Source: a virus
Strand: one strand, 5' to 3'
Virus record (IMG/VR): IMGVR_UViG_3300044825_001003
Location: 1-64,000 of that record
DNA length: 64,000 nucleotides
Part shown: positions 1 to 64,000 of the stretch, piece by piece
Layout of the letters: each line of letters begins with the position of its first letter
How positions within the stretch are numbered: position 1 is the first letter of the stretch
Made by a program: the position numbers and the translations under genes
The notes under the pieces: model-generated
Databases searched by the model: none
What the model was told of the DNA's origin: nothing
The model's input: the letters and a program-made list of their open reading frames with translations, nothing else

Positions 1-1524
1 CCACTTAGGTTCTTTGCCAGCCTCGCGCATGGCTTTCAGCGCTTCCGGGGCAGGACAAGGGCGCAGTACTCGGCCAACTGCTTGGCGGTAGATAAGGCCA
101 GAGCGAAACGGGCGAACCATGCAACCAACCTCGATTGTGGGGTCATCGTATCCTTCGAGGAATATGTTTGCTCCAGTGAGCGCAATGATATCCCCTCGTT
201 TGTGCATGTCGAAGATTTCCTTGCGCTCTTGCGTCGGTGTGCGAGACGATACGGGCATCGCTTTTACGCCCTGCTTATTTAGCTCTGACGCTAGATCTTC
301 AGCATGTTGAATGTCCAGAGTAAAGAAAAGTGCCTTCTTCCCTCCGGCGATCTCAATGTACTTCTGGACCACAAGCTCGTTTCGAGCCGGGGTATTGATC
401 TTCTTTTCTAGTTGCTTGTGATTGAAGTCGCCAGCCGTGATCTTTACGTCAGAGATATCAACCCGCGTCTCGACCCGATAAGCTTCGATATCGGCTAGAT
501 ACTTGTTCTGGATTCCCCAGCGGATGTCTCGGCTTCCGGTGATGTGGTTGTAGAACTCATCAAGACCTTTGTTGTCCGCTCGGTTTGGAGTTGCCGTCAG
601 GCCGAACAATACCTTGGAATTGTCGTTATAGTTATTGTCGCTTAAGTAAACGCCGAAGTATTTCAATACGTTGCGGTACGTGTCAGCGCTAGACCTGTGG
701 CAGTTATGGACTAGCACTCCGTTGGCGTAGTAGTTGTTGTTTCCTTCAACCTCGAAATTGTAGACGTGCCCATCAGGACATACCCCGCCGAACGTACCGT
801 CCGGTGTTTCTTTGTGAATCTTTAACCCGTTGACGTACACGAAATCGTCCGTAGGGTTTAATCCGTGTACTGTAAGGATCTCTCCCAATCTTAATTTGCT
901 AGCAGGGCGGTACTCGCCACAGGCGTAAAAAGGATGATCCTCGGTGCATGTAATCTTTCGTCCGTTGGACAAGTGTACTGTCATTAGCGATGAAGGCTTG
1001 CTCTTGAATAGCCTTACGACTGGACGCAGTTCTTCTTTCCCGGTTGCGTGATTAAATGAATTAACAATATCTCCAGGCTTAATGGATTCAATCGGCCTTC
1101 CGTCGATCATCGTCCCGGCAGCAAAACACTCATCGACCATGATTACGTCAAACGTATTCGGGTCGATTGTCTTTACTCGGTCACTAAAGATAGGCGTCCC
1201 GTCCGCTTCTTCCCTAGTCGATCCAATAGTCTGGATGCTGGCAACCACGACTTCAGATTCGGGAGTCGAGCGATACTCTGCCTTCTCCACGCTCACGTTG
1301 AGATTCGGATAGGACGCCTTGATCTTATCAACCGTTTGCCATACCAGCTCTTCTCGATTGACGATGATTAAGGCACGCTTCTTTCGGAGCTTGCCGACGA
1401 TGTGCGCCATTAGCACCGTCTTGCCGAGGCCAGTGGCCCAGACAATCAGGTTTCTATTCTTGCCAGCCATGATGTCTCGCTGGCATTTAATTAGATCTTC
1501 GAGTTGGTATGGACGGAGGTTCAT
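1..1524 (-). CDS. SF2 DEAD/DEAH-type helicase containing a mini-intein (3' end cut by window)
   Basis: Open frame of 508 codons from ATG at 1524 to base 1 with no stop, so the C-terminus lies outside the window. Predicted ATP-dependent SF2 helicase acting in phage replication or recombination. Motif I TGLGKT is at residues 31-36. Motif II is split: VDE ends at residue 132 and CH resumes at 275-276, giving a DECH box after intein removal. Motif III LTATP follows, and motif VI QAVGRVLRP is at about 481-489 near the cut end. The start ATG overlaps the TGA of the small Cys-rich gene upstream (ATGA), so translation is probably coupled. It is the last visible gene of the run from ParB through ERF and the nuclease. 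Family assignment is firm; the precise role is inferred. Confidence 0.93.
   Translation of the reverse strand, partial: MNLRPYQLEDLIKCQRDIMAGKNRNLIVWATGLGKTVLMAHIVGKLRKKRALIIVNREELVWQTVDKIKASYPNLNVSVEKAEYRSTPESEVVVASIQTIGSTREEADGTPIFSDRVKTIDPNTFDVIMVDECFAAGTMIDGRPIESIKPGDIVNSFNHATGKEELRPVVRLFKSKPSSLMTVHLSNGRKITCTEDHPFYACGEYRPASKLRLGEILTVHGLNPTDDFVYVNGLKIHKETPDGTFGGVCPDGHVYNFEVEGNNNYYANGVLVHNCHRSSADTYRNVLKYFGVYLSDNNYNDNSKVLFGLTATPNRADNKGLDEFYNHITGSRDIRWGIQNKYLADIEAYRVETRVDISDVKITAGDFNHKQLEKKINTPARNELVVQKYIEIAGGKKALFFTLDIQHAEDLASELNKQGVKAMPVSSRTPTQERKEIFDMHKRGDIIALTGANIFLEGYDDPTIEVGCMVRPFRSGLIYRQAVGRVLRPCPAPEALKAMREAGKEPKW
703..1128 (-). other. Mini-intein (142 aa) inside the helicase DECH box
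   Basis: In-frame insertion of 142 residues between Glu132 and Cys275 of the helicase. It starts with Cys1 (block A CFAAGTMIDG), has block B TEDHPF with the T-x-x-H arrangement (Thr62, His65), and ends with a block F-like stretch closing in VLVHN (His141-Asn142) followed by extein Cys+1. These are the residues of a standard class 1 protein-splicing intein. Splicing would join VDE to CH and restore helicase motif II. At 142 residues there is no room for a homing endonuclease and no dodecapeptide motif is seen. It looks intact, so it probably still splices; this is inferred from the conserved residues only. Confidence 0.93.
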
Positions 1525-1682
1525 TCAGTGGGCTCCCAGGTCGGACAGTTGGCAAGGTCTTCGTAAATTCTCTCTGATATGCCGTTAAAGCTAAATGGCA
1601 ATTGAGGTAATGGGTATTGGCAGATGCCATCTTCATTCACTGGGATATAATACTTACAGTTTGCAAATTTTTTCTCATTCAT
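1521..1682 (-). CDS. Small Cys-rich protein, C-x2/3-C...CP-W type
   Basis: 53-residue product from ATG at 1682. Visible pattern: NCKYY near the N-terminus, then a Cys before a YPLPQLPF stretch, then CPTW at the C-terminus. It is a close paralog of the next gene upstream (same YPLP and CP-W parts) but lacks the first Cys of the CxxC pair. Start chosen because ATG overlaps the upstream stop (ATGAATGA) and its own TGA overlaps the helicase ATG. Likely a small metal-binding or disulphide protein; function unknown. Confidence 0.75.
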   Translation of the reverse strand: MNEKKFANCKYYIPVNEDGICQYPLPQLPFSFNGISERIYEDLANCPTWEPTE

Positions 1683-1896
1683 TTCTGTTCTCCCATACTG
1701 GGCAGTCCTCGTAATGGGGTTCAACCCACTCACGCTCAATAGCCGAACTATAAGGTACGCTAATTGGTAGCGGTGGCAGTGGGTAGTTACAGAACCCTTC
1801 CCTGAATGTCTTTGATCCCATTGATTGAAACCACTTGCAGGTTCCGCAAGTGCGTTGACTTTCTACCTTTTCCCCGGCGTCGGCAATATGGTTCAT
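1675..1896 (-). CDS. Small Cys-rich protein with CGTCKWF motif
   Basis: 73 residues. CGTC at about residues 17-20, a third Cys before NYPLPPLP, and CPVW near the C-terminus: four Cys that could bind one Zn. Paralog of the following gene and similar in plan to products at 4094-4285, 22758-22925, 22918-23136 and 23364-23717. ATG overlaps the TGA of the upstream coiled-coil gene (ATGA). Function unknown; a Zn-binding mini-domain is inferred from spacing only. Confidence 0.78.
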   Translation of the reverse strand: MNHIADAGEKVESQRTCGTCKWFQSMGSKTFREGFCNYPLPPLPISVPYSSAIEREWVEPHYEDCPVWENRNE

Positions 1897-2555
1897 CGGA
1901 TCACCAGATTCTGTTCCTGATAAGATTCAACACCGGGAATAGACAGCATGGCTCCCATGCTGCGGGCCTTGGCATCGAGCGCCTTCTGGTCGGGGATAAA
2001 ATATTCCCGGTAGCGAGGGTCTTTAATGGCGGCTTCCCATAGCTTGTCCATATCAGTGATCCGTGCTTTCCACGGAGACTTGCGAGTGCCTGCTGCCGAT
2101 TTAAGAGTAGGCTTCTGGATCACGGGAAGCTGGGGTTCGGGGGCATCATCGAACGGAGTCCACTCAGCCTGCGCCTTCTTGAACGCTTCAAGCTCCCGAG
2201 CCTGCTCTTCTTTAATTCGCTTATCCTCAGCCAGCTTCCATTCCAGGCAGCGCTTGCGTAGATTAGCCTTGGTAATCTCCGCAGGTTCCTTTAACTCTTT
2301 GATTAGTGCATTCAGGGATTTGACGGCAGTGTTCAGCGGCTCCTTGATGGAGGAGAACTTGCTGTCGATTCGGTTGATATAGCTATCCGCCTTACGGATA
2401 ATCGAGATAGCCATCTCGTTCTTGTCGTTGTCGGTGATCTCGAAGTCGAGGCAGGCGATAGGCTCAACCTCTTTCATGTCCTCTTCGATATCCGGCATGT
2501 CGATCTGCGGAACTAGTACCTCATTGATTCCAGATTTTTCCAGTATGTCCTGCAT
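1893..2555 (-). CDS. Coiled-coil phage protein of the recombination cluster
   Basis: 220 residues from the ATG at 2555, preferred over the in-frame ATG at 2567 because GGGAGAA sits just before it. The middle (about residues 65-125) is a long charged helical stretch, then a proline-containing linker and a C-terminal region ending near SIPGVESYQEQ. Proteins of this plan often sit beside ERF/RecT annealases and exonucleases in phages, and here it lies directly downstream of a PD-(D/E)XK nuclease and ERF. Role in recombination is inferred from context only. It overlaps the nuclease gene by 43 nt. Confidence 0.8.
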   Translation of the reverse strand: MQDILEKSGINEVLVPQIDMPDIEEDMKEVEPIACLDFEITDNDKNEMAISIIRKADSYINRIDSKFSSIKEPLNTAVKSLNALIKELKEPAEITKANLRKRCLEWKLAEDKRIKEEQARELEAFKKAQAEWTPFDDAPEPQLPVIQKPTLKSAAGTRKSPWKARITDMDKLWEAAIKDPRYREYFIPDQKALDAKARSMGAMLSIPGVESYQEQNLVIR

Positions 2556-3088
2556 GTGTTCTCCCATTCGATGAAGTCGTGTGGATCGTCGTAAGACTTG
2601 ATCTTGTAGTTCTTACGACCGGGGTTGATGTGAAGGCAGTAGCGCTTTACTGTCTCATACGTTAGCGGAAACCGCATCATGGCATAGGCTGCGGTCTGTA
2701 GTCTGGCAGACTCAGGTACGCTTGATCCGGTCTTGATGTCCATAATGAAGTCGGGTTCGATACCAGCCCTGTCAACCGTACCGCAGACTTCCAGGCACTC
2801 GTCGTACATGAAAAGCTCGATGTCTGTGAAAGTCGGCTGTACATCTCGAAGGTAGTTGCTGTACTGCTTTAGATACGTCGAGATGGTTTCGTCGAACCCG
2901 TCTTCAATTAGTACGCCTTTGTCTTTGTATTCCAGTAGGGAGTGGACCTCGCTCCCTACTGATGCCGCCGAAGCAGATTTACAGAACGGACTGACATACC
3001 CCATAGCGTCGAGGACTTGCGTTACCGATGGCTTAACAAGTCCGCCGACTCTATAGGTATGTGTGGACTGGTCGAAGCTAATTGCCAC
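2513..3088 (-). CDS. PD-(D/E)XK nuclease (Cas4/RecB-like phage exonuclease)
   Basis: 191 residues from a GTG start overlapping the ERF stop by 11 nt. Core motifs are visible in order: SEVHSLLE (conserved His), CGTVDRAG (catalytic Asp), DIKTG (acidic-x-Lys) and LQTAAYA (Gln/Tyr motif of RecB-type nucleases). Likely resects DNA ends to give single strands for the ERF annealase encoded just upstream, forming a two-component recombination pair. Length is typical of small phage PDDEXK_1 exonucleases. Fold is confident; substrate is inferred. Confidence 0.88.
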   Translation of the reverse strand: MAISFDQSTHTYRVGGLVKPSVTQVLDAMGYVSPFCKSASAASVGSEVHSLLEYKDKGVLIEDGFDETISTYLKQYSNYLRDVQPTFTDIELFMYDECLEVCGTVDRAGIEPDFIMDIKTGSSVPESARLQTAAYAMMRFPLTYETVKRYCLHINPGRKNYKIKSYDDPHDFIEWENTCRTYWKNLESMRY

Positions 3089-4085
3089 GGCTGTTCATCA
3101 TGTCATCGAGTGAGATACCGAGTTCAGCCGCAGCCCGAGCTTCGTCGAAGATCGCTGGGTTAATCTGGTATTCCTTAAGGAACTTAATCATCGAGTCCCC
3201 GGTGTGGTAGTCCTTCATGGAGAACATCTTATCGAGAGTCTTCATGAGGACTGTCCCGTTCTGGAGGTTGTTAGCCTTGGCTACGATATTAGCCAGCTCC
3301 TCAATGTTTACGTTCGCAGGAGCCTGAGCTTCGGCTTGAGGCGCGTTCTTCTTCGTCCAGAGATCCCCAAACTTTACAGGGTCAGCCTTGAAAGACTCTT
3401 TCTCCTGCTCTCCGCGAGATACGTAGGCGATGATGTCCGTCAGCGGCTTGATGTACTCAGCCGATTCCTTGGGTGAACCGTTAGGCCACAGCCCCTTGAA
3501 GTATTGCTTCACGGTATTGATGTCGGCTCCGGTCAGTTCCATCAATTTATTCCGCAAAGTCTTGGCGTCTTCAGTAGGGTTCGACGGCTTCTGCTCCGCT
3601 TCAGGTTGAGGCTCGACGCCGAGAGCGGCCTTAGTCTGGCGAGGGGGAGCGGCTTGACGTTGCGGTTGCTGGCGAGTCTGGGTCACGCCGCTGCCAGCGT
3701 TGCCGTCGTCATCGACCTCCGACACCATTCCAAGCATAGCGCCGAGGGCATAGCGGCGAAGATAGGTGATCGTCGCGCCGATAGCCTGCGGCTTGCTATC
3801 ATTAGACCGCATGGCGAATTGAGACATCATCCACTGGCCGGAACTATGGATGATATACGTCTCGACCGCAGCCCCCGGCATATCGCCTTCGATTGGGGCA
3901 ACGGGTTGGAATACGGCAAGCCCATTCTCGGTCATCGCTGGTTTGATCGCGTCCATCAGAGAGGCGAGGTCAGCGTAGTGGTTCTTGAGGTGTGGATTGG
4001 TGGCGTTCTTTACCGCCGCCTCAATACCTGCCCATGCCTTAATCACTGCGGGCATGAGCTTATCGGTCTGTTCAGAGAAAAACAT
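3078..4085 (-). CDS. erf: ERF-family single-strand annealing recombinase
   Basis: 335 residues with RBS AAGGAGTATT before ATG. The N-terminal half is a clear ERF domain: NHYADLASLMDAIKPAM, then QAIGATITYLRRYALGAML and a MVSEVDDDGN end. A Gln/Pro-rich linker follows (about 135-170), then a helical C-terminal region. ERF proteins anneal complementary single strands during phage recombination and concatemer formation. Its partner nuclease overlaps its 3' end. Confidence 0.95.
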   Translation of the reverse strand: MFFSEQTDKLMPAVIKAWAGIEAAVKNATNPHLKNHYADLASLMDAIKPAMTENGLAVFQPVAPIEGDMPGAAVETYIIHSSGQWMMSQFAMRSNDSKPQAIGATITYLRRYALGAMLGMVSEVDDDGNAGSGVTQTRQQPQRQAAPPRQTKAALGVEPQPEAEQKPSNPTEDAKTLRNKLMELTGADINTVKQYFKGLWPNGSPKESAEYIKPLTDIIAYVSRGEQEKESFKADPVKFGDLWTKKNAPQAEAQAPANVNIEELANIVAKANNLQNGTVLMKTLDKMFSMKDYHTGDSMIKFLKEYQINPAIFDEARAAAELGISLDDMMNSRGN

Positions 4086-4093
4086 AATACTCC

Positions 4094-4285
4094 TTATTCT
4101 TTTACGTCAGGAAGGGGGCACCACTCAGGGAAGGCCCCGTACTCTTCATCGGGCGACTGAATGAGGCGACCGTTAAGGCCGCACTCACTCAGGTATTGGG
4201 TGTCGCTGTTCGGCGCAAGGATATGGGTTTCCTTGTTGCGTGGACAGCGAAAGCAGTTGTTGATTGCGATGGTTACCTGTTTCAT
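4094..4285 (-). CDS. Small Cys-rich protein, CFRCP...WCPL type
   Basis: 63 residues. CFRC at 11-14, a lone Cys near residue 35 and WCPL near the C-terminus. Same four-Cys plan as the small proteins at 1675-1896 and 22758-23136. Its ATG overlaps the stop of the upstream membrane peptide gene (TAATG), which sets the start. Probably Zn-binding; role unknown. Confidence 0.8.
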   Translation of the reverse strand: MKQVTIAINNCFRCPRNKETHILAPNSDTQYLSECGLNGRLIQSPDEEYGAFPEWCPLPDVKE

Positions 4286-4467
4286 TAGGCCACCTGTTCC
4301 AGTTCTTTGGCCGCAGACGCCTTGGTTTGCGCCTTTGCGTCCCAGGAGCGGGCGTCGGCCAGCAACCACCGAGCGACCCTGCGCTCGATGGTTGGGAGTC
4401 CATTCTTCCGCACCTTGTAGGTAGCGACCATGATAGCGATTACGGCGAGTCCGATTGCGACCTGCAT
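4285..4467 (-). CDS. Small single-pass membrane protein
   Basis: 60 residues with one N-terminal hydrophobic helix (AIGLAVIAIMVATY), then a basic, charged cytoplasmic-type tail. ATG overlaps the ParB stop (TAATG), and its own stop overlaps the next start the same way. Membrane location is inferred; no family recognised. Confidence 0.75.
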   Translation of the reverse strand: MQVAIGLAVIAIMVATYKVRKNGLPTIERRVARWLLADARSWDAKAQTKASAAKELEQVA

Positions 4468-5414
4468 TACTGCTTGCTCCCGGCGATAAGGGCTTCAAGG
4501 GCGTCAACCGCATCGCTGTCGTCGCTGATCTCGCCAGTCATGATCGCAAGCATGACACTGGACAGCTTCTGAAGTTCATCACTAATAGCCGGGGAGCCGA
4601 CCATGACCTCGAAGAACCCGTGAAGTTCATTCCAAGAGCGCTTGCTGTGATCCTTGCCCTCGGTCAGTTTGCGGATGATCTCCTTAACCTTCTTCTTCTT
4701 GGCGGGCTTCTCTTCGGCAGCGGGCTTCGCCTCTTCGGTTGCCTCTGCGGGGATGGCTTCAGTTCCGCCTTCGCCAACGGTCTCCTTGGCTTCCGGTTCG
4801 GCGGGCTCAGTGATCTCCTTGATTGCCTCGACCGCTTCCTTCTGCTTTTCCTCAGACATCTTTGAGATAGCGAGAGCGTCCGAGAACGTCATCTCCCCAT
4901 TGTGGACCTTGCTCTGGATCGTGTAGTCCAGGCTCAGGAGGTTGCGGTGCTGAGAGACCCAGGCGCTAGTGCGGCCAAAGAAGCTGGCGATCTGGGAGTC
5001 GGACTGGCCAAAGTTCTCGCTCATCCGGCGAATGGCGAGGGAGTAGTCCATGTGGGACAGTTCGTTCCGGTGGGCGTTCTCCGCGAGGTTGCGGAAGAAT
5101 ACGTCTCGCTCGTTACCGTCGAAGACGACAACCTTGATCTTCATGCGCTGGTCTTCGGGGAGCGAATCGTTAATCTGTTTAATGGCCTCGTAGCGACCAA
5201 ATCCGTAAGCCAGCCGCAGGGTGTTGCTCGGCTTGACGCGAACCGCGCCGACAGCTTCAAGCTGGCCGTACTGACTGATAGACTGGATAAGGGTCTTAAC
5301 GTCGCTCTGAGAGAAGCGATTGTTTGTGCCGTGATCGACAGAGATATCGTTCAGGTCAACGAGGAACTCCGCCCCACGTTCGGGCTTAACGGACGATGCA
5401 AACTTCAAAGACAT
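4467..5414 (-). CDS. ParB-like protein (nuclease/CTPase-type domain plus HTH)
   Basis: 315 residues with a strong AAGGAGAACACACA ribosome site. N-terminal ParB domain with the GFGRYEAI box (about 70-77) and ENAHRNELS; then an HTH region (DSQIASFFGRTSAWVSQH, about 137-154). The middle to C-terminal part has an Ala/Glu/Pro-rich linker and a Lys-rich patch. Could mark the phage genome, act as a regulator, or serve partition. No ParA is visible in this window, so plasmid-like partition is not supported. It heads the leftward recombination run. Confidence 0.9.
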   Translation of the reverse strand: MSLKFASSVKPERGAEFLVDLNDISVDHGTNNRFSQSDVKTLIQSISQYGQLEAVGAVRVKPSNTLRLAYGFGRYEAIKQINDSLPEDQRMKIKVVVFDGNERDVFFRNLAENAHRNELSHMDYSLAIRRMSENFGQSDSQIASFFGRTSAWVSQHRNLLSLDYTIQSKVHNGEMTFSDALAISKMSEEKQKEAVEAIKEITEPAEPEAKETVGEGGTEAIPAEATEEAKPAAEEKPAKKKKVKEIIRKLTEGKDHSKRSWNELHGFFEVMVGSPAISDELQKLSSVMLAIMTGEISDDSDAVDALEALIAGSKQ

Positions 5415-5501
5415 TGTGTGTTCTCCTTTAATTGAATCGCTGATGCGATACTAAAATGCTACTATGGTGTTGAAGAATTTGCAACCACAAATTGAGGCAG
5501 C
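5415..5501. promoter_or_regulatory. Divergent promoter region between parB-like and HTH genes
   Basis: 87-nt gap between two divergent starts. Read on the minus strand, TTGCAA, 17 nt, TAGCAT lies upstream of the ParB-like gene and fits a sigma-70 promoter at 4/6 in each box. The HTH gene on the other strand could act here as an autoregulator; that is inference. Confidence 0.5.
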
Positions 5502-5843
5502 ATGAAAGAAACGAACTACAGAGTTGCAGTGAGAGAACTGCTAAAGAGGGGATTGACCAAGACGCAGATCGTTAAAGAAATTGGGTGCGATCCGTCGTAT
5601 GGGTACAAGCTGGTGTGCCAAGAGTCGGCTAGGTCTGGCTTCTTGCCGCCTACCCCGGACAGGATAGATAAACTGGAAGAGAGAGTGCGGCAGCTTGAGA
5701 AGCTAATAGCCACGCTGGTTTCCATGAAGCGTTTCGGAGGTTCTGGGATTACTCAATCCCGACAAGAGACTCCAGAAGATCGACTTCGGAGACTGATTTC
5801 TGACAGCGAACGCCGAGGGCAAACGCCCGAAGAAGGGCAGTAG
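5502..5843 (+). CDS. Small HTH protein with coiled coil, candidate regulator
   Basis: 113 residues, the only plus-strand gene left of 17.8 kb. Helix-turn-helix at about 12-36 (RGLTKTQIVKEIGCDPSYGY), a short leucine-rich coiled coil at about 54-72 (IDKLEERVRQLEKLIATL), and a charged tail. Position opposite the ParB-like gene suggests it binds the shared gap and controls the leftward operon. Its last 95 nt overlap the convergent gene 5749-6117. Confidence 0.72.
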   Translation: MKETNYRVAVRELLKRGLTKTQIVKEIGCDPSYGYKLVCQESARSGFLPPTPDRIDKLEERVRQLEKLIATLVSMKRFGGSGITQSRQETPEDRLRRLISDSERRGQTPEEGQ

Positions 5844-6117
5844 AGACGATATCGAGCATGACGAGATTGGATTCTTTGGCGATTTCTTCCTCCGTCTTCC
5901 CTGCCCCGGCGTTACGAGAATCTAAAACCTGCTGAGCCAAGACCATGCTGAAGATAACTCCATCGGACAGCATGGCGATGACTTTCATATTGGAGGCGTC
6001 GTCGAGTAGGGCGGTCTTGAGTTCGGTGTCGATGTCCTTCCATGGCTCAAGGCTGCTTTTGTCGATTGTCTCTTCGATGGATTTGTAGATATTCTTGGAC
6101 GCCTTTGCGTATGTCAT
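5749..6117 (-). CDS. Hypothetical helical protein
   Basis: 122 residues, RBS AGGAGAACGG before ATG. Mostly helical with no cysteine-rich or catalytic motif recognised. It is the last gene of the long leftward run from 17157 and ends 95 nt inside the convergent HTH gene. Function unknown. Confidence 0.7.
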   Translation of the reverse strand: MTYAKASKNIYKSIEETIDKSSLEPWKDIDTELKTALLDDASNMKVIAMLSDGVIFSMVLAQQVLDSRNAGAGKTEEEIAKESNLVMLDIVSTALLRAFALGVRCQKSVSEVDLLESLVGIE

Positions 6118-6131
6118 TTTGTTCCGTTCTC

Positions 6132-6374
6132 CTATTCGTTAAAGATCCAGGCCCATTTTATGCCGGGATTCTGGTTGAGTTCGTCGATCCAAGGATTGCC
6201 GCCGACGAAGTGTGCCGATGTTGTTCCTTGGATATCGTGTCCAACAAGTATAGCCCTTCCATCTGGATAAAGCAATACCACGCCAGCAGGAACCGATTGA
6301 TCCGGTCCCCAGGGGAGCGAAGAGACTGGATTGAACTGAAGATTTAACAGTCGCTCTTGCAGTCTTTCGCTCAC
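6132..6374 (-). CDS. Small 'LPW...KWAW' protein, paralog of 12095-12388
   Basis: 80 residues from GTG. Plan: RL..LN.NPVSSLPWG, then a hydrophobic VLLY..GRAILVG strand region, then PWIDELNQNPGIKWAWIFNE. It matches the product at 12095-12388 at both ends and in the centre. The arrangement recalls the small phage DUF551 class (work-alike W-P...LP...V.V...W), a loose resemblance only. It lies downstream of glutamine amidotransferase copy A, as its paralog lies downstream of copy B. Confidence 0.75.
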   Translation of the reverse strand: MSERLQERLLNLQFNPVSSLPWGPDQSVPAGVVLLYPDGRAILVGHDIQGTTSAHFVGGNPWIDELNQNPGIKWAWIFNE

Positions 6375-6375
6375 G

Positions 6376-6822
6376 TCAGTCTCCCGGCCTCTTTATCGAG
6401 GCTATGGCCGCAATATTCCGCATCGCTTTTGCATCGTTAAGCCACCCGTCTCGGACGAGGGAGAGACTGTCAGGAAGTTGATTAGCGCACATCTCGATTC
6501 CATCTGCCATTCCGAGAGTGTGCTTGAGCGACTCCATATCGAGCGAATGAAACCGCTTTTTAGGTTTCTCTTTAGCTTTAATTGAAACCGGATTGTTTTC
6601 AGCATCAAACAAGGTAGCCCAGCCATTTCTCTTTGCTTTATTCCTTGTGGTGATTACCACCGCGCCGTCTGGCCGTCTGGCCGAAACAGCGAAGGGGAGC
6701 TGGGAAGAGAACAGCTTTACCTCTGCAATTGGGGCAGCGGCAGCGAGAGCGATAGGCCGCTTATCTGCGCCAATATACATCTTCCCGTTGAAGTCTGCGA
6801 TTACGGTTACTCGGTACGACAT
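6376..6822 (-). CDS. Hypothetical protein
   Basis: 148 residues. N-terminal beta-rich segment (SYRVTVIADFNGKMYIGADK), an Ala-rich stretch, then a basic linker and a helical C-terminus. ATG overlaps the stop of the upstream gene (TAATG). No family recognised; lies between the amidotransferase and the LPW protein. Confidence 0.72.
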   Translation of the reverse strand: MSYRVTVIADFNGKMYIGADKRPIALAAAAPIAEVKLFSSQLPFAVSARRPDGAVVITTRNKAKRNGWATLFDAENNPVSIKAKEKPKKRFHSLDMESLKHTLGMADGIEMCANQLPDSLSLVRDGWLNDAKAMRNIAAIASIKRPGD

Positions 6823-7103
6823 TACAGCCCCCTCAGTTCGTCTTCAGTTTCATCTGCGGTAAGCAGCACGGCTGGCCCGCTGATTCCAATGCCGCTGACT
6901 GCGGTTGCCGTCCTATTGTATTCGGTGTATGAATTTGAGTACATGATTAGTCTTTTCTTGTTTTGCTTGTCTATGAATAAACTTTTTTGTACAAGATGAG
7001 GAAATGTTCCGAGTGCTATCTGCATCTGATAGTTGCGAGTACCGTTGTCGATGGATAGGTCGATGTGCGTAATGCCTTGATTTGCCCCAATAATTGTTGC
7101 CAT
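6822..7103 (-). CDS. Hypothetical protein
   Basis: 93 residues, no Cys, mixed beta character with Asn/Tyr-rich parts and an acidic C-terminus. Begins two bases after the amidotransferase stop. No family recognised. Confidence 0.7.
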   Translation of the reverse strand: MATIIGANQGITHIDLSIDNGTRNYQMQIALGTFPHLVQKSLFIDKQNKKRLIMYSNSYTEYNRTATAVSGIGISGPAVLLTADETEDELRGL

Positions 7104-7105
7104 GA

Positions 7106-8062
7106 TTATCTCCCGTTAATTTGATTAAGCTCGTAAGAGCCGCGCACTCGCTCGATCTTCTCGTCGATGTCGTCCCAAGAATACGGGACGCGGTTACTGT
7201 CGTAGAAGACCCCGGCGTTAATCCCCTGTAGAGAGGCGGCGACTTCTTCTTCCATCTCGTTGGCATACAACTCGCTTAGGACTTTACGGCATGGGCGACA
7301 CAGGATCATGCCGTCACACTCGGGCGACTCTTCCAGCCAGTCCAGCGTATTGCAATACTCGCAGGTGTCCCACAGGTCAGAGCCATCCGCGTAAAAGCGT
7401 TCGTCATTCCAGATATATCCGCTATCGACCGTGTTCTCGGTTTGCTTTGCGGCAGCGGCGATCTGGCAACTACGAGTGTATCGGCTGCTATACTTCTTGC
7501 TGAAGTAAGACTCCCAACTCCAATCGCTGTTCTCGTAAAGAGAAAAGCTGTTGCTGTACCAGACGCCATCTTGCCACAGGCCACTGTTTTCATTAGCGAA
7601 GGAGATGTTGCCTTTGCTGTCTAGGAACGCCAGCTTGTTGCTCTTGCCGATATGCTCTTCGATCATGGTGACAACCTCTTTATCTTTGACCGCATCGCTA
7701 TCGACGCCGATCTCGCGGAGCCTCTTAGCGAAGTGCCACGTATCGGACATTAGCTTATTGCCGCACTCGATCTGAATGACGCCATTGTGCGCCATGTACA
7801 ACTGCTTAGTAATGCGGAACGGGTGGCAGTTGTCGATGTTCTTGGTGCCGTGCGTAGCCCAGCGATAGTGCAGGACGTAGGGGCTACCGTTAAGGTTGTC
7901 GAGCAATGGCTTCAGGGTATCGAAGCGCAATCCTTTATTGACGATGATCTCGGAGCCGTTGGATTGCATTAGCCCCCAGCCGTCAGAGTTATCTTTCCAG
8001 CCACGCTCGATAACGCCGCAAGTCGGAACCTTGCCGTCTCGGGATGCGATGATTAAACACAT
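7106..8062 (-). CDS. Class-II glutamine amidotransferase-like enzyme with Zn ribbon (copy A)
   Basis: 318 residues, RBS AAGGAGACTAATC. Begins MCLIIAS, so Cys2 becomes the N-terminal nucleophile of an Ntn-type glutaminase. Further family residues: Arg67 (HYRWATHG), Asn93-Gly94 (MAHNGV) and Asp107 (SDTWHF). C-terminal Zn ribbon at about 240-263 with CEYC...CRPC. Such domains release ammonia from glutamine, or cleave gamma-glutamyl bonds. The amidoligase gene lies 15 nt upstream. Copy B is at 12496-13194. The neighbour link between this family and amidoligases is known; the phage substrate is not. Confidence 0.92.
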   Translation of the reverse strand: MCLIIASRDGKVPTCGVIERGWKDNSDGWGLMQSNGSEIIVNKGLRFDTLKPLLDNLNGSPYVLHYRWATHGTKNIDNCHPFRITKQLYMAHNGVIQIECGNKLMSDTWHFAKRLREIGVDSDAVKDKEVVTMIEEHIGKSNKLAFLDSKGNISFANENSGLWQDGVWYSNSFSLYENSDWSWESYFSKKYSSRYTRSCQIAAAAKQTENTVDSGYIWNDERFYADGSDLWDTCEYCNTLDWLEESPECDGMILCRPCRKVLSELYANEMEEEVAASLQGINAGVFYDSNRVPYSWDDIDEKIERVRGSYELNQINGR

Positions 8063-8077
8063 TGATTAGTCTCCTTG

Positions 8078-9418
8078 TTAGCGGTCAGAGCTGGTATCGC
8101 CAGCGTATTGGGGGTTGGGGTAGAAGTGGACGTTGTTCAGGTAGTCGTGAAGGTGCTTATAGTGCTTTCGATTACCGGAAACGAACTTAAGGAAAGAGGG
8201 GGTCGTTAAATCACGATAGCTGCGATCACGAGTGAAGTCAATGGTCGCCTTCACGAATTCAAGATTTTTCATGATCCGTTCTTTACGAAGGTTCCCGCGA
8301 AAGATGCGAAACTCGATAGTGTTCATGTTTTGCAGGTTAATCGCTTCATAGCGATCCTCACCGTATCGGCAGTTCCCTACCTTTTTAGCCGCATTGAGCC
8401 TGCCGTATTCATCGCAGGCGCGCTGTGCCACAGTCTTGATAAGCGACTCGTTAGCAGCGTCGTTAACGAACTGTACCATCTTCTGAATGTGCAGTTCGGT
8501 TAACGGTCGGCGGCTGACGTGGACATGAAAACCGCAGGTGCCGGAGTTGTGCGAAGAGATACCGCGAATCTTTTCATCCCAGTTCTCCAGCCACAGCTTA
8601 GTCACTTCTTCCCATGTATGGGGGTGGGTGACGATCTCAAACCCGCGCCCGATGCTGGAGTCGTTCTTGAAATATACCTGCTCGTCATTTTTATTGAGGC
8701 AGCTTGCTACCTCCTTGGCTTTTTCATTTATGTCGTAATCGGACTTAACGTAGACTTCCAGTTCGCAGCCGTAAAAGATTTTCTTCCGTCTGTCGGAGTC
8801 TTCTTTGAGTCCGAAAAAGCGTGGAGCTGGCTTAAAATTATATTCCTTGATTAGCTTGGTTTCTTTATTATCACAGTGTTGGCAAATGTAAACGTACTCG
8901 TCTTCGGCTTCGTCAAAAGACATATCATCGTTATGGTAAACGCCTTCACAGCGCTCGCAGGTGAAGTAGTCAGCCTCGTAACAGCCTCCGCAGATCATGC
9001 TCCCGAATCTGGTCGAGTAAATCTCATTGTCCCGTCTGGACATGCGCTCGTCGCAGTGGTCGCAGCGGAACGTGTACCTAACCACGCAGTTAGAGCAGAC
9101 TATATCTTTACCGTTAGCGATAGGCTCAGGTAATTTGCTGAGGTTCCTGGCCCCGTAAACCCCATTACAAGAAAGGCAGTTAGCTGTTTCTGCGTAGTCG
9201 TGATATTTGTTGTAGCACTCGGAACATACAGCCTCCACTCCCTTTAATTCGCCTGTTTCCGGATCACGCATGACCGCCGATCCGTAATCGCTATAAACCC
9301 TAAGCGTCATCCAGTCGTAGTCTGCTACGGCTGGCTTCTGGCAACAAGAACACTTGTAGGTGTATGGGATATGGCTCGTTCTTTGGTCGCTCATAGCGTC
9401 ATCACATGCTTGGCACAT
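8078..9418 (-). CDS. Amidoligase (COOH-NH2 ligase) with N-terminal Zn ribbons (copy A)
   Basis: 446 residues from the ATG at 9418, chosen for AAGGAGAACGAG upstream. The first ~200 residues hold many CxxC pairs, i.e. several Zn-ribbon-like units. The C-terminal half has the Amidoligase_2 (PF12224-like) signature: GCELEVYV (~215), SSIGRGFEIVTHPH (~252), CGFHVHVS (~294) and TIEFRIFRG (~364). This family is related to glutamine synthetase and glutamate-cysteine ligase and is predicted to form amide bonds using ATP. Paired with a glutaminase-like enzyme, and duplicated at 13197-14438. Target (peptide, protein, cell wall or small molecule) unknown. Confidence 0.9.
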   Translation of the reverse strand: MCQACDDAMSDQRTSHIPYTYKCSCCQKPAVADYDWMTLRVYSDYGSAVMRDPETGELKGVEAVCSECYNKYHDYAETANCLSCNGVYGARNLSKLPEPIANGKDIVCSNCVVRYTFRCDHCDERMSRRDNEIYSTRFGSMICGGCYEADYFTCERCEGVYHNDDMSFDEAEDEYVYICQHCDNKETKLIKEYNFKPAPRFFGLKEDSDRRKKIFYGCELEVYVKSDYDINEKAKEVASCLNKNDEQVYFKNDSSIGRGFEIVTHPHTWEEVTKLWLENWDEKIRGISSHNSGTCGFHVHVSRRPLTELHIQKMVQFVNDAANESLIKTVAQRACDEYGRLNAAKKVGNCRYGEDRYEAINLQNMNTIEFRIFRGNLRKERIMKNLEFVKATIDFTRDRSYRDLTTPSFLKFVSGNRKHYKHLHDYLNNVHFYPNPQYAGDTSSDR

Positions 9419-9440
9419 TCTCGTTCTCCTTTGGTTTGTG

Positions 9441-9569
9441 CTACTTTCTTCTCCAGCACAGTAGAATATAGGATACACCAGTCGCCATGATCGGCGCAAG
9501 CGTAGGCCAGTTCCTCACAGAAAAAACCCCATGCACAGGGCAGAAAAGGAATTCATAAACGTCGTTCAT
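9441..9569 (-). CDS. Small probable membrane protein
   Basis: 42 codons from ATG at 9569, two bases after the upstream stop. One Cys-containing hydrophobic stretch (LAPIMATGVSYILLCW) ending in RRK, like a small C-in membrane peptide. It fills the gap between neighbours in a tight operon, which supports it as real. Function unknown. Confidence 0.5.
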   Translation of the reverse strand: MNDVYEFLFCPVHGVFSVRNWPTLAPIMATGVSYILLCWRRK

Positions 9570-9571
9570 GG

Positions 9572-9808
9572 TTAAGTCTCCCGTTCGATCTTTGTAATGG
9601 TTCCGTCGTCCTCGACGTAGATGTTGGTCCGGAGGAGAACGTCGAGCGCTCCGTCCGTAAACAGACTGGCCTTGATTCTGCTGCCGGGGTATCGCCTTTT
9701 CGCTTCCGGCTGGCATCCAGTGAAGGTGTCGCCAACTTGCAAGGATGCCGCCCACATTTTTCCCTGCATTAAGGCCGTGTGCAATTCGATAATCTCGTTA
9801 TCAACCAT
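9572..9808 (-). CDS. Hypothetical protein
   Basis: 78 residues from ATG at 9808; a GGAG overlaps the end of the kinase/phosphatase gene just upstream. Mixed alpha/beta with VGDTFTGC and a C-terminal VEDDGTITKI beta hairpin. No family recognised. Confidence 0.7.
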   Translation of the reverse strand: MVDNEIIELHTALMQGKMWAASLQVGDTFTGCQPEAKRRYPGSRIKASLFTDGALDVLLRTNIYVEDDGTITKIERET

Positions 9809-9810
9809 GA

Positions 9811-10713
9811 TTAGAACTCCACGTCGATTAGCCCGCAATTAAAGACGGGCAGGTTAAGGGGTTGCCAGCACTCGCGGATCACCTGCGGGCGGTCGTCGAA
9901 TACGGCAAAGACGTTGTACTTATCCTTGATATGCGTCTCGTACATCTCACGCTTTACCTCGCTATCACGCCGCTTGTTGTCCTTGCCGCGCATGACGAGG
10001 CTGTAGTTAAGCGCACTGAACCCGCAGGTTAAATCCAGGGCTTTCTTGGTATCGCTAATGCAATTCTCTGATCTCCCGGTGAAAAAGAAAACCATGAATC
10101 CATACCGATGCGTTAAGGCTATGATGGTAGAAAGTACATGAAGTCTAACGTCATCGCCCAATACTTTGGTTTCGTCGTATGGATTCCGGTCTTTTGGATC
10201 GAATAGAGTTCCATCCAGATCGCAGATAATACATTCGGGTAGTTTATTAGGCTTGAAATTCGGCAGCGTTCGCCGTTCTCGCCCTTCCTTGTGCTTCTTC
10301 CACATCTTACGGATGACCTCCTCTCCTACTTGCTCGTGGCCAGTGCGGAGGGAATCGCGCCGGATACACTCGTTAACCGGGACCATCGTGAAGTCCACTA
10401 GCTCGACCTCGTACCCCAGGGATTTGCACAGTTCCACTGTCTTGTCGAGCGTGTCACGGTTCATGTGGGTATTGTCCACGATGATGTCCCACTCGACCTT
10501 AGAGAACGCCGTTATCATCCCCTCGCGGAGCCGCCTGACCGTATTCTCTACATCCTTATTCCACTCGCGGTTACCGCGTTCTTCGTAAATCTCGTTACGG
10601 ATGGAGTCGTTGTTAACGATGCGGAATTCGGGGATACCCAGTTCTCGAACCTTGTTCCGCGCCCATGTGGACTTCCCACTGGCGGGAAGTCCTACTGTGA
10701 TGTATGCTTTCAT
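9811..10713 (-). CDS. pseT: Polynucleotide 5'-kinase / 3'-phosphatase, T4 Pnkp type
   Basis: 300 residues, close to the 301 of T4 Pnkp. N-terminal kinase with P-loop GLPASGKST (residues 8-16) and NND near 35; C-terminal HAD phosphatase with DLDGTLFD, Asp165 and Asp167 matching the known T4 catalytic positions, plus FFFTGRSE and FDDRPQV later HAD motifs. Repairs cut RNA or DNA ends by adding a 5' phosphate and removing a 3' phosphate. In T4 it works with an RNA ligase against anticodon nucleases; no ligase is seen here. Confidence 0.96.
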   Translation of the reverse strand: MKAYITVGLPASGKSTWARNKVRELGIPEFRIVNNDSIRNEIYEERGNREWNKDVENTVRRLREGMITAFSKVEWDIIVDNTHMNRDTLDKTVELCKSLGYEVELVDFTMVPVNECIRRDSLRTGHEQVGEEVIRKMWKKHKEGRERRTLPNFKPNKLPECIICDLDGTLFDPKDRNPYDETKVLGDDVRLHVLSTIIALTHRYGFMVFFFTGRSENCISDTKKALDLTCGFSALNYSLVMRGKDNKRRDSEVKREMYETHIKDKYNVFAVFDDRPQVIRECWQPLNLPVFNCGLIDVEF

Positions 10714-10715
10714 GG

Positions 10716-10928
10716 TTACTTAATCCTCCAGATCCTTACTTCTTTATCGCTCACCGTGCGGATCTTTAGCTTAAACCCGCACCGCCTCGCTACCTCTCCA
10801 GCCGATGTGTGAACGGTTTGTCGCACCTTGAACTCGGTTACAACTAGGCAGTCACCTACCTCTAGCTTCCTCACTTCGGAGGCTATACTCGGCTGAGGCG
10901 TTAAGTCTTTTCTAATCTCTAGCTTCAT
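10716..10928 (-). CDS. Hypothetical protein
   Basis: 70 residues, basic, beta-rich (LEVGDCLVVTEFKVRQTVH ... FKLKIRTVSDKEVRIWRIK). Stop lies two bases before the kinase/phosphatase start. Resembles small DNA-mimic or binding beta proteins only in a general way; no family assigned. Confidence 0.72.
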   Translation of the reverse strand: MKLEIRKDLTPQPSIASEVRKLEVGDCLVVTEFKVRQTVHTSAGEVARRCGFKLKIRTVSDKEVRIWRIK

Positions 10929-10940
10929 CGTGTTCTCCTT

Positions 10941-11183
10941 TTACTGAAACTTCAACAGTTCCCATTCCTTTCTGGTGAAGCTCTCGCTAACCTTGGTTAG
11001 CAGTCCCCACTTCTTCGCCGTCACTCTGGCGGCTTCAAGCGCGGCGATATCGTGGTTATCCTCACGGCTGACCTCTCGGTTGACCTTTAAGGTAAACCGC
11101 TGCTTGCCGTTAATGTAGACGGCGATGCAATCCAGCTTGCGCTTCCGGTTCCGCTCGGTGGTTCTGATTTTAATGGTTTCCAT
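10941..11183 (-). CDS. Hypothetical basic protein
   Basis: 80 residues, Arg/Lys-rich at the N-terminus (RTTERNRKRK), then a beta pair and helices. AAGGAGAA lies upstream of ATG. No family recognised. Confidence 0.7.
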   Translation of the reverse strand: METIKIRTTERNRKRKLDCIAVYINGKQRFTLKVNREVSREDNHDIAALEAARVTAKKWGLLTKVSESFTRKEWELLKFQ

Positions 11184-11229
11184 TGTGGTTAATTCTCCTT
11201 TGATTTATCGACGTAGTAATCCACGTCCC

Positions 11230-11267
11230 CCAGTCCACTAGTCCAACGGATTGGATGAATGGACTGG
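11230..11267. other. Intergenic hairpin
   Basis: Outer arms CCAGTCCA (11230-11237) and TGGACTGG (11260-11267), with inner arms TCCAA/TTGGA closing a CGGA tetraloop. It fills the 97-nt gap between two minus-strand genes. No clear U-tract; could be a processing site or attenuator. Confidence 0.5.
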
Positions 11268-11280
11268 AAGGGAGGACTGG

Positions 11281-11727
11281 TTATCTCTTAATCGCGTCTC
11301 TCATTTCCCGCATCTGTTTCAGGGCGTCTGATACCGCTCCGATAGCCTGATCGAGAGTGCGTTTAACCTCCTCGACCTCTGTGCCGATTACCGTAGAGCA
11401 GATATCAAGGTCTGATACGGTGCAGTCTAGGTTAACAGCAGCCTTTGTTGCTCTATCTATCGCCGTCTGTAGAAACACTCGCTCTTTCGAGTGTGCCGCA
11501 GCTCCTTCTTCTAGGGACGGAGCAATTAACCTCTTCTCGTTCGCGTCTGAAAGGAGATCCCCCACGGCCTCCGTGAAGGAATCACACATATATGTCATGC
11601 CCTCCAGGTTCTCGTACTCTACATCCTTGCCGTCTTCTATTGGTCCGAAGACAGTACCAATAAATCGGTTACGAAGGTAGACTTGGACGAATTGATTTCC
11701 CTTGTCGTATTTGTAGGTGATCTTCAT
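11281..11727 (-). CDS. Hypothetical protein
   Basis: 148 residues. N-terminal beta sheet region (KITYKYDKGNQFVQVYLRNR) and a C-terminal helical part. ATG lies two bases after the stop of the small membrane protein upstream. No family recognised. Confidence 0.72.
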   Translation of the reverse strand: MKITYKYDKGNQFVQVYLRNRFIGTVFGPIEDGKDVEYENLEGMTYMCDSFTEAVGDLLSDANEKRLIAPSLEEGAAAHSKERVFLQTAIDRATKAAVNLDCTVSDLDICSTVIGTEVEEVKRTLDQAIGAVSDALKQMREMRDAIKR

Positions 11728-11729
11728 GG

Positions 11730-11888
11730 TTAGTCCCTTGTAGTCCAGGCCGCGAACCCCGCCGTCATGATGACGCCCAGGATTCCCAGTCTGGTAGCTT
11801 CCGGTGTGCCGCTGGTTACTCCAGCGACAATTATGGACATTGAGGCGACTAGTCCTGCCGCGCAGATAAGGGCTGTCTCGTTAGTCAT
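11730..11888 (-). CDS. Small two-helix membrane protein
   Basis: 52 codons, ATG at 11888, stop two bases before the next gene. Two hydrophobic segments, ALICAAGLVASMSIIVAGV and LGILGVIMTAGFAAW, separated by a short polar turn. Holin-like in size and plan but without any lysis context nearby, so function is left open. Confidence 0.65.
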   Translation of the reverse strand: MTNETALICAAGLVASMSIIVAGVTSGTPEATRLGILGVIMTAGFAAWTTRD

Positions 11889-11891
11889 TGG

Positions 11892-12098
11892 CTAGTTCTC
11901 CCTTGTGTATGCTGGGATAAACCCCCAGCGGTTAGTGTGTACGGGGTTAACTTCGGTTAGCTTGGGGTTAGCGCCGAAGGCGTAATTGCCAAACAGGTCC
12001 ATTGGTCGGGGAGGTGCCGAATGTTGGCACATATAGAACACCTCCCCGTTAATCATGCAGGGATGCTGAGGGCAGCAGAGCCGATTAGGCCAGCTCAT
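11892..12098 (-). CDS. Small Cys-containing protein
   Basis: 68 residues with Cys pairs near the N-terminus (LCCPQHPC, YMCQHS). ATG overlaps the TGA of the LPW paralog upstream (ATGA). Possibly metal-binding; unknown. Confidence 0.72.
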   Translation of the reverse strand: MSWPNRLCCPQHPCMINGEVFYMCQHSAPPRPMDLFGNYAFGANPKLTEVNPVHTNRWGFIPAYTREN

Positions 12099-12388
12099 CG
12101 CCCTAGTTCCTCGTTAAGCCAAGCCCAGTTTGTAGCGTCCGTCCATGGGAGGCGCGGCTCGTATTTGCCGTTTTCGCCGTATACGCTGTAATTGTCGCTA
12201 CAGCATCCGCAGCCGTTAGTTTGCTCCTCTAAGTTGGTGCCGATCACAACTACACCCCCGGTTTCGCGCCGGATAACCAACCCGATAGGCAAGCTAAACC
12301 ACGGCCAGTCATCATGTTTGATCCACGGCAGCGTCTCGATTGGTTTCCAGTTCAAAGAATTGGCCAGTCTTTTGAATCGCTCGTTCAT
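12095..12388 (-). CDS. Small 'LPW...NWAW' protein, paralog of 6132-6374
   Basis: 97 residues. Starts ERFKRLANSLNWKPIETLPW, has a GLVIRR..GGVVVIG core and ends PWTDATNWAWLNEE. A Cys cluster (GCGCC) is inserted relative to its paralog. Driven by its own strong promoter at 12405-12433. Third member of the duplicated amidoligase module. Confidence 0.8.
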   Translation of the reverse strand: MNERFKRLANSLNWKPIETLPWIKHDDWPWFSLPIGLVIRRETGGVVVIGTNLEEQTNGCGCCSDNYSVYGENGKYEPRLPWTDATNWAWLNEELGR

Positions 12389-12404
12389 TCATCCTCCATG
12401 TAGA

Positions 12405-12433
12405 ATGTTAACAGTTTGCGCGGTTATTGTCAA
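12405..12433 (-). promoter_or_regulatory. Sigma-70-type promoter for 12388 leftward
   Basis: On the minus strand: TTGACA, 17 nt, TAACAT, a perfect -35 and optimal spacing. A GGAGG ribosome site and ATG follow within 20 nt. A related but weaker copy of the sequence (TTAACAGTAACCGC) lies just upstream toward 12475. Confidence 0.85.
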
Positions 12434-12495
12434 TGCCGATATTCATTTTGAACGTAGAATTATTCGGCGGTTACTGTTAAATCAGTAGTGGGTGG

Positions 12496-13194
12496 TTAGC
12501 CCACTACTTCCAGGCAATTGTGGCAGAGCAGGGCGTGGGAGTATGCCTGAGATTGGAATAGCGGCTCCAATTGCCCGCACCAGTCGCAATAGCTGGTTAC
12601 GGCGCGGTCATAGTCGGTTATGGCGGGCGTGATCTTGGAGGGGGTGTAGTGGTACGTTTTGCGGCGGATTAGAGAATCCTCATTACTGAACCATATACCC
12701 TTGCGCCACAGGCCGCTCGATTCGTTAATGATGGTTAGCGCACCGCTGGCTGCGAGGAAGGTGAGTTTATTCCGTCTGCCTATTTGCCGTCCGATAGCGG
12801 CAGAGAATGATTTGCTGGTAATGTCGCGTTCGGTTACGTTGGCCAGTCGCAACTCGCGGGCGAAGTGCCATGTATCAGACATGGCGGGGTTATCGCATTT
12901 AATGTCCAATACCCCGTTATGCGCCATGAACAGGCGGCGGTTAATGCGGAAGGGGTGACAGTTGTTCGTGTTAACCGCGCCATGCGTAGCCCAGCGGGTG
13001 TGTACGACATGGGGATGCTCTACCGCTTCCTGATAGGCCAGTTTGAGCTTGGATAGGGTTAGCCCGCGCCGGACGGTTACCGCGCCGTTACGGGCGAACA
13101 TGACGCCCCAACCATCCGGGTTGTTGTCATAGGCGGTTTCGAGAATGTCGGGGGAGACGGCGCTCCCCTCCGGTGATGCGATGATAAGGCACAT
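12496..13194 (-). CDS. Class-II glutamine amidotransferase-like enzyme with Zn ribbon (copy B)
   Basis: 232 residues, starts MCLIIAS with Cys2 as predicted nucleophile. Conserved HTRWATHG, NCHPFRI, MAHNGV and SDTWHFA. C-terminal Zn ribbon CDWC...CHNC at about 204-228. Shorter than copy A because the stretch before the ribbon and the tail after it are missing. Stop-start spacing to the amidoligase gene is two bases. Function as for copy A: ammonia supply or gamma-glutamyl hydrolysis, partner of the ligase. Confidence 0.92.
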   Translation of the reverse strand: MCLIIASPEGSAVSPDILETAYDNNPDGWGVMFARNGAVTVRRGLTLSKLKLAYQEAVEHPHVVHTRWATHGAVNTNNCHPFRINRRLFMAHNGVLDIKCDNPAMSDTWHFARELRLANVTERDITSKSFSAAIGRQIGRRNKLTFLAASGALTIINESSGLWRKGIWFSNEDSLIRRKTYHYTPSKITPAITDYDRAVTSYCDWCGQLEPLFQSQAYSHALLCHNCLEVVG

Positions 13195-13196
13195 GG

Positions 13197-14438
13197 TTAG
13201 TTGTCCTCTCCGGTGTTTTCCGCGCCGATAAAGGCGTTCAGATTAGGATACTGCTTACGGTTATCGGCGACGAATTTGATGAAATCCTCCCCGCGCAACT
13301 CCCGATAGCTCCGGTCGCGGGTAAATTCGATGGTCGCCTTTACGAATTCGAGATTTTTGAGGATGCGATCTTTGCGGGTGTTACCCCGGAAGATACGGAA
13401 TTCGATGGTATCGTCGTTTTGCAGGTTAATCGCTTCATAGCGATCATAACTCCGGCCACACTTGCCCATCTTCTTATCGCTCTTCAATCTGGCCCAGCTT
13501 TCACAGTCGCGTTGCGCTACGCGCTTTACCAGCTCCCAGTTTTCCGGCGCGTTAATGAATACCACGATCTTTTGAATATGCATCGGCGTCAATGCGGAGC
13601 GGTTAACATGGACGTGAAAGCCACATCGACCGGAAGTATGGGACGATACGCCCTTGATATTCTCGCGCCAATCGTTAGCCCACAGGGATTTAATGGACTC
13701 CCAATCATGGGGATGCGTCACAATCTCGAATCCCCGCCCAATGCTCCCATCTTCTTTTAGATAGACGTGATCTTCGCCCAGGTTATCCAACGCTTCTTGG
13801 GCGGCGTGATCGAGGTTACGGTCGCTTGCTACGTTAACCTCTAGCTCGCATCCAAAATAAAGCACGCCGTTAGCAGCGCGGTTAGAGCTGGTTTTACCGT
13901 GCCGGAAGAATTCAAGGTCCGGAGAATATCCGTAATTGTGGACTAATCGGCTAGAGTTATTGCCATAGCAATCCTGACAATACGCACCACCGTCATCGTC
14001 GCATAGGACGTCATCTCCGGGCACCAGGATACCGCAATCTTCGCAGCGACAATAATTATCTCGGCAGCTCTCGCATATTTCGCCGCCGTTATGTTCACCG
14101 CAGCTATGGCGGTTATGGCACAATTCGGTACAATCGACGCAGGTAAACGTATTTTCGCGCCAGCAGCGGTTACAGCCGATGTTAGTACGCCCCCAGCCGC
14201 CCCCGGCCATCCGTAGTTCAATCTCACCGTTATAGCTAAGGTCATCTTCCGGCACGTCACGCCCGCATGACGGACATTCGACGCGCTTAGGTTCCCTATC
14301 CGCGCAATCCTCGCAGATATCCAGGGCGGCAACTAGGTCGCCGTTAGCATCTTCTATTACCGGATCGCCATAGTCGGCATCGTGCATCGTGCCATGATTA
14401 ACGATATGCTCGTGGCAGCAAACGCAGGTTATCGGCAT
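13197..14438 (-). CDS. Amidoligase with N-terminal Zn ribbons (copy B)
   Basis: 413 residues, AAGGAG before ATG. Same plan as copy A: many CxxC pairs in the first ~180 residues, then GCELEVNV (~195), GSIGRGFEIVTHPHDWE, CGFHVHVN and TIEFRIFRG. Catalytic-region residues match copy A almost without change, while the Zn-ribbon part has diverged. Codons are more GC-rich than in copy A. The duplicated order ligase-glutaminase-LPW protein argues that the three act together. Confidence 0.9.
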   Translation of the reverse strand: MPITCVCCHEHIVNHGTMHDADYGDPVIEDANGDLVAALDICEDCADREPKRVECPSCGRDVPEDDLSYNGEIELRMAGGGWGRTNIGCNRCWRENTFTCVDCTELCHNRHSCGEHNGGEICESCRDNYCRCEDCGILVPGDDVLCDDDGGAYCQDCYGNNSSRLVHNYGYSPDLEFFRHGKTSSNRAANGVLYFGCELEVNVASDRNLDHAAQEALDNLGEDHVYLKEDGSIGRGFEIVTHPHDWESIKSLWANDWRENIKGVSSHTSGRCGFHVHVNRSALTPMHIQKIVVFINAPENWELVKRVAQRDCESWARLKSDKKMGKCGRSYDRYEAINLQNDDTIEFRIFRGNTRKDRILKNLEFVKATIEFTRDRSYRELRGEDFIKFVADNRKQYPNLNAFIGAENTGEDN

Positions 14439-14512
14439 TGTCGGTTAGCTCCTTTATTCGGTTATTCGGGTTAATGCAACCGTCCCGGCGCACTATCGGG
14501 TTAATGCGCCGG

Positions 14513-14521
14513 ATGGTAGCA
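14513..14521 (-). promoter_or_regulatory. Extended -10 promoter for amidoligase copy B
   Basis: Minus strand TGCTACCAT, the same extended -10 seen on the plus strand at 18891-18899. No strong -35. Between it and the gene lie two direct copies of GCATTAACCCGA (14496-14507 and 14466-14477), a possible operator in the leader. Confidence 0.5.
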
Positions 14522-14528
14522 CTAGCGG

Positions 14529-14705
14529 TTATGTGTGAATATATCCGTCTGGTTCCACGCCCCAAAACATCCCGGCGTGGGTAAACGTATAGCACCCCAT
14601 GAGAGGGGAAAAAGTGAGGCGCGATAGGATATCGGCAGCCACGGGCGGATCGAACCGCTTTATAATTGCGTCGGTTACGGGTGCGGGGATTAAATTCTGG
14701 TTCAT
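14529..14705 (-). CDS. Small hypothetical protein
   Basis: 58 codons from ATG at 14705 with AAAGGAATAACCCA upstream and a good promoter at 14725-14753. Product begins MNQNLIPAPVTDAIIKRF and ends in an aromatic, Gly-rich part (FTHAGMFWGVEPDGYIHT). No family recognised; supported by promoter, ribosome site and gap filling. Confidence 0.6.
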   Translation of the reverse strand: MNQNLIPAPVTDAIIKRFDPPVAADILSRLTFSPLMGCYTFTHAGMFWGVEPDGYIHT

Positions 14706-14724
14706 TGGGTTATTCCTTTATGGG

Positions 14725-14753
14725 ATTATGCGCCGTTATGGGCGGGATTGCAA
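14725..14753 (-). promoter_or_regulatory. Sigma-70-type promoter for the 14705 gene
   Basis: Minus strand TTGCAA, 17 nt, CATAAT, followed by a ribosome site and ATG at 14705. It can drive the small gene and the amidoligase/amidotransferase pair behind it. Confidence 0.7.
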
Positions 14754-14802
14754 GGGTTTAACGGTTACCGGGGACGCCGGTTATGGCGCGATTGGTTAAC
14801 CC

Positions 14803-14827
14803 GGCAGCGGCTATTTTGGCCGCTGCC
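14803..14827. terminator. GC-rich hairpin after 14855 gene, possible terminator
   Basis: Perfect 9-bp stem GGCAGCGGC / GCCGCTGCC with a 7-nt loop. It lies just after the stop of the minus-strand gene 14855-15397. No clear U-tract, so termination is uncertain. Confidence 0.45.
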
Positions 14828-14854
14828 AGGTTCCCGCCAGGTTTTGCGCCGGTG

Positions 14855-15397
14855 CTATTCGTATCGCGGGCGGCGTTCGGGGGTGAATTCCGGCGGGGTG
14901 TCGCGGTTAATGCGCGCGACATATACGCCGTCAGATAGAACGGATGAAATATCACGCTTCCCTTCATTTGGCCCCCATAGGCGGCTATCCAGCTTGTTGT
15001 TAAGGCGGGTTGTATACTGGCGGGCGGCGCGATGCGTTCGGAACCGTCGCAGGGATCGGGCTAGTTGCGCGGTGTTGTACCACCAACCGCCTTCTTCCCC
15101 TCCCCCGTAGGCCATGTCTTCCAGGTAGACTGACACGATATAGCGGCCCGTGCCGGGGATAGCCCGAAGGCGGGCGATGCGGGCAGCTTCCCGTTCGGCG
15201 GCAGCGCGGCGTTCGGTTTCGAGTTGCGCGGCGGCGGCGGCGCGGGCATCCAGTAATGCGCGGCGGGCTTCCCCGCTATCGAACATGGCGGCGATATTCT
15301 CGCAAGTATCCAGTTCTTTAACCCATTGGGCCGTGCTGTAATAGCGGGTGCGGAGCCGTTCTAGGATGCTAACGGCGCGTTCGTAGGTGATAGGCAT
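14855..15397 (-). CDS. Hypothetical Ala/Arg-rich helical protein
   Basis: 180 residues. Central long Ala/Arg/Glu helix (about 45-80, LLDARAAAAAQLETERR), likely a coiled coil, then a Gly/Trp-rich turn (YGGGEEGGWWYN) and a basic C-terminus. ATG overlaps the upstream stop (TAATG). No family recognised. Confidence 0.72.
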   Translation of the reverse strand: MPITYERAVSILERLRTRYYSTAQWVKELDTCENIAAMFDSGEARRALLDARAAAAAQLETERRAAAEREAARIARLRAIPGTGRYIVSVYLEDMAYGGGEEGGWWYNTAQLARSLRRFRTHRAARQYTTRLNNKLDSRLWGPNEGKRDISSVLSDGVYVARINRDTPPEFTPERRPRYE

Positions 15398-15639
15398 TAT
15401 TCGGCCCCCGGTAGCGCCGTAAAAACATATCCGGTAGCCGTGAACCCGCCGTTAAGTTCTGGTAGCGTGATCCAATTGGCGGAGGCGTACATACGAGCGG
15501 CCTCCAGATGATTGGCCGCTATCCCTAGCTCGTAATTCCAGGGATAATACCGCCGCTTATATCCGGCGGCGGATACGCTGATCCGGGACGGCAAGGTGTT
15601 GGTTGCGCCGTGATAGCGCGTGATAATAGCAGAGTACAT
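15397..15639 (-). CDS. Hypothetical protein
   Basis: 80 residues, Tyr-rich (YKRRYYPWNYELG), with a beta-rich C-terminus. Coupled by TAATG to the next gene. No family recognised. Confidence 0.7.
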   Translation of the reverse strand: MYSAIITRYHGATNTLPSRISVSAAGYKRRYYPWNYELGIAANHLEAARMYASANWITLPELNGGFTATGYVFTALPGAE

Positions 15640-15727
15640 GATAATTCTCCGTGGTTTGGTTTGAGGCGTAATGCTGCCGCCCCGTTACCCCGCCCGCCGC
15701 GAGATACCGGATGGAAGCACTACTGAT

Positions 15728-16099
15728 TTAAGAGTAGTTGCCGCGTTCTACGATATCGCCCCAGCAACCGACCTTATAATCCCCGTTGACGCGCATAAGG
15801 GTAACGGCGTAAGTATCGCCCGCGTTGACGTATTCAATCGACGGGGAACGCTTCCCCCGTCCGGCGGGGATATATTCGACGCCGTATCCCCCGATTATTT
15901 CGGAAGCGATAGATAGTTTAGTAGTGCATAACTCTAGCGGATGGTAGCAGAATTCGTACCACGATTTAGTGAACGGATACTTTCCGCTATCCAGGGCGGC
16001 TTCCAGGGCGTCTCGTTTGGTAATGCTGAGAATGGCGTGCAGTTCGGCGGCGCGTTCGGCGGCGATTGTTTCGAGTTGCTTGATGCTGGGAATCTTCAT
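15728..16099 (-). CDS. Hypothetical protein
   Basis: 123 residues; helical N-terminus, then beta-rich C-terminal half with GDTYAVTLMRVNGDYKVG. No family recognised. The 88-nt gap downstream holds TGCTTCCAT, a near match to the TGCTACCAT -10 used elsewhere. Confidence 0.7.
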   Translation of the reverse strand: MKIPSIKQLETIAAERAAELHAILSITKRDALEAALDSGKYPFTKSWYEFCYHPLELCTTKLSIASEIIGGYGVEYIPAGRGKRSPSIEYVNAGDTYAVTLMRVNGDYKVGCWGDIVERGNYS

Positions 16100-16121
16100 G
16101 CTAGTTTTCCTTAGTTGGTTT

Positions 16122-16167
16122 GAGGCGGTAAACCGCTCAGTCTAGCCCGCGATTGAATAACGGGCTA
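16122..16167. other. Two intergenic hairpins
   Basis: GGCGGT/ACCGCT near 16124-16137 and TAGCCCG (16143-16149) / CGGGCTA (16161-16167), in the gap between two minus-strand genes. Possible terminator or attenuator; no U-tract. Confidence 0.35.
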
Positions 16168-16178
16168 ACCTGAGAAGA

Positions 16179-16475
16179 CTAGTCGCCGTACTGGGCGGTA
16201 TCGAAGCTAATATCCTCAAAATACATACTCTGGATGTAGGCTTCCGCCGCTTCCGCCGTATCGAACGGGCCGGACCAATCGGTACAGTCGAGATATCCAG
16301 GGGCGGATAGGCGGGCGAAATATCCCGATTTAAGGCGCGCGTCGAATTTATCGCACCCCATAATTTTAGCGGCTTCCTCCCAGCCGAAATAGCGGGAATC
16401 TAGCATATCGCCATTGTTTTCGCTCACCCAAAAATGTCCCCGGATAATTTCCGGCTTCATGAAGCTATCAGACAT
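16179..16475 (-). CDS. Hypothetical protein
   Basis: 98 residues with many aromatic and acidic residues (FWVSENNGDMLDSRYFGWEE...). ATG overlaps the stop of the 28-residue membrane peptide upstream. No family recognised. Confidence 0.72.
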   Translation of the reverse strand: MSDSFMKPEIIRGHFWVSENNGDMLDSRYFGWEEAAKIMGCDKFDARLKSGYFARLSAPGYLDCTDWSGPFDTAEAAEAYIQSMYFEDISFDTAQYGD

Positions 16476-16561
16476 TACAGCACCTCCCTGATGACGATAA
16501 GAGCGGCGACGATAACTGCAAGGCAGATACCGTCATAAATCATGTTCAATAGATTCTTCAT
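16475..16561 (-). CDS. 28-residue single-pass membrane peptide
   Basis: ATG at 16561, stop overlapping the next start as TAATG. One hydrophobic helix (GICLAVIVAALIVI) ending REVL. The coupled stop-start and the gap it fills support it; function unknown. Confidence 0.5.
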   Translation of the reverse strand: MKNLLNMIYDGICLAVIVAALIVIREVL

Positions 16562-16622
16562 TGTCTCGTATCCTTTACTCTGTCGTTTTTACTTTACTGC
16601 TACGCGCCCCGGCGGGCGGGGG

Positions 16623-16871
16623 CTAGGCCCCCGGCTCCGTGATGGGCTTAAATGCGTTTACAGTGGGGATTGATTCGGGATCAATGCCCATACGCTTGAC
16701 TGCTTTCTCAGCCGCGCTATGGGCGGCAGTATCCCGTAGATAGGCTAACGCGCTGCCACTTTCGATAGCACCGTAGCGTTTCTCCCAGCAGAGTAACGTG
16801 GCAAGGCGGGCACGTTTCGCGCGTTCTTTTGGAACGCTGATAGCAAACGTGTAGTTCAGGTATTCCTTCAT
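16623..16871 (-). CDS. Hypothetical protein
   Basis: 82 residues with TTGGAGAAAAAAC before ATG. Basic N-terminal half, helical. Its TAG lies in the loop of a GGGGGC/GCCCCC hairpin that may end transcription. No family recognised. Confidence 0.7.
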   Translation of the reverse strand: MKEYLNYTFAISVPKERAKRARLATLLCWEKRYGAIESGSALAYLRDTAAHSAAEKAVKRMGIDPESIPTVNAFKPITEPGA

Positions 16872-16891
16872 GTTTTTTCTCCAAATGATTG

Positions 16892-16919
16892 ATTGTAAAC
16901 AAGTTTAGCCCCCCGGCAA
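16892..16919 (-). promoter_or_regulatory. Promoter for the 16871 gene
   Basis: Minus strand TTGCCG, 16 nt, TACAAT. The -35 lies inside the terminator hairpin of the gene upstream, so one element ends and the next starts transcription. Confidence 0.6.
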
Positions 16920-16929
16920 GCCGGGAGGC
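16908..16929 (-). terminator. GC-rich hairpin after the 16936 gene
   Basis: Ten-pair stem (one G-T pair) of GCCTCCCGGC with GCCGGGGGGC and a two-base loop on the minus strand. Directly after the stop of 16936-17157. Confidence 0.5.
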
Positions 16930-16935
16930 TGGAAA

Positions 16936-17157
16936 CTACTGCGGTAATACGCGCGGCTGGTGCGGCATCATCCAGCCGCGCAGGTCCAGTCCACAAGTCC
17001 AGGCGGCCGCATAAGCGGCCCAAAACGTACAACGGACACGGGAACGGCGAAGAGCGCGGCCCGCTGCGTAAACAGGCTCTTCATTCCGGTAGATATCGGC
17101 CTTAATCGCGGCAACCCGCGCGCGGCGGAAAGATTTGGCGTTCAGTGTGTTTGTCAT
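16936..17157 (-). CDS. Hypothetical basic protein, first of the leftward run
   Basis: 73 residues from ATG at 17157, Arg/Ala-rich. Start chosen because a -10 box TATTCT ends 6 nt before it with TTGACT 16 nt further up, so the mRNA would start at or next to the ATG. No family recognised. Confidence 0.65.
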   Translation of the reverse strand: MTNTLNAKSFRRARVAAIKADIYRNEEPVYAAGRALRRSRVRCTFWAAYAAAWTCGLDLRGWMMPHQPRVLPQ

Positions 17158-17163
17158 GGACCT

Positions 17164-17191
17164 AGAATAACACAACCAAAATTAGAGTCAA
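17164..17191 (-). promoter_or_regulatory. Leaderless promoter for the leftward run
   Basis: Minus strand TTGACT, 16 nt, TATTCT, then 6 nt to ATG at 17157. Belongs to the leaderless class seen at many plus-strand genes. Confidence 0.7.
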
Positions 17192-17836
17192 GATCTATTT
17201 GTACATAGAATCATTAAACCGGCTTAATCTTCTCATCCTATCATTATTATATATGCGCGATACAGCCGGGGGTGCCGGGGGTGCCATGGCGGGCGGTGCG
17301 GGGAACCGAAACCGGCGCGGGCGGTGCGGGGAACCTGGCAAAACCTGGCGGTGCGGGAACCGGCGGGGAGCCTAGCGGGAACCTGGCGGCGCGGGCGGGC
17401 TGGGAGTGACGCGGGCGGGCGGCGCGGCGGGCTTAGGCGCAGGGGGTCGGGGCGTCGGCACGGCGGGGGCTGGCATGGTGGCGGCCCCCACAAACATATT
17501 TTCAAATTTTTAGAAAAATCCACCTCACCATAAACCAAACTTATACCACCCTCTATCCCCCTTAGCTACAAAACCGACACTTATGTGGCATAGATATAGA
17601 ATAGTCTATGCGCGCTTGTATAACATTTATTTATAGAGCAGCCGATATTTCCATTCTACGCGGCCTCTGTTCCGCTCTGTTTCGTAGTACCCTAGACTGC
17701 CCAGTACCATATATCGTCAAAAACCTGACAGTAACTGACTCAGATTTTCGAGCTAGATCCCCAGTACTAAACCCTCGTTAGTACCATTGCCTGTCGGGGG
17801 TCAAAACCACACTTTCGGTTGTTGTACTATATAGAG
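17192..17836. other. Divergent intergenic region, candidate origin/control region
   Basis: About 650 nt without a credible gene, at the switch from leftward to rightward genes. Left part is G-rich and repetitive; right part is AT-rich with short inverted repeats (CATAGA...TCTATG near 17590) and repeated CCCAGTAC and TAGTACC words at 17683-17785. Base make-up and position suit a replication origin or regulator-binding region; neither is shown. Confidence 0.5.
17270..17494. repeat. G-rich tract with short direct repeats
   Basis: Plus strand is dominated by G with few A/T. A 17-mer GGGCGGTGCGGGGAACC occurs at 17291-17307 and 17319-17335, with a shortened copy at 17347-17361. Many GG/GGG runs give G-quadruplex potential on one strand. 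Abrupt switch to AT-rich sequence at about 17495. Confidence 0.8.
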
Positions 17837-18847
17837 GTGCGATACATATCATTGTGTTCTGGGATAGAGGCGGCTAGTGTCGCGTGGGAGCCGCTTGGGT
17901 GGGTGCCTGTAGCGTTCTTTGAGATTAACAGATATTCATCTAAGCTGCTGCGGCATTACTATCCGGAGGTGCCTAACCTTGGGGATATTACGAAAATGGA
18001 TTGGCGGCGGTTGAATGGTAGGGCGGATGTAGTTGTTGGCGGGACTCCGTGCCAATCTTTTAGCATGGCGGGGAACCGTGAGTCCTTATCTGATGCTAGG
18101 GGTAATTTGACACTGGAGTTTGTAAATGCAGTTAACATCATCAAGCCAAGATTTGTTGTATGGGAAAACGTCCCAGGGGTTTTATCGACAAAGGACAACG
18201 CCTTTGGTTATTTCTTGGGAGGATTGGCTGGCGCTTCGGAGCCCTTGTCTTATTCCGCAAAGCGAGGCTGTTGGCCCGGTTCAGGTGTGGTCGATGGACC
18301 CGAGAGATCAGTCGCGTGGCGTACCTTGGACGCTCAATACTTCGGACTGGCCCAACGACGCAAGCGTGTGTTCGTTGTCGCAAGTGATCGAAACTCAACC
18401 CATCCCTTCGAAATACTTTTTGAGCCCGAAGGCGTGCAGAGGAATTCTCCACCGCTCCGTCCAGAGGAAGAGGAAGTTGCCGGAACACTTACGCGACGCT
18501 CTCCTGGCGGTAAGTGGGGAACAGATGATTCCTTCTCTGGATACCTCCTCCCATACCAAGTCAGAAGTGCCGAGGGAAGCGAAGGACTGACTTTAACTAA
18601 AAAGAATATCGGAAACCATCTCAATAACCAGACCCCCCTTGTCTTTGGTCCTGAGACGGCGGTTCGGAGATTAACTCCTCTTGAGTGTGAACGGCTTCAA
18701 GGTTTTCCTGACAACTACACCAATATCCCTGGATGTGCTGATGCTCAACGCTATAAAGCGCTTGGTGACTCGATGGCCGTCCCTGTCATGCGGTGGATTG
18801 GGGAGCGGATCAAGCGGCAGACCACACTTTGTAAACCTTGCCCATAG
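17837..18847 (+). CDS. C5-cytosine DNA methyltransferase
   Basis: 336 residues from GTG at 17837, giving an N-terminus RYISLCSGIEAAS (motif I). TTG at 17819 and 17822 are alternatives, but TACTAT ends exactly 6 nt before the GTG. Motif IV GGTPCQSFSMAG with catalytic Cys72, motif VI ENVPG, motif VIII AQRRKRVF, motif IX RRLTPLECERLQGFP and motif X ALGDSMAVPVM are all present, with a target-recognition region at about 200-260. Methylates cytosine in phage DNA, probably against host restriction. No matching restriction enzyme is seen. Confidence 0.96.
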   Translation: MRYISLCSGIEAASVAWEPLGWVPVAFFEINRYSSKLLRHYYPEVPNLGDITKMDWRRLNGRADVVVGGTPCQSFSMAGNRESLSDARGNLTLEFVNAVNIIKPRFVVWENVPGVLSTKDNAFGYFLGGLAGASEPLSYSAKRGCWPGSGVVDGPERSVAWRTLDAQYFGLAQRRKRVFVVASDRNSTHPFEILFEPEGVQRNSPPLRPEEEEVAGTLTRRSPGGKWGTDDSFSGYLLPYQVRSAEGSEGLTLTKKNIGNHLNNQTPLVFGPETAVRRLTPLECERLQGFPDNYTNIPGCADAQRYKALGDSMAVPVMRWIGERIKRQTTLCKPCP

Positions 18848-18870
18848 GGTCTGTCAGCCTTTAGGCTACA

Positions 18871-18899
18871 TTGTCAATCATGAAGGGTAATGCTACCAT
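18871..18899 (+). promoter_or_regulatory. Leaderless promoter for 18906
   Basis: TTGTCA, 17 nt, TACCAT with extended TGC, then 6 nt to ATG at 18906. Confidence 0.7.
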
Positions 18900-18905
18900 T
18901 GACAC

Positions 18906-19154
18906 ATGGGCGGATCATTTAAGAAGCATCCCATTGGTGGTAATACTACCTCTCGGTCGGAAAAGCTCTGGAAGCGGTTGTGTAACCGGAAGTTGCGGCG
19001 GGCGATCAGCGAGGCGATGCTGCGCTTTGATGATGAGTGTACGGTCATCCCAGTAGTGGATGAGGTAGTGAACAAGTGGGATGGGCCTAAGGACGGTAAG
19101 CGGTACTACGATAAGGGTGAGGTCGGTCGGCATCCGAAGCTTATCCGGAAATAG
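18906..19154 (+). CDS. Hypothetical basic protein
   Basis: 82 residues, basic, with a Lys/Arg-rich N-terminal half and helices (LWKRLCNRKLRRAISEAML). Start fixed by the promoter 6 nt upstream. No family recognised. Confidence 0.7.
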   Translation: MGGSFKKHPIGGNTTSRSEKLWKRLCNRKLRRAISEAMLRFDDECTVIPVVDEVVNKWDGPKDGKRYYDKGEVGRHPKLIRK

Positions 19155-19180
19155 ACAGCCTCGCTGGATTGTGCTACCTT
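19152..19180 (+). promoter_or_regulatory. Promoter for 19194
   Basis: TAGACA, 17 nt, TACCTT with extended TGC. The -35 overlaps the stop of the previous gene; ATG is 13 nt beyond the -10. Confidence 0.6.
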
Positions 19181-19193
19181 GATTACACCTGCC

Positions 19194-19358
19194 ATGTTAA
19201 GAGTTAACGACACAAAGTACGATCTCTGTATCTGCGGCCATGAGCGGCAGTTTCATAAGTTCCAGTGCGGGGTATCCGCTGCGGTACAGACGGAGATGAA
19301 GCGGATCTGTAAAGAGTGTGGGTGCGATAGGTTTGAGTTGTTGAAAGAGTTACAATAA
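19194..19358 (+). CDS. Small Zn-ribbon-like protein
   Basis: 54 codons. Cys pattern CIC near 12-14, a lone Cys at 25 and CKECGC at 39-44, a plausible Zn knuckle. Own promoter upstream. Function unknown. Confidence 0.65.
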   Translation: MLRVNDTKYDLCICGHERQFHKFQCGVSAAVQTEMKRICKECGCDRFELLKELQ

Positions 19359-19441
19359 AGGTAATGCGCAGGTTGCTCGTTACCTCATGGTAACGATGAG
19401 GCTTTGGCCCCGCGAGCCAGTTAATCACGGGGCATTTTGAC
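19359..19441 (+). other. Structured intergenic leader
   Basis: Contains TCGTTACC/GGTAACGA (8-bp stem, TCAT loop) and GCCCCG...CGGGGC followed by ATTTT, a terminator-like end. Lies between two small genes. Could be a leader or short RNA; does not fold as a tRNA. Confidence 0.45.
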
Positions 19442-19600
19442 ATGGATAAAGACTACCTGCTCCCAAATGAACCAGTATTAGATAAAGACGTAGCGGAGCC
19501 TGAAGACTTTTCTGCGCTCCACTACTGGGCGCTATCGAATGAAGAATGGCTGAGTCGCATGGCTGAGGTTATTAGGCGGCGTAAGCTCGATAAGTGCTAG
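19442..19600 (+). CDS. Small hypothetical acidic protein
   Basis: 52 codons, acidic N-terminal half, helical C-terminus with RRRKLDKC. Its stop TAG is part of the TAGAAT -10 box of the next gene. No family recognised. Confidence 0.55.
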   Translation: MDKDYLLPNEPVLDKDVAEPEDFSALHYWALSNEEWLSRMAEVIRRRKLDKC

Positions 19601-19603
19601 AAT
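19598..19603 (+). promoter_or_regulatory. Leaderless -10 box for adenine methyltransferase gene
   Basis: TGCTAGAAT extended -10, then 6 nt to ATG at 19610. No good -35. Confidence 0.55.
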
Positions 19604-19609
19604 CTCTTT

Positions 19610-20305
19610 ATGCATTATCTCGGCGGTAAATTCCGAATTAGAAAACAGATCGCGGCTCATATCCAGCCTTACGTTACAGAGCGGTACTTTGAGCCGTTCT
19701 GCGGATCAGCCTGGGTGGGAGAATTGATCCAGGCTCCGAAGAGAATCTTCTCGGACTCCCACCCTGAACTTATCGCCCTCTGGAACGCCGTGCTTAATGG
19801 CTGGCACCCTCCTGAGCATATATCGGAAGAGGAATACAAGCGGCTAAAAGATGGCGGCGGTCCACCCTACCTGAGAGGATTCGTTGGGTTTGGATGTAGC
19901 TTCTCGGGTAAGTGGTTTGGCGGGTATGCGAGAGATCCTCATTCCGAGCGCAGTTACGCCTCCAATACAAGGAACCAGTTTATCAAGAGACGTAATCTAT
20001 TTAACGGGTCTACATTTATTAACTGGGACTATCGGGATGTTTTTAGCCTACTCCATGAGGGAGATGTGGTTTATTGCGATCCTCCTTATTTTGGGACTAC
20101 CGGGTATAAGGGTACTGATCCTTTTGACCACAATCTATTCTGGGAGAACTGCCGCACTGCTGCACAGTCGGGAGTTAAGATCTTTGTGAGCGAGTACACC
20201 GCGCCAGACTACGCTAAATGCGTACTTGAAATGCCGACAAAGACCTCTCTCCACACAGATAAAGGCGTGGCGCAAGACCGTATCGAGCGACTGTTCACCA
20301 TTTAA
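19610..20305 (+). CDS. D12-class N6-adenine DNA methyltransferase (Dam type)
   Basis: 231 residues. N-terminal YLGGKF (motif X-like), FEPFCGSA (AdoMet-binding motif I) at about 28-35, and YCDPPYFG (catalytic DPPY) at about 155. Typical of phage Dam-like enzymes. Methylates adenine in duplex DNA; likely a shield against restriction, acting with the cytosine enzyme upstream. Confidence 0.95.
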   Translation: MHYLGGKFRIRKQIAAHIQPYVTERYFEPFCGSAWVGELIQAPKRIFSDSHPELIALWNAVLNGWHPPEHISEEEYKRLKDGGGPPYLRGFVGFGCSFSGKWFGGYARDPHSERSYASNTRNQFIKRRNLFNGSTFINWDYRDVFSLLHEGDVVYCDPPYFGTTGYKGTDPFDHNLFWENCRTAAQSGVKIFVSEYTAPDYAKCVLEMPTKTSLHTDKGVAQDRIERLFTI

Positions 20306-20335
20306 TTGCCATCCTCCCCGCCTACTCGTTACCAT
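20306..20335 (+). promoter_or_regulatory. Leaderless promoter for the M15 peptidase gene
   Basis: TTGCCA, 18 nt, TACCAT, then 6 nt to ATG at 20342. Confidence 0.65.
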
Positions 20336-20341
20336 TTACTC

Positions 20342-20761
20342 ATGGAAGATAGACAGGTATCGAAGGACTTTAAGGCTTCGGAGTTGTGGTGTAAGCACTG
20401 TAAGGCTGAGGGGATTAAGGAAGAGTTTGTCGCGGTGTTGCAGGACTTCCGTGACTTCCTTGGTGCGCCGGTTGTGATTACGAGCGGGTATCGGTGCGCC
20501 CAGCATCCGGTTGAGCGGGGGAAGAAGCCAGGGACCGTGGCTCGTCATGTGCTCGGCGTAGCGGTGGATATGTACTGCCCGTCCATGTCACTTGAGCAGT
20601 TCCATTCTAAGATCCGGGAGTTCGGTCGCTTCCAGGGGATCGGCGTCTCCCTCCCCAGCAACTTCATTCATTGCGATACCCGCACCGCTCCCGCCTACTG
20701 GTGCTATTCCTCCACCGGCAAAACCCTCCCTTGGAACGGTGAGTGGTCTTCCTTGAATTGA
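20342..20761 (+). CDS. M15-family peptidase, probable endolysin
   Basis: 139 residues. Zn-peptidase motifs in order: SGYRCAQHP, ARHVLGVAVDM (His and Asp ligands) and FIHCDTR (last His). The family cuts D-Ala-D-Ala or cross-bridge bonds in peptidoglycan, so this is the likely cell-lysis enzyme. No signal peptide, so a holin would be needed; membrane peptides at 22379-22579 or 36594-36872 are options. Start set by the promoter 6 nt upstream. Confidence 0.92.
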   Translation: MEDRQVSKDFKASELWCKHCKAEGIKEEFVAVLQDFRDFLGAPVVITSGYRCAQHPVERGKKPGTVARHVLGVAVDMYCPSMSLEQFHSKIREFGRFQGIGVSLPSNFIHCDTRTAPAYWCYSSTGKTLPWNGEWSSLN

Positions 20762-20787
20762 CTCAGCCATCCTTTCTAAAGTAGAAT
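20758..20787 (+). promoter_or_regulatory. Promoter for 20805
   Basis: TTGACT, 18 nt, TAGAAT, then AAAGGAGA. The -35 overlaps the end of the peptidase gene. Confidence 0.7.
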
Positions 20788-20804
20788 TGCTGAAAGGAGA
20801 ATGG

Positions 20805-21041
20805 ATGAAGCAGCGGCGGATCGAGATGAAGTTCCCTAAAGGGGAATCGGCCTGCATGAGTCTTTCTTATGTCATCACGGCGCTATCCGCGGTCCATGAT
20901 CTCATGGTCCTGGCTGGGGTCAACCCGAATGATGCCATGATCGAGGGCGAGATTGCCATTTGCTACATGTCGCCACTGACGGAAGAGGAGAAAGAGAATG
21001 AGCCAGGAGACGCTGGAGTTCATCAACCGATCAGCGGCTGA
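20805..21041 (+). CDS. Hypothetical protein
   Basis: 78 residues from ATG at 20805, after AAAGGAGA. Hydrophobic helical centre (ALSAVHDLMVLAGV). The last 44 nt overlap the next gene. No family recognised. Confidence 0.65.
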   Translation: MKQRRIEMKFPKGESACMSLSYVITALSAVHDLMVLAGVNPNDAMIEGEIAICYMSPLTEEEKENEPGDAGVHQPISG

Positions 21042-21180
21042 TAGATTTGTTGATAACGTGATTAACAACAAGGCGCGGCCTGATGACGACGAGAAGCTGA
21101 AAGGCTATCTCTTCTACCTACTTCAGTGCGCTACTGAGCGGGGGTTTACGGAGGGATTTATTGAAGGGAGGAAGGAGTGA
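20998..21180 (+). CDS. Hypothetical small helical protein
   Basis: 60 residues with GAGGAGAAAGAG before ATG. Helical, charged. Ends in GAAGGAG, which also serves the next start. No family recognised. Confidence 0.65.
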   Translation: MSQETLEFINRSAADRFVDNVINNKARPDDDEKLKGYLFYLLQCATERGFTEGFIEGRKE

Positions 21181-21383
21181 TGCGATACTGGACCTACGTT
21201 GAACCGGGAGAGGATGGCAAGCCGAACTACGTTACCGTGTCGGAAGAAGAGATTCGCCGGGATTACTGGCCGGTCTGGGTTCGGCTAATGGAAAACGCTG
21301 GTGGATGGTCGCCAGATCTTTGCATTGAAGATTGCATAGATGACTGGTCAACGATTCATGGCGCATGGAAGGTGGAGGAATGA
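21180..21383 (+). CDS. Hypothetical acidic protein
   Basis: 67 residues from ATG at 21180 overlapping the prior stop (TGATG). Trp/Tyr-rich and acidic (WTYVEPGEDGKPNYVTV..., CIEDCIDDW). No family recognised. Confidence 0.65.
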   Translation: MRYWTYVEPGEDGKPNYVTVSEEEIRRDYWPVWVRLMENAGGWSPDLCIEDCIDDWSTIHGAWKVEE

Positions 21384-21760
21384 AAGTAATCATTGCTGGA
21401 TCACGGACTTATCGCGGCGGTGCCGAGGGCGTTCATGTCGCGGTGAAAGAGTCTGGGTTTGACGTGACAACTGTTATTTCGGGAGTTGCCCGTGGCGCGG
21501 ATCTTGCTGGAGAAGACTGGGCATGGGCTAAGGGTATTCCGATTGAGCGATATCCCGCCGACTGGAAGAAGCACGGTCGATCTGCCGGGATGATCCGCAA
21601 CAACCAGATGGCCGAAGCCGCCGATGCTCTCATCGCCCTCTGGGACGGAACAAGTCGCGGCACTCTCCACATGATCTCGAAGATGAAGCTCGACGGAAAA
21701 CCCGTCTTCGTCTATTGGGATAAGAAGTGGTTTGAAGCCTTGACTGAACCCTTTGAATAA
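21380..21760 (+). CDS. SLOG-domain protein (YspA/DUF2493-like)
   Basis: 126 residues from ATG at 21380 after GTGGAGGA; overlaps the prior stop (ATGA). Rossmann-like start KVIIAGSRTYR, then SGVARGADLAGEDWA, and GMIRNNQMAEAADALIALWD with TSRGT, the nucleotide-binding motifs of this family. SLOG proteins sense or process nucleotide-derived ligands, often in conflict systems; here it sits near two DNA methyltransferases. Ligand unknown. Confidence 0.9.
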   Translation: MKVIIAGSRTYRGGAEGVHVAVKESGFDVTTVISGVARGADLAGEDWAWAKGIPIERYPADWKKHGRSAGMIRNNQMAEAADALIALWDGTSRGTLHMISKMKLDGKPVFVYWDKKWFEALTEPFE

Positions 21761-21769
21761 CTGTACAAT
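21740..21769 (+). promoter_or_regulatory. Promoter for 21788
   Basis: TTGACT, 18 nt, TACAAT, then a GAAAGGAGAACAA ribosome site. Confidence 0.75.
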
Positions 21770-21787
21770 TGATCGAAAGGAGAACAA

Positions 21788-22006
21788 ATGCCTGTAGTTT
21801 CAACATTTCACATTTCTAGCGAAGGTGAGAATATGGTCACCGTTGGGTTCGAAGGAGGTAAGGTAAACTTTCTTCAGACTCGCGAAAACGGCGACACGAG
21901 CGTTATCCAGATAAACGAGGATATGGCCCGCTTGTTGGTTGACTGCCTCTATGCTGGCATCGGTCTTATCCGAAATGACTTCCGTTCGTCTTTTGATAAG
22001 GAATAA
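21788..22006 (+). CDS. Hypothetical protein, similar in plan to next gene
   Basis: 72 residues. Beta-rich N-terminal part (NMVTVGFEGGKVNFLQT) and a C-terminal helix (ARLLVDCLYAGIGLI). The next product has the same strand-then-helix plan, suggesting old duplication. Function unknown. Confidence 0.7.
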   Translation: MPVVSTFHISSEGENMVTVGFEGGKVNFLQTRENGDTSVIQINEDMARLLVDCLYAGIGLIRNDFRSSFDKE

Positions 22007-22008
22007 CA

Positions 22009-22209
22009 ATGTTCAAAAACCTGAATCTTGAATTGAAGAATGAACTCGACAAGCAAGAAGTAAAGATCCTAATGGGCCAGGATGGGACGGTCCATCTGAC
22101 GTTTGGATCTAATACCATGTCCATGAATATTGGGTTCGTTAATGAACTGATCGACGCGCTAACTATCGTCGCAAATGCCCGTCTTCGCATGGGACTGGGG
22201 GAAGAATGA
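22009..22209 (+). CDS. Hypothetical protein
   Basis: 66 residues, beta strands (KILMGQDGTVHLTFG) followed by a helix (VNELIDALTIVANARL). ATG three bases after the upstream stop. Function unknown. Confidence 0.7.
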   Translation: MFKNLNLELKNELDKQEVKILMGQDGTVHLTFGSNTMSMNIGFVNELIDALTIVANARLRMGLGEE

Positions 22210-22382
22210 AGATACGTCTATATACTGTCGTGGCGGCTCAAACCACTTCTTCGCTAGTGAGGGATGTTAACTCCTACATTCAGGATGGCTACCAACCTTA
22301 CGGCGATATGGTAAAAGATCCAACCTCAACTATGTCGTGGTTCTATCAACCGATGGTAAAGTACGAGGAGAATGAAAAGTGA
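22206..22382 (+). CDS. DUF1737-like small protein
   Basis: 58 codons, ATG overlapping the prior stop. Pattern YTVVAAQ...LVRDVNSYIQDGYQPYGD ending WFYQPMVKYE, which fits the small DUF1737 class (V-N..L..GWQP-G...QAMV). Function of the class unknown. Confidence 0.65.
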   Translation: MKIRLYTVVAAQTTSSLVRDVNSYIQDGYQPYGDMVKDPTSTMSWFYQPMVKYEENEK

Positions 22383-22579
22383 GCAATAGTCAAAACGTAA
22401 CCGTCAGCTTTCCGTTTCTTGGGATGTTGACCCTTTTGTTTATCGGCCTGAAGCTAACCAACCAGATCTATTGGTCTTGGGTTTGGGTTCTGGCTCCCAT
22501 GTGGGCTCCGATAGCACTACTGTTTCTAGTGCTTGCTATCGTGCTTATCGCTAAGCTCGTTGTGGCAATCTTTGAATAG
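22379..22579 (+). CDS. Two-helix membrane protein (Fragile-X-F-like)
   Basis: 66 residues from GTG overlapping the prior stop (GTGA). FLGMLTLLFIGLKLTNQIYW, WSWVWVLAPMW, then ALLFLVLAIVLIAKLVVAI. This resembles the small phage proteins annotated as transmembrane Fragile-X-F-associated. Holin function is possible since an M15 peptidase lies 2 kb upstream, but this is inference. Confidence 0.7.
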   Translation: MSNSQNVTVSFPFLGMLTLLFIGLKLTNQIYWSWVWVLAPMWAPIALLFLVLAIVLIAKLVVAIFE

Positions 22580-22581
22580 CC

Positions 22582-22613
22582 TTATTAAAGGGAAAGCCCC
22601 TATCCTTTAATAA
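22582..22613 (+). terminator. Hairpin at operon end, with alternative pairing
   Basis: TTATTAAAGG (22582-22591) pairs with CCTTTAATAA (22604-22613). The second arm can instead pair with ATTAAAGG at 22625-22632, so two exclusive hairpins are possible. No U-tract. Marks the end of the 21788-22579 operon. Confidence 0.6.
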
Positions 22614-22641
22614 CGACTGCGGTAATTAAAGGATGCTTTAG

Positions 22642-22670
22642 TTGCAAGAAAAATAATCTTGTGATAGATT
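22642..22670 (+). promoter_or_regulatory. Sigma-70-type promoter ahead of a terminator
   Basis: TTGCAA, 17 nt, TAGATT. No ORF follows before the strong terminator at 22698-22736. Confidence 0.65.
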
Positions 22671-22676
22671 AAAAGA

Positions 22677-22736
22677 GTACACAAACGGTCATAGCAGAAA
22701 AGCCCTCGACTCCCCTCCCTCCGGTCGAGGGCTTTT
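22677..22736 (+). ncRNA. Candidate ~60-nt small RNA
   Basis: Short stretch from the expected start of the 22642-22670 promoter to the end of the terminator stem. No start codon with reading frame of note. Either a small RNA or an attenuated leader for the Cys-rich genes behind it. Confidence 0.4.
22698..22736 (+). terminator. Rho-independent terminator
   Basis: 13-bp perfect stem AAAAGCCCTCGAC / GTCGAGGGCTTTT with a 13-nt C-rich loop; works in both directions by symmetry. Confidence 0.9.
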
Positions 22737-22745
22737 GAATTGAGG

Positions 22746-22751
22746 TAGAAT
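22746..22751 (+). promoter_or_regulatory. Leaderless -10 box for 22758
   Basis: TAGAAT, then 6 nt (CAAAAC) to ATG at 22758. -35 is weak and falls in the terminator arm. Confidence 0.6.
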
Positions 22752-22757
22752 CAAAAC

Positions 22758-22925
22758 ATGGAACAAATCAGTTGCCACACTTGCAAGTACGCCGCAAAGC
22801 TGGCCTCAGCAACCGAGGCCTACTACATATGCTTCCCGATGAATCAGCGCTCAATGGATGTGTCGCAGAAGGGAGCGCCAAACTGGTGCCCTATCTTGCA
22901 ACAGAAAGAGGCGGCGAGTGAGTGA
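22758..22925 (+). CDS. Small Cys-rich protein, CHTC...WCPI type
   Basis: 55 codons. CHTC at 6-9, Cys at 25 and WCPI near 43-46: the same four-Cys plan as the early minus-strand copies. Start set by the -10 box 6 nt upstream. Function unknown. Confidence 0.72.
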   Translation: MEQISCHTCKYAAKLASATEAYYICFPMNQRSMDVSQKGAPNWCPILQQKEAASE

Positions 22926-23136
22926 TTATTCAATTGATACCGACCCTCGCTTTATGGACAAGACCGCAAAGGTGGCACTAGGCAAGCAGGTCAAGGTAAG
23001 CTCGTGCTATAACTGTCCTTTTTATCAGAAAAGCGAACTGAAGGATTGGGAGTTCTGTCATTACGCCGGAAAAGACCTGACCTTGCGGATCGGACAGAAT
23101 TTTCCTATCTGGTGCCCGCTCGAAACCGCCCAATGA
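22918..23136 (+). CDS. Small Cys-rich protein, CYNC...WCPL type
   Basis: 72 residues from GTG at 22918, overlapping the prior gene by 8 nt. CYNC near 29-32, Cys near 46 and IWCPL near the C-terminus. Member of the same family as the preceding gene. The in-frame ATG at the DPRFMDK part is an alternative start. Confidence 0.7.
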   Translation: MSDYSIDTDPRFMDKTAKVALGKQVKVSSCYNCPFYQKSELKDWEFCHYAGKDLTLRIGQNFPIWCPLETAQ

Positions 23137-23354
23137 TACTGCAACTAAACCCTCCATTGCCCATGACTACCTCAAAAGGGCAGGGTTTTGCGCACTTTTT
23201 GATCGACTACAGCCAGGAGCACGACCTGATCTGGGTGGTTTTTATGAAAGATACCGGCCAATGCTGGTCTTTTCCCAATAAAGACGTCAGATTGGACGCA
23301 AATTTCACTCTCGGAACCGGGAAAGACCCTTGGATGTCGTCAAAAACTGACTAA
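23133..23354 (+). CDS. Hypothetical protein
   Basis: 73 residues, ATG overlapping the prior stop (ATGA). Beta-rich with HDLIWVVFMKDTGQCWSFPN. The pattern recalls small phage proteins with a W-x-F-PN end; family not assigned. Confidence 0.7.
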   Translation: MILQLNPPLPMTTSKGQGFAHFLIDYSQEHDLIWVVFMKDTGQCWSFPNKDVRLDANFTLGTGKDPWMSSKTD

Positions 23355-23363
23355 GGAGACTGA

Positions 23364-23717
23364 ATGTTGAAGATTATTGTGAATAAACCCTCCGCAGGAG
23401 GGGAGCGTGGTCATCTTTGTGCTACTTGCAAGTACTCTGATCGAGTTTCAGGCCCTGGCTGGGAACGAAATCGCTGTACTAGCTTCGGTGAAATCACTCG
23501 TCAAGTCACAGATTGCTCGTGTTATAAGACTCAGGACGAATGCAGGACTGTTCAGGATGCTCCAAACGCCATTCTGAACGCCGCGAAGTACTTTGTCGAG
23601 TACAATGGTGAGTTTTTCTGCTTGAGCTACTCGCAATTCGATGCTTTCGATGGTACTTATGACGACGAAAAGCGGGAAAAGATGATGAGAAAGTGGGGTT
23701 TCCTTCGAGATGAATAA
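23364..23717 (+). CDS. Cys-rich small protein with C-terminal extension
   Basis: 117 residues, GGAGACT before ATG. CATC at about 19-22, Cys near 38, a CSC triad near 51-53 and another Cys; then a helical, acidic C-terminal half. First half fits the CxxC family of its neighbours; the tail is extra. Function unknown. Confidence 0.7.
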   Translation: MLKIIVNKPSAGGERGHLCATCKYSDRVSGPGWERNRCTSFGEITRQVTDCSCYKTQDECRTVQDAPNAILNAAKYFVEYNGEFFCLSYSQFDAFDGTYDDEKREKMMRKWGFLRDE

Positions 23718-23916
23718 GAATCAGACCAAAATCATGGCCGTGATCTACAAAAACCAGAATTCTGGCATCACCCCAGACGATATCGCCAAGCAAGCACGGC
23801 TTTCTAAGGAACTTGTCTCCATGGAATTGGACGCTTTAGAGAAAATCAACGCTATCATGCCCACTCCAGGCTGTCTTTATAAGCCATCTACAGGAAAATT
23901 AAAGATGTTTGCTTGA
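23710..23916 (+). CDS. Winged-HTH-like small protein
   Basis: 68 residues. IAKQARLSKELVSMELDAL forms a likely HTH at about 26-44, with a wing-like hairpin after it (MPTPGCLYKPSTGKLKMF). May bind DNA; overlaps the prior gene by 8 nt and is the last gene before the terminator. Confidence 0.65.
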   Translation: MNKNQTKIMAVIYKNQNSGITPDDIAKQARLSKELVSMELDALEKINAIMPTPGCLYKPSTGKLKMFA

Positions 23917-23972
23917 CGGAGGCTGCTTTTCTTGCTATATTGAAAGTGTTAGTTCTCCTTTCGTTTGGTTGG

Positions 23973-24010
23973 AAGCGGGCGCGGCCTTAAAAGCCACGTC
24001 CGCTTTTTTT
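23973..24010 (+). terminator. Rho-independent terminator
   Basis: Stem AAGCGGGCGCGGC with GCCACGTCCGCTT (one mismatch, one G-T) followed by seven T. Ends the early rightward block. Confidence 0.9.
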
Positions 24011-24026
24011 ATGCCTAAGTAAAAGA

Positions 24027-24056
24027 TTGAGATTGACTTACCCGCACTGTTAATAT
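24027..24056 (+). promoter_or_regulatory. Leaderless promoter for the fibre block
   Basis: TTGAGA, 18 nt, TAATAT, then 7 nt to ATG at 24064. Confidence 0.55.
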
Positions 24057-24063
24057 TTAATTG

Positions 24064-24342
24064 ATGCCGGTAGACTTCTCCTACATTAAAGATCCAGGAG
24101 CAACGCTAGATTATTCGTTCGATTGGACGGACTGGCTGGGCACCGGAGAGCTTTTGTCTACGGCCACATGGACTGTTCCCGCTGGGCTGACAAAGGTATC
24201 GGAGATAAACAGCGCTTACGTGGCGACTTGTAGGATTAGCGGCGGCGTAGCAGGTGTAACATACACCGTTACATGTCAAGTTACTACCGATTTGGGAGAG
24301 ATTGACCGCAGAAGTCTACAGCTTGTGGTACAAAACCGATAA
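24064..24342 (+). CDS. Virion protein, Ig-like, fibre-tail adaptor type
   Basis: 92 residues. Pattern KDPGATLDYSFDWTDWL, TVPAGLT, CRISGG...YTVTCQVTT, RRSLQL matches a widespread phage protein often labelled fibre-tail adaptor. Probably a small Ig-fold virion joint. First gene of the fibre operon. Confidence 0.75.
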   Translation: MPVDFSYIKDPGATLDYSFDWTDWLGTGELLSTATWTVPAGLTKVSEINSAYVATCRISGGVAGVTYTVTCQVTTDLGEIDRRSLQLVVQNR

Positions 24343-24343
24343 T

Positions 24344-24502
24344 ATGCAGAATGTAAACGCTCAAATTGAAAGCGCTGAGATTGAAGCCGTAATCATACGT
24401 GCTGACGGAACAAGAGTTAACCTAGGAACAATCGCCTACTACCACCGGAATCCATTGAAGCGATTGATTTACTGGCTAAAGACAAGGATTAAAAGAGGCT
24501 AG
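24344..24502 (+). CDS. Small basic protein of the fibre operon
   Basis: 52 residues from ATG at 24344, one base after the prior stop. Beta start (AEIEAVIIRADGTRV), then a basic helix with YYHRNPLKRLIYWLK. Often found next to the adaptor-type gene in phages; role unknown. Confidence 0.65.
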   Translation: MQNVNAQIESAEIEAVIIRADGTRVNLGTIAYYHRNPLKRLIYWLKTRIKRG

Positions 24503-24504
24503 AC

Positions 24505-24885
24505 ATGGCAACGGTTTTAACAAACGTCGGCAAGGCGATTACTACAGGGCGAGTCAAGGGTGTCGGATCTGGCGCTGGCTCGGCTGAGCCAAATTACGTA
24601 GCTTGGGGTGTCGGTGCTGGCACCGCCGCCGCGACCGACACTACCCTATTCACCGAGACTGGATCGCGGGTGGCCGGAACCTCCACGCAGCAAACCACAT
24701 CCGTAACCAACGATACCTATCAGGTAGTTGGCACTCTTACGGCTGGTGGTTCTTTGACAATTACCAACGCTGGGCTTTTCGATGCTGCATCTAGCGGCAA
24801 CCTTTATATGAAGGGCGACTTTACCGGCATTGCCCTTACTCTCAACGAGAGCATCCAATTCACGATGAAGGTTCAGTACAGCTAA
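24505..24885 (+). CDS. Virion-associated beta-rich protein
   Basis: 126 residues. Repeated Gly/Thr beta stretches with YVAWGVGAGTAAATDTTLF, TNDTYQVVGTLTA, ITNAGLFDAASSG and NESIQFTMKV, a known common pattern in phage tail regions. Probably a structural part of the tail tip or fibre base. Confidence 0.75.
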   Translation: MATVLTNVGKAITTGRVKGVGSGAGSAEPNYVAWGVGAGTAAATDTTLFTETGSRVAGTSTQQTTSVTNDTYQVVGTLTAGGSLTITNAGLFDAASSGNLYMKGDFTGIALTLNESIQFTMKVQYS

Positions 24886-24905
24886 GCGTTTAAGCGGAGA
24901 TAAAG

Positions 24906-27900
24906 ATGACGTTCTATAACTTAGTAAAAGTAGCGACTCTAACGACTGGGACTGGAACGGTTTCTCTTGGCTCCGCAGTTCCCGGCTTTATTACATTCTC
25001 TCAAGCCGGTGTTGTAAACGGATCTACGGTATCCTACGCAATCGAGGATGGGTTCAATCGAGAGGCCGGTACTGGTGTTTACAACTCATCGACTGGCACC
25101 CTTACCAGGAATGTCGTCACATCGACGAACTCGAATAACCCGATTGTCCTTTCTGGCAACGCAGTTGTTTTCATTACGCCACTAGCGGCGGATCTGAACT
25201 CGGCTACTACCGCCACTGCGAACACCCTGGCTCTCCGGGACGGTAGTGGTGTTTTAACGGCATCCGGCTTTAGCAACGGTACAAATAGCGCGGTTCTTGG
25301 TGGAAACAACCTAACAACAGCCGGGGCTGTCCCCTATGTGTCGGCAAGTGGTGTCCTGAATCAAGATGCCACGGCTCTGTTTTGGGATGCAGCGAACAAT
25401 CGGTTGGGGGTGGGGACGGCTAGCCCGGCGTTTCCTTTTGTCGTGAGTGATGGCTCCTCTACTGTAGAGGCTAATGCGGCTGGAGGGGCGGCGTTTCTTC
25501 AGTCTGGGAATTCTCCTTTGATTATCGGGAGCAGGAACACCGGGTTTGAGCTTCGCTTCCGCACAGAGGGAACCGAGGGAATGCGCCTTACCGCCACTAC
25601 TCGCAACCTCCTCATCGGTACTTCTACTGATGATGGGGCAAATAGACTGCAAGTATCGGGCAGCACCGGAACTGTTGGCGCTATTGTTCAAAACACCGTA
25701 AGCGGCGGGACGGCAAGGCTCACCCTTTCCAGTCAGTTTGCAAATAGCTACACCAACTCCTACATCGACTACAACCACGGAGCGCAGGCTCTAAAGTTTG
25801 TTTCCGGCAGATCGCTTCTCGGCTATCTCTCGTTCTTCACCTTGGATGTAACTTCCACAGAACAAGAGAGGATGCGACTGACCAACCCCGGCAACCTCCT
25901 CATCGGCACTACCACCGACTCCAACTTCAAGCTCGACGTAGGTTCCAGTGGAAGTGCTGGCACTTTCCGCGTCTACGACCAAGCCAGTCCTACCGGCGTG
26001 ACGAAACTGATAGTCCGGTCCGGGGCGGGGCAGGGTACGACAAACCTGACGGAGTGGCAGAATGTCAGCGGAACGCTTCTTTCCAGTATCTCTTCAAACG
26101 GGGGTTTTCGGGTTGGTAATGTAGTAACTCAAGGGGGTTTTTTTGATGTCCTTAATAATGCCAACTCTACCGTTCTAGGTCTGTGGGTCCGTAACGCAGA
26201 TTCTGGATCATCGGCTCAGGCTGGAATAGCTCTTAATTCGTTTGGCAATAGCTGGGGCATTGGGACTGGGAGTGCTGCTAAAAACTCCAATTCCCTTGTG
26301 TTTGAATTGGATGTCACTGCTCCTTCGGAGAAGATGCGGCTAACGACATCCGCTATCCTTTCCCTGCCGAATGCGGGCGTATACGGGTTCTCTTCAACTA
26401 CGTCATCTGGCGGGACCCTCGACCTCTCCCTCTCCCGCGCCTCTGCGGGTGTTCTTCAGGTAGGGGATGGGGGGAGTAATGCGAATGGGCAGATTAACGC
26501 AATCCGTTCTATTCTCACAGATACGGCTGCATCTGGAAACGTGCTGACTGTTTACAATAGCAACTTATCAAATCCAGGAGAACACATACGACTTGGATTT
26601 AATGACAATTATCGCTGGTCTTTGTCCAGGAACATCTCTTCTGGCAACCTTACATTTAGGTATCAAAATGTCGCCGTTAGCGCGACCCTAAATAGCGTTA
26701 TGGAGTTGGCTGAATCCGGCACCCTATCGCTGTACAACCAGACCCCCACTACCGGCGTAACCCGTGCCGTTATCCGCGCCGGGGCGGGGCAGAGTACAAA
26801 TAACCTGACGGAGTGGCAGAACGCGAGTGCGACTGTACTGTCCGGCGTTGCTTCTAACGGTAGCTTTTTTGTTCAAAATTTCGGCGGGCTATTTAACGCT
26901 GGCGGAAGTGCTGGGTTTTACGTTGGCTCAAATAGCTTTGCGATTCGTACTAATACCACCGATGACCGGCTTGTTGTCCAGTCTACGGGCATTGTGTCTT
27001 TCGGTGGGTCTACCGCCTCCTTCCCGGCGCTGAAGCGGTCTAGCACAACCCTAGAAGTAAGACTAGCTGATGACTCCGCTCTAACGGCCATCTCTGCCGG
27101 TCAGTCTACGTTTGATGGGCTAACGGTAGGGCGCGGTGCGGGGTCAGTTACAGATAACACTGCGGTTGGCCTAAACGCTCTTCAAGCTAACACAACCGGA
27201 ACCCAGAACTCTGCTTTTGGCAGGGGAGCTTTATTTACAAACTCAACTGGAAACTTCAATACGGCAATTGGGAGATTCTCTCTTTACTCCAATACGAGCG
27301 GTGGTGGGAATGTCGCCTTGGGTGGCGGTTCGCTATACACCAATACGACTGGTTCAGATAATACAGCAGGCGGCGTTAACGCTCTGTTTCTCAATCTAAC
27401 AGGGAGCAATAACACAGTATTTGGGACCAGCTCGATGTATAGCAATAGCAGTGGTTTGGATAACGCTGCTTTTGGGAATGGCTGTTTGATTTCAAACACA
27501 ACTGGATCAAGGAATGTAGCGGTTGGACTTGAAGCTGGATACACAGCCACTGCTGCCAACGCCAATACAACTGGTTCTAATAATGTGTGGATCGGATATC
27601 GGTCCGGCCCCGCATCCACTGTACAGCGGACCAACTCTGTAGCTATCGGATATCAAGCTCTGGTTGGTGCCGACAATGCTGGCGTCCTCGGTACTGCTGG
27701 GATGAAGTGGTCTGTCGGTGGTCAGACGGTGCCTAGTGCAACGCTACACGTTGAAAATACAAGCGCTTCGGTGACCGAAGCTACCAAATTGGTAGTAAAG
27801 GCCGCGACCAACCAGAGCACGACACCATTACAAGACTGGCAGAACAGTTCTGGTACTCAATTAGCTTTAGTTAGCAGCGTTGGTGCTATTAGGTCTGATA

Positions 27901-28970
27901 ATTTCGTAACGCTAAACTCTGATAACTGGAATGTGAATCAGGGTAATATGTCGTTCGCCAGTACTAGGCTGGTTGCTTGGTCAAACTCATCTACTGATTC
28001 CTATGGGACTAAGGATATTTCTCTTACTAGGGCCTCCGCTGGTGTTCTCCAGGTGGGGGATGGGGCGGCGAATGCGAACGGGACGGTCAATGCTAAGATA
28101 GCTAATTTCCTCTCTGCTGACTCTTCCGCAACAACCTTTACGACTGGAATTGCATCTCAAAGAGTACAGTTTTACTTTGACTCTGTGGTTCCAAGAAGTT
28201 CCCTATTGTTCCAGAATGGACGGTTTGAGATCTACGATCAAACCAGTGCTATTACCCGCCTCTTCATCCAGGCAACGACCGGAAATATTTCAATTGGCGG
28301 TGTGAATAACCCTTCGGACCCCAACTTTAAGCTCGACGTTGCCTCTTCCGGTTCTTCCGGTACTTTCCGCGTCTACGACCAGACCGCTCCTACCGGCGTA
28401 ACCCGCGCCGTTATCCGCGCCGGAGCAGGGCAGAGTACGACAAACCTGCAAGAGTGGCAGAATAGTGGCGGGGGGGTGATTACTTACATCGCTAATACTG
28501 GTGATATTGTCTCGACTGCTTCTATTCAATCTCCATTCTTTCTTGGGGCAGACAATTCTGCAGCGTATATTGTGCTAAGGGGGGCTGGCGGCGCTTCGGC
28601 TTTCGCTGGTTTGTCTCGGGGGCAGTCTCAATTTGCTGTCTTTAGCGATTATAAGATTGGCTTCCTCTCTGGAACGAATGTAAACGCAACCACTACCAGC
28701 GCCGATACAGCTATAGCGAGAAACGCTGCTGGCGTCCTTGAGATCAACAACGGAACCGCTGGCACCTACCGCGACCTGATCCTGCGCCGCTCTCAACACA
28801 ATGGCGTAACTGTATCCGCCCTCCCCGCCGCCGCCGCCGGAAACGCTGGCTCTATCCAGTACGTCACCGATGCCAACGCTACAACAATTGGATCGACGGT
28901 TGTTGGTGGTGGTGCTAACAAAGTCATGGTCTGGTCCGATGGGGCCGCATGGAAAATTTTCGCAAGCTAA
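24906..28970 (+). CDS. Giant tail fibre protein with repeats
   Basis: 1354 residues. Built of repeats: NRLGVGTASP and LLIGT blocks, about four copies of a GVT(R/K)..I(R)AGAGQST.NL.EWQN block (near 25990, 26750, 27780 and 28390), two RASAGVLQVGDG blocks, and a run of hexapeptide-like NTTG.N.A.G.AL repeats (27123-27700) like YadA-head beta helices. C-terminus ends VVGGGANKVMVWSDGAAWKI, typical of phage fibres. Likely a trimeric host-binding fibre. No intramolecular chaperone domain seen. Confidence 0.9.
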   Translation: MTFYNLVKVATLTTGTGTVSLGSAVPGFITFSQAGVVNGSTVSYAIEDGFNREAGTGVYNSSTGTLTRNVVTSTNSNNPIVLSGNAVVFITPLAADLNSATTATANTLALRDGSGVLTASGFSNGTNSAVLGGNNLTTAGAVPYVSASGVLNQDATALFWDAANNRLGVGTASPAFPFVVSDGSSTVEANAAGGAAFLQSGNSPLIIGSRNTGFELRFRTEGTEGMRLTATTRNLLIGTSTDDGANRLQVSGSTGTVGAIVQNTVSGGTARLTLSSQFANSYTNSYIDYNHGAQALKFVSGRSLLGYLSFFTLDVTSTEQERMRLTNPGNLLIGTTTDSNFKLDVGSSGSAGTFRVYDQASPTGVTKLIVRSGAGQGTTNLTEWQNVSGTLLSSISSNGGFRVGNVVTQGGFFDVLNNANSTVLGLWVRNADSGSSAQAGIALNSFGNSWGIGTGSAAKNSNSLVFELDVTAPSEKMRLTTSAILSLPNAGVYGFSSTTSSGGTLDLSLSRASAGVLQVGDGGSNANGQINAIRSILTDTAASGNVLTVYNSNLSNPGEHIRLGFNDNYRWSLSRNISSGNLTFRYQNVAVSATLNSVMELAESGTLSLYNQTPTTGVTRAVIRAGAGQSTNNLTEWQNASATVLSGVASNGSFFVQNFGGLFNAGGSAGFYVGSNSFAIRTNTTDDRLVVQSTGIVSFGGSTASFPALKRSSTTLEVRLADDSALTAISAGQSTFDGLTVGRGAGSVTDNTAVGLNALQANTTGTQNSAFGRGALFTNSTGNFNTAIGRFSLYSNTSGGGNVALGGGSLYTNTTGSDNTAGGVNALFLNLTGSNNTVFGTSSMYSNSSGLDNAAFGNGCLISNTTGSRNVAVGLEAGYTATAANANTTGSNNVWIGYRSGPASTVQRTNSVAIGYQALVGADNAGVLGTAGMKWSVGGQTVPSATLHVENTSASVTEATKLVVKAATNQSTTPLQDWQNSSGTQLALVSSVGAIRSDNFVTLNSDNWNVNQGNMSFASTRLVAWSNSSTDSYGTKDISLTRASAGVLQVGDGAANANGTVNAKIANFLSADSSATTFTTGIASQRVQFYFDSVVPRSSLLFQNGRFEIYDQTSAITRLFIQATTGNISIGGVNNPSDPNFKLDVASSGSSGTFRVYDQTAPTGVTRAVIRAGAGQSTTNLQEWQNSGGGVITYIANTGDIVSTASIQSPFFLGADNSAAYIVLRGAGGASAFAGLSRGQSQFAVFSDYKIGFLSGTNVNATTTSADTAIARNAAGVLEINNGTAGTYRDLILRRSQHNGVTVSALPAAAAGNAGSIQYVTDANATTIGSTVVGGGANKVMVWSDGAAWKIFAS

Positions 28971-28978
28971 GGAAAAAC

Positions 28979-29359
28979 ATGCCTGAAAACACAACACCAA
29001 CAATCGTAAAGATTGGCACTACCCTGAAGTTTCACATGGAAGATGGTAGCGTCATTGAGCAGGATCTGAAGTCCGTCCCGCAGGAAGGAGTAGAGGCGAC
29101 CTTTAACTGGGTATCTTCGCAGACGAAGCCTAACCCGGAAGATCCAAGCGGTCCTCCGTGGAACAAGTGGCAGAACTCGGCAACAGATACGCCGATTGAT
29201 ATCGCCTGCAATTTCGCAGACGAACTCATCCTGCTACAGATCAAGCAGATCGTCTCCGTATGCCCTCCCGCATCGGTAGTAGCCGCCAAGGAAGATCTAG
29301 CAGCCGCCGAAGTTGCATACCAAGAGTCACTTAAGAAAGCCTGCGGCCTAGTCGAATAA
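28979..29359 (+). CDS. Hypothetical fibre-operon protein
   Basis: 126 residues from ATG at 28979 after AAGGAAAAAC. Beta-rich with a central Pro-rich, Trp-containing segment and a C-terminal Ala/Glu helix. May assist fibre assembly by position; unknown. Confidence 0.7.
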   Translation: MPENTTPTIVKIGTTLKFHMEDGSVIEQDLKSVPQEGVEATFNWVSSQTKPNPEDPSGPPWNKWQNSATDTPIDIACNFADELILLQIKQIVSVCPPASVVAAKEDLAAAEVAYQESLKKACGLVE

Positions 29360-29374
29360 CCAGTAGGGAGACTT

Positions 29375-29737
29375 ATGTTAGGTCATTCACCAGTTTCATC
29401 AGCAGCGATTGGAGAAAGCCCAGAGGGACAGGTCCGGTATCGGTTCCTCTTGGCTACTGCAAATTCGGTAGCTACTGTAACTAGAAGCCTAATCAATAAG
29501 TTCCTTACGGTGACATCGACATCCACCGCCTCAATCTCTAAGGTTACCGCCAAGATATTGAGCGCGGTGTCTACCTCAACCGCAGTCATTTCTAAGGGAG
29601 TAAGGTTGATTCGCCTAGCCGTATCGACCGCAGTTTCAACCTTACTCACTCTCTTTAAGCCATTCCCGGTTCTAGGGGTTAGGATTAGGATCTTAGACGA
29701 TCCTAGATTTATAAAGATCAAGAAACGCAGAGAGTAA
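29375..29737 (+). CDS. Ser/Thr/Val-rich small virion-type protein
   Basis: 120 residues, starts GHSPVSSAAIGE, a common start of phage virion-associated proteins. Three tandem-like STSTASISK units follow, then a basic C-terminus. Function unknown. Confidence 0.65.
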   Translation: MLGHSPVSSAAIGESPEGQVRYRFLLATANSVATVTRSLINKFLTVTSTSTASISKVTAKILSAVSTSTAVISKGVRLIRLAVSTAVSTLLTLFKPFPVLGVRIRILDDPRFIKIKKRRE

Positions 29738-29744
29738 TCTCTGG

Positions 29745-29750
29745 CATACT
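29745..29750 (+). promoter_or_regulatory. Leaderless -10 box for dps
   Basis: TGGCATACT extended -10, 7 nt before ATG at 29758. No good -35. Confidence 0.5.
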
Positions 29751-29757
29751 GGTAAAC

Positions 29758-30252
29758 ATGGAAAACAAAAAGCCAAAGCTAGTCCCTAGCGCAATCGAAA
29801 TGCCGTCCACGCAGAGGAATAATCTGGTAAACATGCTGAACCAGAGCCTCGCTGATTTAACCGACTTAAAGACCCACGCCAAGCAAGCCCACTGGAACGT
29901 GCAAGGGGAGAACTTCACCACCTACCATAAGCTGTTTGATAAGGTGGCAGAAGAGGCCGATAGCGCTGCTGATCTAGCAGCTGAGCGCTGCGCCCAGATC
30001 GGTGGATTCGTCCATGGCCGACTGTCGGACGCCGCTAAAAACACGACCGTACCTGCGTTCCCTGAGGGTATTACCCAGGATCACAAGTGCCTAGAAGCCG
30101 TGCTTAACAGCTTGTCTCATGTGGTTGAGCAGTGCCGTAGGAATATCGAAGACGCAGAGGACAATGGCGACTACGCTACGTCTGATATGTATATCGACAT
30201 CACTCGCGGACTTGATAAGCTTCTGTGGATGGTAAACGCCTCTAGCCTATAG
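29758..30252 (+). CDS. dps: Dps-family ferritin-like protein
   Basis: 164 residues. LTDLKTHAKQAHWNVQGENF and YHKLFDKVAEEADSAAD carry the Dps ferroxidase set: His (AHW), His, Asp, Asp and Glu in the same spacing as E. coli His51/His63/Asp67/Asp78/Glu82. Dps forms dodecamers that oxidise and store iron and can bind DNA. An intact copy in a phage suggests protection of DNA from peroxide stress during infection. Own promoter. Confidence 0.95.
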   Translation: MENKKPKLVPSAIEMPSTQRNNLVNMLNQSLADLTDLKTHAKQAHWNVQGENFTTYHKLFDKVAEEADSAADLAAERCAQIGGFVHGRLSDAAKNTTVPAFPEGITQDHKCLEAVLNSLSHVVEQCRRNIEDAEDNGDYATSDMYIDITRGLDKLLWMVNASSL

Positions 30253-30255
30253 CGC

Positions 30256-30284
30256 TTGACACGTCGCTGGTAGATTTGTAGAAT
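30256..30284 (+). promoter_or_regulatory. Strong promoter for 30293
   Basis: TTGACA, 17 nt, TAGAAT, then 8 nt to ATG. Confidence 0.85.
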
Positions 30285-30292
30285 AGTAAAAC

Positions 30293-30694
30293 ATGGCGCA
30301 AACAGGATACATCTTCATTAGGAACGGGACTCCTATCCCTGAGAACAACGAGTATTATCGGCTAAACGGAGAGATGAAAAAGGCGGAAAAAACTGGAATC
30401 CGCCCACTTCATGCATCTATTTACATGAAATGGGAAGATTACATCCGCCCTTCTAGCGACCCCGTGTGCATTGAAATGGAAGACTATTTTGGAAACCTTA
30501 AAATCAGAATTGACGCTAATGATGACGGCATTATGACCGTGGCGTTTCCCAATGCTGAGATCATCGAGACTGAAGACGGGCCCATGATGGGCTTTCGTTG
30601 TGATGTAAATGCGGCCATGTGGATTGGCGGCGCGATTGTCAGCGCTGCTTTTGAATATGCAACTGGCGGTGGAGAAGAGGACGACGATGAATGA
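30293..30694 (+). CDS. Hypothetical protein
   Basis: 133 residues. Mixed, with a beta-rich middle (NLKIRIDANDDGIMTVAFPN) and an acidic C-terminal tail (GGGEEDDDE). No family recognised. Starts the nucleotide/SSB block. Confidence 0.72.
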   Translation: MAQTGYIFIRNGTPIPENNEYYRLNGEMKKAEKTGIRPLHASIYMKWEDYIRPSSDPVCIEMEDYFGNLKIRIDANDDGIMTVAFPNAEIIETEDGPMMGFRCDVNAAMWIGGAIVSAAFEYATGGGEEDDDE

Positions 30695-31034
30695 AGAGAA
30701 GATGTCTCTTGAAGAAGTAAACGCGGCGATTGATGAGGGTATTGAGATTTGCGCTGAAGCTGAAGAGTCTTTTCCTGTTTACAACGGGATCATGCACAAG
30801 CTTCTTTCTGTCTCTCCGATAATCACAATGATCTTAGCAGTCCTCATCTCAAGGATGGGCTCTCCAGGGATCGAGGCAGAATTAAAGAGTTGGGGACTTC
30901 TTATCTCAAGCCTGTTGATCTGGGCCGTTTGTAATGTAATTAGCCTATTCTACTACGTGAAGAATAGCCTTGAAGTGTACGAACTAATTGCTCTGAAAGA
31001 GGAAATGTTGAATGAGTCTAAAGATTCAGTTTGA
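30687..31034 (+). CDS. Two-helix membrane protein
   Basis: 115 residues from ATG at 30687 overlapping the prior stop (ATGAATGA). Acidic N-terminus, then two hydrophobic helices (SPIITMILAVLIS; LLISSLLIWAVCNVISLFYY). Function unknown. Confidence 0.7.
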   Translation: MNEEKMSLEEVNAAIDEGIEICAEAEESFPVYNGIMHKLLSVSPIITMILAVLISRMGSPGIEAELKSWGLLISSLLIWAVCNVISLFYYVKNSLEVYELIALKEEMLNESKDSV

Positions 31035-31515
31035 ATTGATTCACCCGGACGCCGTTGAACCGATGAAGGCGAATGAGTCGGACGCGGCTTTTGATCTCGT
31101 TGCGGTGTCTTTTGAAAAGAAAGACTTTACCGTGATCGCCCATACCGGGATTAAGATGGCCCTGCCCCCAGGATACGAGGCGCAAGTTCGCGCCCGTTCT
31201 GGCCTAGCAGCTAAGGGGATTGTTGTTGCTAATTCCCCTGGGACTATCGACTCTGGATATCGCGGCGAGATCATGGTAATCCTCGGGTCGCTTACTGGCA
31301 TCCCTCCGTTCCAGACTGGCGAGATGAATAAGTGTATTCAGTGCGGCAATACCATGCTTGAACCTGGGGACCGCGTGGCTCAGCTTGTCATTCAGCCTGT
31401 GCTTGATATTGAATTCGAGGAGGTTGAGACAGTTTCTGAGGACACTGACCGTGGTGCCGATGGCATTGGATCGACCGGCGTTCGCGGCAAGAAGAGCAAG
31501 AAAGCCGAAGGATGA
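31012..31515 (+). CDS. dut: Trimeric dUTPase with CxxC insert
   Basis: 167 residues. Five dUTPase motifs: DAAFDL (24-29), RARSGLAAKG (60-69), SPGTIDSGYRGEI (75-87), PGDRVAQLVIQPV (118-130) and RGADGIGSTG (~147-156). Splits dUTP to dUMP and pyrophosphate, keeping uracil out of DNA. A MNKCIQCGN segment at about 105-113 sits between motifs III and IV and could bind a metal. Overlaps the prior gene by 23 nt. Confidence 0.96.
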   Translation: MSLKIQFELIHPDAVEPMKANESDAAFDLVAVSFEKKDFTVIAHTGIKMALPPGYEAQVRARSGLAAKGIVVANSPGTIDSGYRGEIMVILGSLTGIPPFQTGEMNKCIQCGNTMLEPGDRVAQLVIQPVLDIEFEEVETVSEDTDRGADGIGSTGVRGKKSKKAEG

Positions 31516-31919
31516 AGCGTCATGAAAAGCGTATCAGCGCCTTGCTAGAGATAGCCAAGGGCGTTGATAAGGTTGGCGCTGGCAAGCTTGCGGCGGGGAT
31601 CTGGTTCAAGGGCGTAATGATTGCGGTTGGGGTGAATAGCTTAAAAAGCCACCCCATTCAAAAGAAGTTCAGCTCTAATCCTCACAGGATCTATCTTCAT
31701 GCCGAGACAGACGCTTTAGTTAAAGCAAGCAAGATGATCTCCGACTTTAGCGACACCTACATGTATGTCGTAAGAGTGAAGAAGGGACCGGACGGAGGGC
31801 ATATCCCCGCCCTAGCGAAACCCTGTGACGGATGCATGGGATTGATTTACCACTATGCACCTAAAGGGGTTTTCTGGACTACTGATTCAGGAGTAATTGC
31901 CTACCAAGGAGTTGTTTGA
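31512..31919 (+). CDS. Cytidine/deoxycytidylate deaminase-family protein
   Basis: 135 residues, overlapping dut (ATGA). LHAETDAL supplies the Zn His and catalytic Glu; PCDGC supplies the two Zn Cys. Short for a dCMP deaminase and lacks clear regulatory parts. Next to dUTPase, so nucleotide supply (to dUMP) is likely; substrate inferred. Confidence 0.88.
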   Translation: MKRHEKRISALLEIAKGVDKVGAGKLAAGIWFKGVMIAVGVNSLKSHPIQKKFSSNPHRIYLHAETDALVKASKMISDFSDTYMYVVRVKKGPDGGHIPALAKPCDGCMGLIYHYAPKGVFWTTDSGVIAYQGVV

Positions 31920-32095
31920 TGTACGTTCAAGCCGATGATGTAAAAGACAAGATCCCTATTTCAGAGTCTGTCCGTAAACTGGAAGAAGCTTTCCCGCACC
32001 TTAAAGACGTAAAGTGGAACGAGAAAGCAGATTTAATCGCCCGAGAAAGAAAGAGAAAGTTGGAAAGGAAAAAGAATGTCAAAGTCAGTGAATAA
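31919..32095 (+). CDS. Small basic protein upstream of ssb
   Basis: 58 codons from ATG at 31919 (TGATG overlap). Acidic start, Lys/Arg-rich end (ARERKRKLERKKN). Overlaps ssb by 20 nt. No family recognised. Confidence 0.65.
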   Translation: MYVQADDVKDKIPISESVRKLEEAFPHLKDVKWNEKADLIARERKRKLERKKNVKVSE

Positions 32096-32471
32096 GTGGA
32101 TTGGAGTTGGGACGATTGGCCGTGATGCAGAGGTTCAGCACACCCCTAGCGGGTCTTCGGTAACTAAGTTCTCTATCGCGACAAGCTATCGCTATAAGAA
32201 GAATAACGAGTACGTCGAAGATACCGACTGGCACAATATTGTCGCGTGGAACAAGGAAGCGGTAGCACCGTACCTGACAAAAGGAACAAAGGTTTATGTT
32301 GAGGGACGATATACTACTCGATCTTATCAGGACAAAAACGGAGACAAGAAATATACTTCCGAAGTTGTTTGCGACGATATTGTTCTACTGGGCGGTAACA
32401 AAGCCTCAGCGGAAAACTCGCAGAGGCAGGTAGCTTCATCCGCTGCTTTTGATGATGACACTCCGTTCTAA
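32076..32471 (+). CDS. ssb: Single-stranded DNA-binding protein
   Basis: 131 residues. OB-fold start NKWIGVGTIGRDAEVQ, then TKFSIATS, DTDWHNIVAWNKEA, GTKVYVEGRYTTRSYQDKNG. C-terminal acidic tail FDDDTPF, the docking peptide used by bacterial SSBs to recruit partners. Protects replication and recombination intermediates. Confidence 0.96.
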   Translation: MSKSVNKWIGVGTIGRDAEVQHTPSGSSVTKFSIATSYRYKKNNEYVEDTDWHNIVAWNKEAVAPYLTKGTKVYVEGRYTTRSYQDKNGDKKYTSEVVCDDIVLLGGNKASAENSQRQVASSAAFDDDTPF

Positions 32472-32511
32472 ATAGCAAAGTCTTTATGTGCTAACCTGTA
32501 AGCATAGTTGC

Positions 32512-32736
32512 ATGTCATTTACCGTCTCCGCTCCGTTTACGGACGAACAGCAGAAAAGCATTAACACATACCAGCGAGATGGCCGATGGCCGATGCTGAT
32601 GTGTGGATGTGGTGGTAGGCTGTACGGCAGGGAAGATGGTTTGGTATGCAACTCATGCTTTAAGGTAGATCCAACGTGCCCTAAGTTTGTAACGAATTGG
32701 ACTTGGAGCATGTTTAAGGTAGATCAAGGAAGATGA
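32512..32736 (+). CDS. Small Zn-ribbon protein
   Basis: 74 residues from ATG at 32512. MCGCGG and VCNSC pairs form a likely Zn ribbon in the centre. TGCTAACCT upstream resembles the extended -10 class, 14 nt before ATG. Between the two SSB genes; role unknown. Confidence 0.68.
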   Translation: MSFTVSAPFTDEQQKSINTYQRDGRWPMLMCGCGGRLYGREDGLVCNSCFKVDPTCPKFVTNWTWSMFKVDQGR

Positions 32737-32740
32737 TTTA

Positions 32741-33046
32741 ATGGAGACTTTGAATCTTGCAGTATTAAGTGGTAACGTAGGCGCTGATGCGTCTGTTTTT
32801 TATGTGGACTCGGTTGAGTGGTGCTCTTTCCCGCTTGTCACGTTTCGGATGATTAAGAACGACTCGGGCAAGGTCAAGGTAAAGGAAGAGCATGTCGTCT
32901 CAGTGTGTCGGCCTGGGACGATTACGAAATATCTGACAAAAGGAAAGTCAGTTATTGTCCAGGGACGAGTAGCTCCTCTTGGCGCAGGCCATAACGTAGT
33001 GGCAACATCAATTACGTTCCCTGGTAATCGAGGACAGGATGCCTGA
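32741..33046 (+). CDS. Second SSB-like OB-fold protein
   Basis: 101 residues. NLAVLSGNVGADASV, FPLVTFRMI, EEHVVSVCRPGTITKYLTKGKSVIVQGRV, an SSB core without the acidic tail. May replace or modulate SSB, or act in a primosome-like way. Overlaps the next gene by 8 nt. Confidence 0.82.
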   Translation: METLNLAVLSGNVGADASVFYVDSVEWCSFPLVTFRMIKNDSGKVKVKEEHVVSVCRPGTITKYLTKGKSVIVQGRVAPLGAGHNVVATSITFPGNRGQDA

Positions 33047-33491
33047 TCTATACGGCTTTACTACCGGAATTGCAGTTTGCGCCGCAATTTACGGCATCCG
33101 TGTGGCTTATTTGAAATTCAAAGAGATCGCTGATTCTATGAAGGAAGCCGCCGCTCTCTCTCAGAAGGTAAATGAATTATCAATTGAGCTAATTAAGAAG
33201 ATCGACATCTTTGAGAAGGCCGCTTCCGACAATGATAAAGCGGCCAATTCGATTGCTAAGAGCGCCGTCCAGATGCAGGACATGCTGGTGGAGATCAAGG
33301 CAATCATGATGCCAGATCCGCCAGATCAAGAACAGGTAAGCATCCCCCAATTACAGGGATCTTTCCTGAGCATTCAAAACGAACTACTTGCGCAAGGGCT
33401 TGATCCAGAAACAGCGAAGTGGAAAGCCGCAGACTACGAACTTGAAAAGATTGCCAACGGCGATCTATCAGAAATCAGCATGTCTCTTTGA
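33039..33491 (+). CDS. Membrane-anchored coiled-coil protein
   Basis: 150 residues. N-terminal hydrophobic helix (FTTGIAVCAAIYGIRVAYL), then a long helical region (about 30-90) likely coiled coil, then a polar C-terminus. Function unknown. Confidence 0.7.
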   Translation: MPDLYGFTTGIAVCAAIYGIRVAYLKFKEIADSMKEAAALSQKVNELSIELIKKIDIFEKAASDNDKAANSIAKSAVQMQDMLVEIKAIMMPDPPDQEQVSIPQLQGSFLSIQNELLAQGLDPETAKWKAADYELEKIANGDLSEISMSL

Positions 33492-33500
33492 GAGGTAAAG

Positions 33501-34082
33501 ATGAAGAATGTAATTGTCAAAGCACTAACCAAGGCGGACCAGCTTAGCTTGTCTCCGGATCAAGCAGCCGATCTGGTTCTTGAATATATGGAGATCGCTA
33601 ATGAGTTGGCAGGTGTATCGCCAGCCCAGATTCCAACGCCTCCTCCACCGCCGCCTCCCCCGCCTGTGGTCAAGTCGAAACCAATCGACATTAACCGCAC
33701 GATGAAAAAGAATCCGAATTCACCGGCATGGAAGACCGACGACCTTTATAAGTACCTGAGCAATATCGACCTTGCTATTACGGTCACACCAGAGGGCTGG
33801 GAAAGATCGTTGGATTTTCGTTGTGGACTCGTTAAAGATCCCAACGGAATGAAGGGCGTAGGTCTTATATTCCAGGCTGTTGAGCATCCAGAGTTTAAGA
33901 TGAACTATTTCTTCTCTAATGAGAATGAAGTGGTTGATACGGACGAGGCCCTGGAAGAAGTGTCTAAGTCTATCAGTAACGTACTTCGACGAGTTGATAA
34001 GCCTATCGCAAACTCGACTGTCCCGCTCAGGGCTGTTCCGTCCGACATTGCTTCAATGGCTGGGTTTAGCGCCAGCGTCTAA
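33501..34082 (+). CDS. Hypothetical protein with polyproline stretch
   Basis: 193 residues, GAGGTAAAG before ATG. Helical N-terminus, a run of nine prolines near 46-54, then a beta-rich domain (LAITVTPEGWERSLDFRCGLV...). No family recognised. Confidence 0.7.
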   Translation: MKNVIVKALTKADQLSLSPDQAADLVLEYMEIANELAGVSPAQIPTPPPPPPPPPVVKSKPIDINRTMKKNPNSPAWKTDDLYKYLSNIDLAITVTPEGWERSLDFRCGLVKDPNGMKGVGLIFQAVEHPEFKMNYFFSNENEVVDTDEALEEVSKSISNVLRRVDKPIANSTVPLRAVPSDIASMAGFSASV

Positions 34083-34097
34083 AAAAGTAGCTATTGA

Positions 34098-34136
34098 GGG
34101 TGTGCGTCCTTTATCATTTAATCAGGATGCGCACCC
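34098..34136 (+). other. Hairpin covering the start of a secreted-protein gene
   Basis: GGGTGTGCGTCCT (34098-34110) pairs with AGGATGCGCACCC (34124-34136), 13 pairs with two G-T. The AGG and ATG (34127) of the next gene lie in the right arm, and TAATTCTTTT follows. Could end transcription or block translation. Confidence 0.6.
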
Positions 34137-34705
34137 TAATTCTTTTCCTATTATCAATTGCGGGTCTTTATGCCCAGACCTCGCCGGAGTACACGCAGTC
34201 TGCCGCTCCACCCACCACCCCGTACACGTCCCTATTTTTCCGCGACGGCTCTAACAATACAGAGTACGTCTGCAAGGCGCTGACCAACCAACCAGTGTAT
34301 GTGTGGTATGCCGCAGGCGCGTCTCCTGTTCTGGCATCTATTGTCGATTCGACAAACACGGCCACTGCGACAACCGCAGCCAACCACGGCCTGCTTGTTG
34401 GTAATAAGATTCAGATTGTTGGTGTCACTACTGACGTAGATCTAAATAAGACCTATGTTATTGCATCCGTACCCAGCGATACTACGTTCACATTTACAAC
34501 TGCTAATGTGACAGATGGAACATATAACGGTACATCTGACGCAGCCATGCAGATGTGGTCGAATGCTCCGCGAACCACTGCTTCTATCTGGTCTATTCAG
34601 CGCAACTTCTACACTGCAACTTATATTGACAGGACAGCTTGGGCTGACGGCACAACCGCTTCTATCAATATCTGCGCGAATCGGACTACTTATGGGTACA
34701 ACTAA
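34127..34705 (+). CDS. Secreted fibre-like protein
   Basis: 192 residues. Signal peptide MRTLILFLLSIAGLYAQ with likely cleavage after Ala16. The mature part has a beta-rich region (ATATTAANHGLLVGNKIQIV...TTFTFTTANVTDGTYN) also found in the fibre at 57946. TTG at 34094 is an alternative start that would add 11 residues. A signal peptide on a tail-like domain suggests export; role unknown. Confidence 0.75.
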   Translation: MRTLILFLLSIAGLYAQTSPEYTQSAAPPTTPYTSLFFRDGSNNTEYVCKALTNQPVYVWYAAGASPVLASIVDSTNTATATTAANHGLLVGNKIQIVGVTTDVDLNKTYVIASVPSDTTFTFTTANVTDGTYNGTSDAAMQMWSNAPRTTASIWSIQRNFYTATYIDRTAWADGTTASINICANRTTYGYN

Positions 34706-35660
34706 ACTATTTATCCTGCTTGTATTGGCTGCTCTGTGCGTTTCGGCGCAGTGCGGCTATTTCGTCTATAATCCCATGACGCAGCGGCTGGACTGCTACC
34801 CTGTCCAGTTTGGCAGCACGAACAACGGCTTAGTCCCTCAGTCTGGAGGAGGCACTACTAACTTCCTTCGTGCTGACGGAACTTGGGCTCCAATTGGCGC
34901 ATTGACTGGCTCTCTTGGGTACTGGGGATCGTTTTACGACACAACCGATCAGAATAATGGCGGCACAACTGCGGCCAACTTGATGACTGTTAACTCCGCA
35001 GATCCCGCCAATAACGGCGTAACCATGGTTGACGGAAGTAAGCTGACGTTCGCGAACGCTGGCGTTTACAATATCCAGTTCTCTGCGCAGTTCATCAAGA
35101 CAGACAGCAATAACGATGACGTGGATATCTGGATTAAAAAGAACGGAACCAATATCCCGTTCACAAATAGCTCGATTACGATTACCGGAAATAACGGAAA
35201 GCTGATCGCTGCGTGGAACTTCGTAATCTCCCTCAATTCCGGAGACTACATTCAGTTTTATTGGCATTCAGCAGATATTGACGCATCCCTTCAGCACATG
35301 GACGCCAAGACCGACCCGGTAAGGCCAGATACTCCATCTATTATTCTTACTGCTCAGATGGTCACCTACGTTCAAAGCGCCGGGGGCTCTCTTGAAGTTG
35401 GATCTGCGATCGCTTCGGCGGCAACAATTGCCCCAACCAAGTCGATTACTCACGTCACCGGAACGACGACTATCTCGACAATTACCGCCCCTCTGAATTT
35501 TACCGGAACAAACAGGGGCGGGTGCTTGACTCTCATTCCAGATGGTTTATGGTCTACGAGCACTGCTGGCAATATCGCCCTAGCCACAACTGCGGTGGTA
35601 AGTAAAGCTTTAACTATGTGCTATGACGCTGGCACATCTAAGTGGTATCCAAGTTACTAA
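34692..35660 (+). CDS. Secreted fibre-like protein with C1q/TNF-like domain
   Basis: 322 residues from ATG at 34692, overlapping the prior gene by 14 nt. Signal peptide MGTTKLFILLVLAALCVSA. Then the phage-fibre linker TNFLRADGTWAPI and a C1q/TNF-type jelly-roll part (LTFANAGVYNIQFSAQF, DVDIWIKKNG, NFVISLNSGDYIQFYW). The end resembles a small fibre foot. Exported receptor- or host-binding protein is likely; unusual for a tail protein. Confidence 0.78.
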   Translation: MGTTKLFILLVLAALCVSAQCGYFVYNPMTQRLDCYPVQFGSTNNGLVPQSGGGTTNFLRADGTWAPIGALTGSLGYWGSFYDTTDQNNGGTTAANLMTVNSADPANNGVTMVDGSKLTFANAGVYNIQFSAQFIKTDSNNDDVDIWIKKNGTNIPFTNSSITITGNNGKLIAAWNFVISLNSGDYIQFYWHSADIDASLQHMDAKTDPVRPDTPSIILTAQMVTYVQSAGGSLEVGSAIASAATIAPTKSITHVTGTTTISTITAPLNFTGTNRGGCLTLIPDGLWSTSTAGNIALATTAVVSKALTMCYDAGTSKWYPSY

Positions 35661-35668
35661 GGATTTAT

Positions 35669-36034
35669 ATGGCAGAAAAGAAGGCAGCTCCTGCAAAGAA
35701 AGCCGGTGGCCCTAAGCGAACCGGTGGAGGTATTGAGTACCGAGGAAAGAAGTTCCCTGGATACAATAAGCCAGTTAAGTCAGACCGGCCAGAGAAGAAG
35801 AAGATGGTCCTCGCTAAAGAGGGTGACAAGGTAAAGCTTGTTCACTTCGGGGATGCGAAGATGGGCCACAACTACTCTGCGGCAGCACGGAAGAGCTACA
35901 TGGCCCGCAGTGCTGGTATTAAAGGCAAGGACTCAAAGCTATCAGCTAACTACTGGTCTCGCAAAGTTTTATGGGCTGGCCCATCAGGGTCGAAAAAGGC
36001 TCCGCCCAAGGGCCAGAAAGTGAAGAAATACTAG
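35669..36034 (+). CDS. Lys-rich basic phage protein
   Basis: 121 residues from ATG at 35669. Basic, with RGKKFPGYNKPVKS, VKLVHFGDAKMGHN, SYMARSAGI and SANYWSRKVLW, a plan common in phage small basic proteins near the terminase. Probably binds DNA or packs in the virion; inference. Confidence 0.75.
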   Translation: MAEKKAAPAKKAGGPKRTGGGIEYRGKKFPGYNKPVKSDRPEKKKMVLAKEGDKVKLVHFGDAKMGHNYSAAARKSYMARSAGIKGKDSKLSANYWSRKVLWAGPSGSKKAPPKGQKVKKY

Positions 36035-36035
36035 C

Positions 36036-36173
36036 ATGAAGCACGATAAGAAGATGGAAGAAAAGGGATTCCCCTTCAAGAAGGCCGCAAAGGGCAAGGC
36101 TGAAAAAGAAGCTCACGCCGACAAGAAGATGCCAAAGAAGGCAATGAAGAAAGTTGCCAAGAAAGGCAAATAG
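36036..36173 (+). CDS. Very Lys-rich peptide
   Basis: 45 codons, about a third lysine, starting MKHDKKMEEKG. Starts two bases after the prior stop and ends two before the next start. Likely DNA-binding or virion packing. Confidence 0.65.
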   Translation: MKHDKKMEEKGFPFKKAAKGKAEKEAHADKKMPKKAMKKVAKKGK

Positions 36174-36175
36174 CC

Positions 36176-36592
36176 ATGGCCGTCAACGCTGCCAAGAACT
36201 ACACTAAGCCTGGATTAAGAGCTAAGATTGTCGCCTCTGTAAAGGCTGGCAGTAAGGGCGGTAAGCCAGGGCAGTGGAGCGCTCGAAAGAGCCAGATCGT
36301 AGCCAAGAAGTATAAAGAGGCTGGCGGCGGATACAAGGGGAGCAAGGCCGCTCCCCAGAAATCTTTAAGTAAATGGACCTGCGAAGAATGGGGAACTCGA
36401 AGCGGTAAGCCGTCCACCCAAGGCCCCAAAGCCACGGGTGAGCGGTATCTACCTAAAAAGGCCATCAAAGCCATGCCCGCAAAGACTTACGCTGAATCTA
36501 CTAAGAAGAAAAGAGCTGACCTTGCAAAAGGAAAGCAATTCTCCAAGCAGCCGAAGGCGGCTGCATCTATAGCAAAGAGGCACCGTAAGTGA
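36176..36592 (+). CDS. DUF5872-like basic protein
   Basis: 138 residues. KAGSKGGKPGQWSARKSQIV, QKSLSKWTCEEWGTRSGKPS, RYLPKKA and KKKRADLAKGKQFSKQPK match the DUF5872-type pattern known from phages and giant viruses, with no set function. Basic; DNA or RNA binding inferred. Confidence 0.8.
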   Translation: MAVNAAKNYTKPGLRAKIVASVKAGSKGGKPGQWSARKSQIVAKKYKEAGGGYKGSKAAPQKSLSKWTCEEWGTRSGKPSTQGPKATGERYLPKKAIKAMPAKTYAESTKKKRADLAKGKQFSKQPKAAASIAKRHRK

Positions 36593-36593
36593 T

Positions 36594-36872
36594 ATGCAAT
36601 CAAACGCAGGGGCTGAAGTCAGCCTTATAAAGACGGTCATAGATTCGGGTGGATTTACAGCCCTGACAGTAGCTTTGATGTATGCAGTAAAGACCTTATG
36701 GCATCTAGTAATGTCAAAAGACAGTCAGTTGGTGGAAGAAAGAAACAAGCGCGAAGAACTGGTAAGGGAATCTATTATCGCCAGTCGCTCCATGTTTGAG
36801 TCTACTCAAAAAATCGTCCAAGCATTAGATAGAATAGAGAGGAAGGTCCAGGCGCATGACCAAGATAGCTAG
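36594..36872 (+). CDS. Membrane protein with C-terminal coiled coil
   Basis: 92 residues. One hydrophobic helix (FTALTVALMYAVKTLWHLV) then a charged helical part. XhlA/holin-like plan but not certain. Last 17 nt overlap the next gene. Confidence 0.65.
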   Translation: MQSNAGAEVSLIKTVIDSGGFTALTVALMYAVKTLWHLVMSKDSQLVEERNKREELVRESIIASRSMFESTQKIVQALDRIERKVQAHDQDS

Positions 36873-37047
36873 TTGGATAGAGTCATACATGCCGAGCAAC
36901 AAACCGCAAGCAGGAAACAAGGCAGCACTTGAGCTTGATTCCTTGCAAAACGATGCGATTAAGCAGCTTAAGGAAGGCCGGGAATTCATGGTTTCCGCTA
37001 TCGAATCTATTAGTTCCAGATACAATAATGAGCAAAAAGTCAGATAA
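36856..37047 (+). CDS. Small helical hypothetical protein
   Basis: 63 residues, helical and charged, overlapping both neighbours. No family recognised. Confidence 0.6.
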   Translation: MTKIASWIESYMPSNKPQAGNKAALELDSLQNDAIKQLKEGREFMVSAIESISSRYNNEQKVR

Positions 37048-37459
37048 AGACCTAGAATCACTTGAGATTATCGTAAGAGACAAGAGCGAGATTGCAGCGC
37101 CAACCTCAGAAGGTTTTGATAAATGGATTAAGGAACGGCTGATTGCCGACGCTCCAGACTACTACGACAAGCTGCGCAACTCTATCATTAAACACTTAGA
37201 CAATGACACGCCGAGTGTTAAGGTAATGGAGTTAGCGGCAGAAATCCTCGGCTTAAAGTCTTCTGGCGGCGTAAATATCACCCAAAATATCCTTACTCAA
37301 AACGGCAACACTACCGTAAACAATGGGAGTTCGGTATCACTGGAGGCTCTAGTAAAGCAGATGGAAGCCAGGGATTCCAATGCAAAGCAGCAAGCCGAAG
37401 TTATAGATGTAGAGTTTGTAGATAATCCCAAAGGAGATTCAGGTGGCAAAAAAGGCTGA
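37028..37459 (+). CDS. terS: Probable terminase small subunit
   Basis: 143 residues from ATG at 37028. Helical N-terminus with FDKWIKERLIADAPDYYDKL and KVMELAAEILGL, then a Thr/Asn-rich middle and a helix with an acidic end. Position just upstream of the large terminase and helical make-up fit a DNA-recognising small subunit; no sequence motif proves it. Confidence 0.6.
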   Translation: MSKKSDKDLESLEIIVRDKSEIAAPTSEGFDKWIKERLIADAPDYYDKLRNSIIKHLDNDTPSVKVMELAAEILGLKSSGGVNITQNILTQNGNTTVNNGSSVSLEALVKQMEARDSNAKQQAEVIDVEFVDNPKGDSGGKKG

Positions 37460-37616
37460 CAAGATCAAGAAGGTAATGAAGGAATTCAAAGAAGGGAAGC
37501 TCCATTCCGGTTCTAAAAAAGGCCCTGTCGTAAAGAATCCCAAGCAAGCGATTGCGATTGCAATTAGCGAGGCAAAGAAGGGCGGAAAAACGATGGAGAT
37601 GAAAAAGAAGAAGTGA
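37443..37616 (+). CDS. Small Lys-rich DUF6496-like protein
   Basis: 57 codons from GTG at 37443 after GGAGATTCAG. VMKEFKEGKLHSGSKKGP and KNPKQAIAIAISEAKKG fit the DUF6496-type phage pattern. Overlaps the prior stop, and its own TGA overlaps the terminase GTG. Basic; role unknown. Confidence 0.72.
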   Translation: MAKKADKIKKVMKEFKEGKLHSGSKKGPVVKNPKQAIAIAISEAKKGGKTMEMKKKK

Positions 37617-39799
37617 TATTACCCCCAAAGGAACTACGATCCCGGACTAGAAGTAACCATGTCTGGGATCTGGTTGAATATTTAGAGACTGGAAAGTTTG
37701 AGAAAATTCCTGAAGAAGATCGGTTTAAGTTACTGAACAATCAGGAGTTGGCTCTTATCGCGGCAGAGCTGGAGCTGTGCCGAAACGACTTTCGGTATGC
37801 AGCCAGTAACTACTTTTGGATATCCGATAAAGAAGGTAATGACCGCCTGTTTGAACTTTGGGACGGGCAAGAGCTGGTACTACAGAAGCTAGAGGACATG
37901 AAGAAGCGCGGGAAACCGCAGCGCATCTGCCTCATTAAAGCCCGACAGCTTGGCCTATCCCTTCTCGGCTGCGGTATCGTGGCCTGGGTTTGCATGTTCC
38001 GGTCTAATCGCAGAGGGATGATCGTATCGGAAGACGAAGATCAGTCACAGAATCTATTTAACAGCTATCTATCTCCGATTTACCGGCAGTTGCCGTGGTG
38101 GTTGCGTCCGAAGAACAGCTCCTTCAAATTGGATACCGGTATCGTGCTGGACGTTCCTGCTAAAGAGGGCGGGTTGGGGCTTAACTCTCTTATTCGCGTT
38201 CAGTGGGCTAATCGAAAAGGCGGTCTCGGCCAGGGTTACCGACTTAATGCTTTCCATGGGTCAGAGTTTACTTCCTGGGCCGACCTACAAGGGACGCTAG
38301 AAGAAGATCTTAAGTACGCCCTAGTGAATAGTCCAGATACTATCGCTATCTTGGAATCTACCGCTAAAGGCGCTGGCACAGAGAGTCACGCTTTCTACAA
38401 GAAGTGCGTCAACCTAGGGGACAAGGCGGACTGGGAGCCAGTATTCTTGCCGTACTTCTTTGAGCGGAAGCGCGTACTCGCCCCTCCGTCTGGCTGGCGC
38501 GTCACTGAAGAAGAGAAGCGGATGCGCGATGTCGTCGAGTCTAACTGGTCTCGGTGTAGCGTAAAGACCTGTGGGCGGTACTTCAATCGCAAGACTCCTA
38601 CCGGAACGAGAGACGGAGAGACTTGCCCAGTTTGCAATGAGGGCACGCTTGATCCCTATATCCTGACAGACGATCAGATCTACTTTATCGTCAATGAGCG
38701 TATCAACGCCAGTAACACTAAATCAATCAAGCAAGAGCTTGCCCTGACCGCCGAAGAAGCCTTTATCGCAAAAGGCGAACAGGTGTTTAGCGAGAAGGCA
38801 ATTGAGAACCTTGAGTATTTTACCGAGCGTTCCCCTAAGCCATTAAAGGGATTCTTTGATCGCCATGGGTATTTCCATGGATACAACGATAACGACCTAA
38901 CCCGTAAGTGCCACCTGGACGGGTGCGCCATGTTCCACGAAGGCGAAGACCTTCATCTTTGGGTATGGGAAAAGCCAATTGTAAATGCTCGATATCAGAT
39001 CGGTGTTGACGTAGGATACGGCAAGGGTAAGGATTATTCAGTTGCCTGGGTAAACCGAGTTGGCTCGGCTGGCAGTGATGATGTTCACGTAGCTACGCTT
39101 AGGACGAACATGATTGATCCGCTGTCACTGGCCTATGAGATTGCTAAGTTAGGCAAGTGGTATAACGACGCCCAGGTTGCGGTGGAGTATAACACTCCTG
39201 GCAATTCTACAGCAGATCAGCTTCTGACGAACCTAGCTTACCCAAACTGCTATCGCAGGAAGACTACTACCGGCGCTCCGCACTGGCTAACGCTTCAAAA
39301 CACAAAACCAAAGCTGATCGTAACGGCTGATAGATGGCTCAAGGAGGGTATCTTTGTAGCTAGAGACCCTCGCCTTCTTGATGAAGTAAAGGTATTTACC
39401 AGTGTTGACGGAAGCCTTAGGACTGGCGCTCAAGGCGGATTCAACGATGACGTTGTGATGGCCGCGATGATCTGCTTGTTCACGGCACATGAGGGCGATT
39501 ACGAAGATAATTACGGCATTGTCCCTAACAAGATCGAAAGAACCCCAGATACCTGCGACTACAAGATGACGTGCAATAAATGCGATAAAGTCTGGGGCGC
39601 TGACTCTCCAGGGACGATTCGCAATTGCCCGTTCTGCAATTCCATGTTCATCAAAGCGGCCAGGAATATAAACGTCCCAATTGCTAGGCCGCAAGACCCA
39701 CGAAACGACCTGCGAGACTTTGACCCGCAGCCAGACGGAGAGCATTCTTCCTACGGAAGTGACCGAGATTGGCACGTCAAAGACTACGCCCAGTTGTAA
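37613..39799 (+). CDS. terL: Terminase large subunit
   Basis: 728 residues from GTG (GTGA overlap). ATPase motor with a deviant Walker A, KARQLGLS at 109-116 (Lys at the start, Leu where Lys is usual), and FHGSEF as the Walker B region. Nuclease domain IGVDVGYGKGKDYSVAW near 463 and NDDVVMAAM near 611. A CxxC-CxxC-type Zn ribbon at about 314-341 and another at about 654-675 are inserted. Packages phage DNA into the prohead. Longer than many TerL proteins because of the ribbons. Confidence 0.95.
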   Translation: MILPPKELRSRTRSNHVWDLVEYLETGKFEKIPEEDRFKLLNNQELALIAAELELCRNDFRYAASNYFWISDKEGNDRLFELWDGQELVLQKLEDMKKRGKPQRICLIKARQLGLSLLGCGIVAWVCMFRSNRRGMIVSEDEDQSQNLFNSYLSPIYRQLPWWLRPKNSSFKLDTGIVLDVPAKEGGLGLNSLIRVQWANRKGGLGQGYRLNAFHGSEFTSWADLQGTLEEDLKYALVNSPDTIAILESTAKGAGTESHAFYKKCVNLGDKADWEPVFLPYFFERKRVLAPPSGWRVTEEEKRMRDVVESNWSRCSVKTCGRYFNRKTPTGTRDGETCPVCNEGTLDPYILTDDQIYFIVNERINASNTKSIKQELALTAEEAFIAKGEQVFSEKAIENLEYFTERSPKPLKGFFDRHGYFHGYNDNDLTRKCHLDGCAMFHEGEDLHLWVWEKPIVNARYQIGVDVGYGKGKDYSVAWVNRVGSAGSDDVHVATLRTNMIDPLSLAYEIAKLGKWYNDAQVAVEYNTPGNSTADQLLTNLAYPNCYRRKTTTGAPHWLTLQNTKPKLIVTADRWLKEGIFVARDPRLLDEVKVFTSVDGSLRTGAQGGFNDDVVMAAMICLFTAHEGDYEDNYGIVPNKIERTPDTCDYKMTCNKCDKVWGADSPGTIRNCPFCNSMFIKAARNINVPIARPQDPRNDLRDFDPQPDGEHSSYGSDRDWHVKDYAQL

Positions 39800-39828
39800 A
39801 TTGTTATCCTTTTGACTTTGAAAAACGG

Positions 39829-39834
39829 TAATAT
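39829..39834 (+). promoter_or_regulatory. Leaderless -10 box for 39841
   Basis: TAATAT, 6 nt before ATG. TTGACT nearby is too close to serve as -35. Confidence 0.45.
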
Positions 39835-39840
39835 CTAATT

Positions 39841-40383
39841 ATGGCAAAGAGCACAAAATCAACGAATGTTCAAGTGAATCTCGAACTATCTATCCCCCAG
39901 AGCGACTACGCTGTATTTGAAGAAGTCGCCGCACCTCAGCCGGTGGAAGATTACGTAAAAGCTTGCGTAACGAATTATCTCTCTGCGTATGCCAATGGTG
40001 GACTGATGCTTTCAGCCGAAGACCTGACAGAGATCGGAGAGGCCAGTGGAAATGAAGTGACCTCTTCTTCTGATATTGTTGAAGCGGTGAAGTCTGGCGC
40101 AGGTAAGAGCACTGCTAATTCTTTTCAGATCTCCGTAGACCCAAGTTTGACGGTGAATATTGAAGACTCAGCCAAGTTCTTAGGCATCACTCCAGAGCAG
40201 TGGGTATATAACTGCTGGAGCCACATCCTTGCTAACGGCTGGCTGTATGAAGTAAGCAACGATGTCACATGGATTCCATTTAGCAAAGATCAGTGCGAAG
40301 TGATCCGTAAAGCCGCTGGTAAGGATTGTAAATCTTCCGCTGATTTCATGGATGCAGTTACTGCAAAATCGGGAGTAAAGTAA
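39841..40383 (+). CDS. Protein with two repeated halves
   Basis: 180 residues. Two matching halves of about 80-90 residues: SAEDLTEIGEASGNEVTSSS answers SKDQCEVIRKAAGKDCKSSA, and LELSIPQSDYAVFEEVA answers FQISVDPSLTVNIEDSA. Internal duplication is clear at the protein level. Function unknown; between terminase and portal. Confidence 0.75.
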   Translation: MAKSTKSTNVQVNLELSIPQSDYAVFEEVAAPQPVEDYVKACVTNYLSAYANGGLMLSAEDLTEIGEASGNEVTSSSDIVEAVKSGAGKSTANSFQISVDPSLTVNIEDSAKFLGITPEQWVYNCWSHILANGWLYEVSNDVTWIPFSKDQCEVIRKAAGKDCKSSADFMDAVTAKSGVK

Positions 40384-40386
40384 GAC

Positions 40387-40773
40387 ATGCCTACTTACGA
40401 GGGGACATGCAAGAACGAATCCTGTGAAAAGGCTGGGGCGCTATTTGAGTTTTTCGTAAGACGTTGGACCTCGCCTAATCCCAAATGCCCTAATTGTGGA
40501 ACCGAAGTGCATAGGTATCTATGTGCTCCAAATGTTGTTTGGGCAAAAGATGTAGGTCAGTATCTGGGCCAGAACTCTGAAGGGCATTGGGCGCACGCTC
40601 GTAATGAGCAGGGCGAACCGGTAAAGCATTTTATTCGCACACGCCAAGACCAGAAAGAGTTTTGCAAGCGCTATGGGTACTATGACCCAAATGATCTGCC
40701 CTCATCTTGTACCGCTGACGAGAATGGTGTAACAAAGAAAAACACCAGCGGTGAAAAGGGACAGTGGATTTAA
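40387..40773 (+). CDS. FmdB-like Zn-ribbon protein
   Basis: 128 residues. MPTYEGTCKNESCEKAGALFEF and KCPNCGTE form an FmdB-type N-terminal Zn ribbon. A polar C-terminal half follows. Small FmdB-like ribbons are common in phages; exact role unknown. Confidence 0.8.
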   Translation: MPTYEGTCKNESCEKAGALFEFFVRRWTSPNPKCPNCGTEVHRYLCAPNVVWAKDVGQYLGQNSEGHWAHARNEQGEPVKHFIRTRQDQKEFCKRYGYYDPNDLPSSCTADENGVTKKNTSGEKGQWI

Positions 40774-40776
40774 GCC

Positions 40777-42666
40777 ATGGAAAGACTACCTCATTCGCCA
40801 TCTTTAGCGAAAACAGGCGAGACGCCTGAGTACCGAGCCAATTATCTCCGCAAGGTAAAAGAGTGGCGAGATGGCACGAAGGAGCAGGCTTTCCTGTCTT
40901 ATCGTAATTCTATCGAGTACTCAAACATTGAGAAGTATATTCGATACCTAGAGGGTGCGCAATGGGATAATAAGCGCCCTCGATACAAGAGCCGATATGT
41001 CGATAACAAGATGGAACTAATCCGCCGAGAGAGACTATCTCTTCTTACGGATTCTCGCCCATCAATCGACGTAAGTACAAATGTTGAAGCATACGACGAA
41101 CCCGCTAACGTGATTGGAAACACGCTGCGGGCAGAGTGGCTGCGTCAGAATATGTCCGATGCTTTAGTGGACGTAGTTGACATGGCCATGCTTCATGGCG
41201 TTGCCTATTGGAGAATAGGCGCGTCATCACCTGGATCAATGCGGGTTGTTCCTCTTGGGCCGGATAATGTACTTCCGATTCAACCCAGCAAGACGAGTCT
41301 TCAAGATTCCGCCGCCGTCTTGTATAGGAACTGGAAGCCGATCTCCTACTTTAAGAAAGTGTTCCCTATGAGCGCACAGGGAATTGAGGATCAGGCTAAA
41401 TACTGGGAGTCAAAATCACAGGACAAATACTCCCGTCCCGCGCACATACCCGAATACACCTGGAGTCAGATGTCACCAGCTTTCCGAAAGCTAGTTGGCG
41501 TACAGACAGGTGATTACAGTGCCTATGGAGCTAAGATGTACGGCTCTATCGAACTGGAAGAGTATTACGTTGACGATCTAAGTATCAATGAATCGAATAA
41601 AGAAGTTGTCGTAAGAGATCCATTCCTTCCGCCAGACATGCACAACTGGTGGTATACAGTAAAGCCAGGGCAAAGACTGTACCCACGTAAGCGGCTTATC
41701 ATCTTCGCTGGAGACCGGCTGCTTTATGATGGCCCGTCCCCGTTCTGGCACGGCATGTATCCATTCGTGGATCTTCGACTCAACCCAGTTCCGTGGTCGT
41801 TTTATGGTTTAAGTACCTACCGTTCTCTTCTTCCGATGCAGGATGCGATTAACGAAATCCCTGCCGGTATGCTAGATATGACGAAACGGGTACTCAACCC
41901 CACTCTTATCGCTAAGTCTAACGTGGCTTCAGAAGCCGCATGGCGCGAGTATCTTAGCGATATGCCAGGGGCTAGACTCAAGGTAAACCCGAACGTGAAC
42001 ATCGGCGCAGATATTCAGTACGGTCAGATTCCAGCCGTTCCTCAGTACGTAATTGCCCTACTCCAAGGTGTGATTATGCCTGAGTTCGACAAGATGAGCG
42101 GCATCATGGACATGTCGAGACTTGCCGGAAAGAATCAACTTCCTTCCGGCGAGACAATCGACCAGATGAGGGATACATTGCAGACGCCACTACGCAGAGA
42201 AGAACGCTATATTGAATCGTTCTTGCAGCGATGCGGTACGCAAGCGGTATCTAACGTAATTCAGTTTTACACTGCATCTCAGCGTTTGAGGATGCTTGGA
42301 GAAAACGGTCTTAGTTGGGAAGACTTTACTTTTGATCCAGGTAAGTTGTATCCAGGTGGCGCAGGAGACTTTGACAAGCAGAGAAAAGAAACCTTCTGGT
42401 CAATGTTCTCTTTAACCGTTAAGCCTGGGTCGATTCATTCTGGTGCTAAGGACCGTGAGAAGGTGGAAGCCGTAAGCCTCGCAGCTCGTGGCCTAATCTC
42501 CAGGAAGGAGCTTTATCGCAGACTTGAGATTGACCCAGAAAGAGCAGATCAAATCCTAGCAGAACTAATGGAGGAGGCGCAAGCAACCGCCTCTCTCCAG
42601 ACTTCAGCAAGAGCCCCTAGGACAGTAGGGGAGCAAAGCGGACCATCCGCCCCGATGCCGGGGTAA
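40777..42666 (+). CDS. Portal protein
   Basis: 629 residues. Between terminase and scaffold as expected. Long helical core with YIRYLEGAQWDNKRP, WWYTVKPGQRLYPRKRLII, DGPSPFWHGMYPFVDL and GLSTYRSLLPMQDAINEI, and a SGIMDMSRLAGK... GETIDQMRD region typical of phage portals. Forms the ring through which DNA enters. Size and order suit podovirus-type portals. Confidence 0.88.
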   Translation: MERLPHSPSLAKTGETPEYRANYLRKVKEWRDGTKEQAFLSYRNSIEYSNIEKYIRYLEGAQWDNKRPRYKSRYVDNKMELIRRERLSLLTDSRPSIDVSTNVEAYDEPANVIGNTLRAEWLRQNMSDALVDVVDMAMLHGVAYWRIGASSPGSMRVVPLGPDNVLPIQPSKTSLQDSAAVLYRNWKPISYFKKVFPMSAQGIEDQAKYWESKSQDKYSRPAHIPEYTWSQMSPAFRKLVGVQTGDYSAYGAKMYGSIELEEYYVDDLSINESNKEVVVRDPFLPPDMHNWWYTVKPGQRLYPRKRLIIFAGDRLLYDGPSPFWHGMYPFVDLRLNPVPWSFYGLSTYRSLLPMQDAINEIPAGMLDMTKRVLNPTLIAKSNVASEAAWREYLSDMPGARLKVNPNVNIGADIQYGQIPAVPQYVIALLQGVIMPEFDKMSGIMDMSRLAGKNQLPSGETIDQMRDTLQTPLRREERYIESFLQRCGTQAVSNVIQFYTASQRLRMLGENGLSWEDFTFDPGKLYPGGAGDFDKQRKETFWSMFSLTVKPGSIHSGAKDREKVEAVSLAARGLISRKELYRRLEIDPERADQILAELMEEAQATASLQTSARAPRTVGEQSGPSAPMPG

Positions 42667-42677
42667 TGAGGTAAAGT

Positions 42678-43376
42678 TTGCCTAGAAAACAAGCAACTAA
42701 GTCTAAGCCTAAAGCATTTGAAACAGGATTTACGCTTAGAGATATTAAACCATTAACCGAGAATCAAGCAGCAGCATTTGAACATTACGAAGACGGCAAG
42801 CATCTACTACTTGCTGGCATGGCTGGGACAGGGAAAAGCTTTATCGCTTTATACCTTTGCCTTAAAGATTTAATCGAAGGCAAGCTATCTAGCGTTTTGA
42901 TTATGAGAAGCACTGTACCTAGCCGAGATATGGGCTTTCTCCCAGGAACGCTAGAAGAAAAGCTCTCAGCATACGAAGATCCATACCGGCAGATAGTCAA
43001 TAACCTATTCGGCAGGGACGATGCTTGGTTTATTATGTGCAAGAAAGGCCATATTAAACTCTCGTCTACAAGCTATCTTCGAGGGGTAACCTACAAGAAC
43101 GTAGGCATTATCCTGGATGAATCGCAGAACTGCACCCTCCATGAACTCGACACTGTAATTACAAGAGTCGGCTCGGGCTGTCGGGTGTTTGTCTGTGGCG
43201 ACGAAAGGCAGTCGGACTTAATTGGCAGCAAGATCCCGCAAGGCATGACGCACTTCCGCCAGATCCTTTCTTACGTGCCAGAATTCCGATCAGTCAGCTT
43301 TGGCATTGAAGATATTGTCAGATCTGGGCTAGTAAAGAACTACATACTGGCTAAACATAAGCTCGGATTAAACTAG
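42678..43376 (+). CDS. PhoH-like ATPase
   Basis: 232 residues from TTG at 42678 with GAGGTAAAG upstream. LTENQAAAFEHYEDGKHLLL, Walker A AGMAGTGKSF (about 46-55), a Walker B LDESQN, and VCGDERQSDL, the PhoH order. PhoH ATPases are common in phages, role unsettled (RNA or stress link suggested). Unusual position between portal and scaffold genes. Confidence 0.9.
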   Translation: MPRKQATKSKPKAFETGFTLRDIKPLTENQAAAFEHYEDGKHLLLAGMAGTGKSFIALYLCLKDLIEGKLSSVLIMRSTVPSRDMGFLPGTLEEKLSAYEDPYRQIVNNLFGRDDAWFIMCKKGHIKLSSTSYLRGVTYKNVGIILDESQNCTLHELDTVITRVGSGCRVFVCGDERQSDLIGSKIPQGMTHFRQILSYVPEFRSVSFGIEDIVRSGLVKNYILAKHKLGLN

Positions 43377-43435
43377 TATTAAATTTTTCTTTGCAGTATG
43401 AATGACGTATGTACAAGAATTAGATTAGAGCCTCA

Positions 43436-43451
43436 ATAGGTTTAAACCTAT
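43436..43451. other. 16-bp perfect palindrome
   Basis: ATAGGTTTAAACCTAT in the 91-nt gap after the PhoH gene. Operator or small hairpin; no loop, so a protein site fits better. Confidence 0.5.
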
Positions 43452-43467
43452 AGGCTAAGGAGATCAG

Positions 43468-43743
43468 ATGAACGCACAGATCATTGGCACTTCTCAACCC
43501 GTCAAGAACGAGCCACGGAATGTGCTGCCTGAAAACCACGGTAAGCCACAGGCTCAGACGATTGGTACAACGATGCCTCTACAGACAGTTGCATCCAACG
43601 TCAAGTACGGGGCCGGTACTCGCAGTGGTCAGTTCCAAGTAATTGGTGAGCAGATTAAGATGAGTGATGCTCCCGTTCTTGGCTATCAGTCGGCCAACAC
43701 TCCGATGTCTAACCGGGCTGTAGACAGCAAGAAGGGTTTCTAA
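43468..43743 (+). CDS. Small head-region protein
   Basis: 91 residues, AAGGAGATCAG before ATG. Polar, with two related IGT(S/T) segments and a Gly-rich middle. Structural or assembly role by position only. Confidence 0.72.
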   Translation: MNAQIIGTSQPVKNEPRNVLPENHGKPQAQTIGTTMPLQTVASNVKYGAGTRSGQFQVIGEQIKMSDAPVLGYQSANTPMSNRAVDSKKGF

Positions 43744-43752
43744 GGATATATC

Positions 43753-44106
43753 ATGGGTCCAGTATCAGGCGCACCGCCAATGTCACCAGATGTAATGGCT
43801 CAGCAAATGCCACCGATGGCTGCTTTTGCAGATCAAGGTCGGAGCATGGTTGGCGGCGGTGCCAATCCAGAGGCTGCTGATCCCATGAAGTACGTACAGG
43901 GTTTGCTCGACGAAATTGCAGGCAGTCTTATGAAGGTTGCGCAAGTCGTCGGCCAGAGCAAGCGAGAGCTTATGCCTATCGTTCAAAAGATGGCTGAAGC
44001 TGGCTCGATGCTCACGAACGAAATTCAGTCGAAAGCTCCACAGCCCGAGACTGCTCAGGCGCCTCCGCAAGCGGAAGGCCCTGGCGGTATGGGCCTAGGG
44101 GCTTAA
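43753..44106 (+). CDS. Pro/Met-rich head-region protein
   Basis: 117 residues. Pro/Met/Gln-rich start, helical middle (YVQGLLDEIAGSLMKVAQVV), Pro-rich Gly end. Assembly or minor head role by position. Confidence 0.7.
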   Translation: MGPVSGAPPMSPDVMAQQMPPMAAFADQGRSMVGGGANPEAADPMKYVQGLLDEIAGSLMKVAQVVGQSKRELMPIVQKMAEAGSMLTNEIQSKAPQPETAQAPPQAEGPGGMGLGA

Positions 44107-44190
44107 CCCAAAAATAGCAGGCAACTACCCTGGGCTGGCGTCGAAAGACAGGTTACAGGAACTGGTTAGCTGGAGCTGTTGAAAGGTGAA

Positions 44191-45021
44191 ATGGCAGTAA
44201 ATAGCTTTGATGAAGTTTTGAATAGCTTAGTTGGAGATCCTGATGACCGAGAAGTTTTAGAGAATCTCTCAGCGAAATATCCAGAAATTAAAAATGGATG
44301 GCTTCGGCAGTCCGATTATTCGCGCAAGCTTGATTCGTTCCGTGACACGGAGAAGAAAGTGGAGGCGTGGAACAAGTGGGCAGAAGAGAATTGGGACAAA
44401 GATAACAACGCTCCCAAGATGGAAGTTTATTGGCGCAACAGAGCGCAAGAATTAGAATCACAGGCAGGTACGGATATGACGTTTGACGAGATCAAGAACT
44501 TTACTGAAGGATTGATGACCGAACGTGGGGTCATGACAAAGACAGATTTCGAGTCTGCTATCAACAGCAAGGCACAGGAGATTGATAAGGGGTTCCAAGG
44601 TTCCGCTTATTTTTCAGCCGTGATTGCCGAGAAGACAGCCGAGCATCTCTCTGAATTTGGCAAGCCACTGAAGGTTCGGGAGTTTATCTCCAAGCTAGGC
44701 GAATACGGTACGAACGATCTTGATGCTGCGTATGACCGATATGTAGCCGAGGACCGCAAGACTCGGGAAGAGAAGGCCCTTGAGGAAAAGATTGATCGAA
44801 TCCGTAGCGAAGAGCGCGAAAAAGCAAAGCAAGAAGTTTTAGCTCAGCACACTGGCGGTCTACCAATCGACCAGGGCGAGCCAACCGCAGGTCACCTAGA
44901 AGCTAAGTTACGCCTAGTAGGACAACCAGATGCAGCCGAGCGGGCGAATCTGGGAGACGGCACACTAGCTCAAATCGCAGCACAGGCTTACAGGAAACAG
45001 CAACTTGGAATCACAGAATAA
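44191..45021 (+). CDS. Scaffolding protein
   Basis: 276 residues from ATG at 44191 (AAGGTG before it). Highly charged and helical with a coiled-coil C-terminal third (EEKIDRIRSEEREKAKQEVL), directly before the capsid gene. Chaperones prohead formation. No sequence motif; position and make-up decide. Confidence 0.8.
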   Translation: MAVNSFDEVLNSLVGDPDDREVLENLSAKYPEIKNGWLRQSDYSRKLDSFRDTEKKVEAWNKWAEENWDKDNNAPKMEVYWRNRAQELESQAGTDMTFDEIKNFTEGLMTERGVMTKTDFESAINSKAQEIDKGFQGSAYFSAVIAEKTAEHLSEFGKPLKVREFISKLGEYGTNDLDAAYDRYVAEDRKTREEKALEEKIDRIRSEEREKAKQEVLAQHTGGLPIDQGEPTAGHLEAKLRLVGQPDAAERANLGDGTLAQIAAQAYRKQQLGITE

Positions 45022-45070
45022 CTCATGCGTGAGTGACTGTGGTTCCCGACGACAACTCTAAGAGGAAATC

Positions 45071-46126
45071 ATGGCACTTACTTATAGCGATATCAACGCG
45101 ATTACAACTCAGCACATCGTCCCCAAGACGACTGACGTAATCTTCAAGAACGATCCACTGTTCGTTCGGCTAATGTCGAAGAACAAGATCAATTTCGAGG
45201 GCGGTCTATTCATCCAGCGGCCAATCATGTTCGCAGAACTGGCCAACGGGTTCTTCGCTCGTGGCGACCAGTTCGACACCGGCTACCGCCAGACCGACAC
45301 AGCTTTCAGCGTCAACATGAAGTTCGGTTATGTCAACGTAACCCTGCTCGGCACTGATGACGTTCTGAACCGTGGCCCAGAAGCAGCCTTCTCAATCGTT
45401 GAGAGCAAGATGGCTAACGCTTCACTCACCATGGCAAAGCTGCTCGGCACAACTGTCTACCAGGATGGTCAGGGCGCTCTGTCTGGCACCAAGTCTCTCG
45501 ACGGTCTAATGGCCTGGGTTGACGACGGTAGCACCAACGCAACCTACACCAGCCTTACCGACGTTCGCCGGTCCTTCGCAGCAGTTGGCGGCATCACCCG
45601 CGCCGACATCGTTGCCGGTCCCAGCTCGGGCGATGCCACGACCTACTCACAGGTCAACGGTATCAACGCCTACACCAACCGCGCAGTCAGCACCTTTGCT
45701 CTCTCCGATCTAAACACTGCCTACGGCTTTGCTTGGTTCGGTGCCGACCAGCCCGATCTTCTAGTTTGCACCCAGGGCGCTTACAACAAGATCTGGAACG
45801 CAACAGTGTCCAATCAGCGCTACATGCGGGCAGATAGCGATCTTGCCAAGGTCGGTATCCAGAGCTTCCAGTTCAACGCGGCAGATGTCACCATCTCCAA
45901 GTACCTGAACGACGTTGCTGGCTCCACCTACGGCGTAATCCTCGGCCTGAACACCAACTACCTCGAACTTTATGTTTCCGCAAACAAGAAGTTCCAGTTC
46001 GGGTTCACTGGCTTCAAGGAAGCACAGAACACCATCGACGTGAGCGGTCAGTTCATGTTCGCTGGCAACCTGATCGTACCCAGCCCCCGTACAAACTTCA
46101 AACTCGTGGGCACCGCACTCGCCTAA
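45071..46126 (+). CDS. Major capsid protein
   Basis: 351 residues, after scaffold. Beta-rich with FKNDPLFVRLMSKNKINFEGG, RQTDTAFSVNMKFGYVNVTL and PDLLVCTQGAYNKIWN. HK97-type fold is likely from order and length. Codons favour C-ending choices (ACC, AAC, TTC) more than neighbours, as expected of a very highly expressed gene. Followed by a strong hairpin. Confidence 0.88.
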   Translation: MALTYSDINAITTQHIVPKTTDVIFKNDPLFVRLMSKNKINFEGGLFIQRPIMFAELANGFFARGDQFDTGYRQTDTAFSVNMKFGYVNVTLLGTDDVLNRGPEAAFSIVESKMANASLTMAKLLGTTVYQDGQGALSGTKSLDGLMAWVDDGSTNATYTSLTDVRRSFAAVGGITRADIVAGPSSGDATTYSQVNGINAYTNRAVSTFALSDLNTAYGFAWFGADQPDLLVCTQGAYNKIWNATVSNQRYMRADSDLAKVGIQSFQFNAADVTISKYLNDVAGSTYGVILGLNTNYLELYVSANKKFQFGFTGFKEAQNTIDVSGQFMFAGNLIVPSPRTNFKLVGTALA

Positions 46127-46134
46127 CCTGTAAC

Positions 46135-46157
46135 GAAGGGGGCCTAGCGCCCCCTTC
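46135..46157 (+). terminator. Hairpin after capsid gene
   Basis: GAAGGGGGC / GCCCCCTTC, 9-bp stem with a CTAGC loop. Likely tunes mRNA levels after the capsid gene. Confidence 0.7.
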
Positions 46158-46187
46158 CTAAACAAGACTCTTTGAAAAGGAAAAAAT

Positions 46188-46553
46188 ATGCTAGGTAATC
46201 GCGCACTACAGGCTGGCGTAACTAACGTAACAGCCTCCACTACTCTTGGGTACGAAATCACTGGTTCGTCTCCCAATACTCTGCCTCCTGATCTGCTGAC
46301 CGTATCGGCTGCTGGCGCAGCTACAATCACCCTACCTGAGATTACAGTTCCTCAGTACGGTGGTCTTGGTATCGGTGATTCTCAGGTTGTGCGGGTTCTA
46401 AACCTCGCTGCACAATCGGTAGTTCTCGCCGCCGCATCCGGTGACTCGATTGTTGGCCGCTATGCTTCCTCGGCTACAATCGCAGTCAACACCGCAGCAA
46501 CTCTCATTAGCAAGGCTACTAGCGCAACTGCTGGTACTTGGTACAGCTTCTAA
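46188..46553 (+). CDS. Probable capsid decoration or head-fibre protein
   Basis: 121 residues, Ala/Thr/Val-rich, beta-type (TVSAAGAATITLPEITV, VVRVLNLAAQSVVLAA). Right after the capsid gene between two hairpins. Typical place and make-up of a head decoration protein; inferred. Confidence 0.65.
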   Translation: MLGNRALQAGVTNVTASTTLGYEITGSSPNTLPPDLLTVSAAGAATITLPEITVPQYGGLGIGDSQVVRVLNLAAQSVVLAAASGDSIVGRYASSATIAVNTAATLISKATSATAGTWYSF

Positions 46554-46559
46554 CCTGAA

Positions 46560-46580
46560 CCGGGAGGCTAGTCCTCCCGG
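46560..46580 (+). terminator. Hairpin after decoration gene
   Basis: CCGGGAGG / CCTCCCGG with a CTAGT loop. Same CTAG loop plan as 46135-46157. Confidence 0.65.
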
Positions 46581-46594
46581 CCCAACTATATCCC

Positions 46595-47758
46595 ATGGCT
46601 ATTCAACAGCAGTACTCGACATCCTTAGGTGAATTAGTTGGGCGAGTTAGAGCAATCAAGCCCAACCTGCCTCCGACCGTGGCGCAGGACTTTATCAACG
46701 ACAGGATTCGTCTCATCTTAGATCGCCAACCTTGCTGGTCTGGCAACTTCGAAGAGACGATTCTTTACGTCCCTGATCCATACGTTAACGGAAGCATTAG
46801 CTTTACCCAGAACAGTCGGACTATCACTGGTAGCTCGACTGTTTGGCCCGTAAGCGACGTAGTAAACACCACTATACCTGCGGGGATTACTCGTGCTGGG
46901 TTCCAGACAGTAACCCCCGCCTCTATGGATGGCATTACAGCCGACACATACCTGTACGTGGATGCCGCTGGCACTCCCGAGATTGTGTCGGTGATTTACG
47001 TTGGACCGACTTCGTTTACGGCAATCTTCAATAAGACACACGCCGCTGGATGTACCACTACAACTAGTTCTTTCGCTGGCCGTCAATTGCGCTGTGGTAA
47101 TACATTCCCGATCTTTACTATTGAAGCGGTAGTTTCCAATACTCAAGCAATCTTAGACATGGAATGGAAGGCTACTGCACAATCGGGAGCTAGCTACACA
47201 ATTCGGCAGATGTATTATACGGTAGCACCGGACGTTAAGATGCTAAGCGCAGTAGTAGATCAGGCTCAGGGCATCCCGCCACTGCGTATCGACGTTCCAA
47301 TTACCGAGATTAACCGCATTGACCCTCAGCGTGTATCTACTGGCTACCCTCAGATCTTGGCAAATCGCGGCACCAACGCTAACGGCAACATGCAGTGGGA
47401 GCTATGGCCAAGTACCCAAGAAGAACGTCAGCTTCGAGTATTTTACTTTAAGCAACCTCCAAAGCTGACCACCGAAGGCGACCGCATCCCGGCCTTTATG
47501 AACCCAACAGTTCTTTTCTACGGGGCAATGGCTGATGCTTTCAGAATTAAGATCGGTCCAGACGATGCTTTCTACGATCCTCGCGCATCACGGGATTATG
47601 AGCAGAAGTTTGAAGCTGCCTATCTCGATATGGCCCAGGCAGACAATGAAAAGCTACAGCAGCAGTTCGTGACTCGTGGCGCTGGCTCCGGTATGCCTGG
47701 AGGCGCTGACTGGAATAGATCGCACTCTATTGACGCACTGATGTACACTGCGTATTAA
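46595..47758 (+). CDS. Head-tail adaptor-type virion protein
   Basis: 387 residues. N-terminal helices (LGELVGRVRAIKPNLPP, INDRIRLILDRQ), an inserted beta domain (about 65-150), and a C-terminal helix. Shares its N-terminal plan with 48001-48657 and 49767-50582. Likely part of the head-tail joining complex. Confidence 0.68.
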   Translation: MAIQQQYSTSLGELVGRVRAIKPNLPPTVAQDFINDRIRLILDRQPCWSGNFEETILYVPDPYVNGSISFTQNSRTITGSSTVWPVSDVVNTTIPAGITRAGFQTVTPASMDGITADTYLYVDAAGTPEIVSVIYVGPTSFTAIFNKTHAAGCTTTTSSFAGRQLRCGNTFPIFTIEAVVSNTQAILDMEWKATAQSGASYTIRQMYYTVAPDVKMLSAVVDQAQGIPPLRIDVPITEINRIDPQRVSTGYPQILANRGTNANGNMQWELWPSTQEERQLRVFYFKQPPKLTTEGDRIPAFMNPTVLFYGAMADAFRIKIGPDDAFYDPRASRDYEQKFEAAYLDMAQADNEKLQQQFVTRGAGSGMPGGADWNRSHSIDALMYTAY

Positions 47759-47767
47759 GGATTAAAC

Positions 47768-47995
47768 ATGGACAGACAATACGAGAAGTACCGCCACCCA
47801 GTATCGACAGCAATTGAGGTTGAAGCATACAACCCAGTTACCAGCCCTGACTCTTGGGTTCGCGGGAATCACGTCATGAACGGCTACTCGAACTTCGACT
47901 TTGAGAAGAACTCAGTAGACAATTACGGGTTCCCTGAGCCGTGTAACGGTGCCGGTCTATACGCAACCGATAGCCGAGTAAAAGGCAAGAAGTAA
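47768..47995 (+). CDS. Small virion-region protein
   Basis: 75 residues, polar and Asn/Tyr-rich, AAGGATTAAAC before ATG. No family recognised. Confidence 0.65.
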   Translation: MDRQYEKYRHPVSTAIEVEAYNPVTSPDSWVRGNHVMNGYSNFDFEKNSVDNYGFPEPCNGAGLYATDSRVKGKK

Positions 47996-48000
47996 CATAG

Positions 48001-48657
48001 ATGGCGCGTCTTACACTCGCAGACCTGAAGGAACAAGTATACTCTCGCCTTGAGAATAATACCCTTATGTTCTCAGGAACCGAGGTAACAAACGCCATTA
48101 ACGACGGACTTCGCACGTTGAACATGATGTGCGGCTGGTATCAAAAGACATTCTCTGTCCCTGGCGGCGGAACTACTGTTGCCGATAGAGTTATTTACGA
48201 TGTACCACAGCAGATCATATTTGCTCAAAGAGTGGTTTGGGCCAGCAAGGTTTTAGAAAAATCTCCCCTTGGCCAGACCAGTAATGAGTGGCCGACGTGG
48301 ATGAAGGATACATCCACGAATACGGGAACCCCTACTTCTCGCTGGGTTCCAATTGGGATTACTAAATTCGCAATTCACCCAGCGGATTCAGTGGGCGGCG
48401 CAACCCTCCAAGTCACCGGGATAACCAATCCAGATATCCTAGTTAATGATACTGACATTGCCTATATCCCAAAAGAAGGCGTGACGGCAGTGGTTGACTA
48501 CGCCGCCCATGCTGTACAATGTAAGATGCAAGGGGCACCATTCATGCAGTCTCTTGGAATGTACAGGAACTTCGAGTCCCTGATGAAGCTCAATAAATAC
48601 TGGGCATCGTATCGGCAGCCGAACCTGTATTACGACGAACAATCACCTAGCAAATAA
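48001..48657 (+). CDS. Head-tail adaptor-type protein
   Basis: 218 residues. Helix LADLKEQVYSRLEN, then VTNAINDGLRTLNMMCGWYQKTFSVPG and a beta-rich rest. Paralog-like to 46595-47758 and 49767-50582. Confidence 0.65.
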   Translation: MARLTLADLKEQVYSRLENNTLMFSGTEVTNAINDGLRTLNMMCGWYQKTFSVPGGGTTVADRVIYDVPQQIIFAQRVVWASKVLEKSPLGQTSNEWPTWMKDTSTNTGTPTSRWVPIGITKFAIHPADSVGGATLQVTGITNPDILVNDTDIAYIPKEGVTAVVDYAAHAVQCKMQGAPFMQSLGMYRNFESLMKLNKYWASYRQPNLYYDEQSPSK

Positions 48658-48666
48658 GGAGCTTAA

Positions 48667-49032
48667 ATGTTTAATCTCGGTCGCATTCGTGACTTTTTTT
48701 CCGGCCTTCTCAAGAAGTTCTGGGACAACAAGACTCTATACAATAACCTGATCTACGTTGAAGACCTAATTCCTAAGGTTGGTCCGTTTATCAAGATCGC
48801 TGGCGATATTGCGGTTGGTTTGATTCCCGGCAACGTAGATGACGCTGCTTGGGCCGCGCTGAAAGCCAAGTACCCAAAGCTGTTCGATGGAACAAAGGTA
48901 GATCCTGAGATCGCCAAGCTCTACGCTCTCGGTATTGCTACTGATCTAGTTGAGCGGCGGTATCCAGACATCTCCACGACTGTCGCCCGAACCGCTACCC
49001 AGATTGCCTACCTGCTAGAAAAGAGCAAGTGA
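48667..49032 (+). CDS. Hypothetical virion-region protein
   Basis: 121 residues. Amphipathic N-terminal helix, hydrophobic middle (IKIAGDIAVGLIPG), then a helical C-terminus. May contact membrane; unknown. Confidence 0.65.
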   Translation: MFNLGRIRDFFSGLLKKFWDNKTLYNNLIYVEDLIPKVGPFIKIAGDIAVGLIPGNVDDAAWAALKAKYPKLFDGTKVDPEIAKLYALGIATDLVERRYPDISTTVARTATQIAYLLEKSK

Positions 49033-49721
49033 ACTTAGCAATTCAGATCGCCAGAATGACTATGTACATTTCTGCCGCAGTTCTGTGTATCTGCCTCTCC
49101 TATCAGGCTGTCTTTCTGCCGAAGAAGATGGAGCCGCGCGTATCTCGACTAGCTGAGCGGCTGGAGGCACGGGATGAACAAATCAAGAAAATACTGTCAG
49201 ACACTGGCGCGATGGTGGAGGATAACTACTGGACCACGAAGGCAAACGTGGAAACCACAGCGGTTATCCTCCGCGACGTTTCAGAGATCACCAGATCCAT
49301 TAGATCGGAAGTAATTCCCGAACTGACGGACACCTTAAAGCATTTTCGTTTATTGATTAAGGCCACAGAGAATGACTTACAAGTATTGTCTGCCAGCGGA
49401 AATGAGACTATTAAAGCGACTACCGAACTGGTGCGTCAACTTGATAGCCTTACTGAAGAATTGGAAGTCCAAGTAAAGCAAGGGTCTCCGAAGGTTTTCC
49501 AGACCGTCGAAACAATAGACAAGCTGATTGCCGATATAGATAAACAGGTAAACAACCCTGACTTATATGCGATTGCTGGCAACGTAAAAGACATTACCGG
49601 CAACACGGCAGAAATCACAAAGACAGTGGATGTCGCCACAAGGCCGCTCAGAGAGAAAGTTAAACTGATTAAGATCGTACTTTTTCGCGTCCTTGGAATG
49701 ATCCGCATTACCCCGTTCTAA
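49029..49721 (+). CDS. Membrane-anchored long coiled-coil protein
   Basis: 230 residues from GTG (overlap GTGA). One N-terminal hydrophobic helix (MYISAAVLCICLSYQAVFL), then about 180 residues of helical heptad-like sequence. Could be a spanin-like or injected membrane protein; not settled. Confidence 0.68.
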   Translation: MNLAIQIARMTMYISAAVLCICLSYQAVFLPKKMEPRVSRLAERLEARDEQIKKILSDTGAMVEDNYWTTKANVETTAVILRDVSEITRSIRSEVIPELTDTLKHFRLLIKATENDLQVLSASGNETIKATTELVRQLDSLTEELEVQVKQGSPKVFQTVETIDKLIADIDKQVNNPDLYAIAGNVKDITGNTAEITKTVDVATRPLREKVKLIKIVLFRVLGMIRITPF

Positions 49722-49729
49722 GGTTTTGA

Positions 49730-49759
49730 TTGATATTGAACCACTTGCACACCTAGAAT
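49730..49759 (+). promoter_or_regulatory. Leaderless promoter for tail block
   Basis: TTGATA, 18 nt, TAGAAT, 7 nt to ATG at 49767. Confidence 0.6.
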
Positions 49760-49766
49760 AAAGGTG

Positions 49767-50582
49767 ATGCCTATTAGTGTTCGGCAAATTTACACTGAAG
49801 TTTGCGATCTTCTGCTTGAGCCGACCGCGCTCACGGGCGAGACCGTGACCGACGATGACTTTTTGGAGATCCTCAACGATTGCTTGCGTGATTTCATGCA
49901 GGCATCTGAGTGCTTCAAGAAGATCAATCACATGCAGCTAGTTGCCGGGACAAGGGTATACAACGAAGCTTACTTCGTAAATCAACCAACAGCGGTATTC
50001 GCAGATGAATCTAATATCTATCGTAGCTCGGGAAATTACTGGGACAACTCAGACTATCGCTGGCAACAGTCTGACAGCGGAATCCCTATGGAGTGGCGCA
50101 ATGACCAAGTTCAAGAGGATCAGGTCGAGGTTCGCCCTGCACCGTCTTGGACTGGCGATACCGTCACTTGTGCCGCTGGCCTGTACGGAACCATTTCTTC
50201 TACTTCTAGTGCTGTTGATTTTGACATCACCACAACAGCCCCCTTATATGGAACAATCGCCTCCGCGTATTCTGGTCCGGTATACCTAGAGACAACGTAT
50301 TCTCTATTTGGCACCGCTGCTAATTTAATAGGCAGTACCAATAATCTTTCTCAGATCTTCACCTATACGTTTGAGTCAGAGATCACAAGCCTAGACTCCC
50401 GCATACCCGACATTCCAGATAGCTTCCAGCCGTATATCAAGTTCATGGTTCTTTCCAGGATTTTTGGCATGGACGGAGAAGCTAAAAACACAACACTACA
50501 GAAGTACTATCTTAATCGGTCGCAAGAGGCCGTGAGATTGCTTCGCGCTGTATCACAAGAGATTCTACTAGAGGTCGCATAA
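49767..50582 (+). CDS. Head-tail adaptor/tail protein
   Basis: 271 residues from ATG at 49767 (GTG at 49764 also possible). Helices VRQIYTEVCDLLLE and FLEILNDCLRDFMQASECF, then beta regions with two similar LYGTI(S/A)S segments. Third member of the adaptor-like set. Confidence 0.65.
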   Translation: MPISVRQIYTEVCDLLLEPTALTGETVTDDDFLEILNDCLRDFMQASECFKKINHMQLVAGTRVYNEAYFVNQPTAVFADESNIYRSSGNYWDNSDYRWQQSDSGIPMEWRNDQVQEDQVEVRPAPSWTGDTVTCAAGLYGTISSTSSAVDFDITTTAPLYGTIASAYSGPVYLETTYSLFGTAANLIGSTNNLSQIFTYTFESEITSLDSRIPDIPDSFQPYIKFMVLSRIFGMDGEAKNTTLQKYYLNRSQEAVRLLRAVSQEILLEVA

Positions 50583-50836
50583 TGCCATCAGCAGTTACCA
50601 TCACGCCGCGCAAGCTATTCAAAGAAGACTTGCAATTAACGACAAACCCAAGCGCTCCCACCTCTAGCCAGACTGTTCTTGGCCTTGGCACGGTAGCTCT
50701 TAACCCAATTGACGCGGTTTTTTACTCAGCATTTACGCAGGCATCAAACGATTCATCGGCTGGCGTAGCCGGTGTTGCGGTTGGAGAAATCTACTACAAC
50801 ACCACATCTAGCAAGCTAAAAGCACGGATGACCTAA
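50582..50836 (+). CDS. Small tail-block protein
   Basis: 84 residues, ATG overlapping the prior stop (TAATG). Polar N-terminus, Ala/Val-rich end (AGVAGVAVGEIYYNTTSSK). No family recognised. Confidence 0.65.
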   Translation: MPSAVTITPRKLFKEDLQLTTNPSAPTSSQTVLGLGTVALNPIDAVFYSAFTQASNDSSAGVAGVAVGEIYYNTTSSKLKARMT

Positions 50837-50838
50837 AC

Positions 50839-53800
50839 ATGGCTCAAAACGTAACGCAGAGATTCCCCTTCTCTAACAAGGGTGTAGTCCAGAAGATTGA
50901 CATCAATCAACTGCAAGATGGCCAGTATTCATTCCTATTGAACACCGTGTCCGAGCAGGAAGGATCTCTGTCTCCGCGCTACGGAAGTAGGAACCTACCT
51001 GGAGAATGGAAGGCTTCAAATGGATCTACGACTGTAGCCACTCCATCAGTTATCAACACCCTGCACGTAACGCAGATCGGCGCTACGGCTGACCCGACAA
51101 TCTATGCTGTTGGCGGCGTAAACATCTTCAGGAAAGATGGCGAGTTAAGCAACTATCGCAAGGTTGCCGATTCAATCACCGGAAACAGCAAGCGAATTGG
51201 TATGTCCACCTACAAGATAGACCAAGCAAGCACGTCTGGCGTAACTTATATCGGCACTGGGTACAACACTCATACCTACGGTGGAAGTTCTTACTTTCGA
51301 GGTATGCTCCGGGATAGCGGTAAAACAGGAGAGGATTCTTACTATTGGGGCATTCTTCCGCCAGCGGCACCAGCAATCGCAACTCCCGGTTCGGTAGTAA
51401 CTAAATCCGTAATTGTTGACGGTAGCGCCTCCTATACCGGAGATCCTGGTTCTGGCCCACCAGTGACTCTTACGGTAAACAGCACGAGAGTCACCGGAAA
51501 CATAACGAGCGCGACAGAACAACCCACTGGCTCCAAGTTCTATAAGCTCGTGCTAAGCCCATCTTCTACAGAGTGGCTTCCTGGGATGTTTGTGAAGGAT
51601 GCCGGTGGCCAAGCTTCTATCATTGAGAAAGTCGATTCTGCTGGCGCTATCTATGCTTATTTCGATACCGCCCCATCTACTTCAATTACCGCATTAACCA
51701 GTGGCACGGCTACTGGGGCTGCTGGCTTAATGTATACCGCTACATCTGGTGCTATCACCGCAGATTTATCCTTTGGTGGAGTTGATGCAGAGGGATATAT
51801 TAGCGATGACACAGTTGGTTTTTCGTTTTACACATCAACCCCGGAGAAGATCTACGACATCAGATTAAGGCTGTATACTGGTTCTTCGTCGAACTCTTAC
51901 TACGAGAAGGCAATCTCACCAGGGCCGGTACAGGATCTTCAAAACGCAGCGACTGGGAACTCTTTCCAGAATCCAGAGAACGCAGATACCCAAGCTCTTG
52001 ACAACGGAGCAAGCGACTCCGTTGGGGCTACGAATGTACCGCTGCCTACTGGTGAAAACATAAACTACGACCCAATCCAGACTGGCTTAACTCCTACTTA
52101 TTTAGCTCCGATGAAGCGCGGCGTTGGTGGGTGGAGCCAAGTAGAAATCTCAAAGAGGTCTTTCATTGCGGTTGGCCAATCGGCCACTAATGACGGTGGC
52201 GGCGCAGGCAACCTTAGCTGGGCAAATATCACAAAGGTAGAAGTCCTAGTAAGGCCAATCACCACGACAGATGTGGTCGTATTTAAGCTTGGTGCTGTAT
52301 TCGCCTACGGTGGAAAGGGAGTAAACTCTAACTACAGCGCTAAGCTTACTCCGTACTCATACGTCTATACCTACAAGAATCCGACGACTGGAGCTGAGAG
52401 CAATCCGTCTATTGAGATGATTGCCGAAAGCGGTATCAATATCGTCAGGCAGGGCATCGGCGTCACGGTATTAGGTATCACTAATGGCGGATTTGATACT
52501 GGCGTAAGCCAGATCTGTATCTACAGGCAGGGCGGCAGTTTCACGGACGGGTTTTATCGCAGGGTTGGCGTAATCACAAATCCAGGTGCTACGTACACAA
52601 CCTTCATGGATACCGCCGACGATCTATCTATTATCGGCGCTCCGATAGCCGACTTTGATAACGACGCACCAGTAACCTCTGATCTTGGCTTTGAATATAA
52701 AGGCGCTATCGCAACAGCAAACATATCCAAAGGTAGCTCTCCAGTAACGGTAAATGTTACCGGAGTAAGCTATCCATCTGGCGGAGATTTGAGGACTATT
52801 CTCACTCCTGGAACGATAGTTAATATCGGTGGAGGTATTGCTACCTCTACAGGTAAGCAAGAATCCTGTATTGTCGCATCGGTTTCAGCCTCTTCATTTA
52901 CTACCTACGTTCAGCACGACCATCTAATTGGAGAATCTATTATATGGGATACGAACGCAGGTATTGCTGGAGATATTCTTTGCTCTGCCTTCAATCGGAT
53001 GTGGGTAGCGGGAGACCCAAACAACAGGCATCTTCTTTATTCGTCAAAGACCGGCAGGCCAGAGTCTTTCCCTGTAATCAACCAAGGGACCGGGAACCCG
53101 CACGTACTAGCTGTATCCTCTCCTGATAATCCAATTAACGGTATTGCCGAGTTTAACGGAGAGATCGTATGCCTCTGCCAGAACGGAATTTACACCGTAA
53201 GGCTGGATAATGGTCGGCTCGTAGGTCCATTCAAGACCCCCGCAAACCGTGGTCTTGTTCTCAAGTACGCCTGGGGATACGTCGATAATGAGATCTGGTT
53301 TCTCAGTAATGACGGTATCTACGCATGGGGTGGTGGCGCGGTTCGTAAGGTTAGCTTTGCCATCGACTTTGTGTTCAACAAGAAGACCGTAAATGGGATT
53401 GCCTATTTCGATAGGAACAATTCCACATATTACCCAATGTGCAACATCCAGCAAAAGGGTAACGAGGTATTCTTTAATTACATTAACTCCGATGGATGGT
53501 TTTACATCCTGAGGTATCACATCCTGTTTGATCGCTGGAGTGTTGACGAGGTTTACGATCCTGCATCAAATATATCTAAGACGGAAAACGGCATCCCGTT
53601 AAGGGCTGTATCGGTAACGGCTATCTTTGCAGAAAAGGCAAGCAATAAGCTTTACGCAGCAAAGACTATTGAAACCGGAACTTCCCCGTCTTTTACCTAC
53701 ACAGCCTCATTGATAGAGTACGATGTGATCGGCATTCACCGGGACGCTGTGACTAACATCGCAGATCCATACGCCAGCGGAACCTCTGTTTACTACGAAG

Positions 53801-56800
53801 TAAAGACGAAGTTCTATGACATGGGGGCGTCTCTAACCAAGAAGAACTTTACCGATATTGGGATTGAGTATACCTCTGGAAGCATTGACTCCAATAACAA
53901 CCCAGTAAACGATAACACGTTTAACTACAAGCTGTATTACGATTACGCCAGTACGGCTGATGCGTCTGACTCTAAGGTAATTCCAAGCTCCCCAGCATCC
54001 CGCAATATTGCCGAGTTCCCCTTGCAACAAGCTGGGTCTCCCCTCGCGTCAGCGGGCAAAGAGGCACGCTCTGTCATGTTTGCGCTTTGGGGTGTCTCCA
54101 AAGCGTACAACACGTTCCATAATTTCGCCTTTACATTTATCCCGCTGTCTGAAATCATCAAAGGCAGAGTTACGGACTGGGACGACCTTGGCCACCCGTT
54201 TGATAAGCGGTTGTTCAACGTAACTATTGAGTACGATAACAGCAATACTGAACTTGTGCTCTACCTAGATACGGTCTCAGGGCTAAATAGCACCACTACG
54301 ACCCTGGCCCAGCAGACCATCACGCTTGCGGCAAAGTCTGGTAGGGCAAAGAGCAGCATTCCGATCACTGCCGACATTATTGCCAAGTTAGTCAGGCTTC
54401 GCCCGAAAGTAGCCACGGTTGACTATCAGATCTTCAACTACTCATTCCAGAAGGAAGACTACCCTCGGGACATCGTAAACAACACTGATTGGTCGGACCT
54501 TGGGTATCCATACGAGAAGAGGCTTTATCAGCTTTACATTAACTGCGATACTAACAGTCAAAATGTAAGCGTGGATATCGAGGCCGATGGCGCTGTACTT
54601 CAGACCGTAACGGTAAACGGCAGCGCGACGAACCGTATGCAGACAATCCCGATCAATAAAGACTTGATCGGCAAGTTGATACGTTTGAAAGTATCTGGCA
54701 GCATCCCTGCTGGTGGAAAGTTCCAGTTATTCGATTTCAAATTCGATTACGAAAAACTGCCGCAGCCAACAGTTCTATCTACTCCGTGGAACGACTTCGG
54801 ATACGACTACTTGAAATACGCAGAGCAGATCAGCTTTGACGTGAATACAAATAACCAAGTGGTCCCGGTAAGCATCTACGGAGATGGCGTTCTGATGCAG
54901 ACGGTAAACGTAACCGGAACTCAGGCAAACCGTAATCAAATTATTACCCTAAACCCAGCTCTCACCTTCCGAACTATGCGATTGGAAGTTGGAGTCATAC
55001 CGGCTGGGGGCAGGTTCCAGCTATGGGATTACCGTCCAATCTTTAGACCGGCTGACAAGGGCGAAGTCTATCACACTTTTGACTGGGATGACTTGCAATA
55101 TCCCTACGATAAGAAGCTGACTGAAGTAAGCATAGAGTTTGAAACTGGGGCATCGGATGATGTAAAAATCGCTCTCGATATCCTGTCTGGCGTGGATGGG
55201 AATACCAGGACTCTAGCTTTTCAAACTCTAACCCTCCCTAATACGAGCGGGGCTAGAGGCTTTAAGACGTTTCCAATTAATGAAACAGTTTGCAAGATGA
55301 TCCGAATTCGAGCAATCGGCTCCGGCTCACCGACGACATCTGTTCTTCCGGCTACGTTTAAGATGTACGGGTATAAATTTGGAAACGTAGTTCAATACCC
55401 AGCAGACATTGTTAATTTCACCGACTGGTCTGACTTGGGCTACCAGTACGAAAAGCGACTCTATCAGTTATATGTTAATTGCGATACGAATGGCCAGAAC
55501 GTAAGCGTAAATATCGAGGCCGATGGCACCGTTCTTCAGACCGTAACCATTAATGGGACCGCCACAAACAGGATGCAGCCTATCCCAATAAACAAAGACT
55601 TGATAGGTAAACTGATTAGACTGAATGTGGTCAGCGTTCCGGCTGGCGGTAAATTTCAGCTCTTTGACTACAAGTTCGATTTTGAAAGTCTTCCCAAGCC
55701 AATCGTTCTATCTACTCCTTGGTCTGATTTTGGATACGACTACCTCAAGTATGCCGAGCAGATCAGTTTCGATGTAAACACAAACAATCAAGTCGTTCCC
55801 GTCAGTATTTATGGCGACGGCGTTCTAATGCAGACCGTCAATGTCACGGGAACACAGGCGAACCGGAATCAGATTATCACTTTGAATCCAGCGTTAACAT
55901 TCCGTACCATGCGGCTAGAGGTCGGGACTGTTCCTGCTGGTGGAAGATTCCAACTATGGGACTACAGGCCGATCTTCCGCCCAGCCGACAAGGGAGAGGT
56001 TTATCATACCTTTGACTGGGATGACCTCCAGTATCCGTATGACAAAAAGCTAACCGAAGTGACGATTGAGTTTGAAACCGGAGCCGCAGATGATGTCAAG
56101 ATTGCCCTTGATACATTATCTGGGCTTAACGGGACTACTCAAACACTCGCTTTCCAGACTTTGACTCTGCCTAACACCAGCGGAATCAGAGGCTTTAAGA
56201 CCTTTGCTATCCCAGAGACTGTCTGTAAGATGATTCGAATCCGTGCCATTGGCTCCGGGTCGCCAACTACAGCGGTTCTTCCGGCATCCTTTAAGATGTA
56301 CGGCTACAAGTTTGGCAATGTCATTCAATACCCAGCCGATATCGTCAACTTTACCGACTGGTCGGATCTTGGGTACGAGTACGAAAAGCGCTTCTACCAG
56401 CTCTATGTAAACTGCGATACGAACGGTCAGAATGTGACCGTGAATATTGAAGGCGACGGCGCTGTATTGCAGGCAGTGACGATCAACGGAACGGCTACCA
56501 ACAGAATGCAGGCGATCCCGATGAATAAAGATCTGATCGCAAAGCTGGTCAGGCTCAACGTAGTTAGTATCCCTGCTGGCGGCAAGTTCCAACTATTCGA
56601 TCAGAAGTTTGAATACGAGAATCTTCCAAAGCCTATCATCTTGTCTACTCCATGGACTGACTTTGGCTACGACTATATGAAGTACGCCGAGCAGATCACG
56701 TTTGATGTGAATACAAATGGATACCAGATACCAGTTGACATTTACTGCGACGGCATATGGAAGCAGCGCGTTGTTGTCGAAGGTACTCAGGAGGACAGGA

Positions 56801-57942
56801 ACTTTAACTGCACCCTCAATCCTGCGATCACCTTCCAGACGATGCGCCTTCAGGTAAATCAAGATCAGATTCCAACCGGAGGAAGGTTCCAGCTTTGGGA
56901 ATACAAGCCAATATTCCGTCCATCGGATAAAGGCCCGGTATACCACACGTTTGACTGGGACAATCTTGAGCACCCATATGACAAGAAGATCAGCGAGGTC
57001 ACGATTGAGTTCGAGACAAACGGCAAGGATGTAGTTGTAGTTCTTGATACGATCACCGGAGTTAACGGCAATACAGAAAATCTAGCCGTACAAAGCTTCA
57101 CTCTAAACTCTACTGGTCGCGGATACAAGACCTTCCCCATTCCAGAGACAATCTGCAAGATGGTAAGAATCCGCGCGTTATCCACAGGCGGTAGGGCAAA
57201 TCGACTCGACCCTGACTTTAAGATGTGGGGATACAGGTTCGGCAATACTGTCCCGTATCCACCAGATATCCAGAGGTTTACCGAGTGGACCGATCTTGAA
57301 TACCCTTGCGACAAGATCTTCCGGGGCGTCGGACTGACGATTGACACTGGTGGTGTTGATTGTACTGTAACGCTTGAAGTTGACGGGGTAGCCAAGCAGA
57401 CTTTTACGGTAAACACAACTAGCGCGGCGCGGCAAACATTTCTCACGGCTCAAAATGGAGTCGAAATTATTGGCAAGATGTATCGTCTTACTTTCACTCC
57501 TGGTACTGGAGGGAAGGCTCAGGTATTCTCGGCTCCACAGTTTAACACCGTAAAGGACTCTTGCCCGTTCGTGTTCCTCGATAGCTACGAGCAAGGTCTT
57601 GGAAGTGCTGGATACTCAGTCCTTAAGCAATTCTGGGCTGACTACAAATGCGATGGAAGTATCACGATCAAGTTCTACAACGAGGAGAATGTATTATTCT
57701 ACTCAAAGACTCTGGGAGCGCACGCCTCAAGAGACGTGGAAAGATTCTATCTTCCCTCAATCAACAACGGCGTAATCAACAAGAGCAAGAAGCACCGTAT
57801 TACAATAGAAGCTGTAGACCCCACGAAGCCGTTTAAGTGGTATCGAGACACGTCCCGGCTGGAGTATATCAACCTATCGGCAGACCAGCGCCAAGGCTAC
57901 TACCAGTTCATTCCGTGGACCAACATGCAACTCCCGGTGTAA
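50839..57942 (+). CDS. Giant tail protein (2367 aa) with repeat domains
   Basis: N-terminal part (about 1-1000) has KGVVQKIDINQLQDGQYSF and a propeller-like run with FNRMWVAGDPNNRHLLYSSK, EIVCLCQNGIYTVRLDNG and NDGIYAWGGGAVRKV, as in podovirus tail or stabilisation proteins. The C-terminal part is about eleven copies of a ~100-residue beta domain marked by WxD(L/F)GY.Y.K. Likely a tail-hub or side-tail protein joining fibres to the tail; fold inferred. Confidence 0.85.
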   Translation: MAQNVTQRFPFSNKGVVQKIDINQLQDGQYSFLLNTVSEQEGSLSPRYGSRNLPGEWKASNGSTTVATPSVINTLHVTQIGATADPTIYAVGGVNIFRKDGELSNYRKVADSITGNSKRIGMSTYKIDQASTSGVTYIGTGYNTHTYGGSSYFRGMLRDSGKTGEDSYYWGILPPAAPAIATPGSVVTKSVIVDGSASYTGDPGSGPPVTLTVNSTRVTGNITSATEQPTGSKFYKLVLSPSSTEWLPGMFVKDAGGQASIIEKVDSAGAIYAYFDTAPSTSITALTSGTATGAAGLMYTATSGAITADLSFGGVDAEGYISDDTVGFSFYTSTPEKIYDIRLRLYTGSSSNSYYEKAISPGPVQDLQNAATGNSFQNPENADTQALDNGASDSVGATNVPLPTGENINYDPIQTGLTPTYLAPMKRGVGGWSQVEISKRSFIAVGQSATNDGGGAGNLSWANITKVEVLVRPITTTDVVVFKLGAVFAYGGKGVNSNYSAKLTPYSYVYTYKNPTTGAESNPSIEMIAESGINIVRQGIGVTVLGITNGGFDTGVSQICIYRQGGSFTDGFYRRVGVITNPGATYTTFMDTADDLSIIGAPIADFDNDAPVTSDLGFEYKGAIATANISKGSSPVTVNVTGVSYPSGGDLRTILTPGTIVNIGGGIATSTGKQESCIVASVSASSFTTYVQHDHLIGESIIWDTNAGIAGDILCSAFNRMWVAGDPNNRHLLYSSKTGRPESFPVINQGTGNPHVLAVSSPDNPINGIAEFNGEIVCLCQNGIYTVRLDNGRLVGPFKTPANRGLVLKYAWGYVDNEIWFLSNDGIYAWGGGAVRKVSFAIDFVFNKKTVNGIAYFDRNNSTYYPMCNIQQKGNEVFFNYINSDGWFYILRYHILFDRWSVDEVYDPASNISKTENGIPLRAVSVTAIFAEKASNKLYAAKTIETGTSPSFTYTASLIEYDVIGIHRDAVTNIADPYASGTSVYYEVKTKFYDMGASLTKKNFTDIGIEYTSGSIDSNNNPVNDNTFNYKLYYDYASTADASDSKVIPSSPASRNIAEFPLQQAGSPLASAGKEARSVMFALWGVSKAYNTFHNFAFTFIPLSEIIKGRVTDWDDLGHPFDKRLFNVTIEYDNSNTELVLYLDTVSGLNSTTTTLAQQTITLAAKSGRAKSSIPITADIIAKLVRLRPKVATVDYQIFNYSFQKEDYPRDIVNNTDWSDLGYPYEKRLYQLYINCDTNSQNVSVDIEADGAVLQTVTVNGSATNRMQTIPINKDLIGKLIRLKVSGSIPAGGKFQLFDFKFDYEKLPQPTVLSTPWNDFGYDYLKYAEQISFDVNTNNQVVPVSIYGDGVLMQTVNVTGTQANRNQIITLNPALTFRTMRLEVGVIPAGGRFQLWDYRPIFRPADKGEVYHTFDWDDLQYPYDKKLTEVSIEFETGASDDVKIALDILSGVDGNTRTLAFQTLTLPNTSGARGFKTFPINETVCKMIRIRAIGSGSPTTSVLPATFKMYGYKFGNVVQYPADIVNFTDWSDLGYQYEKRLYQLYVNCDTNGQNVSVNIEADGTVLQTVTINGTATNRMQPIPINKDLIGKLIRLNVVSVPAGGKFQLFDYKFDFESLPKPIVLSTPWSDFGYDYLKYAEQISFDVNTNNQVVPVSIYGDGVLMQTVNVTGTQANRNQIITLNPALTFRTMRLEVGTVPAGGRFQLWDYRPIFRPADKGEVYHTFDWDDLQYPYDKKLTEVTIEFETGAADDVKIALDTLSGLNGTTQTLAFQTLTLPNTSGIRGFKTFAIPETVCKMIRIRAIGSGSPTTAVLPASFKMYGYKFGNVIQYPADIVNFTDWSDLGYEYEKRFYQLYVNCDTNGQNVTVNIEGDGAVLQAVTINGTATNRMQAIPMNKDLIAKLVRLNVVSIPAGGKFQLFDQKFEYENLPKPIILSTPWTDFGYDYMKYAEQITFDVNTNGYQIPVDIYCDGIWKQRVVVEGTQEDRNFNCTLNPAITFQTMRLQVNQDQIPTGGRFQLWEYKPIFRPSDKGPVYHTFDWDNLEHPYDKKISEVTIEFETNGKDVVVVLDTITGVNGNTENLAVQSFTLNSTGRGYKTFPIPETICKMVRIRALSTGGRANRLDPDFKMWGYRFGNTVPYPPDIQRFTEWTDLEYPCDKIFRGVGLTIDTGGVDCTVTLEVDGVAKQTFTVNTTSAARQTFLTAQNGVEIIGKMYRLTFTPGTGGKAQVFSAPQFNTVKDSCPFVFLDSYEQGLGSAGYSVLKQFWADYKCDGSITIKFYNEENVLFYSKTLGAHASRDVERFYLPSINNGVINKSKKHRITIEAVDPTKPFKWYRDTSRLEYINLSADQRQGYYQFIPWTNMQLPV
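54160..57540 (+). repeat. Tandem domain repeats in giant tail gene
   Basis: Domain starts near 54175, 54487, 54788, 55081, 55423, 55723, 56017, 56356, 56656, 56950 and 57288. The main unit is three domains (about 312 codons, ~936 nt), repeated about three times. Several copies are nearly identical in protein but differ at many third codon positions. Confidence 0.9.
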
Positions 57943-57945
57943 TAG

Positions 57946-60900
57946 ATGGAAACAAAAGAACCAGATAGCAGGCTGTCGGTAAGGAAAGAAGACCTGGATG
58001 ACCAGGAGCTTTACCGATTAAATCAAGTCATCAACGATCTTTACTCTAAGGTCTCTACGGCCAGAGATGAGACGGCTGATGCTGCGGGTAAATTCACCCG
58101 GTCTGGTGTAATCAAGTCACCCAATGACCAATCCACTAACCCTGTCCCTATTCTTCCTTCTACCGGGATACCTCAACCCGGAGCCGGTGATTGGACTCTT
58201 AATTCGGTAGTTTACTCAGCCGGAGAAGACGGTCTTCAGTATGGCTTTGCTAGTGCGACTATCTCTAATAAGTCGGCAGCAGTTGACTACTACTCCATGT
58301 TTATCCAGGACTACTCTTCTGGATATGTGGATACGAACGGAACCGCCGTCACTCTGACTGCCGCCAGTAAAGAAGCTGGAAATACTTTTGAGAACTGTGT
58401 AGCTAATCAGGTAATTAATATCAACGGGGTAGCTTATACTATTGCAAGCGCCCCGGTTTCTCCTTTTGAGAGCCTAACTTTAACTACTAGCGCTGGGGTC
58501 CAATCAAATGTATACTTCAACCTTAATCCAGTAAACGGCGGCAAATGGGAAGAGATTGCTTCCGATGCAGAAGCAGGAACTTGGCAACTTCGACCGCCTA
58601 CTGGATGGGACGTTCCTTGCTGTATCACCGCAAGTACTAAAGACGAAAAGACCTACCAGCCGGAAGATAACGTAAACTACAAGCGCCTTGTATTTGCTCC
58701 ATGGGCCGACGCTCCACAGGTGACGAACTTTAGCGTGACCGTTGAGCAGCAAGACCCAACTACAACGGACATCCCTAGCGGAAAATTTGTCGTAAATTTC
58801 ACAAAGCCGCTTGACCCAGAATATTACTACGCTTCAGTTGAGCGCTTGTGGTACGTCAATAGTTCTTTTACCGGGAATATAGGAGCTACCGCAGTTGTAG
58901 ATATTGTCGGAAACACGGTTACGTACAACTCTACTTCATCTATTTATGGAGCATACTTCAAGGGTCAGCTATTCAACAACATCCAGCCTGGGGACACTGT
59001 ATATATAGATGTCGGGCCAAGCCTGCCGGAAACAAGTTCCTATATTGTCTCTGAAGTCATCAGCAATACTCAGATAAAACTAACAACAAACCCACCAGCG
59101 GGAACAGAGCGGCTTTTTGCTCAATGGGGTAGAGTAGCTGGGGAGATAAATCCTTTCACGCAAACAGACTACTGGCCCTTGCCTACTTCGGCAGAATACT
59201 GGAAATTCAGGTGTAGATCTGTAAACCATAGGGAAATCGCAAACAACACCGCATTCCCAACTTCAAATGTAACCGTCCCTGCCTCTGGCGGAATCACGCC
59301 ACTAACCCCAGCTACTCAGCCTGGATCTGGCGACTGGTCATTAAACGCATTACAGTATTCGACCGACGAAGCTGGCAACTCTTCGATCTTTGTTAGCGCC
59401 ACGATTACGACCCCAGCGGCAAACGCAGATTATTATTCACTTTTCTGGCAGCGAACATCGACTCCTGTTTCTGGAGACTGGATTGAAATTGCTGCTGATG
59501 CTACGGCTGGCACTTGGCAAGAATGGCCTTCGGCTGGTGCGACTTACGTTGTCGCTATCGCCGCAAACAAAAACACCTATAAGCTTGACCAGCCAGACGA
59601 AAGTATCCCGTCTTACTATAAGAGCCTTGTCATTCCGGCATGGGGTCCAGCGGATCAGGTAACCGGATTTTCCGTTACCGTTGAAACTCAAAACAGGGCT
59701 GGAATACCTAGCGGAAGATTCGTATTTAACTTTACAAAGCCATCCGACCCTGACTACTACTACGCACAGATATCAAGGATCGCCACAGATGCGACCTACA
59801 CCCCTCTGCCTGGAGCGGTTTATGGAGTAGTAGCCGGAGAGGTAAACCCAACAAAACAAACAGATTGGTGGCCTCTTCCTGCAACTGCTGAGTATTGGAC
59901 ATTCAAATCGGAATCGGTAAATTACCGAAAGGAATTTAACACAACTTCAGCGCCAATATCAAATGTATCGGTATCCACTAGCAGTGGCATTACGCAGATT
60001 GCGCCAGCAACTATTACGACAGCAGCTTTTGCTTCTACAATTCGGCCAGTTGATCTTGTATCTACGGCCTCTATATCCGTTAGTTCTATAGTTGTAGCTT
60101 CTAATACTGGGACTGTAACCACATCCTCCGCTCATGGACTTGCAAGCGGAAGACAGGTAGCAATATTTGGAGGAACAGGGACAAGCTCTAAGCTAAACGG
60201 TCTATATGCGATTACCGTAACTGGCGCAAATACATTCACTATCACAACTTCAGGCGTATCCAATGGCACGTATAGCGCCGGGCTAAGTGAGGTTCCGCTT
60301 CCATCGCTTCCATCGGCTACATATCCAAGTGGGGCTGTAGCATTTATGACGGCCAACACCAAGCTGTATAGATCTAATGGAACCTCTTGGACGTCGGCTG
60401 CTGACGGTAGCGATATTATCTCCAACTCTATCACCGCTGGCCAGATCGCCGCTGGGGCTATCAGCACGACAGAGTTGTTTGCCGGTGAAATATTGGTCGG
60501 CCAGGGCAGCGGGAAGCCAACTAGATTTAAGGTAGTAGACTCAAGCAGTAATACAATTGGCTTTATTGGGGATGATAGCAGCATTCCTTTTGTTGGTGCG
60601 TATTTCGTCAACCTTAGGATTGGGCCAAATATCAGCACCCCTATTATCTCGGCAAGTTCTTCTGGTGTCTCTATAAATGGAGCAACTTTCTCGCTTGCTG
60701 CGAATGGGATTACGACCACAATAGACAATACCACGTCTGGCGGATATACCGCTGGGCTGAGAATAGTAAATACAGCAGCAGATAAACTGATCCAGCTAGG
60801 TCTTGACGGCCCATCTAATTACCCATCTTTCAGAGTAAACGACACGTCCGCTAATTCTGGGTTTGTTTTATCCGTAACGAATACTGGAGGGTCTGCTACA

Positions 60901-63900
60901 TTCAATGATTTAGCTGGCTCAAGCGGCGTAGAAATACAGGGCCAGTATTCTACGTATACTACAGGCGGTTTCCGTGGGTCTATTACCACTGGCAGAATCC
61001 AGGCAACTAGAGAGTTTCAACTTGGCAGTACCGCTACCGCAGGATATGTATTAACCACCGACGCCCAAGGCGTAGGCACTTGGCAATCTCTTCCAGGCGG
61101 GGGGATATCTTCAATAAATTCCCAGACCGGTCCTGCTATAACAATTGCAGCAAGTACTGGTATTTCGATTGCTTCTGCCACAAACACAATAACCATTACC
61201 AATAGTGGCGTCACATCCCTGACTGGCACTACTAATCAGGTAAATGTATCAGCATCGACAGGCTCGGTGACTCTAAGCCTGCCGCAAGATATCGCAACTA
61301 CGTCATCGCCAACCTTTACAGCCGTCAATACCGCTACAGTTGGCCCGACCTCAGCTACCGCTCTCAACCTTAGAACGGACAATACTACCAGATGGTCAAT
61401 TGATTCTGCGGGGATGCTTTCTCCAGGGGCAAATGATACCTATGACATTGGCTTAACTGGAACCAGGGTTAGGACTATATATTCCAGAGCTGGAGAGTTT
61501 TACGTTTCTGGAGGGACTTCAACCAGCGACTACCTGACCACCAGGAAGTTAAATATTTATGATTCAACCGGGACTAACGCCGGATGGGACATACAAGCCA
61601 CCGCCAGCCTTACCAGTTCACTGTTAATAAGGGACAATTCCGGTAACTCGGTAATTCAGTTCGTAAGAACGACCGGCTCTGACTATGCAGATGTATACGT
61701 AGACCTTCTACCAAGTCCAAATAACGGGCAAAAACTAGGCAGCGCTTCTTACATGTGGAGCGCTATCCACGTCACGGATATATACACATCTGGCGGAAGC
61801 GTATACGGGAGTCTCGATCCAGCAGCTACCAACACCTACACTATCGGCAGTACATCAAAGAGGTGGTCTCAGGTAAATACGGTTGCACTTAACGCAACAG
61901 GTACAATTACGTTTCCAACTGGCGCTTCAAACGGATACGTCTGGACTTCCGATGCTTCTGGCGTAGGTAGCTGGCAAGCTGTTTCTGGCTCAAGTCAATG
62001 GACTACCAGTGGATCGGATATATATCGAAGCACCGGGATAGTCACTGTCGGCGCTACTACGCCAACTGTTCGACTTGGACAGAATTTCAACGTAAACTAC
62101 TCTAATGATTACTCCGGTATAGCTATAAACACTTGGTCTAGTACCGGAAGCCATGGGTCTATCGTAGATTTTAACAAGTCTGCCTCGTCAACAATCGGAA
62201 CCCAATCAGCAGTAGCAAGCGGCAACTCTCTAGGCTTATTAGTATTTAGAGGTTCTGACGGAACTTCATTCCAGAGATCTTCTGAAATAATTGCAGAAGT
62301 TGACTCTTCCGTATCTTCAGGCATAGTCCCTGGTAGGATTTCGCTAAGGACAGCAAATTCTTCAGGTGTGATGACCGACAGGGTAAGAATTGATTCAACT
62401 GGCAAAATAGGCTTTGGAACAACCACTCCATCCCAACCTATTAACGCATCAGTTACAGACTCTAGCACTGGGGCTACCAGCAGTATTAGCGGAAGCGATA
62501 CCTTGGCTGGGTATTACGGTCAGACGTTCGCTTCTCCAAGCTCTAATCCGGCAGGAATAAGACTATATACCAGTGCGTATCAAGAAGTAACATCGACAAC
62601 TGGTGGCGCGAATGTGACGGTGAGTGGCTCTGTTTCTCGCGCGAATCATTCTGGTTCGACATTAATTGCAGCCGCTTACGGATCTCAGTCCTTTGTGTTT
62701 AACTCAGGCACTGGCAATATAGATTCCGCAGTCGGGCACCTTTATGGAACCTATATTGTAGGATCTGGAAATATAGTAAACAATTTTGGGATCGTCGTAG
62801 GAACCCCCGTATTAACTAGTTCTGGTACTATAACCAACAACTATGGAATCTATATTCAAGACCAGAATATAGGCACTACTAAATGGGGAATTTATGTAGA
62901 CGGAAGCAGTGTAAATAGCTACTTCGCGGGTAGGATCGGTATCGGCGCAACTCCAGATGCACTATTAACTGTTAATACAATTGCAAGTTTCGGCGACGGC
63001 GCAGCAGCCACTCCATCCATCGCACACAAGGGAGACTTGAACACAGGGTTTTGGTTCCCCGCTGCGGATACAATAGCTGCTTCGACCGCTGGGGTCGAAA
63101 GGTGGAGGATAAACTCTTCAGGCGTCCTTGTTCCAGGAGCAAGTGACACTTATGATATTGGCGTTACCTCTCCATCTTTGAATAGAGCTAGGAATATCTA
63201 CTCTCAATCTATCAACACGGCAAGCGTAGATGTTGTCAGCGGTACGTCTGTCTCTTCATACTGGAGGCATTCGCTTTCTGGATCTAGCACATACAGGCTC
63301 AGCAGCGGAGGAGGCAGCCCTCAAATAGAATTACAGGCCACTGTAGTCAGCTCTAGCAATACACAATTCGGCATAAGGGGCACGCTATATCCTTTAGATA
63401 CAACCGGATCCAATGGAGATTTAGGGTATTCTTCAATTCCATGGAGATCCCTGTATATTAACGGCTTAATCAGCGCAAACGGATCGGTGGGGAGTAACGG
63501 GCAACTCCTATCTACCAATGGAACGACACTCGCTCAATGGGTCAATATCACCAGCCAGCTTACCGGAGGAACCGGAGTTACTATCAGCGGGACAACTAAC
63601 GCTACCATTTCTATCGGTCAAGCAGTTGGCACTACAAGTAATGTTACGTTTAATAGTATTACCCTGGCCAATGGTAACACTAATGGCATATCGCTTAAAG
63701 ATACAGGCGGAACAGCCAGGGTGTGCCTCACTATTGGCTCCGATAACAATCTATACCTAGACAACAATGATTCAACGTATGACATCTACATCAGACCAGG
63801 GGCCAGCCGGTACACCTTCGTGGACGGAGCTTACTTCGCCCCATTCACGAACAACGGCATAAGCCTTGGATACAACGGACAAGGATGGTCGAATGTATAT

Positions 63901-64000
63901 TCTTATGCGTACTGGGCTCACAACGGAACAAGTTGGACGGCTGGCTGGACTGGAACATTTACCGCAGACGGCCAAACCGTGACAGTCCAAGATGGAATCA
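57946..64000 (+). CDS. Giant tail fibre, 3' end cut by window
   Basis: 2018+ residues open to the edge. Helical start, then two related FN3-like blocks with PG(A/S)GDW(T/S)LN..YS and DYYS(M/L)F.Q, then a HGLASGRQVAI...NTFTITTSGVSNGTY segment, then long fibre repeats (YDIG, GVLVPGASDTYDIG, FQLGSTATAGYVLTTDAQGVGTW, NNYGIYIQDQ). Likely a host-binding fibre made as a trimer. Ends before any chaperone or foot domain can be seen. Confidence 0.9.
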   Translation, partial: METKEPDSRLSVRKEDLDDQELYRLNQVINDLYSKVSTARDETADAAGKFTRSGVIKSPNDQSTNPVPILPSTGIPQPGAGDWTLNSVVYSAGEDGLQYGFASATISNKSAAVDYYSMFIQDYSSGYVDTNGTAVTLTAASKEAGNTFENCVANQVININGVAYTIASAPVSPFESLTLTTSAGVQSNVYFNLNPVNGGKWEEIASDAEAGTWQLRPPTGWDVPCCITASTKDEKTYQPEDNVNYKRLVFAPWADAPQVTNFSVTVEQQDPTTTDIPSGKFVVNFTKPLDPEYYYASVERLWYVNSSFTGNIGATAVVDIVGNTVTYNSTSSIYGAYFKGQLFNNIQPGDTVYIDVGPSLPETSSYIVSEVISNTQIKLTTNPPAGTERLFAQWGRVAGEINPFTQTDYWPLPTSAEYWKFRCRSVNHREIANNTAFPTSNVTVPASGGITPLTPATQPGSGDWSLNALQYSTDEAGNSSIFVSATITTPAANADYYSLFWQRTSTPVSGDWIEIAADATAGTWQEWPSAGATYVVAIAANKNTYKLDQPDESIPSYYKSLVIPAWGPADQVTGFSVTVETQNRAGIPSGRFVFNFTKPSDPDYYYAQISRIATDATYTPLPGAVYGVVAGEVNPTKQTDWWPLPATAEYWTFKSESVNYRKEFNTTSAPISNVSVSTSSGITQIAPATITTAAFASTIRPVDLVSTASISVSSIVVASNTGTVTTSSAHGLASGRQVAIFGGTGTSSKLNGLYAITVTGANTFTITTSGVSNGTYSAGLSEVPLPSLPSATYPSGAVAFMTANTKLYRSNGTSWTSAADGSDIISNSITAGQIAAGAISTTELFAGEILVGQGSGKPTRFKVVDSSSNTIGFIGDDSSIPFVGAYFVNLRIGPNISTPIISASSSGVSINGATFSLAANGITTTIDNTTSGGYTAGLRIVNTAADKLIQLGLDGPSNYPSFRVNDTSANSGFVLSVTNTGGSATFNDLAGSSGVEIQGQYSTYTTGGFRGSITTGRIQATREFQLGSTATAGYVLTTDAQGVGTWQSLPGGGISSINSQTGPAITIAASTGISIASATNTITITNSGVTSLTGTTNQVNVSASTGSVTLSLPQDIATTSSPTFTAVNTATVGPTSATALNLRTDNTTRWSIDSAGMLSPGANDTYDIGLTGTRVRTIYSRAGEFYVSGGTSTSDYLTTRKLNIYDSTGTNAGWDIQATASLTSSLLIRDNSGNSVIQFVRTTGSDYADVYVDLLPSPNNGQKLGSASYMWSAIHVTDIYTSGGSVYGSLDPAATNTYTIGSTSKRWSQVNTVALNATGTITFPTGASNGYVWTSDASGVGSWQAVSGSSQWTTSGSDIYRSTGIVTVGATTPTVRLGQNFNVNYSNDYSGIAINTWSSTGSHGSIVDFNKSASSTIGTQSAVASGNSLGLLVFRGSDGTSFQRSSEIIAEVDSSVSSGIVPGRISLRTANSSGVMTDRVRIDSTGKIGFGTTTPSQPINASVTDSSTGATSSISGSDTLAGYYGQTFASPSSNPAGIRLYTSAYQEVTSTTGGANVTVSGSVSRANHSGSTLIAAAYGSQSFVFNSGTGNIDSAVGHLYGTYIVGSGNIVNNFGIVVGTPVLTSSGTITNNYGIYIQDQNIGTTKWGIYVDGSSVNSYFAGRIGIGATPDALLTVNTIASFGDGAAATPSIAHKGDLNTGFWFPAADTIAASTAGVERWRINSSGVLVPGASDTYDIGVTSPSLNRARNIYSQSINTASVDVVSGTSVSSYWRHSLSGSSTYRLSSGGGSPQIELQATVVSSSNTQFGIRGTLYPLDTTGSNGDLGYSSIPWRSLYINGLISANGSVGSNGQLLSTNGTTLAQWVNITSQLTGGTGVTISGTTNATISIGQAVGTTSNVTFNSITLANGNTNGISLKDTGGTARVCLTIGSDNNLYLDNNDSTYDIYIRPGASRYTFVDGAYFAPFTNNGISLGYNGQGWSNVYSYAYWAHNGTSWTAGWTGTFTADGQTVTVQDGI

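Follow-up and report, generated by a model that had tools for sequence, protein, structure and literature searches.

Two modules, each consisting of a gene for an amidoligase with an N-terminal Zn-ribbon array (AMD) and a gene for a class-II glutaminase (GAT), were identified within the window, that is, the whole stretch of 64,000 bases analysed here (bases 1-64000 of a virus record of 102,748 bases). In our assessment it is rather likely that the AMD-GAT pair forms a two-subunit glutamine-dependent amide synthetase, that it was doubled by duplication in the clade of this phage and that it is accessory cargo of phages and mobilizable elements. The doubling is specific to this lineage and concerns a gene pair widespread among phages and mobile elements; the pair itself is not new. 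The two best relatives in the viral contig scan, L007 (94 kb record; G001) and L008 (97 kb record; G002), were found to carry two modules each. The genes of the window discussed here are as follows.

8078..9418, minus strand: AMD-A, 446 aa, N-terminal Zn-ribbon array and PF12224 amidoligase domain (PF12224 1.7e-10; PHROG 16683 6.6e-30; nine CxxC motifs; catalytic residues intact)
7106..8062, minus strand: GAT-A, 318 aa, class-II glutaminase with a C-terminal CxxC pair (PF13522 3.9e-5; PF13230 1e-3; PHROG 25883; C2, R67, T70, G72, N93, G94, D107)
13197..14438, minus strand: AMD-B, 413 aa, Zn-ribbon array and PF12224 amidoligase domain (PF12224 8.7e-9; model pLDDT 85.8; Foldseek matches Dop, PafA, glutamine synthetase (GS), YbdK)
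12496..13194, minus strand: GAT-B, 232 aa, class-II glutaminase with a C-terminal CxxC pair (PF13230 4.9e-6, over cut-off; PHROG 25883 4e-19; catalytic residues intact)
6132..6374, minus strand: LPW-A, small protein kept in L007 and L008
12095..12388, minus strand: LPW-B, small protein without a counterpart at module B of L007 and L008
6376..6822, minus strand: neighbour gene beginning 'MSYRVTV', also found downstream of GAT-A in L007 and L008
6822..7103, minus strand: neighbour gene between GAT-A and the preceding gene, without a match in the relatives

All of these were verified as ORFs at these coordinates, lying in a densely packed run of early-type genes. GAT-A starts 15 bp past AMD-A and GAT-B 2 bp past AMD-B. 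The ORF list also offers an alternative start for AMD-A at 9499, with 9418 being preferred because of a short conserved gene whose end lies at 9441. Between the two modules, at 9811-10713, the window encodes a polynucleotide kinase-phosphatase (AAA_33 + HAD_PNKP) that is absent from L007 and L008; in Acinetobacter phage vB_AciJM_313 a polynucleotide kinase is situated two genes away from an AMD. Further observations concern two overlapping genes for small Cys-containing proteins at window 1521-1896, with the similar motifs 'CGTCKWF...FCNYPLPPLP' and 'FANCKYY...CQYPLPQLP', which are likely to be a small tandem duplication, and a helicase-like ORF at L006 16975-19746 (record 99975-102746) with an insertion beginning 'CFVAGTLIDG', which appears intein-like by eye.

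The classification of amidoligases reportedly originates with Iyer et al. 2009. Both AMDs were placed in the PF12224 family, as the initial annotation had proposed, with 41.6 and 36.0 bits against the Pfam cut-off of 22, the name of this family in Pfam carrying the word 'putative'; the profile matched all 24 AMDs that were aligned (E up to 0.1). Both also matched PHROG 16683, which is annotated as 'unknown function'. The N-termini contain nine (AMD-A) and eight (AMD-B) CxxC motifs, and the two proteins share 44% identity over 396 aa. Residues invariant in the alignment of 24 AMDs include E219, E221, D253, S255, E261, H298, H300, R333, R356, N361, E369 and R371 (AMD-A numbering), and all twelve are present in both copies of the window phage, L007 and L008. 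A search by sequence for a close solved relative of the AMDs found none. With the predicted structure of AMD-B, the best solved matches in Foldseek were Dop (4b0r, E 6.5e-4), glutamine synthetase (5dm3), PafA (4bjr) and YbdK (1r8g), with E up to 5e-3 and TM-scores of 0.2-0.3, the low scores being attributable to the query being multi-domain with the Zn-ribbon part included. All four belong to the GS superfamily, which is also the probable fold superfamily of the AMDs as judged from this model. The LIM domain of Isl1 (4jcj) was among the Foldseek matches of AMD-B, and weak LIM domain matches were found in three of the 24 AMDs.

The partner proteins were likewise identified as class-II glutaminases, in agreement with the earlier assignment, through matches to PF13230 and PF13522 and to phage GATase PHROGs. 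GAT-B lies above the PF13230 cut-off (26.1 against 23), while GAT-A falls just below both cut-offs (24.1 against 27 for PF13522). The PHROG matched by both, 25883, is annotated as 'unknown function', and searches with the GAT profile reach the glutaminase domain of glucosamine-6-phosphate synthase. GAT-A and GAT-B are 37% identical over 262 aa. The class-II (Ntn) signature was found in the GATs, namely a Cys next to the initiator Met, a conserved Arg, an Asn-Gly and an Asp, and the residues given above for GAT-A are present in all six GATs of the three phages. Catalytic motifs had been said to be kept in both copies, and no loss of a checked AMD or GAT key residue was seen in either copy of the window phage, nor in L007 and L008. 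Copies A and B are both likely to be active.

The occurrence of a GS-fold ligase so strictly paired with a glutaminase is best explained by a glutamine-dependent amide synthetase. In such an enzyme, GAT would use its N-terminal Cys nucleophile to convert glutamine to glutamate and ammonia, AMD would activate the carboxylate of a target with ATP, the target being selected by the Zn-ribbon array, and transfer of the ammonia to the activated carboxylate would yield a carboxamide. The GS fold can also accommodate hydrolysis of amide or isopeptide bonds, as in Dop, and ligation with amines different from ammonia, as in PafA, and so neither direction nor nucleophile is fixed by the fold of AMD. The direction of the reaction, its product and targeting by the Zn ribbons are what we infer for the pair, and, as no AMD-GAT fusion was found among the loci examined, the physical association of the two proteins is likewise presumed. 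No experimental work on any member of the Zn-ribbon AMD-GAT family was found in the literature searched.

With the identities given above, modules A and B were found to be paralogous, as proposed in the initial annotation. Its description of the same two enzymes in the same order was correct for the window but did not extend to L007 and L008, in which GAT precedes AMD in module B. Trees constructed for both enzymes placed all six copies from the window phage, L007 and L008 in one clade, with support of 80/95 (AMD) and 93/93 (GAT). Within the AMD tree, AMD-A of the three phages grouped as a separate clade (100/98); their B copies were not joined, and GAT-B of the window was closest to GAT-A sequences. 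Judging by these trees, the doubling most likely arose inside this small clade and predates the divergence of the three phages known from it. Values of dN/dS between L007 and L008 were 0.20 for AMD-A, 0.15 for AMD-B and 0.11 for each of GAT-A and GAT-B, and this range of 0.10-0.20 overall indicates that both copies are maintained by purifying selection.

Comparison of the window phage to L007 and L008 showed the late genes for terminase, portal and capsid to be approximately 90% identical (85-92%), with identities of 46% for AMD-A, 52% for AMD-B and 53-55% for GAT-A; the early region (window 1-17500) is divergent as a whole, other early genes included. Four phages related by their major capsid protein (77%, 60%, 54% and 55% identity; records of 86, 96, 99 and 78 kb, possibly incomplete) gave no match to profiles for AMD, GAT or LPW that were positive in L007 and L008. 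Among its phage relatives, the AMD-GAT modules are accessory cargo.

Runs of small ORFs rich in Gly, Tyr, Asp and Ser (e.g. 'MDESIRYDYGGYSHG...GYGSGDGDGSG') were observed to flank module B in L007 (5942-9331) and L008 (5745-8739). In record coordinates such runs are located at 6306-9695 and 92264-94170 of G001 and at 88553-91547 of G002, being confined in the latter to the flank of module B. The window contains no such small ORFs, and a role for them as peptide substrates is not needed, since they are missing there.

A related small protein, LPW, had been regarded as the third part of each module. LPW-A and LPW-B were indeed found to be homologous, though distant (27% identity, pairwise E 6e-8, and alignment with their relatives). 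The three-part set itself did not hold, with LPW being found only at module A in L007 and L008, where its counterparts occupy the same position as in the window, and at no other AMD locus examined, so that co-occurrence with AMD-GAT does not extend beyond the clade of three phages among these loci. Scans of viral contigs, with a reach of close relatives only, found no further LPW relatives. LPW was therefore rejected as a third module component; separated from GAT-A by two genes, LPW-A is probably an operon neighbour and no part of the module. The structure model of LPW (pLDDT 63.7) was too poor for interpretation, and a suspected DUF551-like family was dropped, as no match was found in Pfam.

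Scans with two short motifs each identified relatives of AMD on 408 viral and 528 cellular stretches. With a broader profile, GAT was found at all 81 distinct viral AMD loci examined, and 76 of the 81 GAT genes in this viral set lie directly 3' of AMD on the same strand. Several CxxC motifs are present in the AMD N-terminus at the 80 best viral loci, with the exception of about 12. A Zn-ribbon AMD with GAT as the next gene on the same strand, an arrangement which occurs twice in the window, is a widespread two-gene module and is not specific to this phage. Cultured phages with the pair include Marvin-type mycobacteriophages and the OM43 phages MEP401 and MEP402; for the AMD of a Clostridioides phage, no GAT match was found within its record.

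The cellular gene context was counted for the best 80 of the 528 stretches, of which Ruminococcus flavefaciens and other Clostridia contribute the majority, a single genome having up to four of these AMD loci. GAT was situated one to three genes downstream of AMD in 72 of 85 cases. DUF960 was found nearby at 44 of these 80 loci (almost always immediately upstream), a relaxase at 43, a serine or tyrosine recombinase at 60 and either a relaxase or such a recombinase at 66, these being raw counts. A cassette of DUF960, AMD, GAT and a serine/tyrosine recombinase with a relaxase nearby was seen to recur, in several copies in a genome, among L092-L171 (Ruminococcus flavefaciens and other Clostridia). 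Full-length tandem AMD-AMD-GAT arrangements were identified in L096 and L159. As read from this gene context, the cellular loci appear to be integrative mobilizable elements. That the pair travels with phages as well as with mobilizable elements suggests that it may serve in contests with other elements or in taking over the host. PADLOC defence profiles gave no match up to E 0.1, and a known anti-phage defence system was rejected on this basis.

Amidation of a protein, whether of the phage itself or a host factor for defence or transcription, at Asp or Glu side chains or at the C-terminus, with the Zn-ribbon array as the reader of the target, is a possible if tentative account of what the module does. 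The N-terminal LIM-like arrays fit protein recognition, the nearest solved folds, Dop and PafA, work on protein-linked carboxylates, and the fast divergence of the modules (46-55% identity against 85-92% for late genes) is as conflict genes would show. Zn ribbons, however, bind nucleic acids too, and the divergence is partly regional. We regard it as unlikely that the module instead amidates host peptidoglycan precursors, at the carboxylate of D-Glu or meso-DAP, and thereby hinders adsorption or lysis by competitors. Cell-wall modification is the usual proposal for phage amidoligase and GATase and recurs in the literature (PMC10580990, PMC11945000, PMC11318856), and glutamine-dependent amidation of cell-wall carboxylates is established for MurT/GatD (PMC3267633); the carriers, phages and mobilizable elements alike, occur in many hosts, all of which are peptidoglycan-bearing. 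Set against this are the three partner enzymes behind the original proposal, which are missing here, and the different AMD of phage LUZ24 (both considered below).

It is quite improbable that the product of the pair is a small molecule or modified nucleotide, with a carboxylate being converted to a carboxamide for DNA modification or for nucleotide or NAD salvage. Such pathways frequently use glutamine-dependent amidation, and a module of Acinetobacter phage vB_AciJM_313 lies near genes for PRPP synthetase and NAMPT, but inspection by eye of the window and the remaining record revealed no base-modification genes beyond methyltransferases, and a Zn-ribbon array is better suited to macromolecular targets. 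Differences between the relatives in the order and shape of module B would fit one copy being redundant or in decay and the doubling being neutral; this is very improbable given that the catalytic residues are all present in both copies of three phages and that dN/dS is low for both. The A and B copies may possibly serve two different targets. A broader and rather doubtful reading takes the Zn-ribbon AMD-GAT pair as a protein- or envelope-amidating weapon common to phages and integrative mobilizable elements, in which doubled modules would amidate two targets, each set by its own Zn-ribbon array.

More interest attaches to the spread of the pair over phages and mobilizable elements than to its doubling. 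That it occurs in phages whose hosts are unrelated, and also in mobilizable elements of gut Clostridia, suggests a general role in inter-element conflict, and the retention of both copies within one small clade provides a natural test case as to whether Zn-ribbon arrays determine target choice.

Pairing of an amidoligase with a glutaminase had been noted as known, which is borne out by its frequency in phages and mobilizable elements; an amidoligase with a GATase has been reported in LUZ24-like phages, phage tf, UFV-P2, OM43 phages and others (PMC3890496, PMC3517423, PMC10580990, PMC11945000). As in the present phage, the PF12224 amidoligase of LUZ24/phiEco32-type modules adjoins a class-II GAT. 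In LUZ24 the pair lies beside a PF14395 ligase, a RimK-like ATP-grasp and GGCT, all three of which were detected there as a positive control and were absent from the present record (G000), L007 and L008, and a LUZ24-type 'peptidoglycan modification' module was rejected for this reason. Furthermore, the AMD of LUZ24 is without Zn ribbons and is missed by the AMD profile, whereas the AMDs described here possess Zn-ribbon arrays. The missing partners and this difference point to the present module being a separate, minimal, Zn-ribbon subtype.

Comparable pairs are gp105-gp106 of mycobacteriophage Marvin and gp05-gp06 of OM43 phage MEP401, in which a PF12224-type AMD is likewise immediately followed by a class-II GAT and both profiles match; these pairs are single copy, with about 27-34% identity, fewer CxxC motifs and no LPW. 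The novelty claimed for a doubled, Zn-ribbon-fused set was weakened, as Zn-ribbon AMDs were found to be usual, the pair common and a cultured Acinetobacter phage also to have it twice. This phage, vB_AciJM_313, possesses two distinct AMD-GAT pairs (CDS_27/28 and CDS_165/164) with very remote sequences and AMDs of about 675 aa, much longer than those described here; one pair is present at both record ends as a terminal repeat, and the two pairs are oppositely oriented, with a distance of about 15 kb between them. The mobilizable elements of Ruminococcus flavefaciens likewise encode a Zn-ribbon AMD (about six CxxC motifs) followed by GAT, and share the occurrence of more than one copy in a genome (several there, sometimes with two AMDs ahead of one GAT); they differ in having DUF960 upstream, a recombinase downstream and a relaxase nearby, and in a GAT of a different subtype, with identities of about 31-34%.
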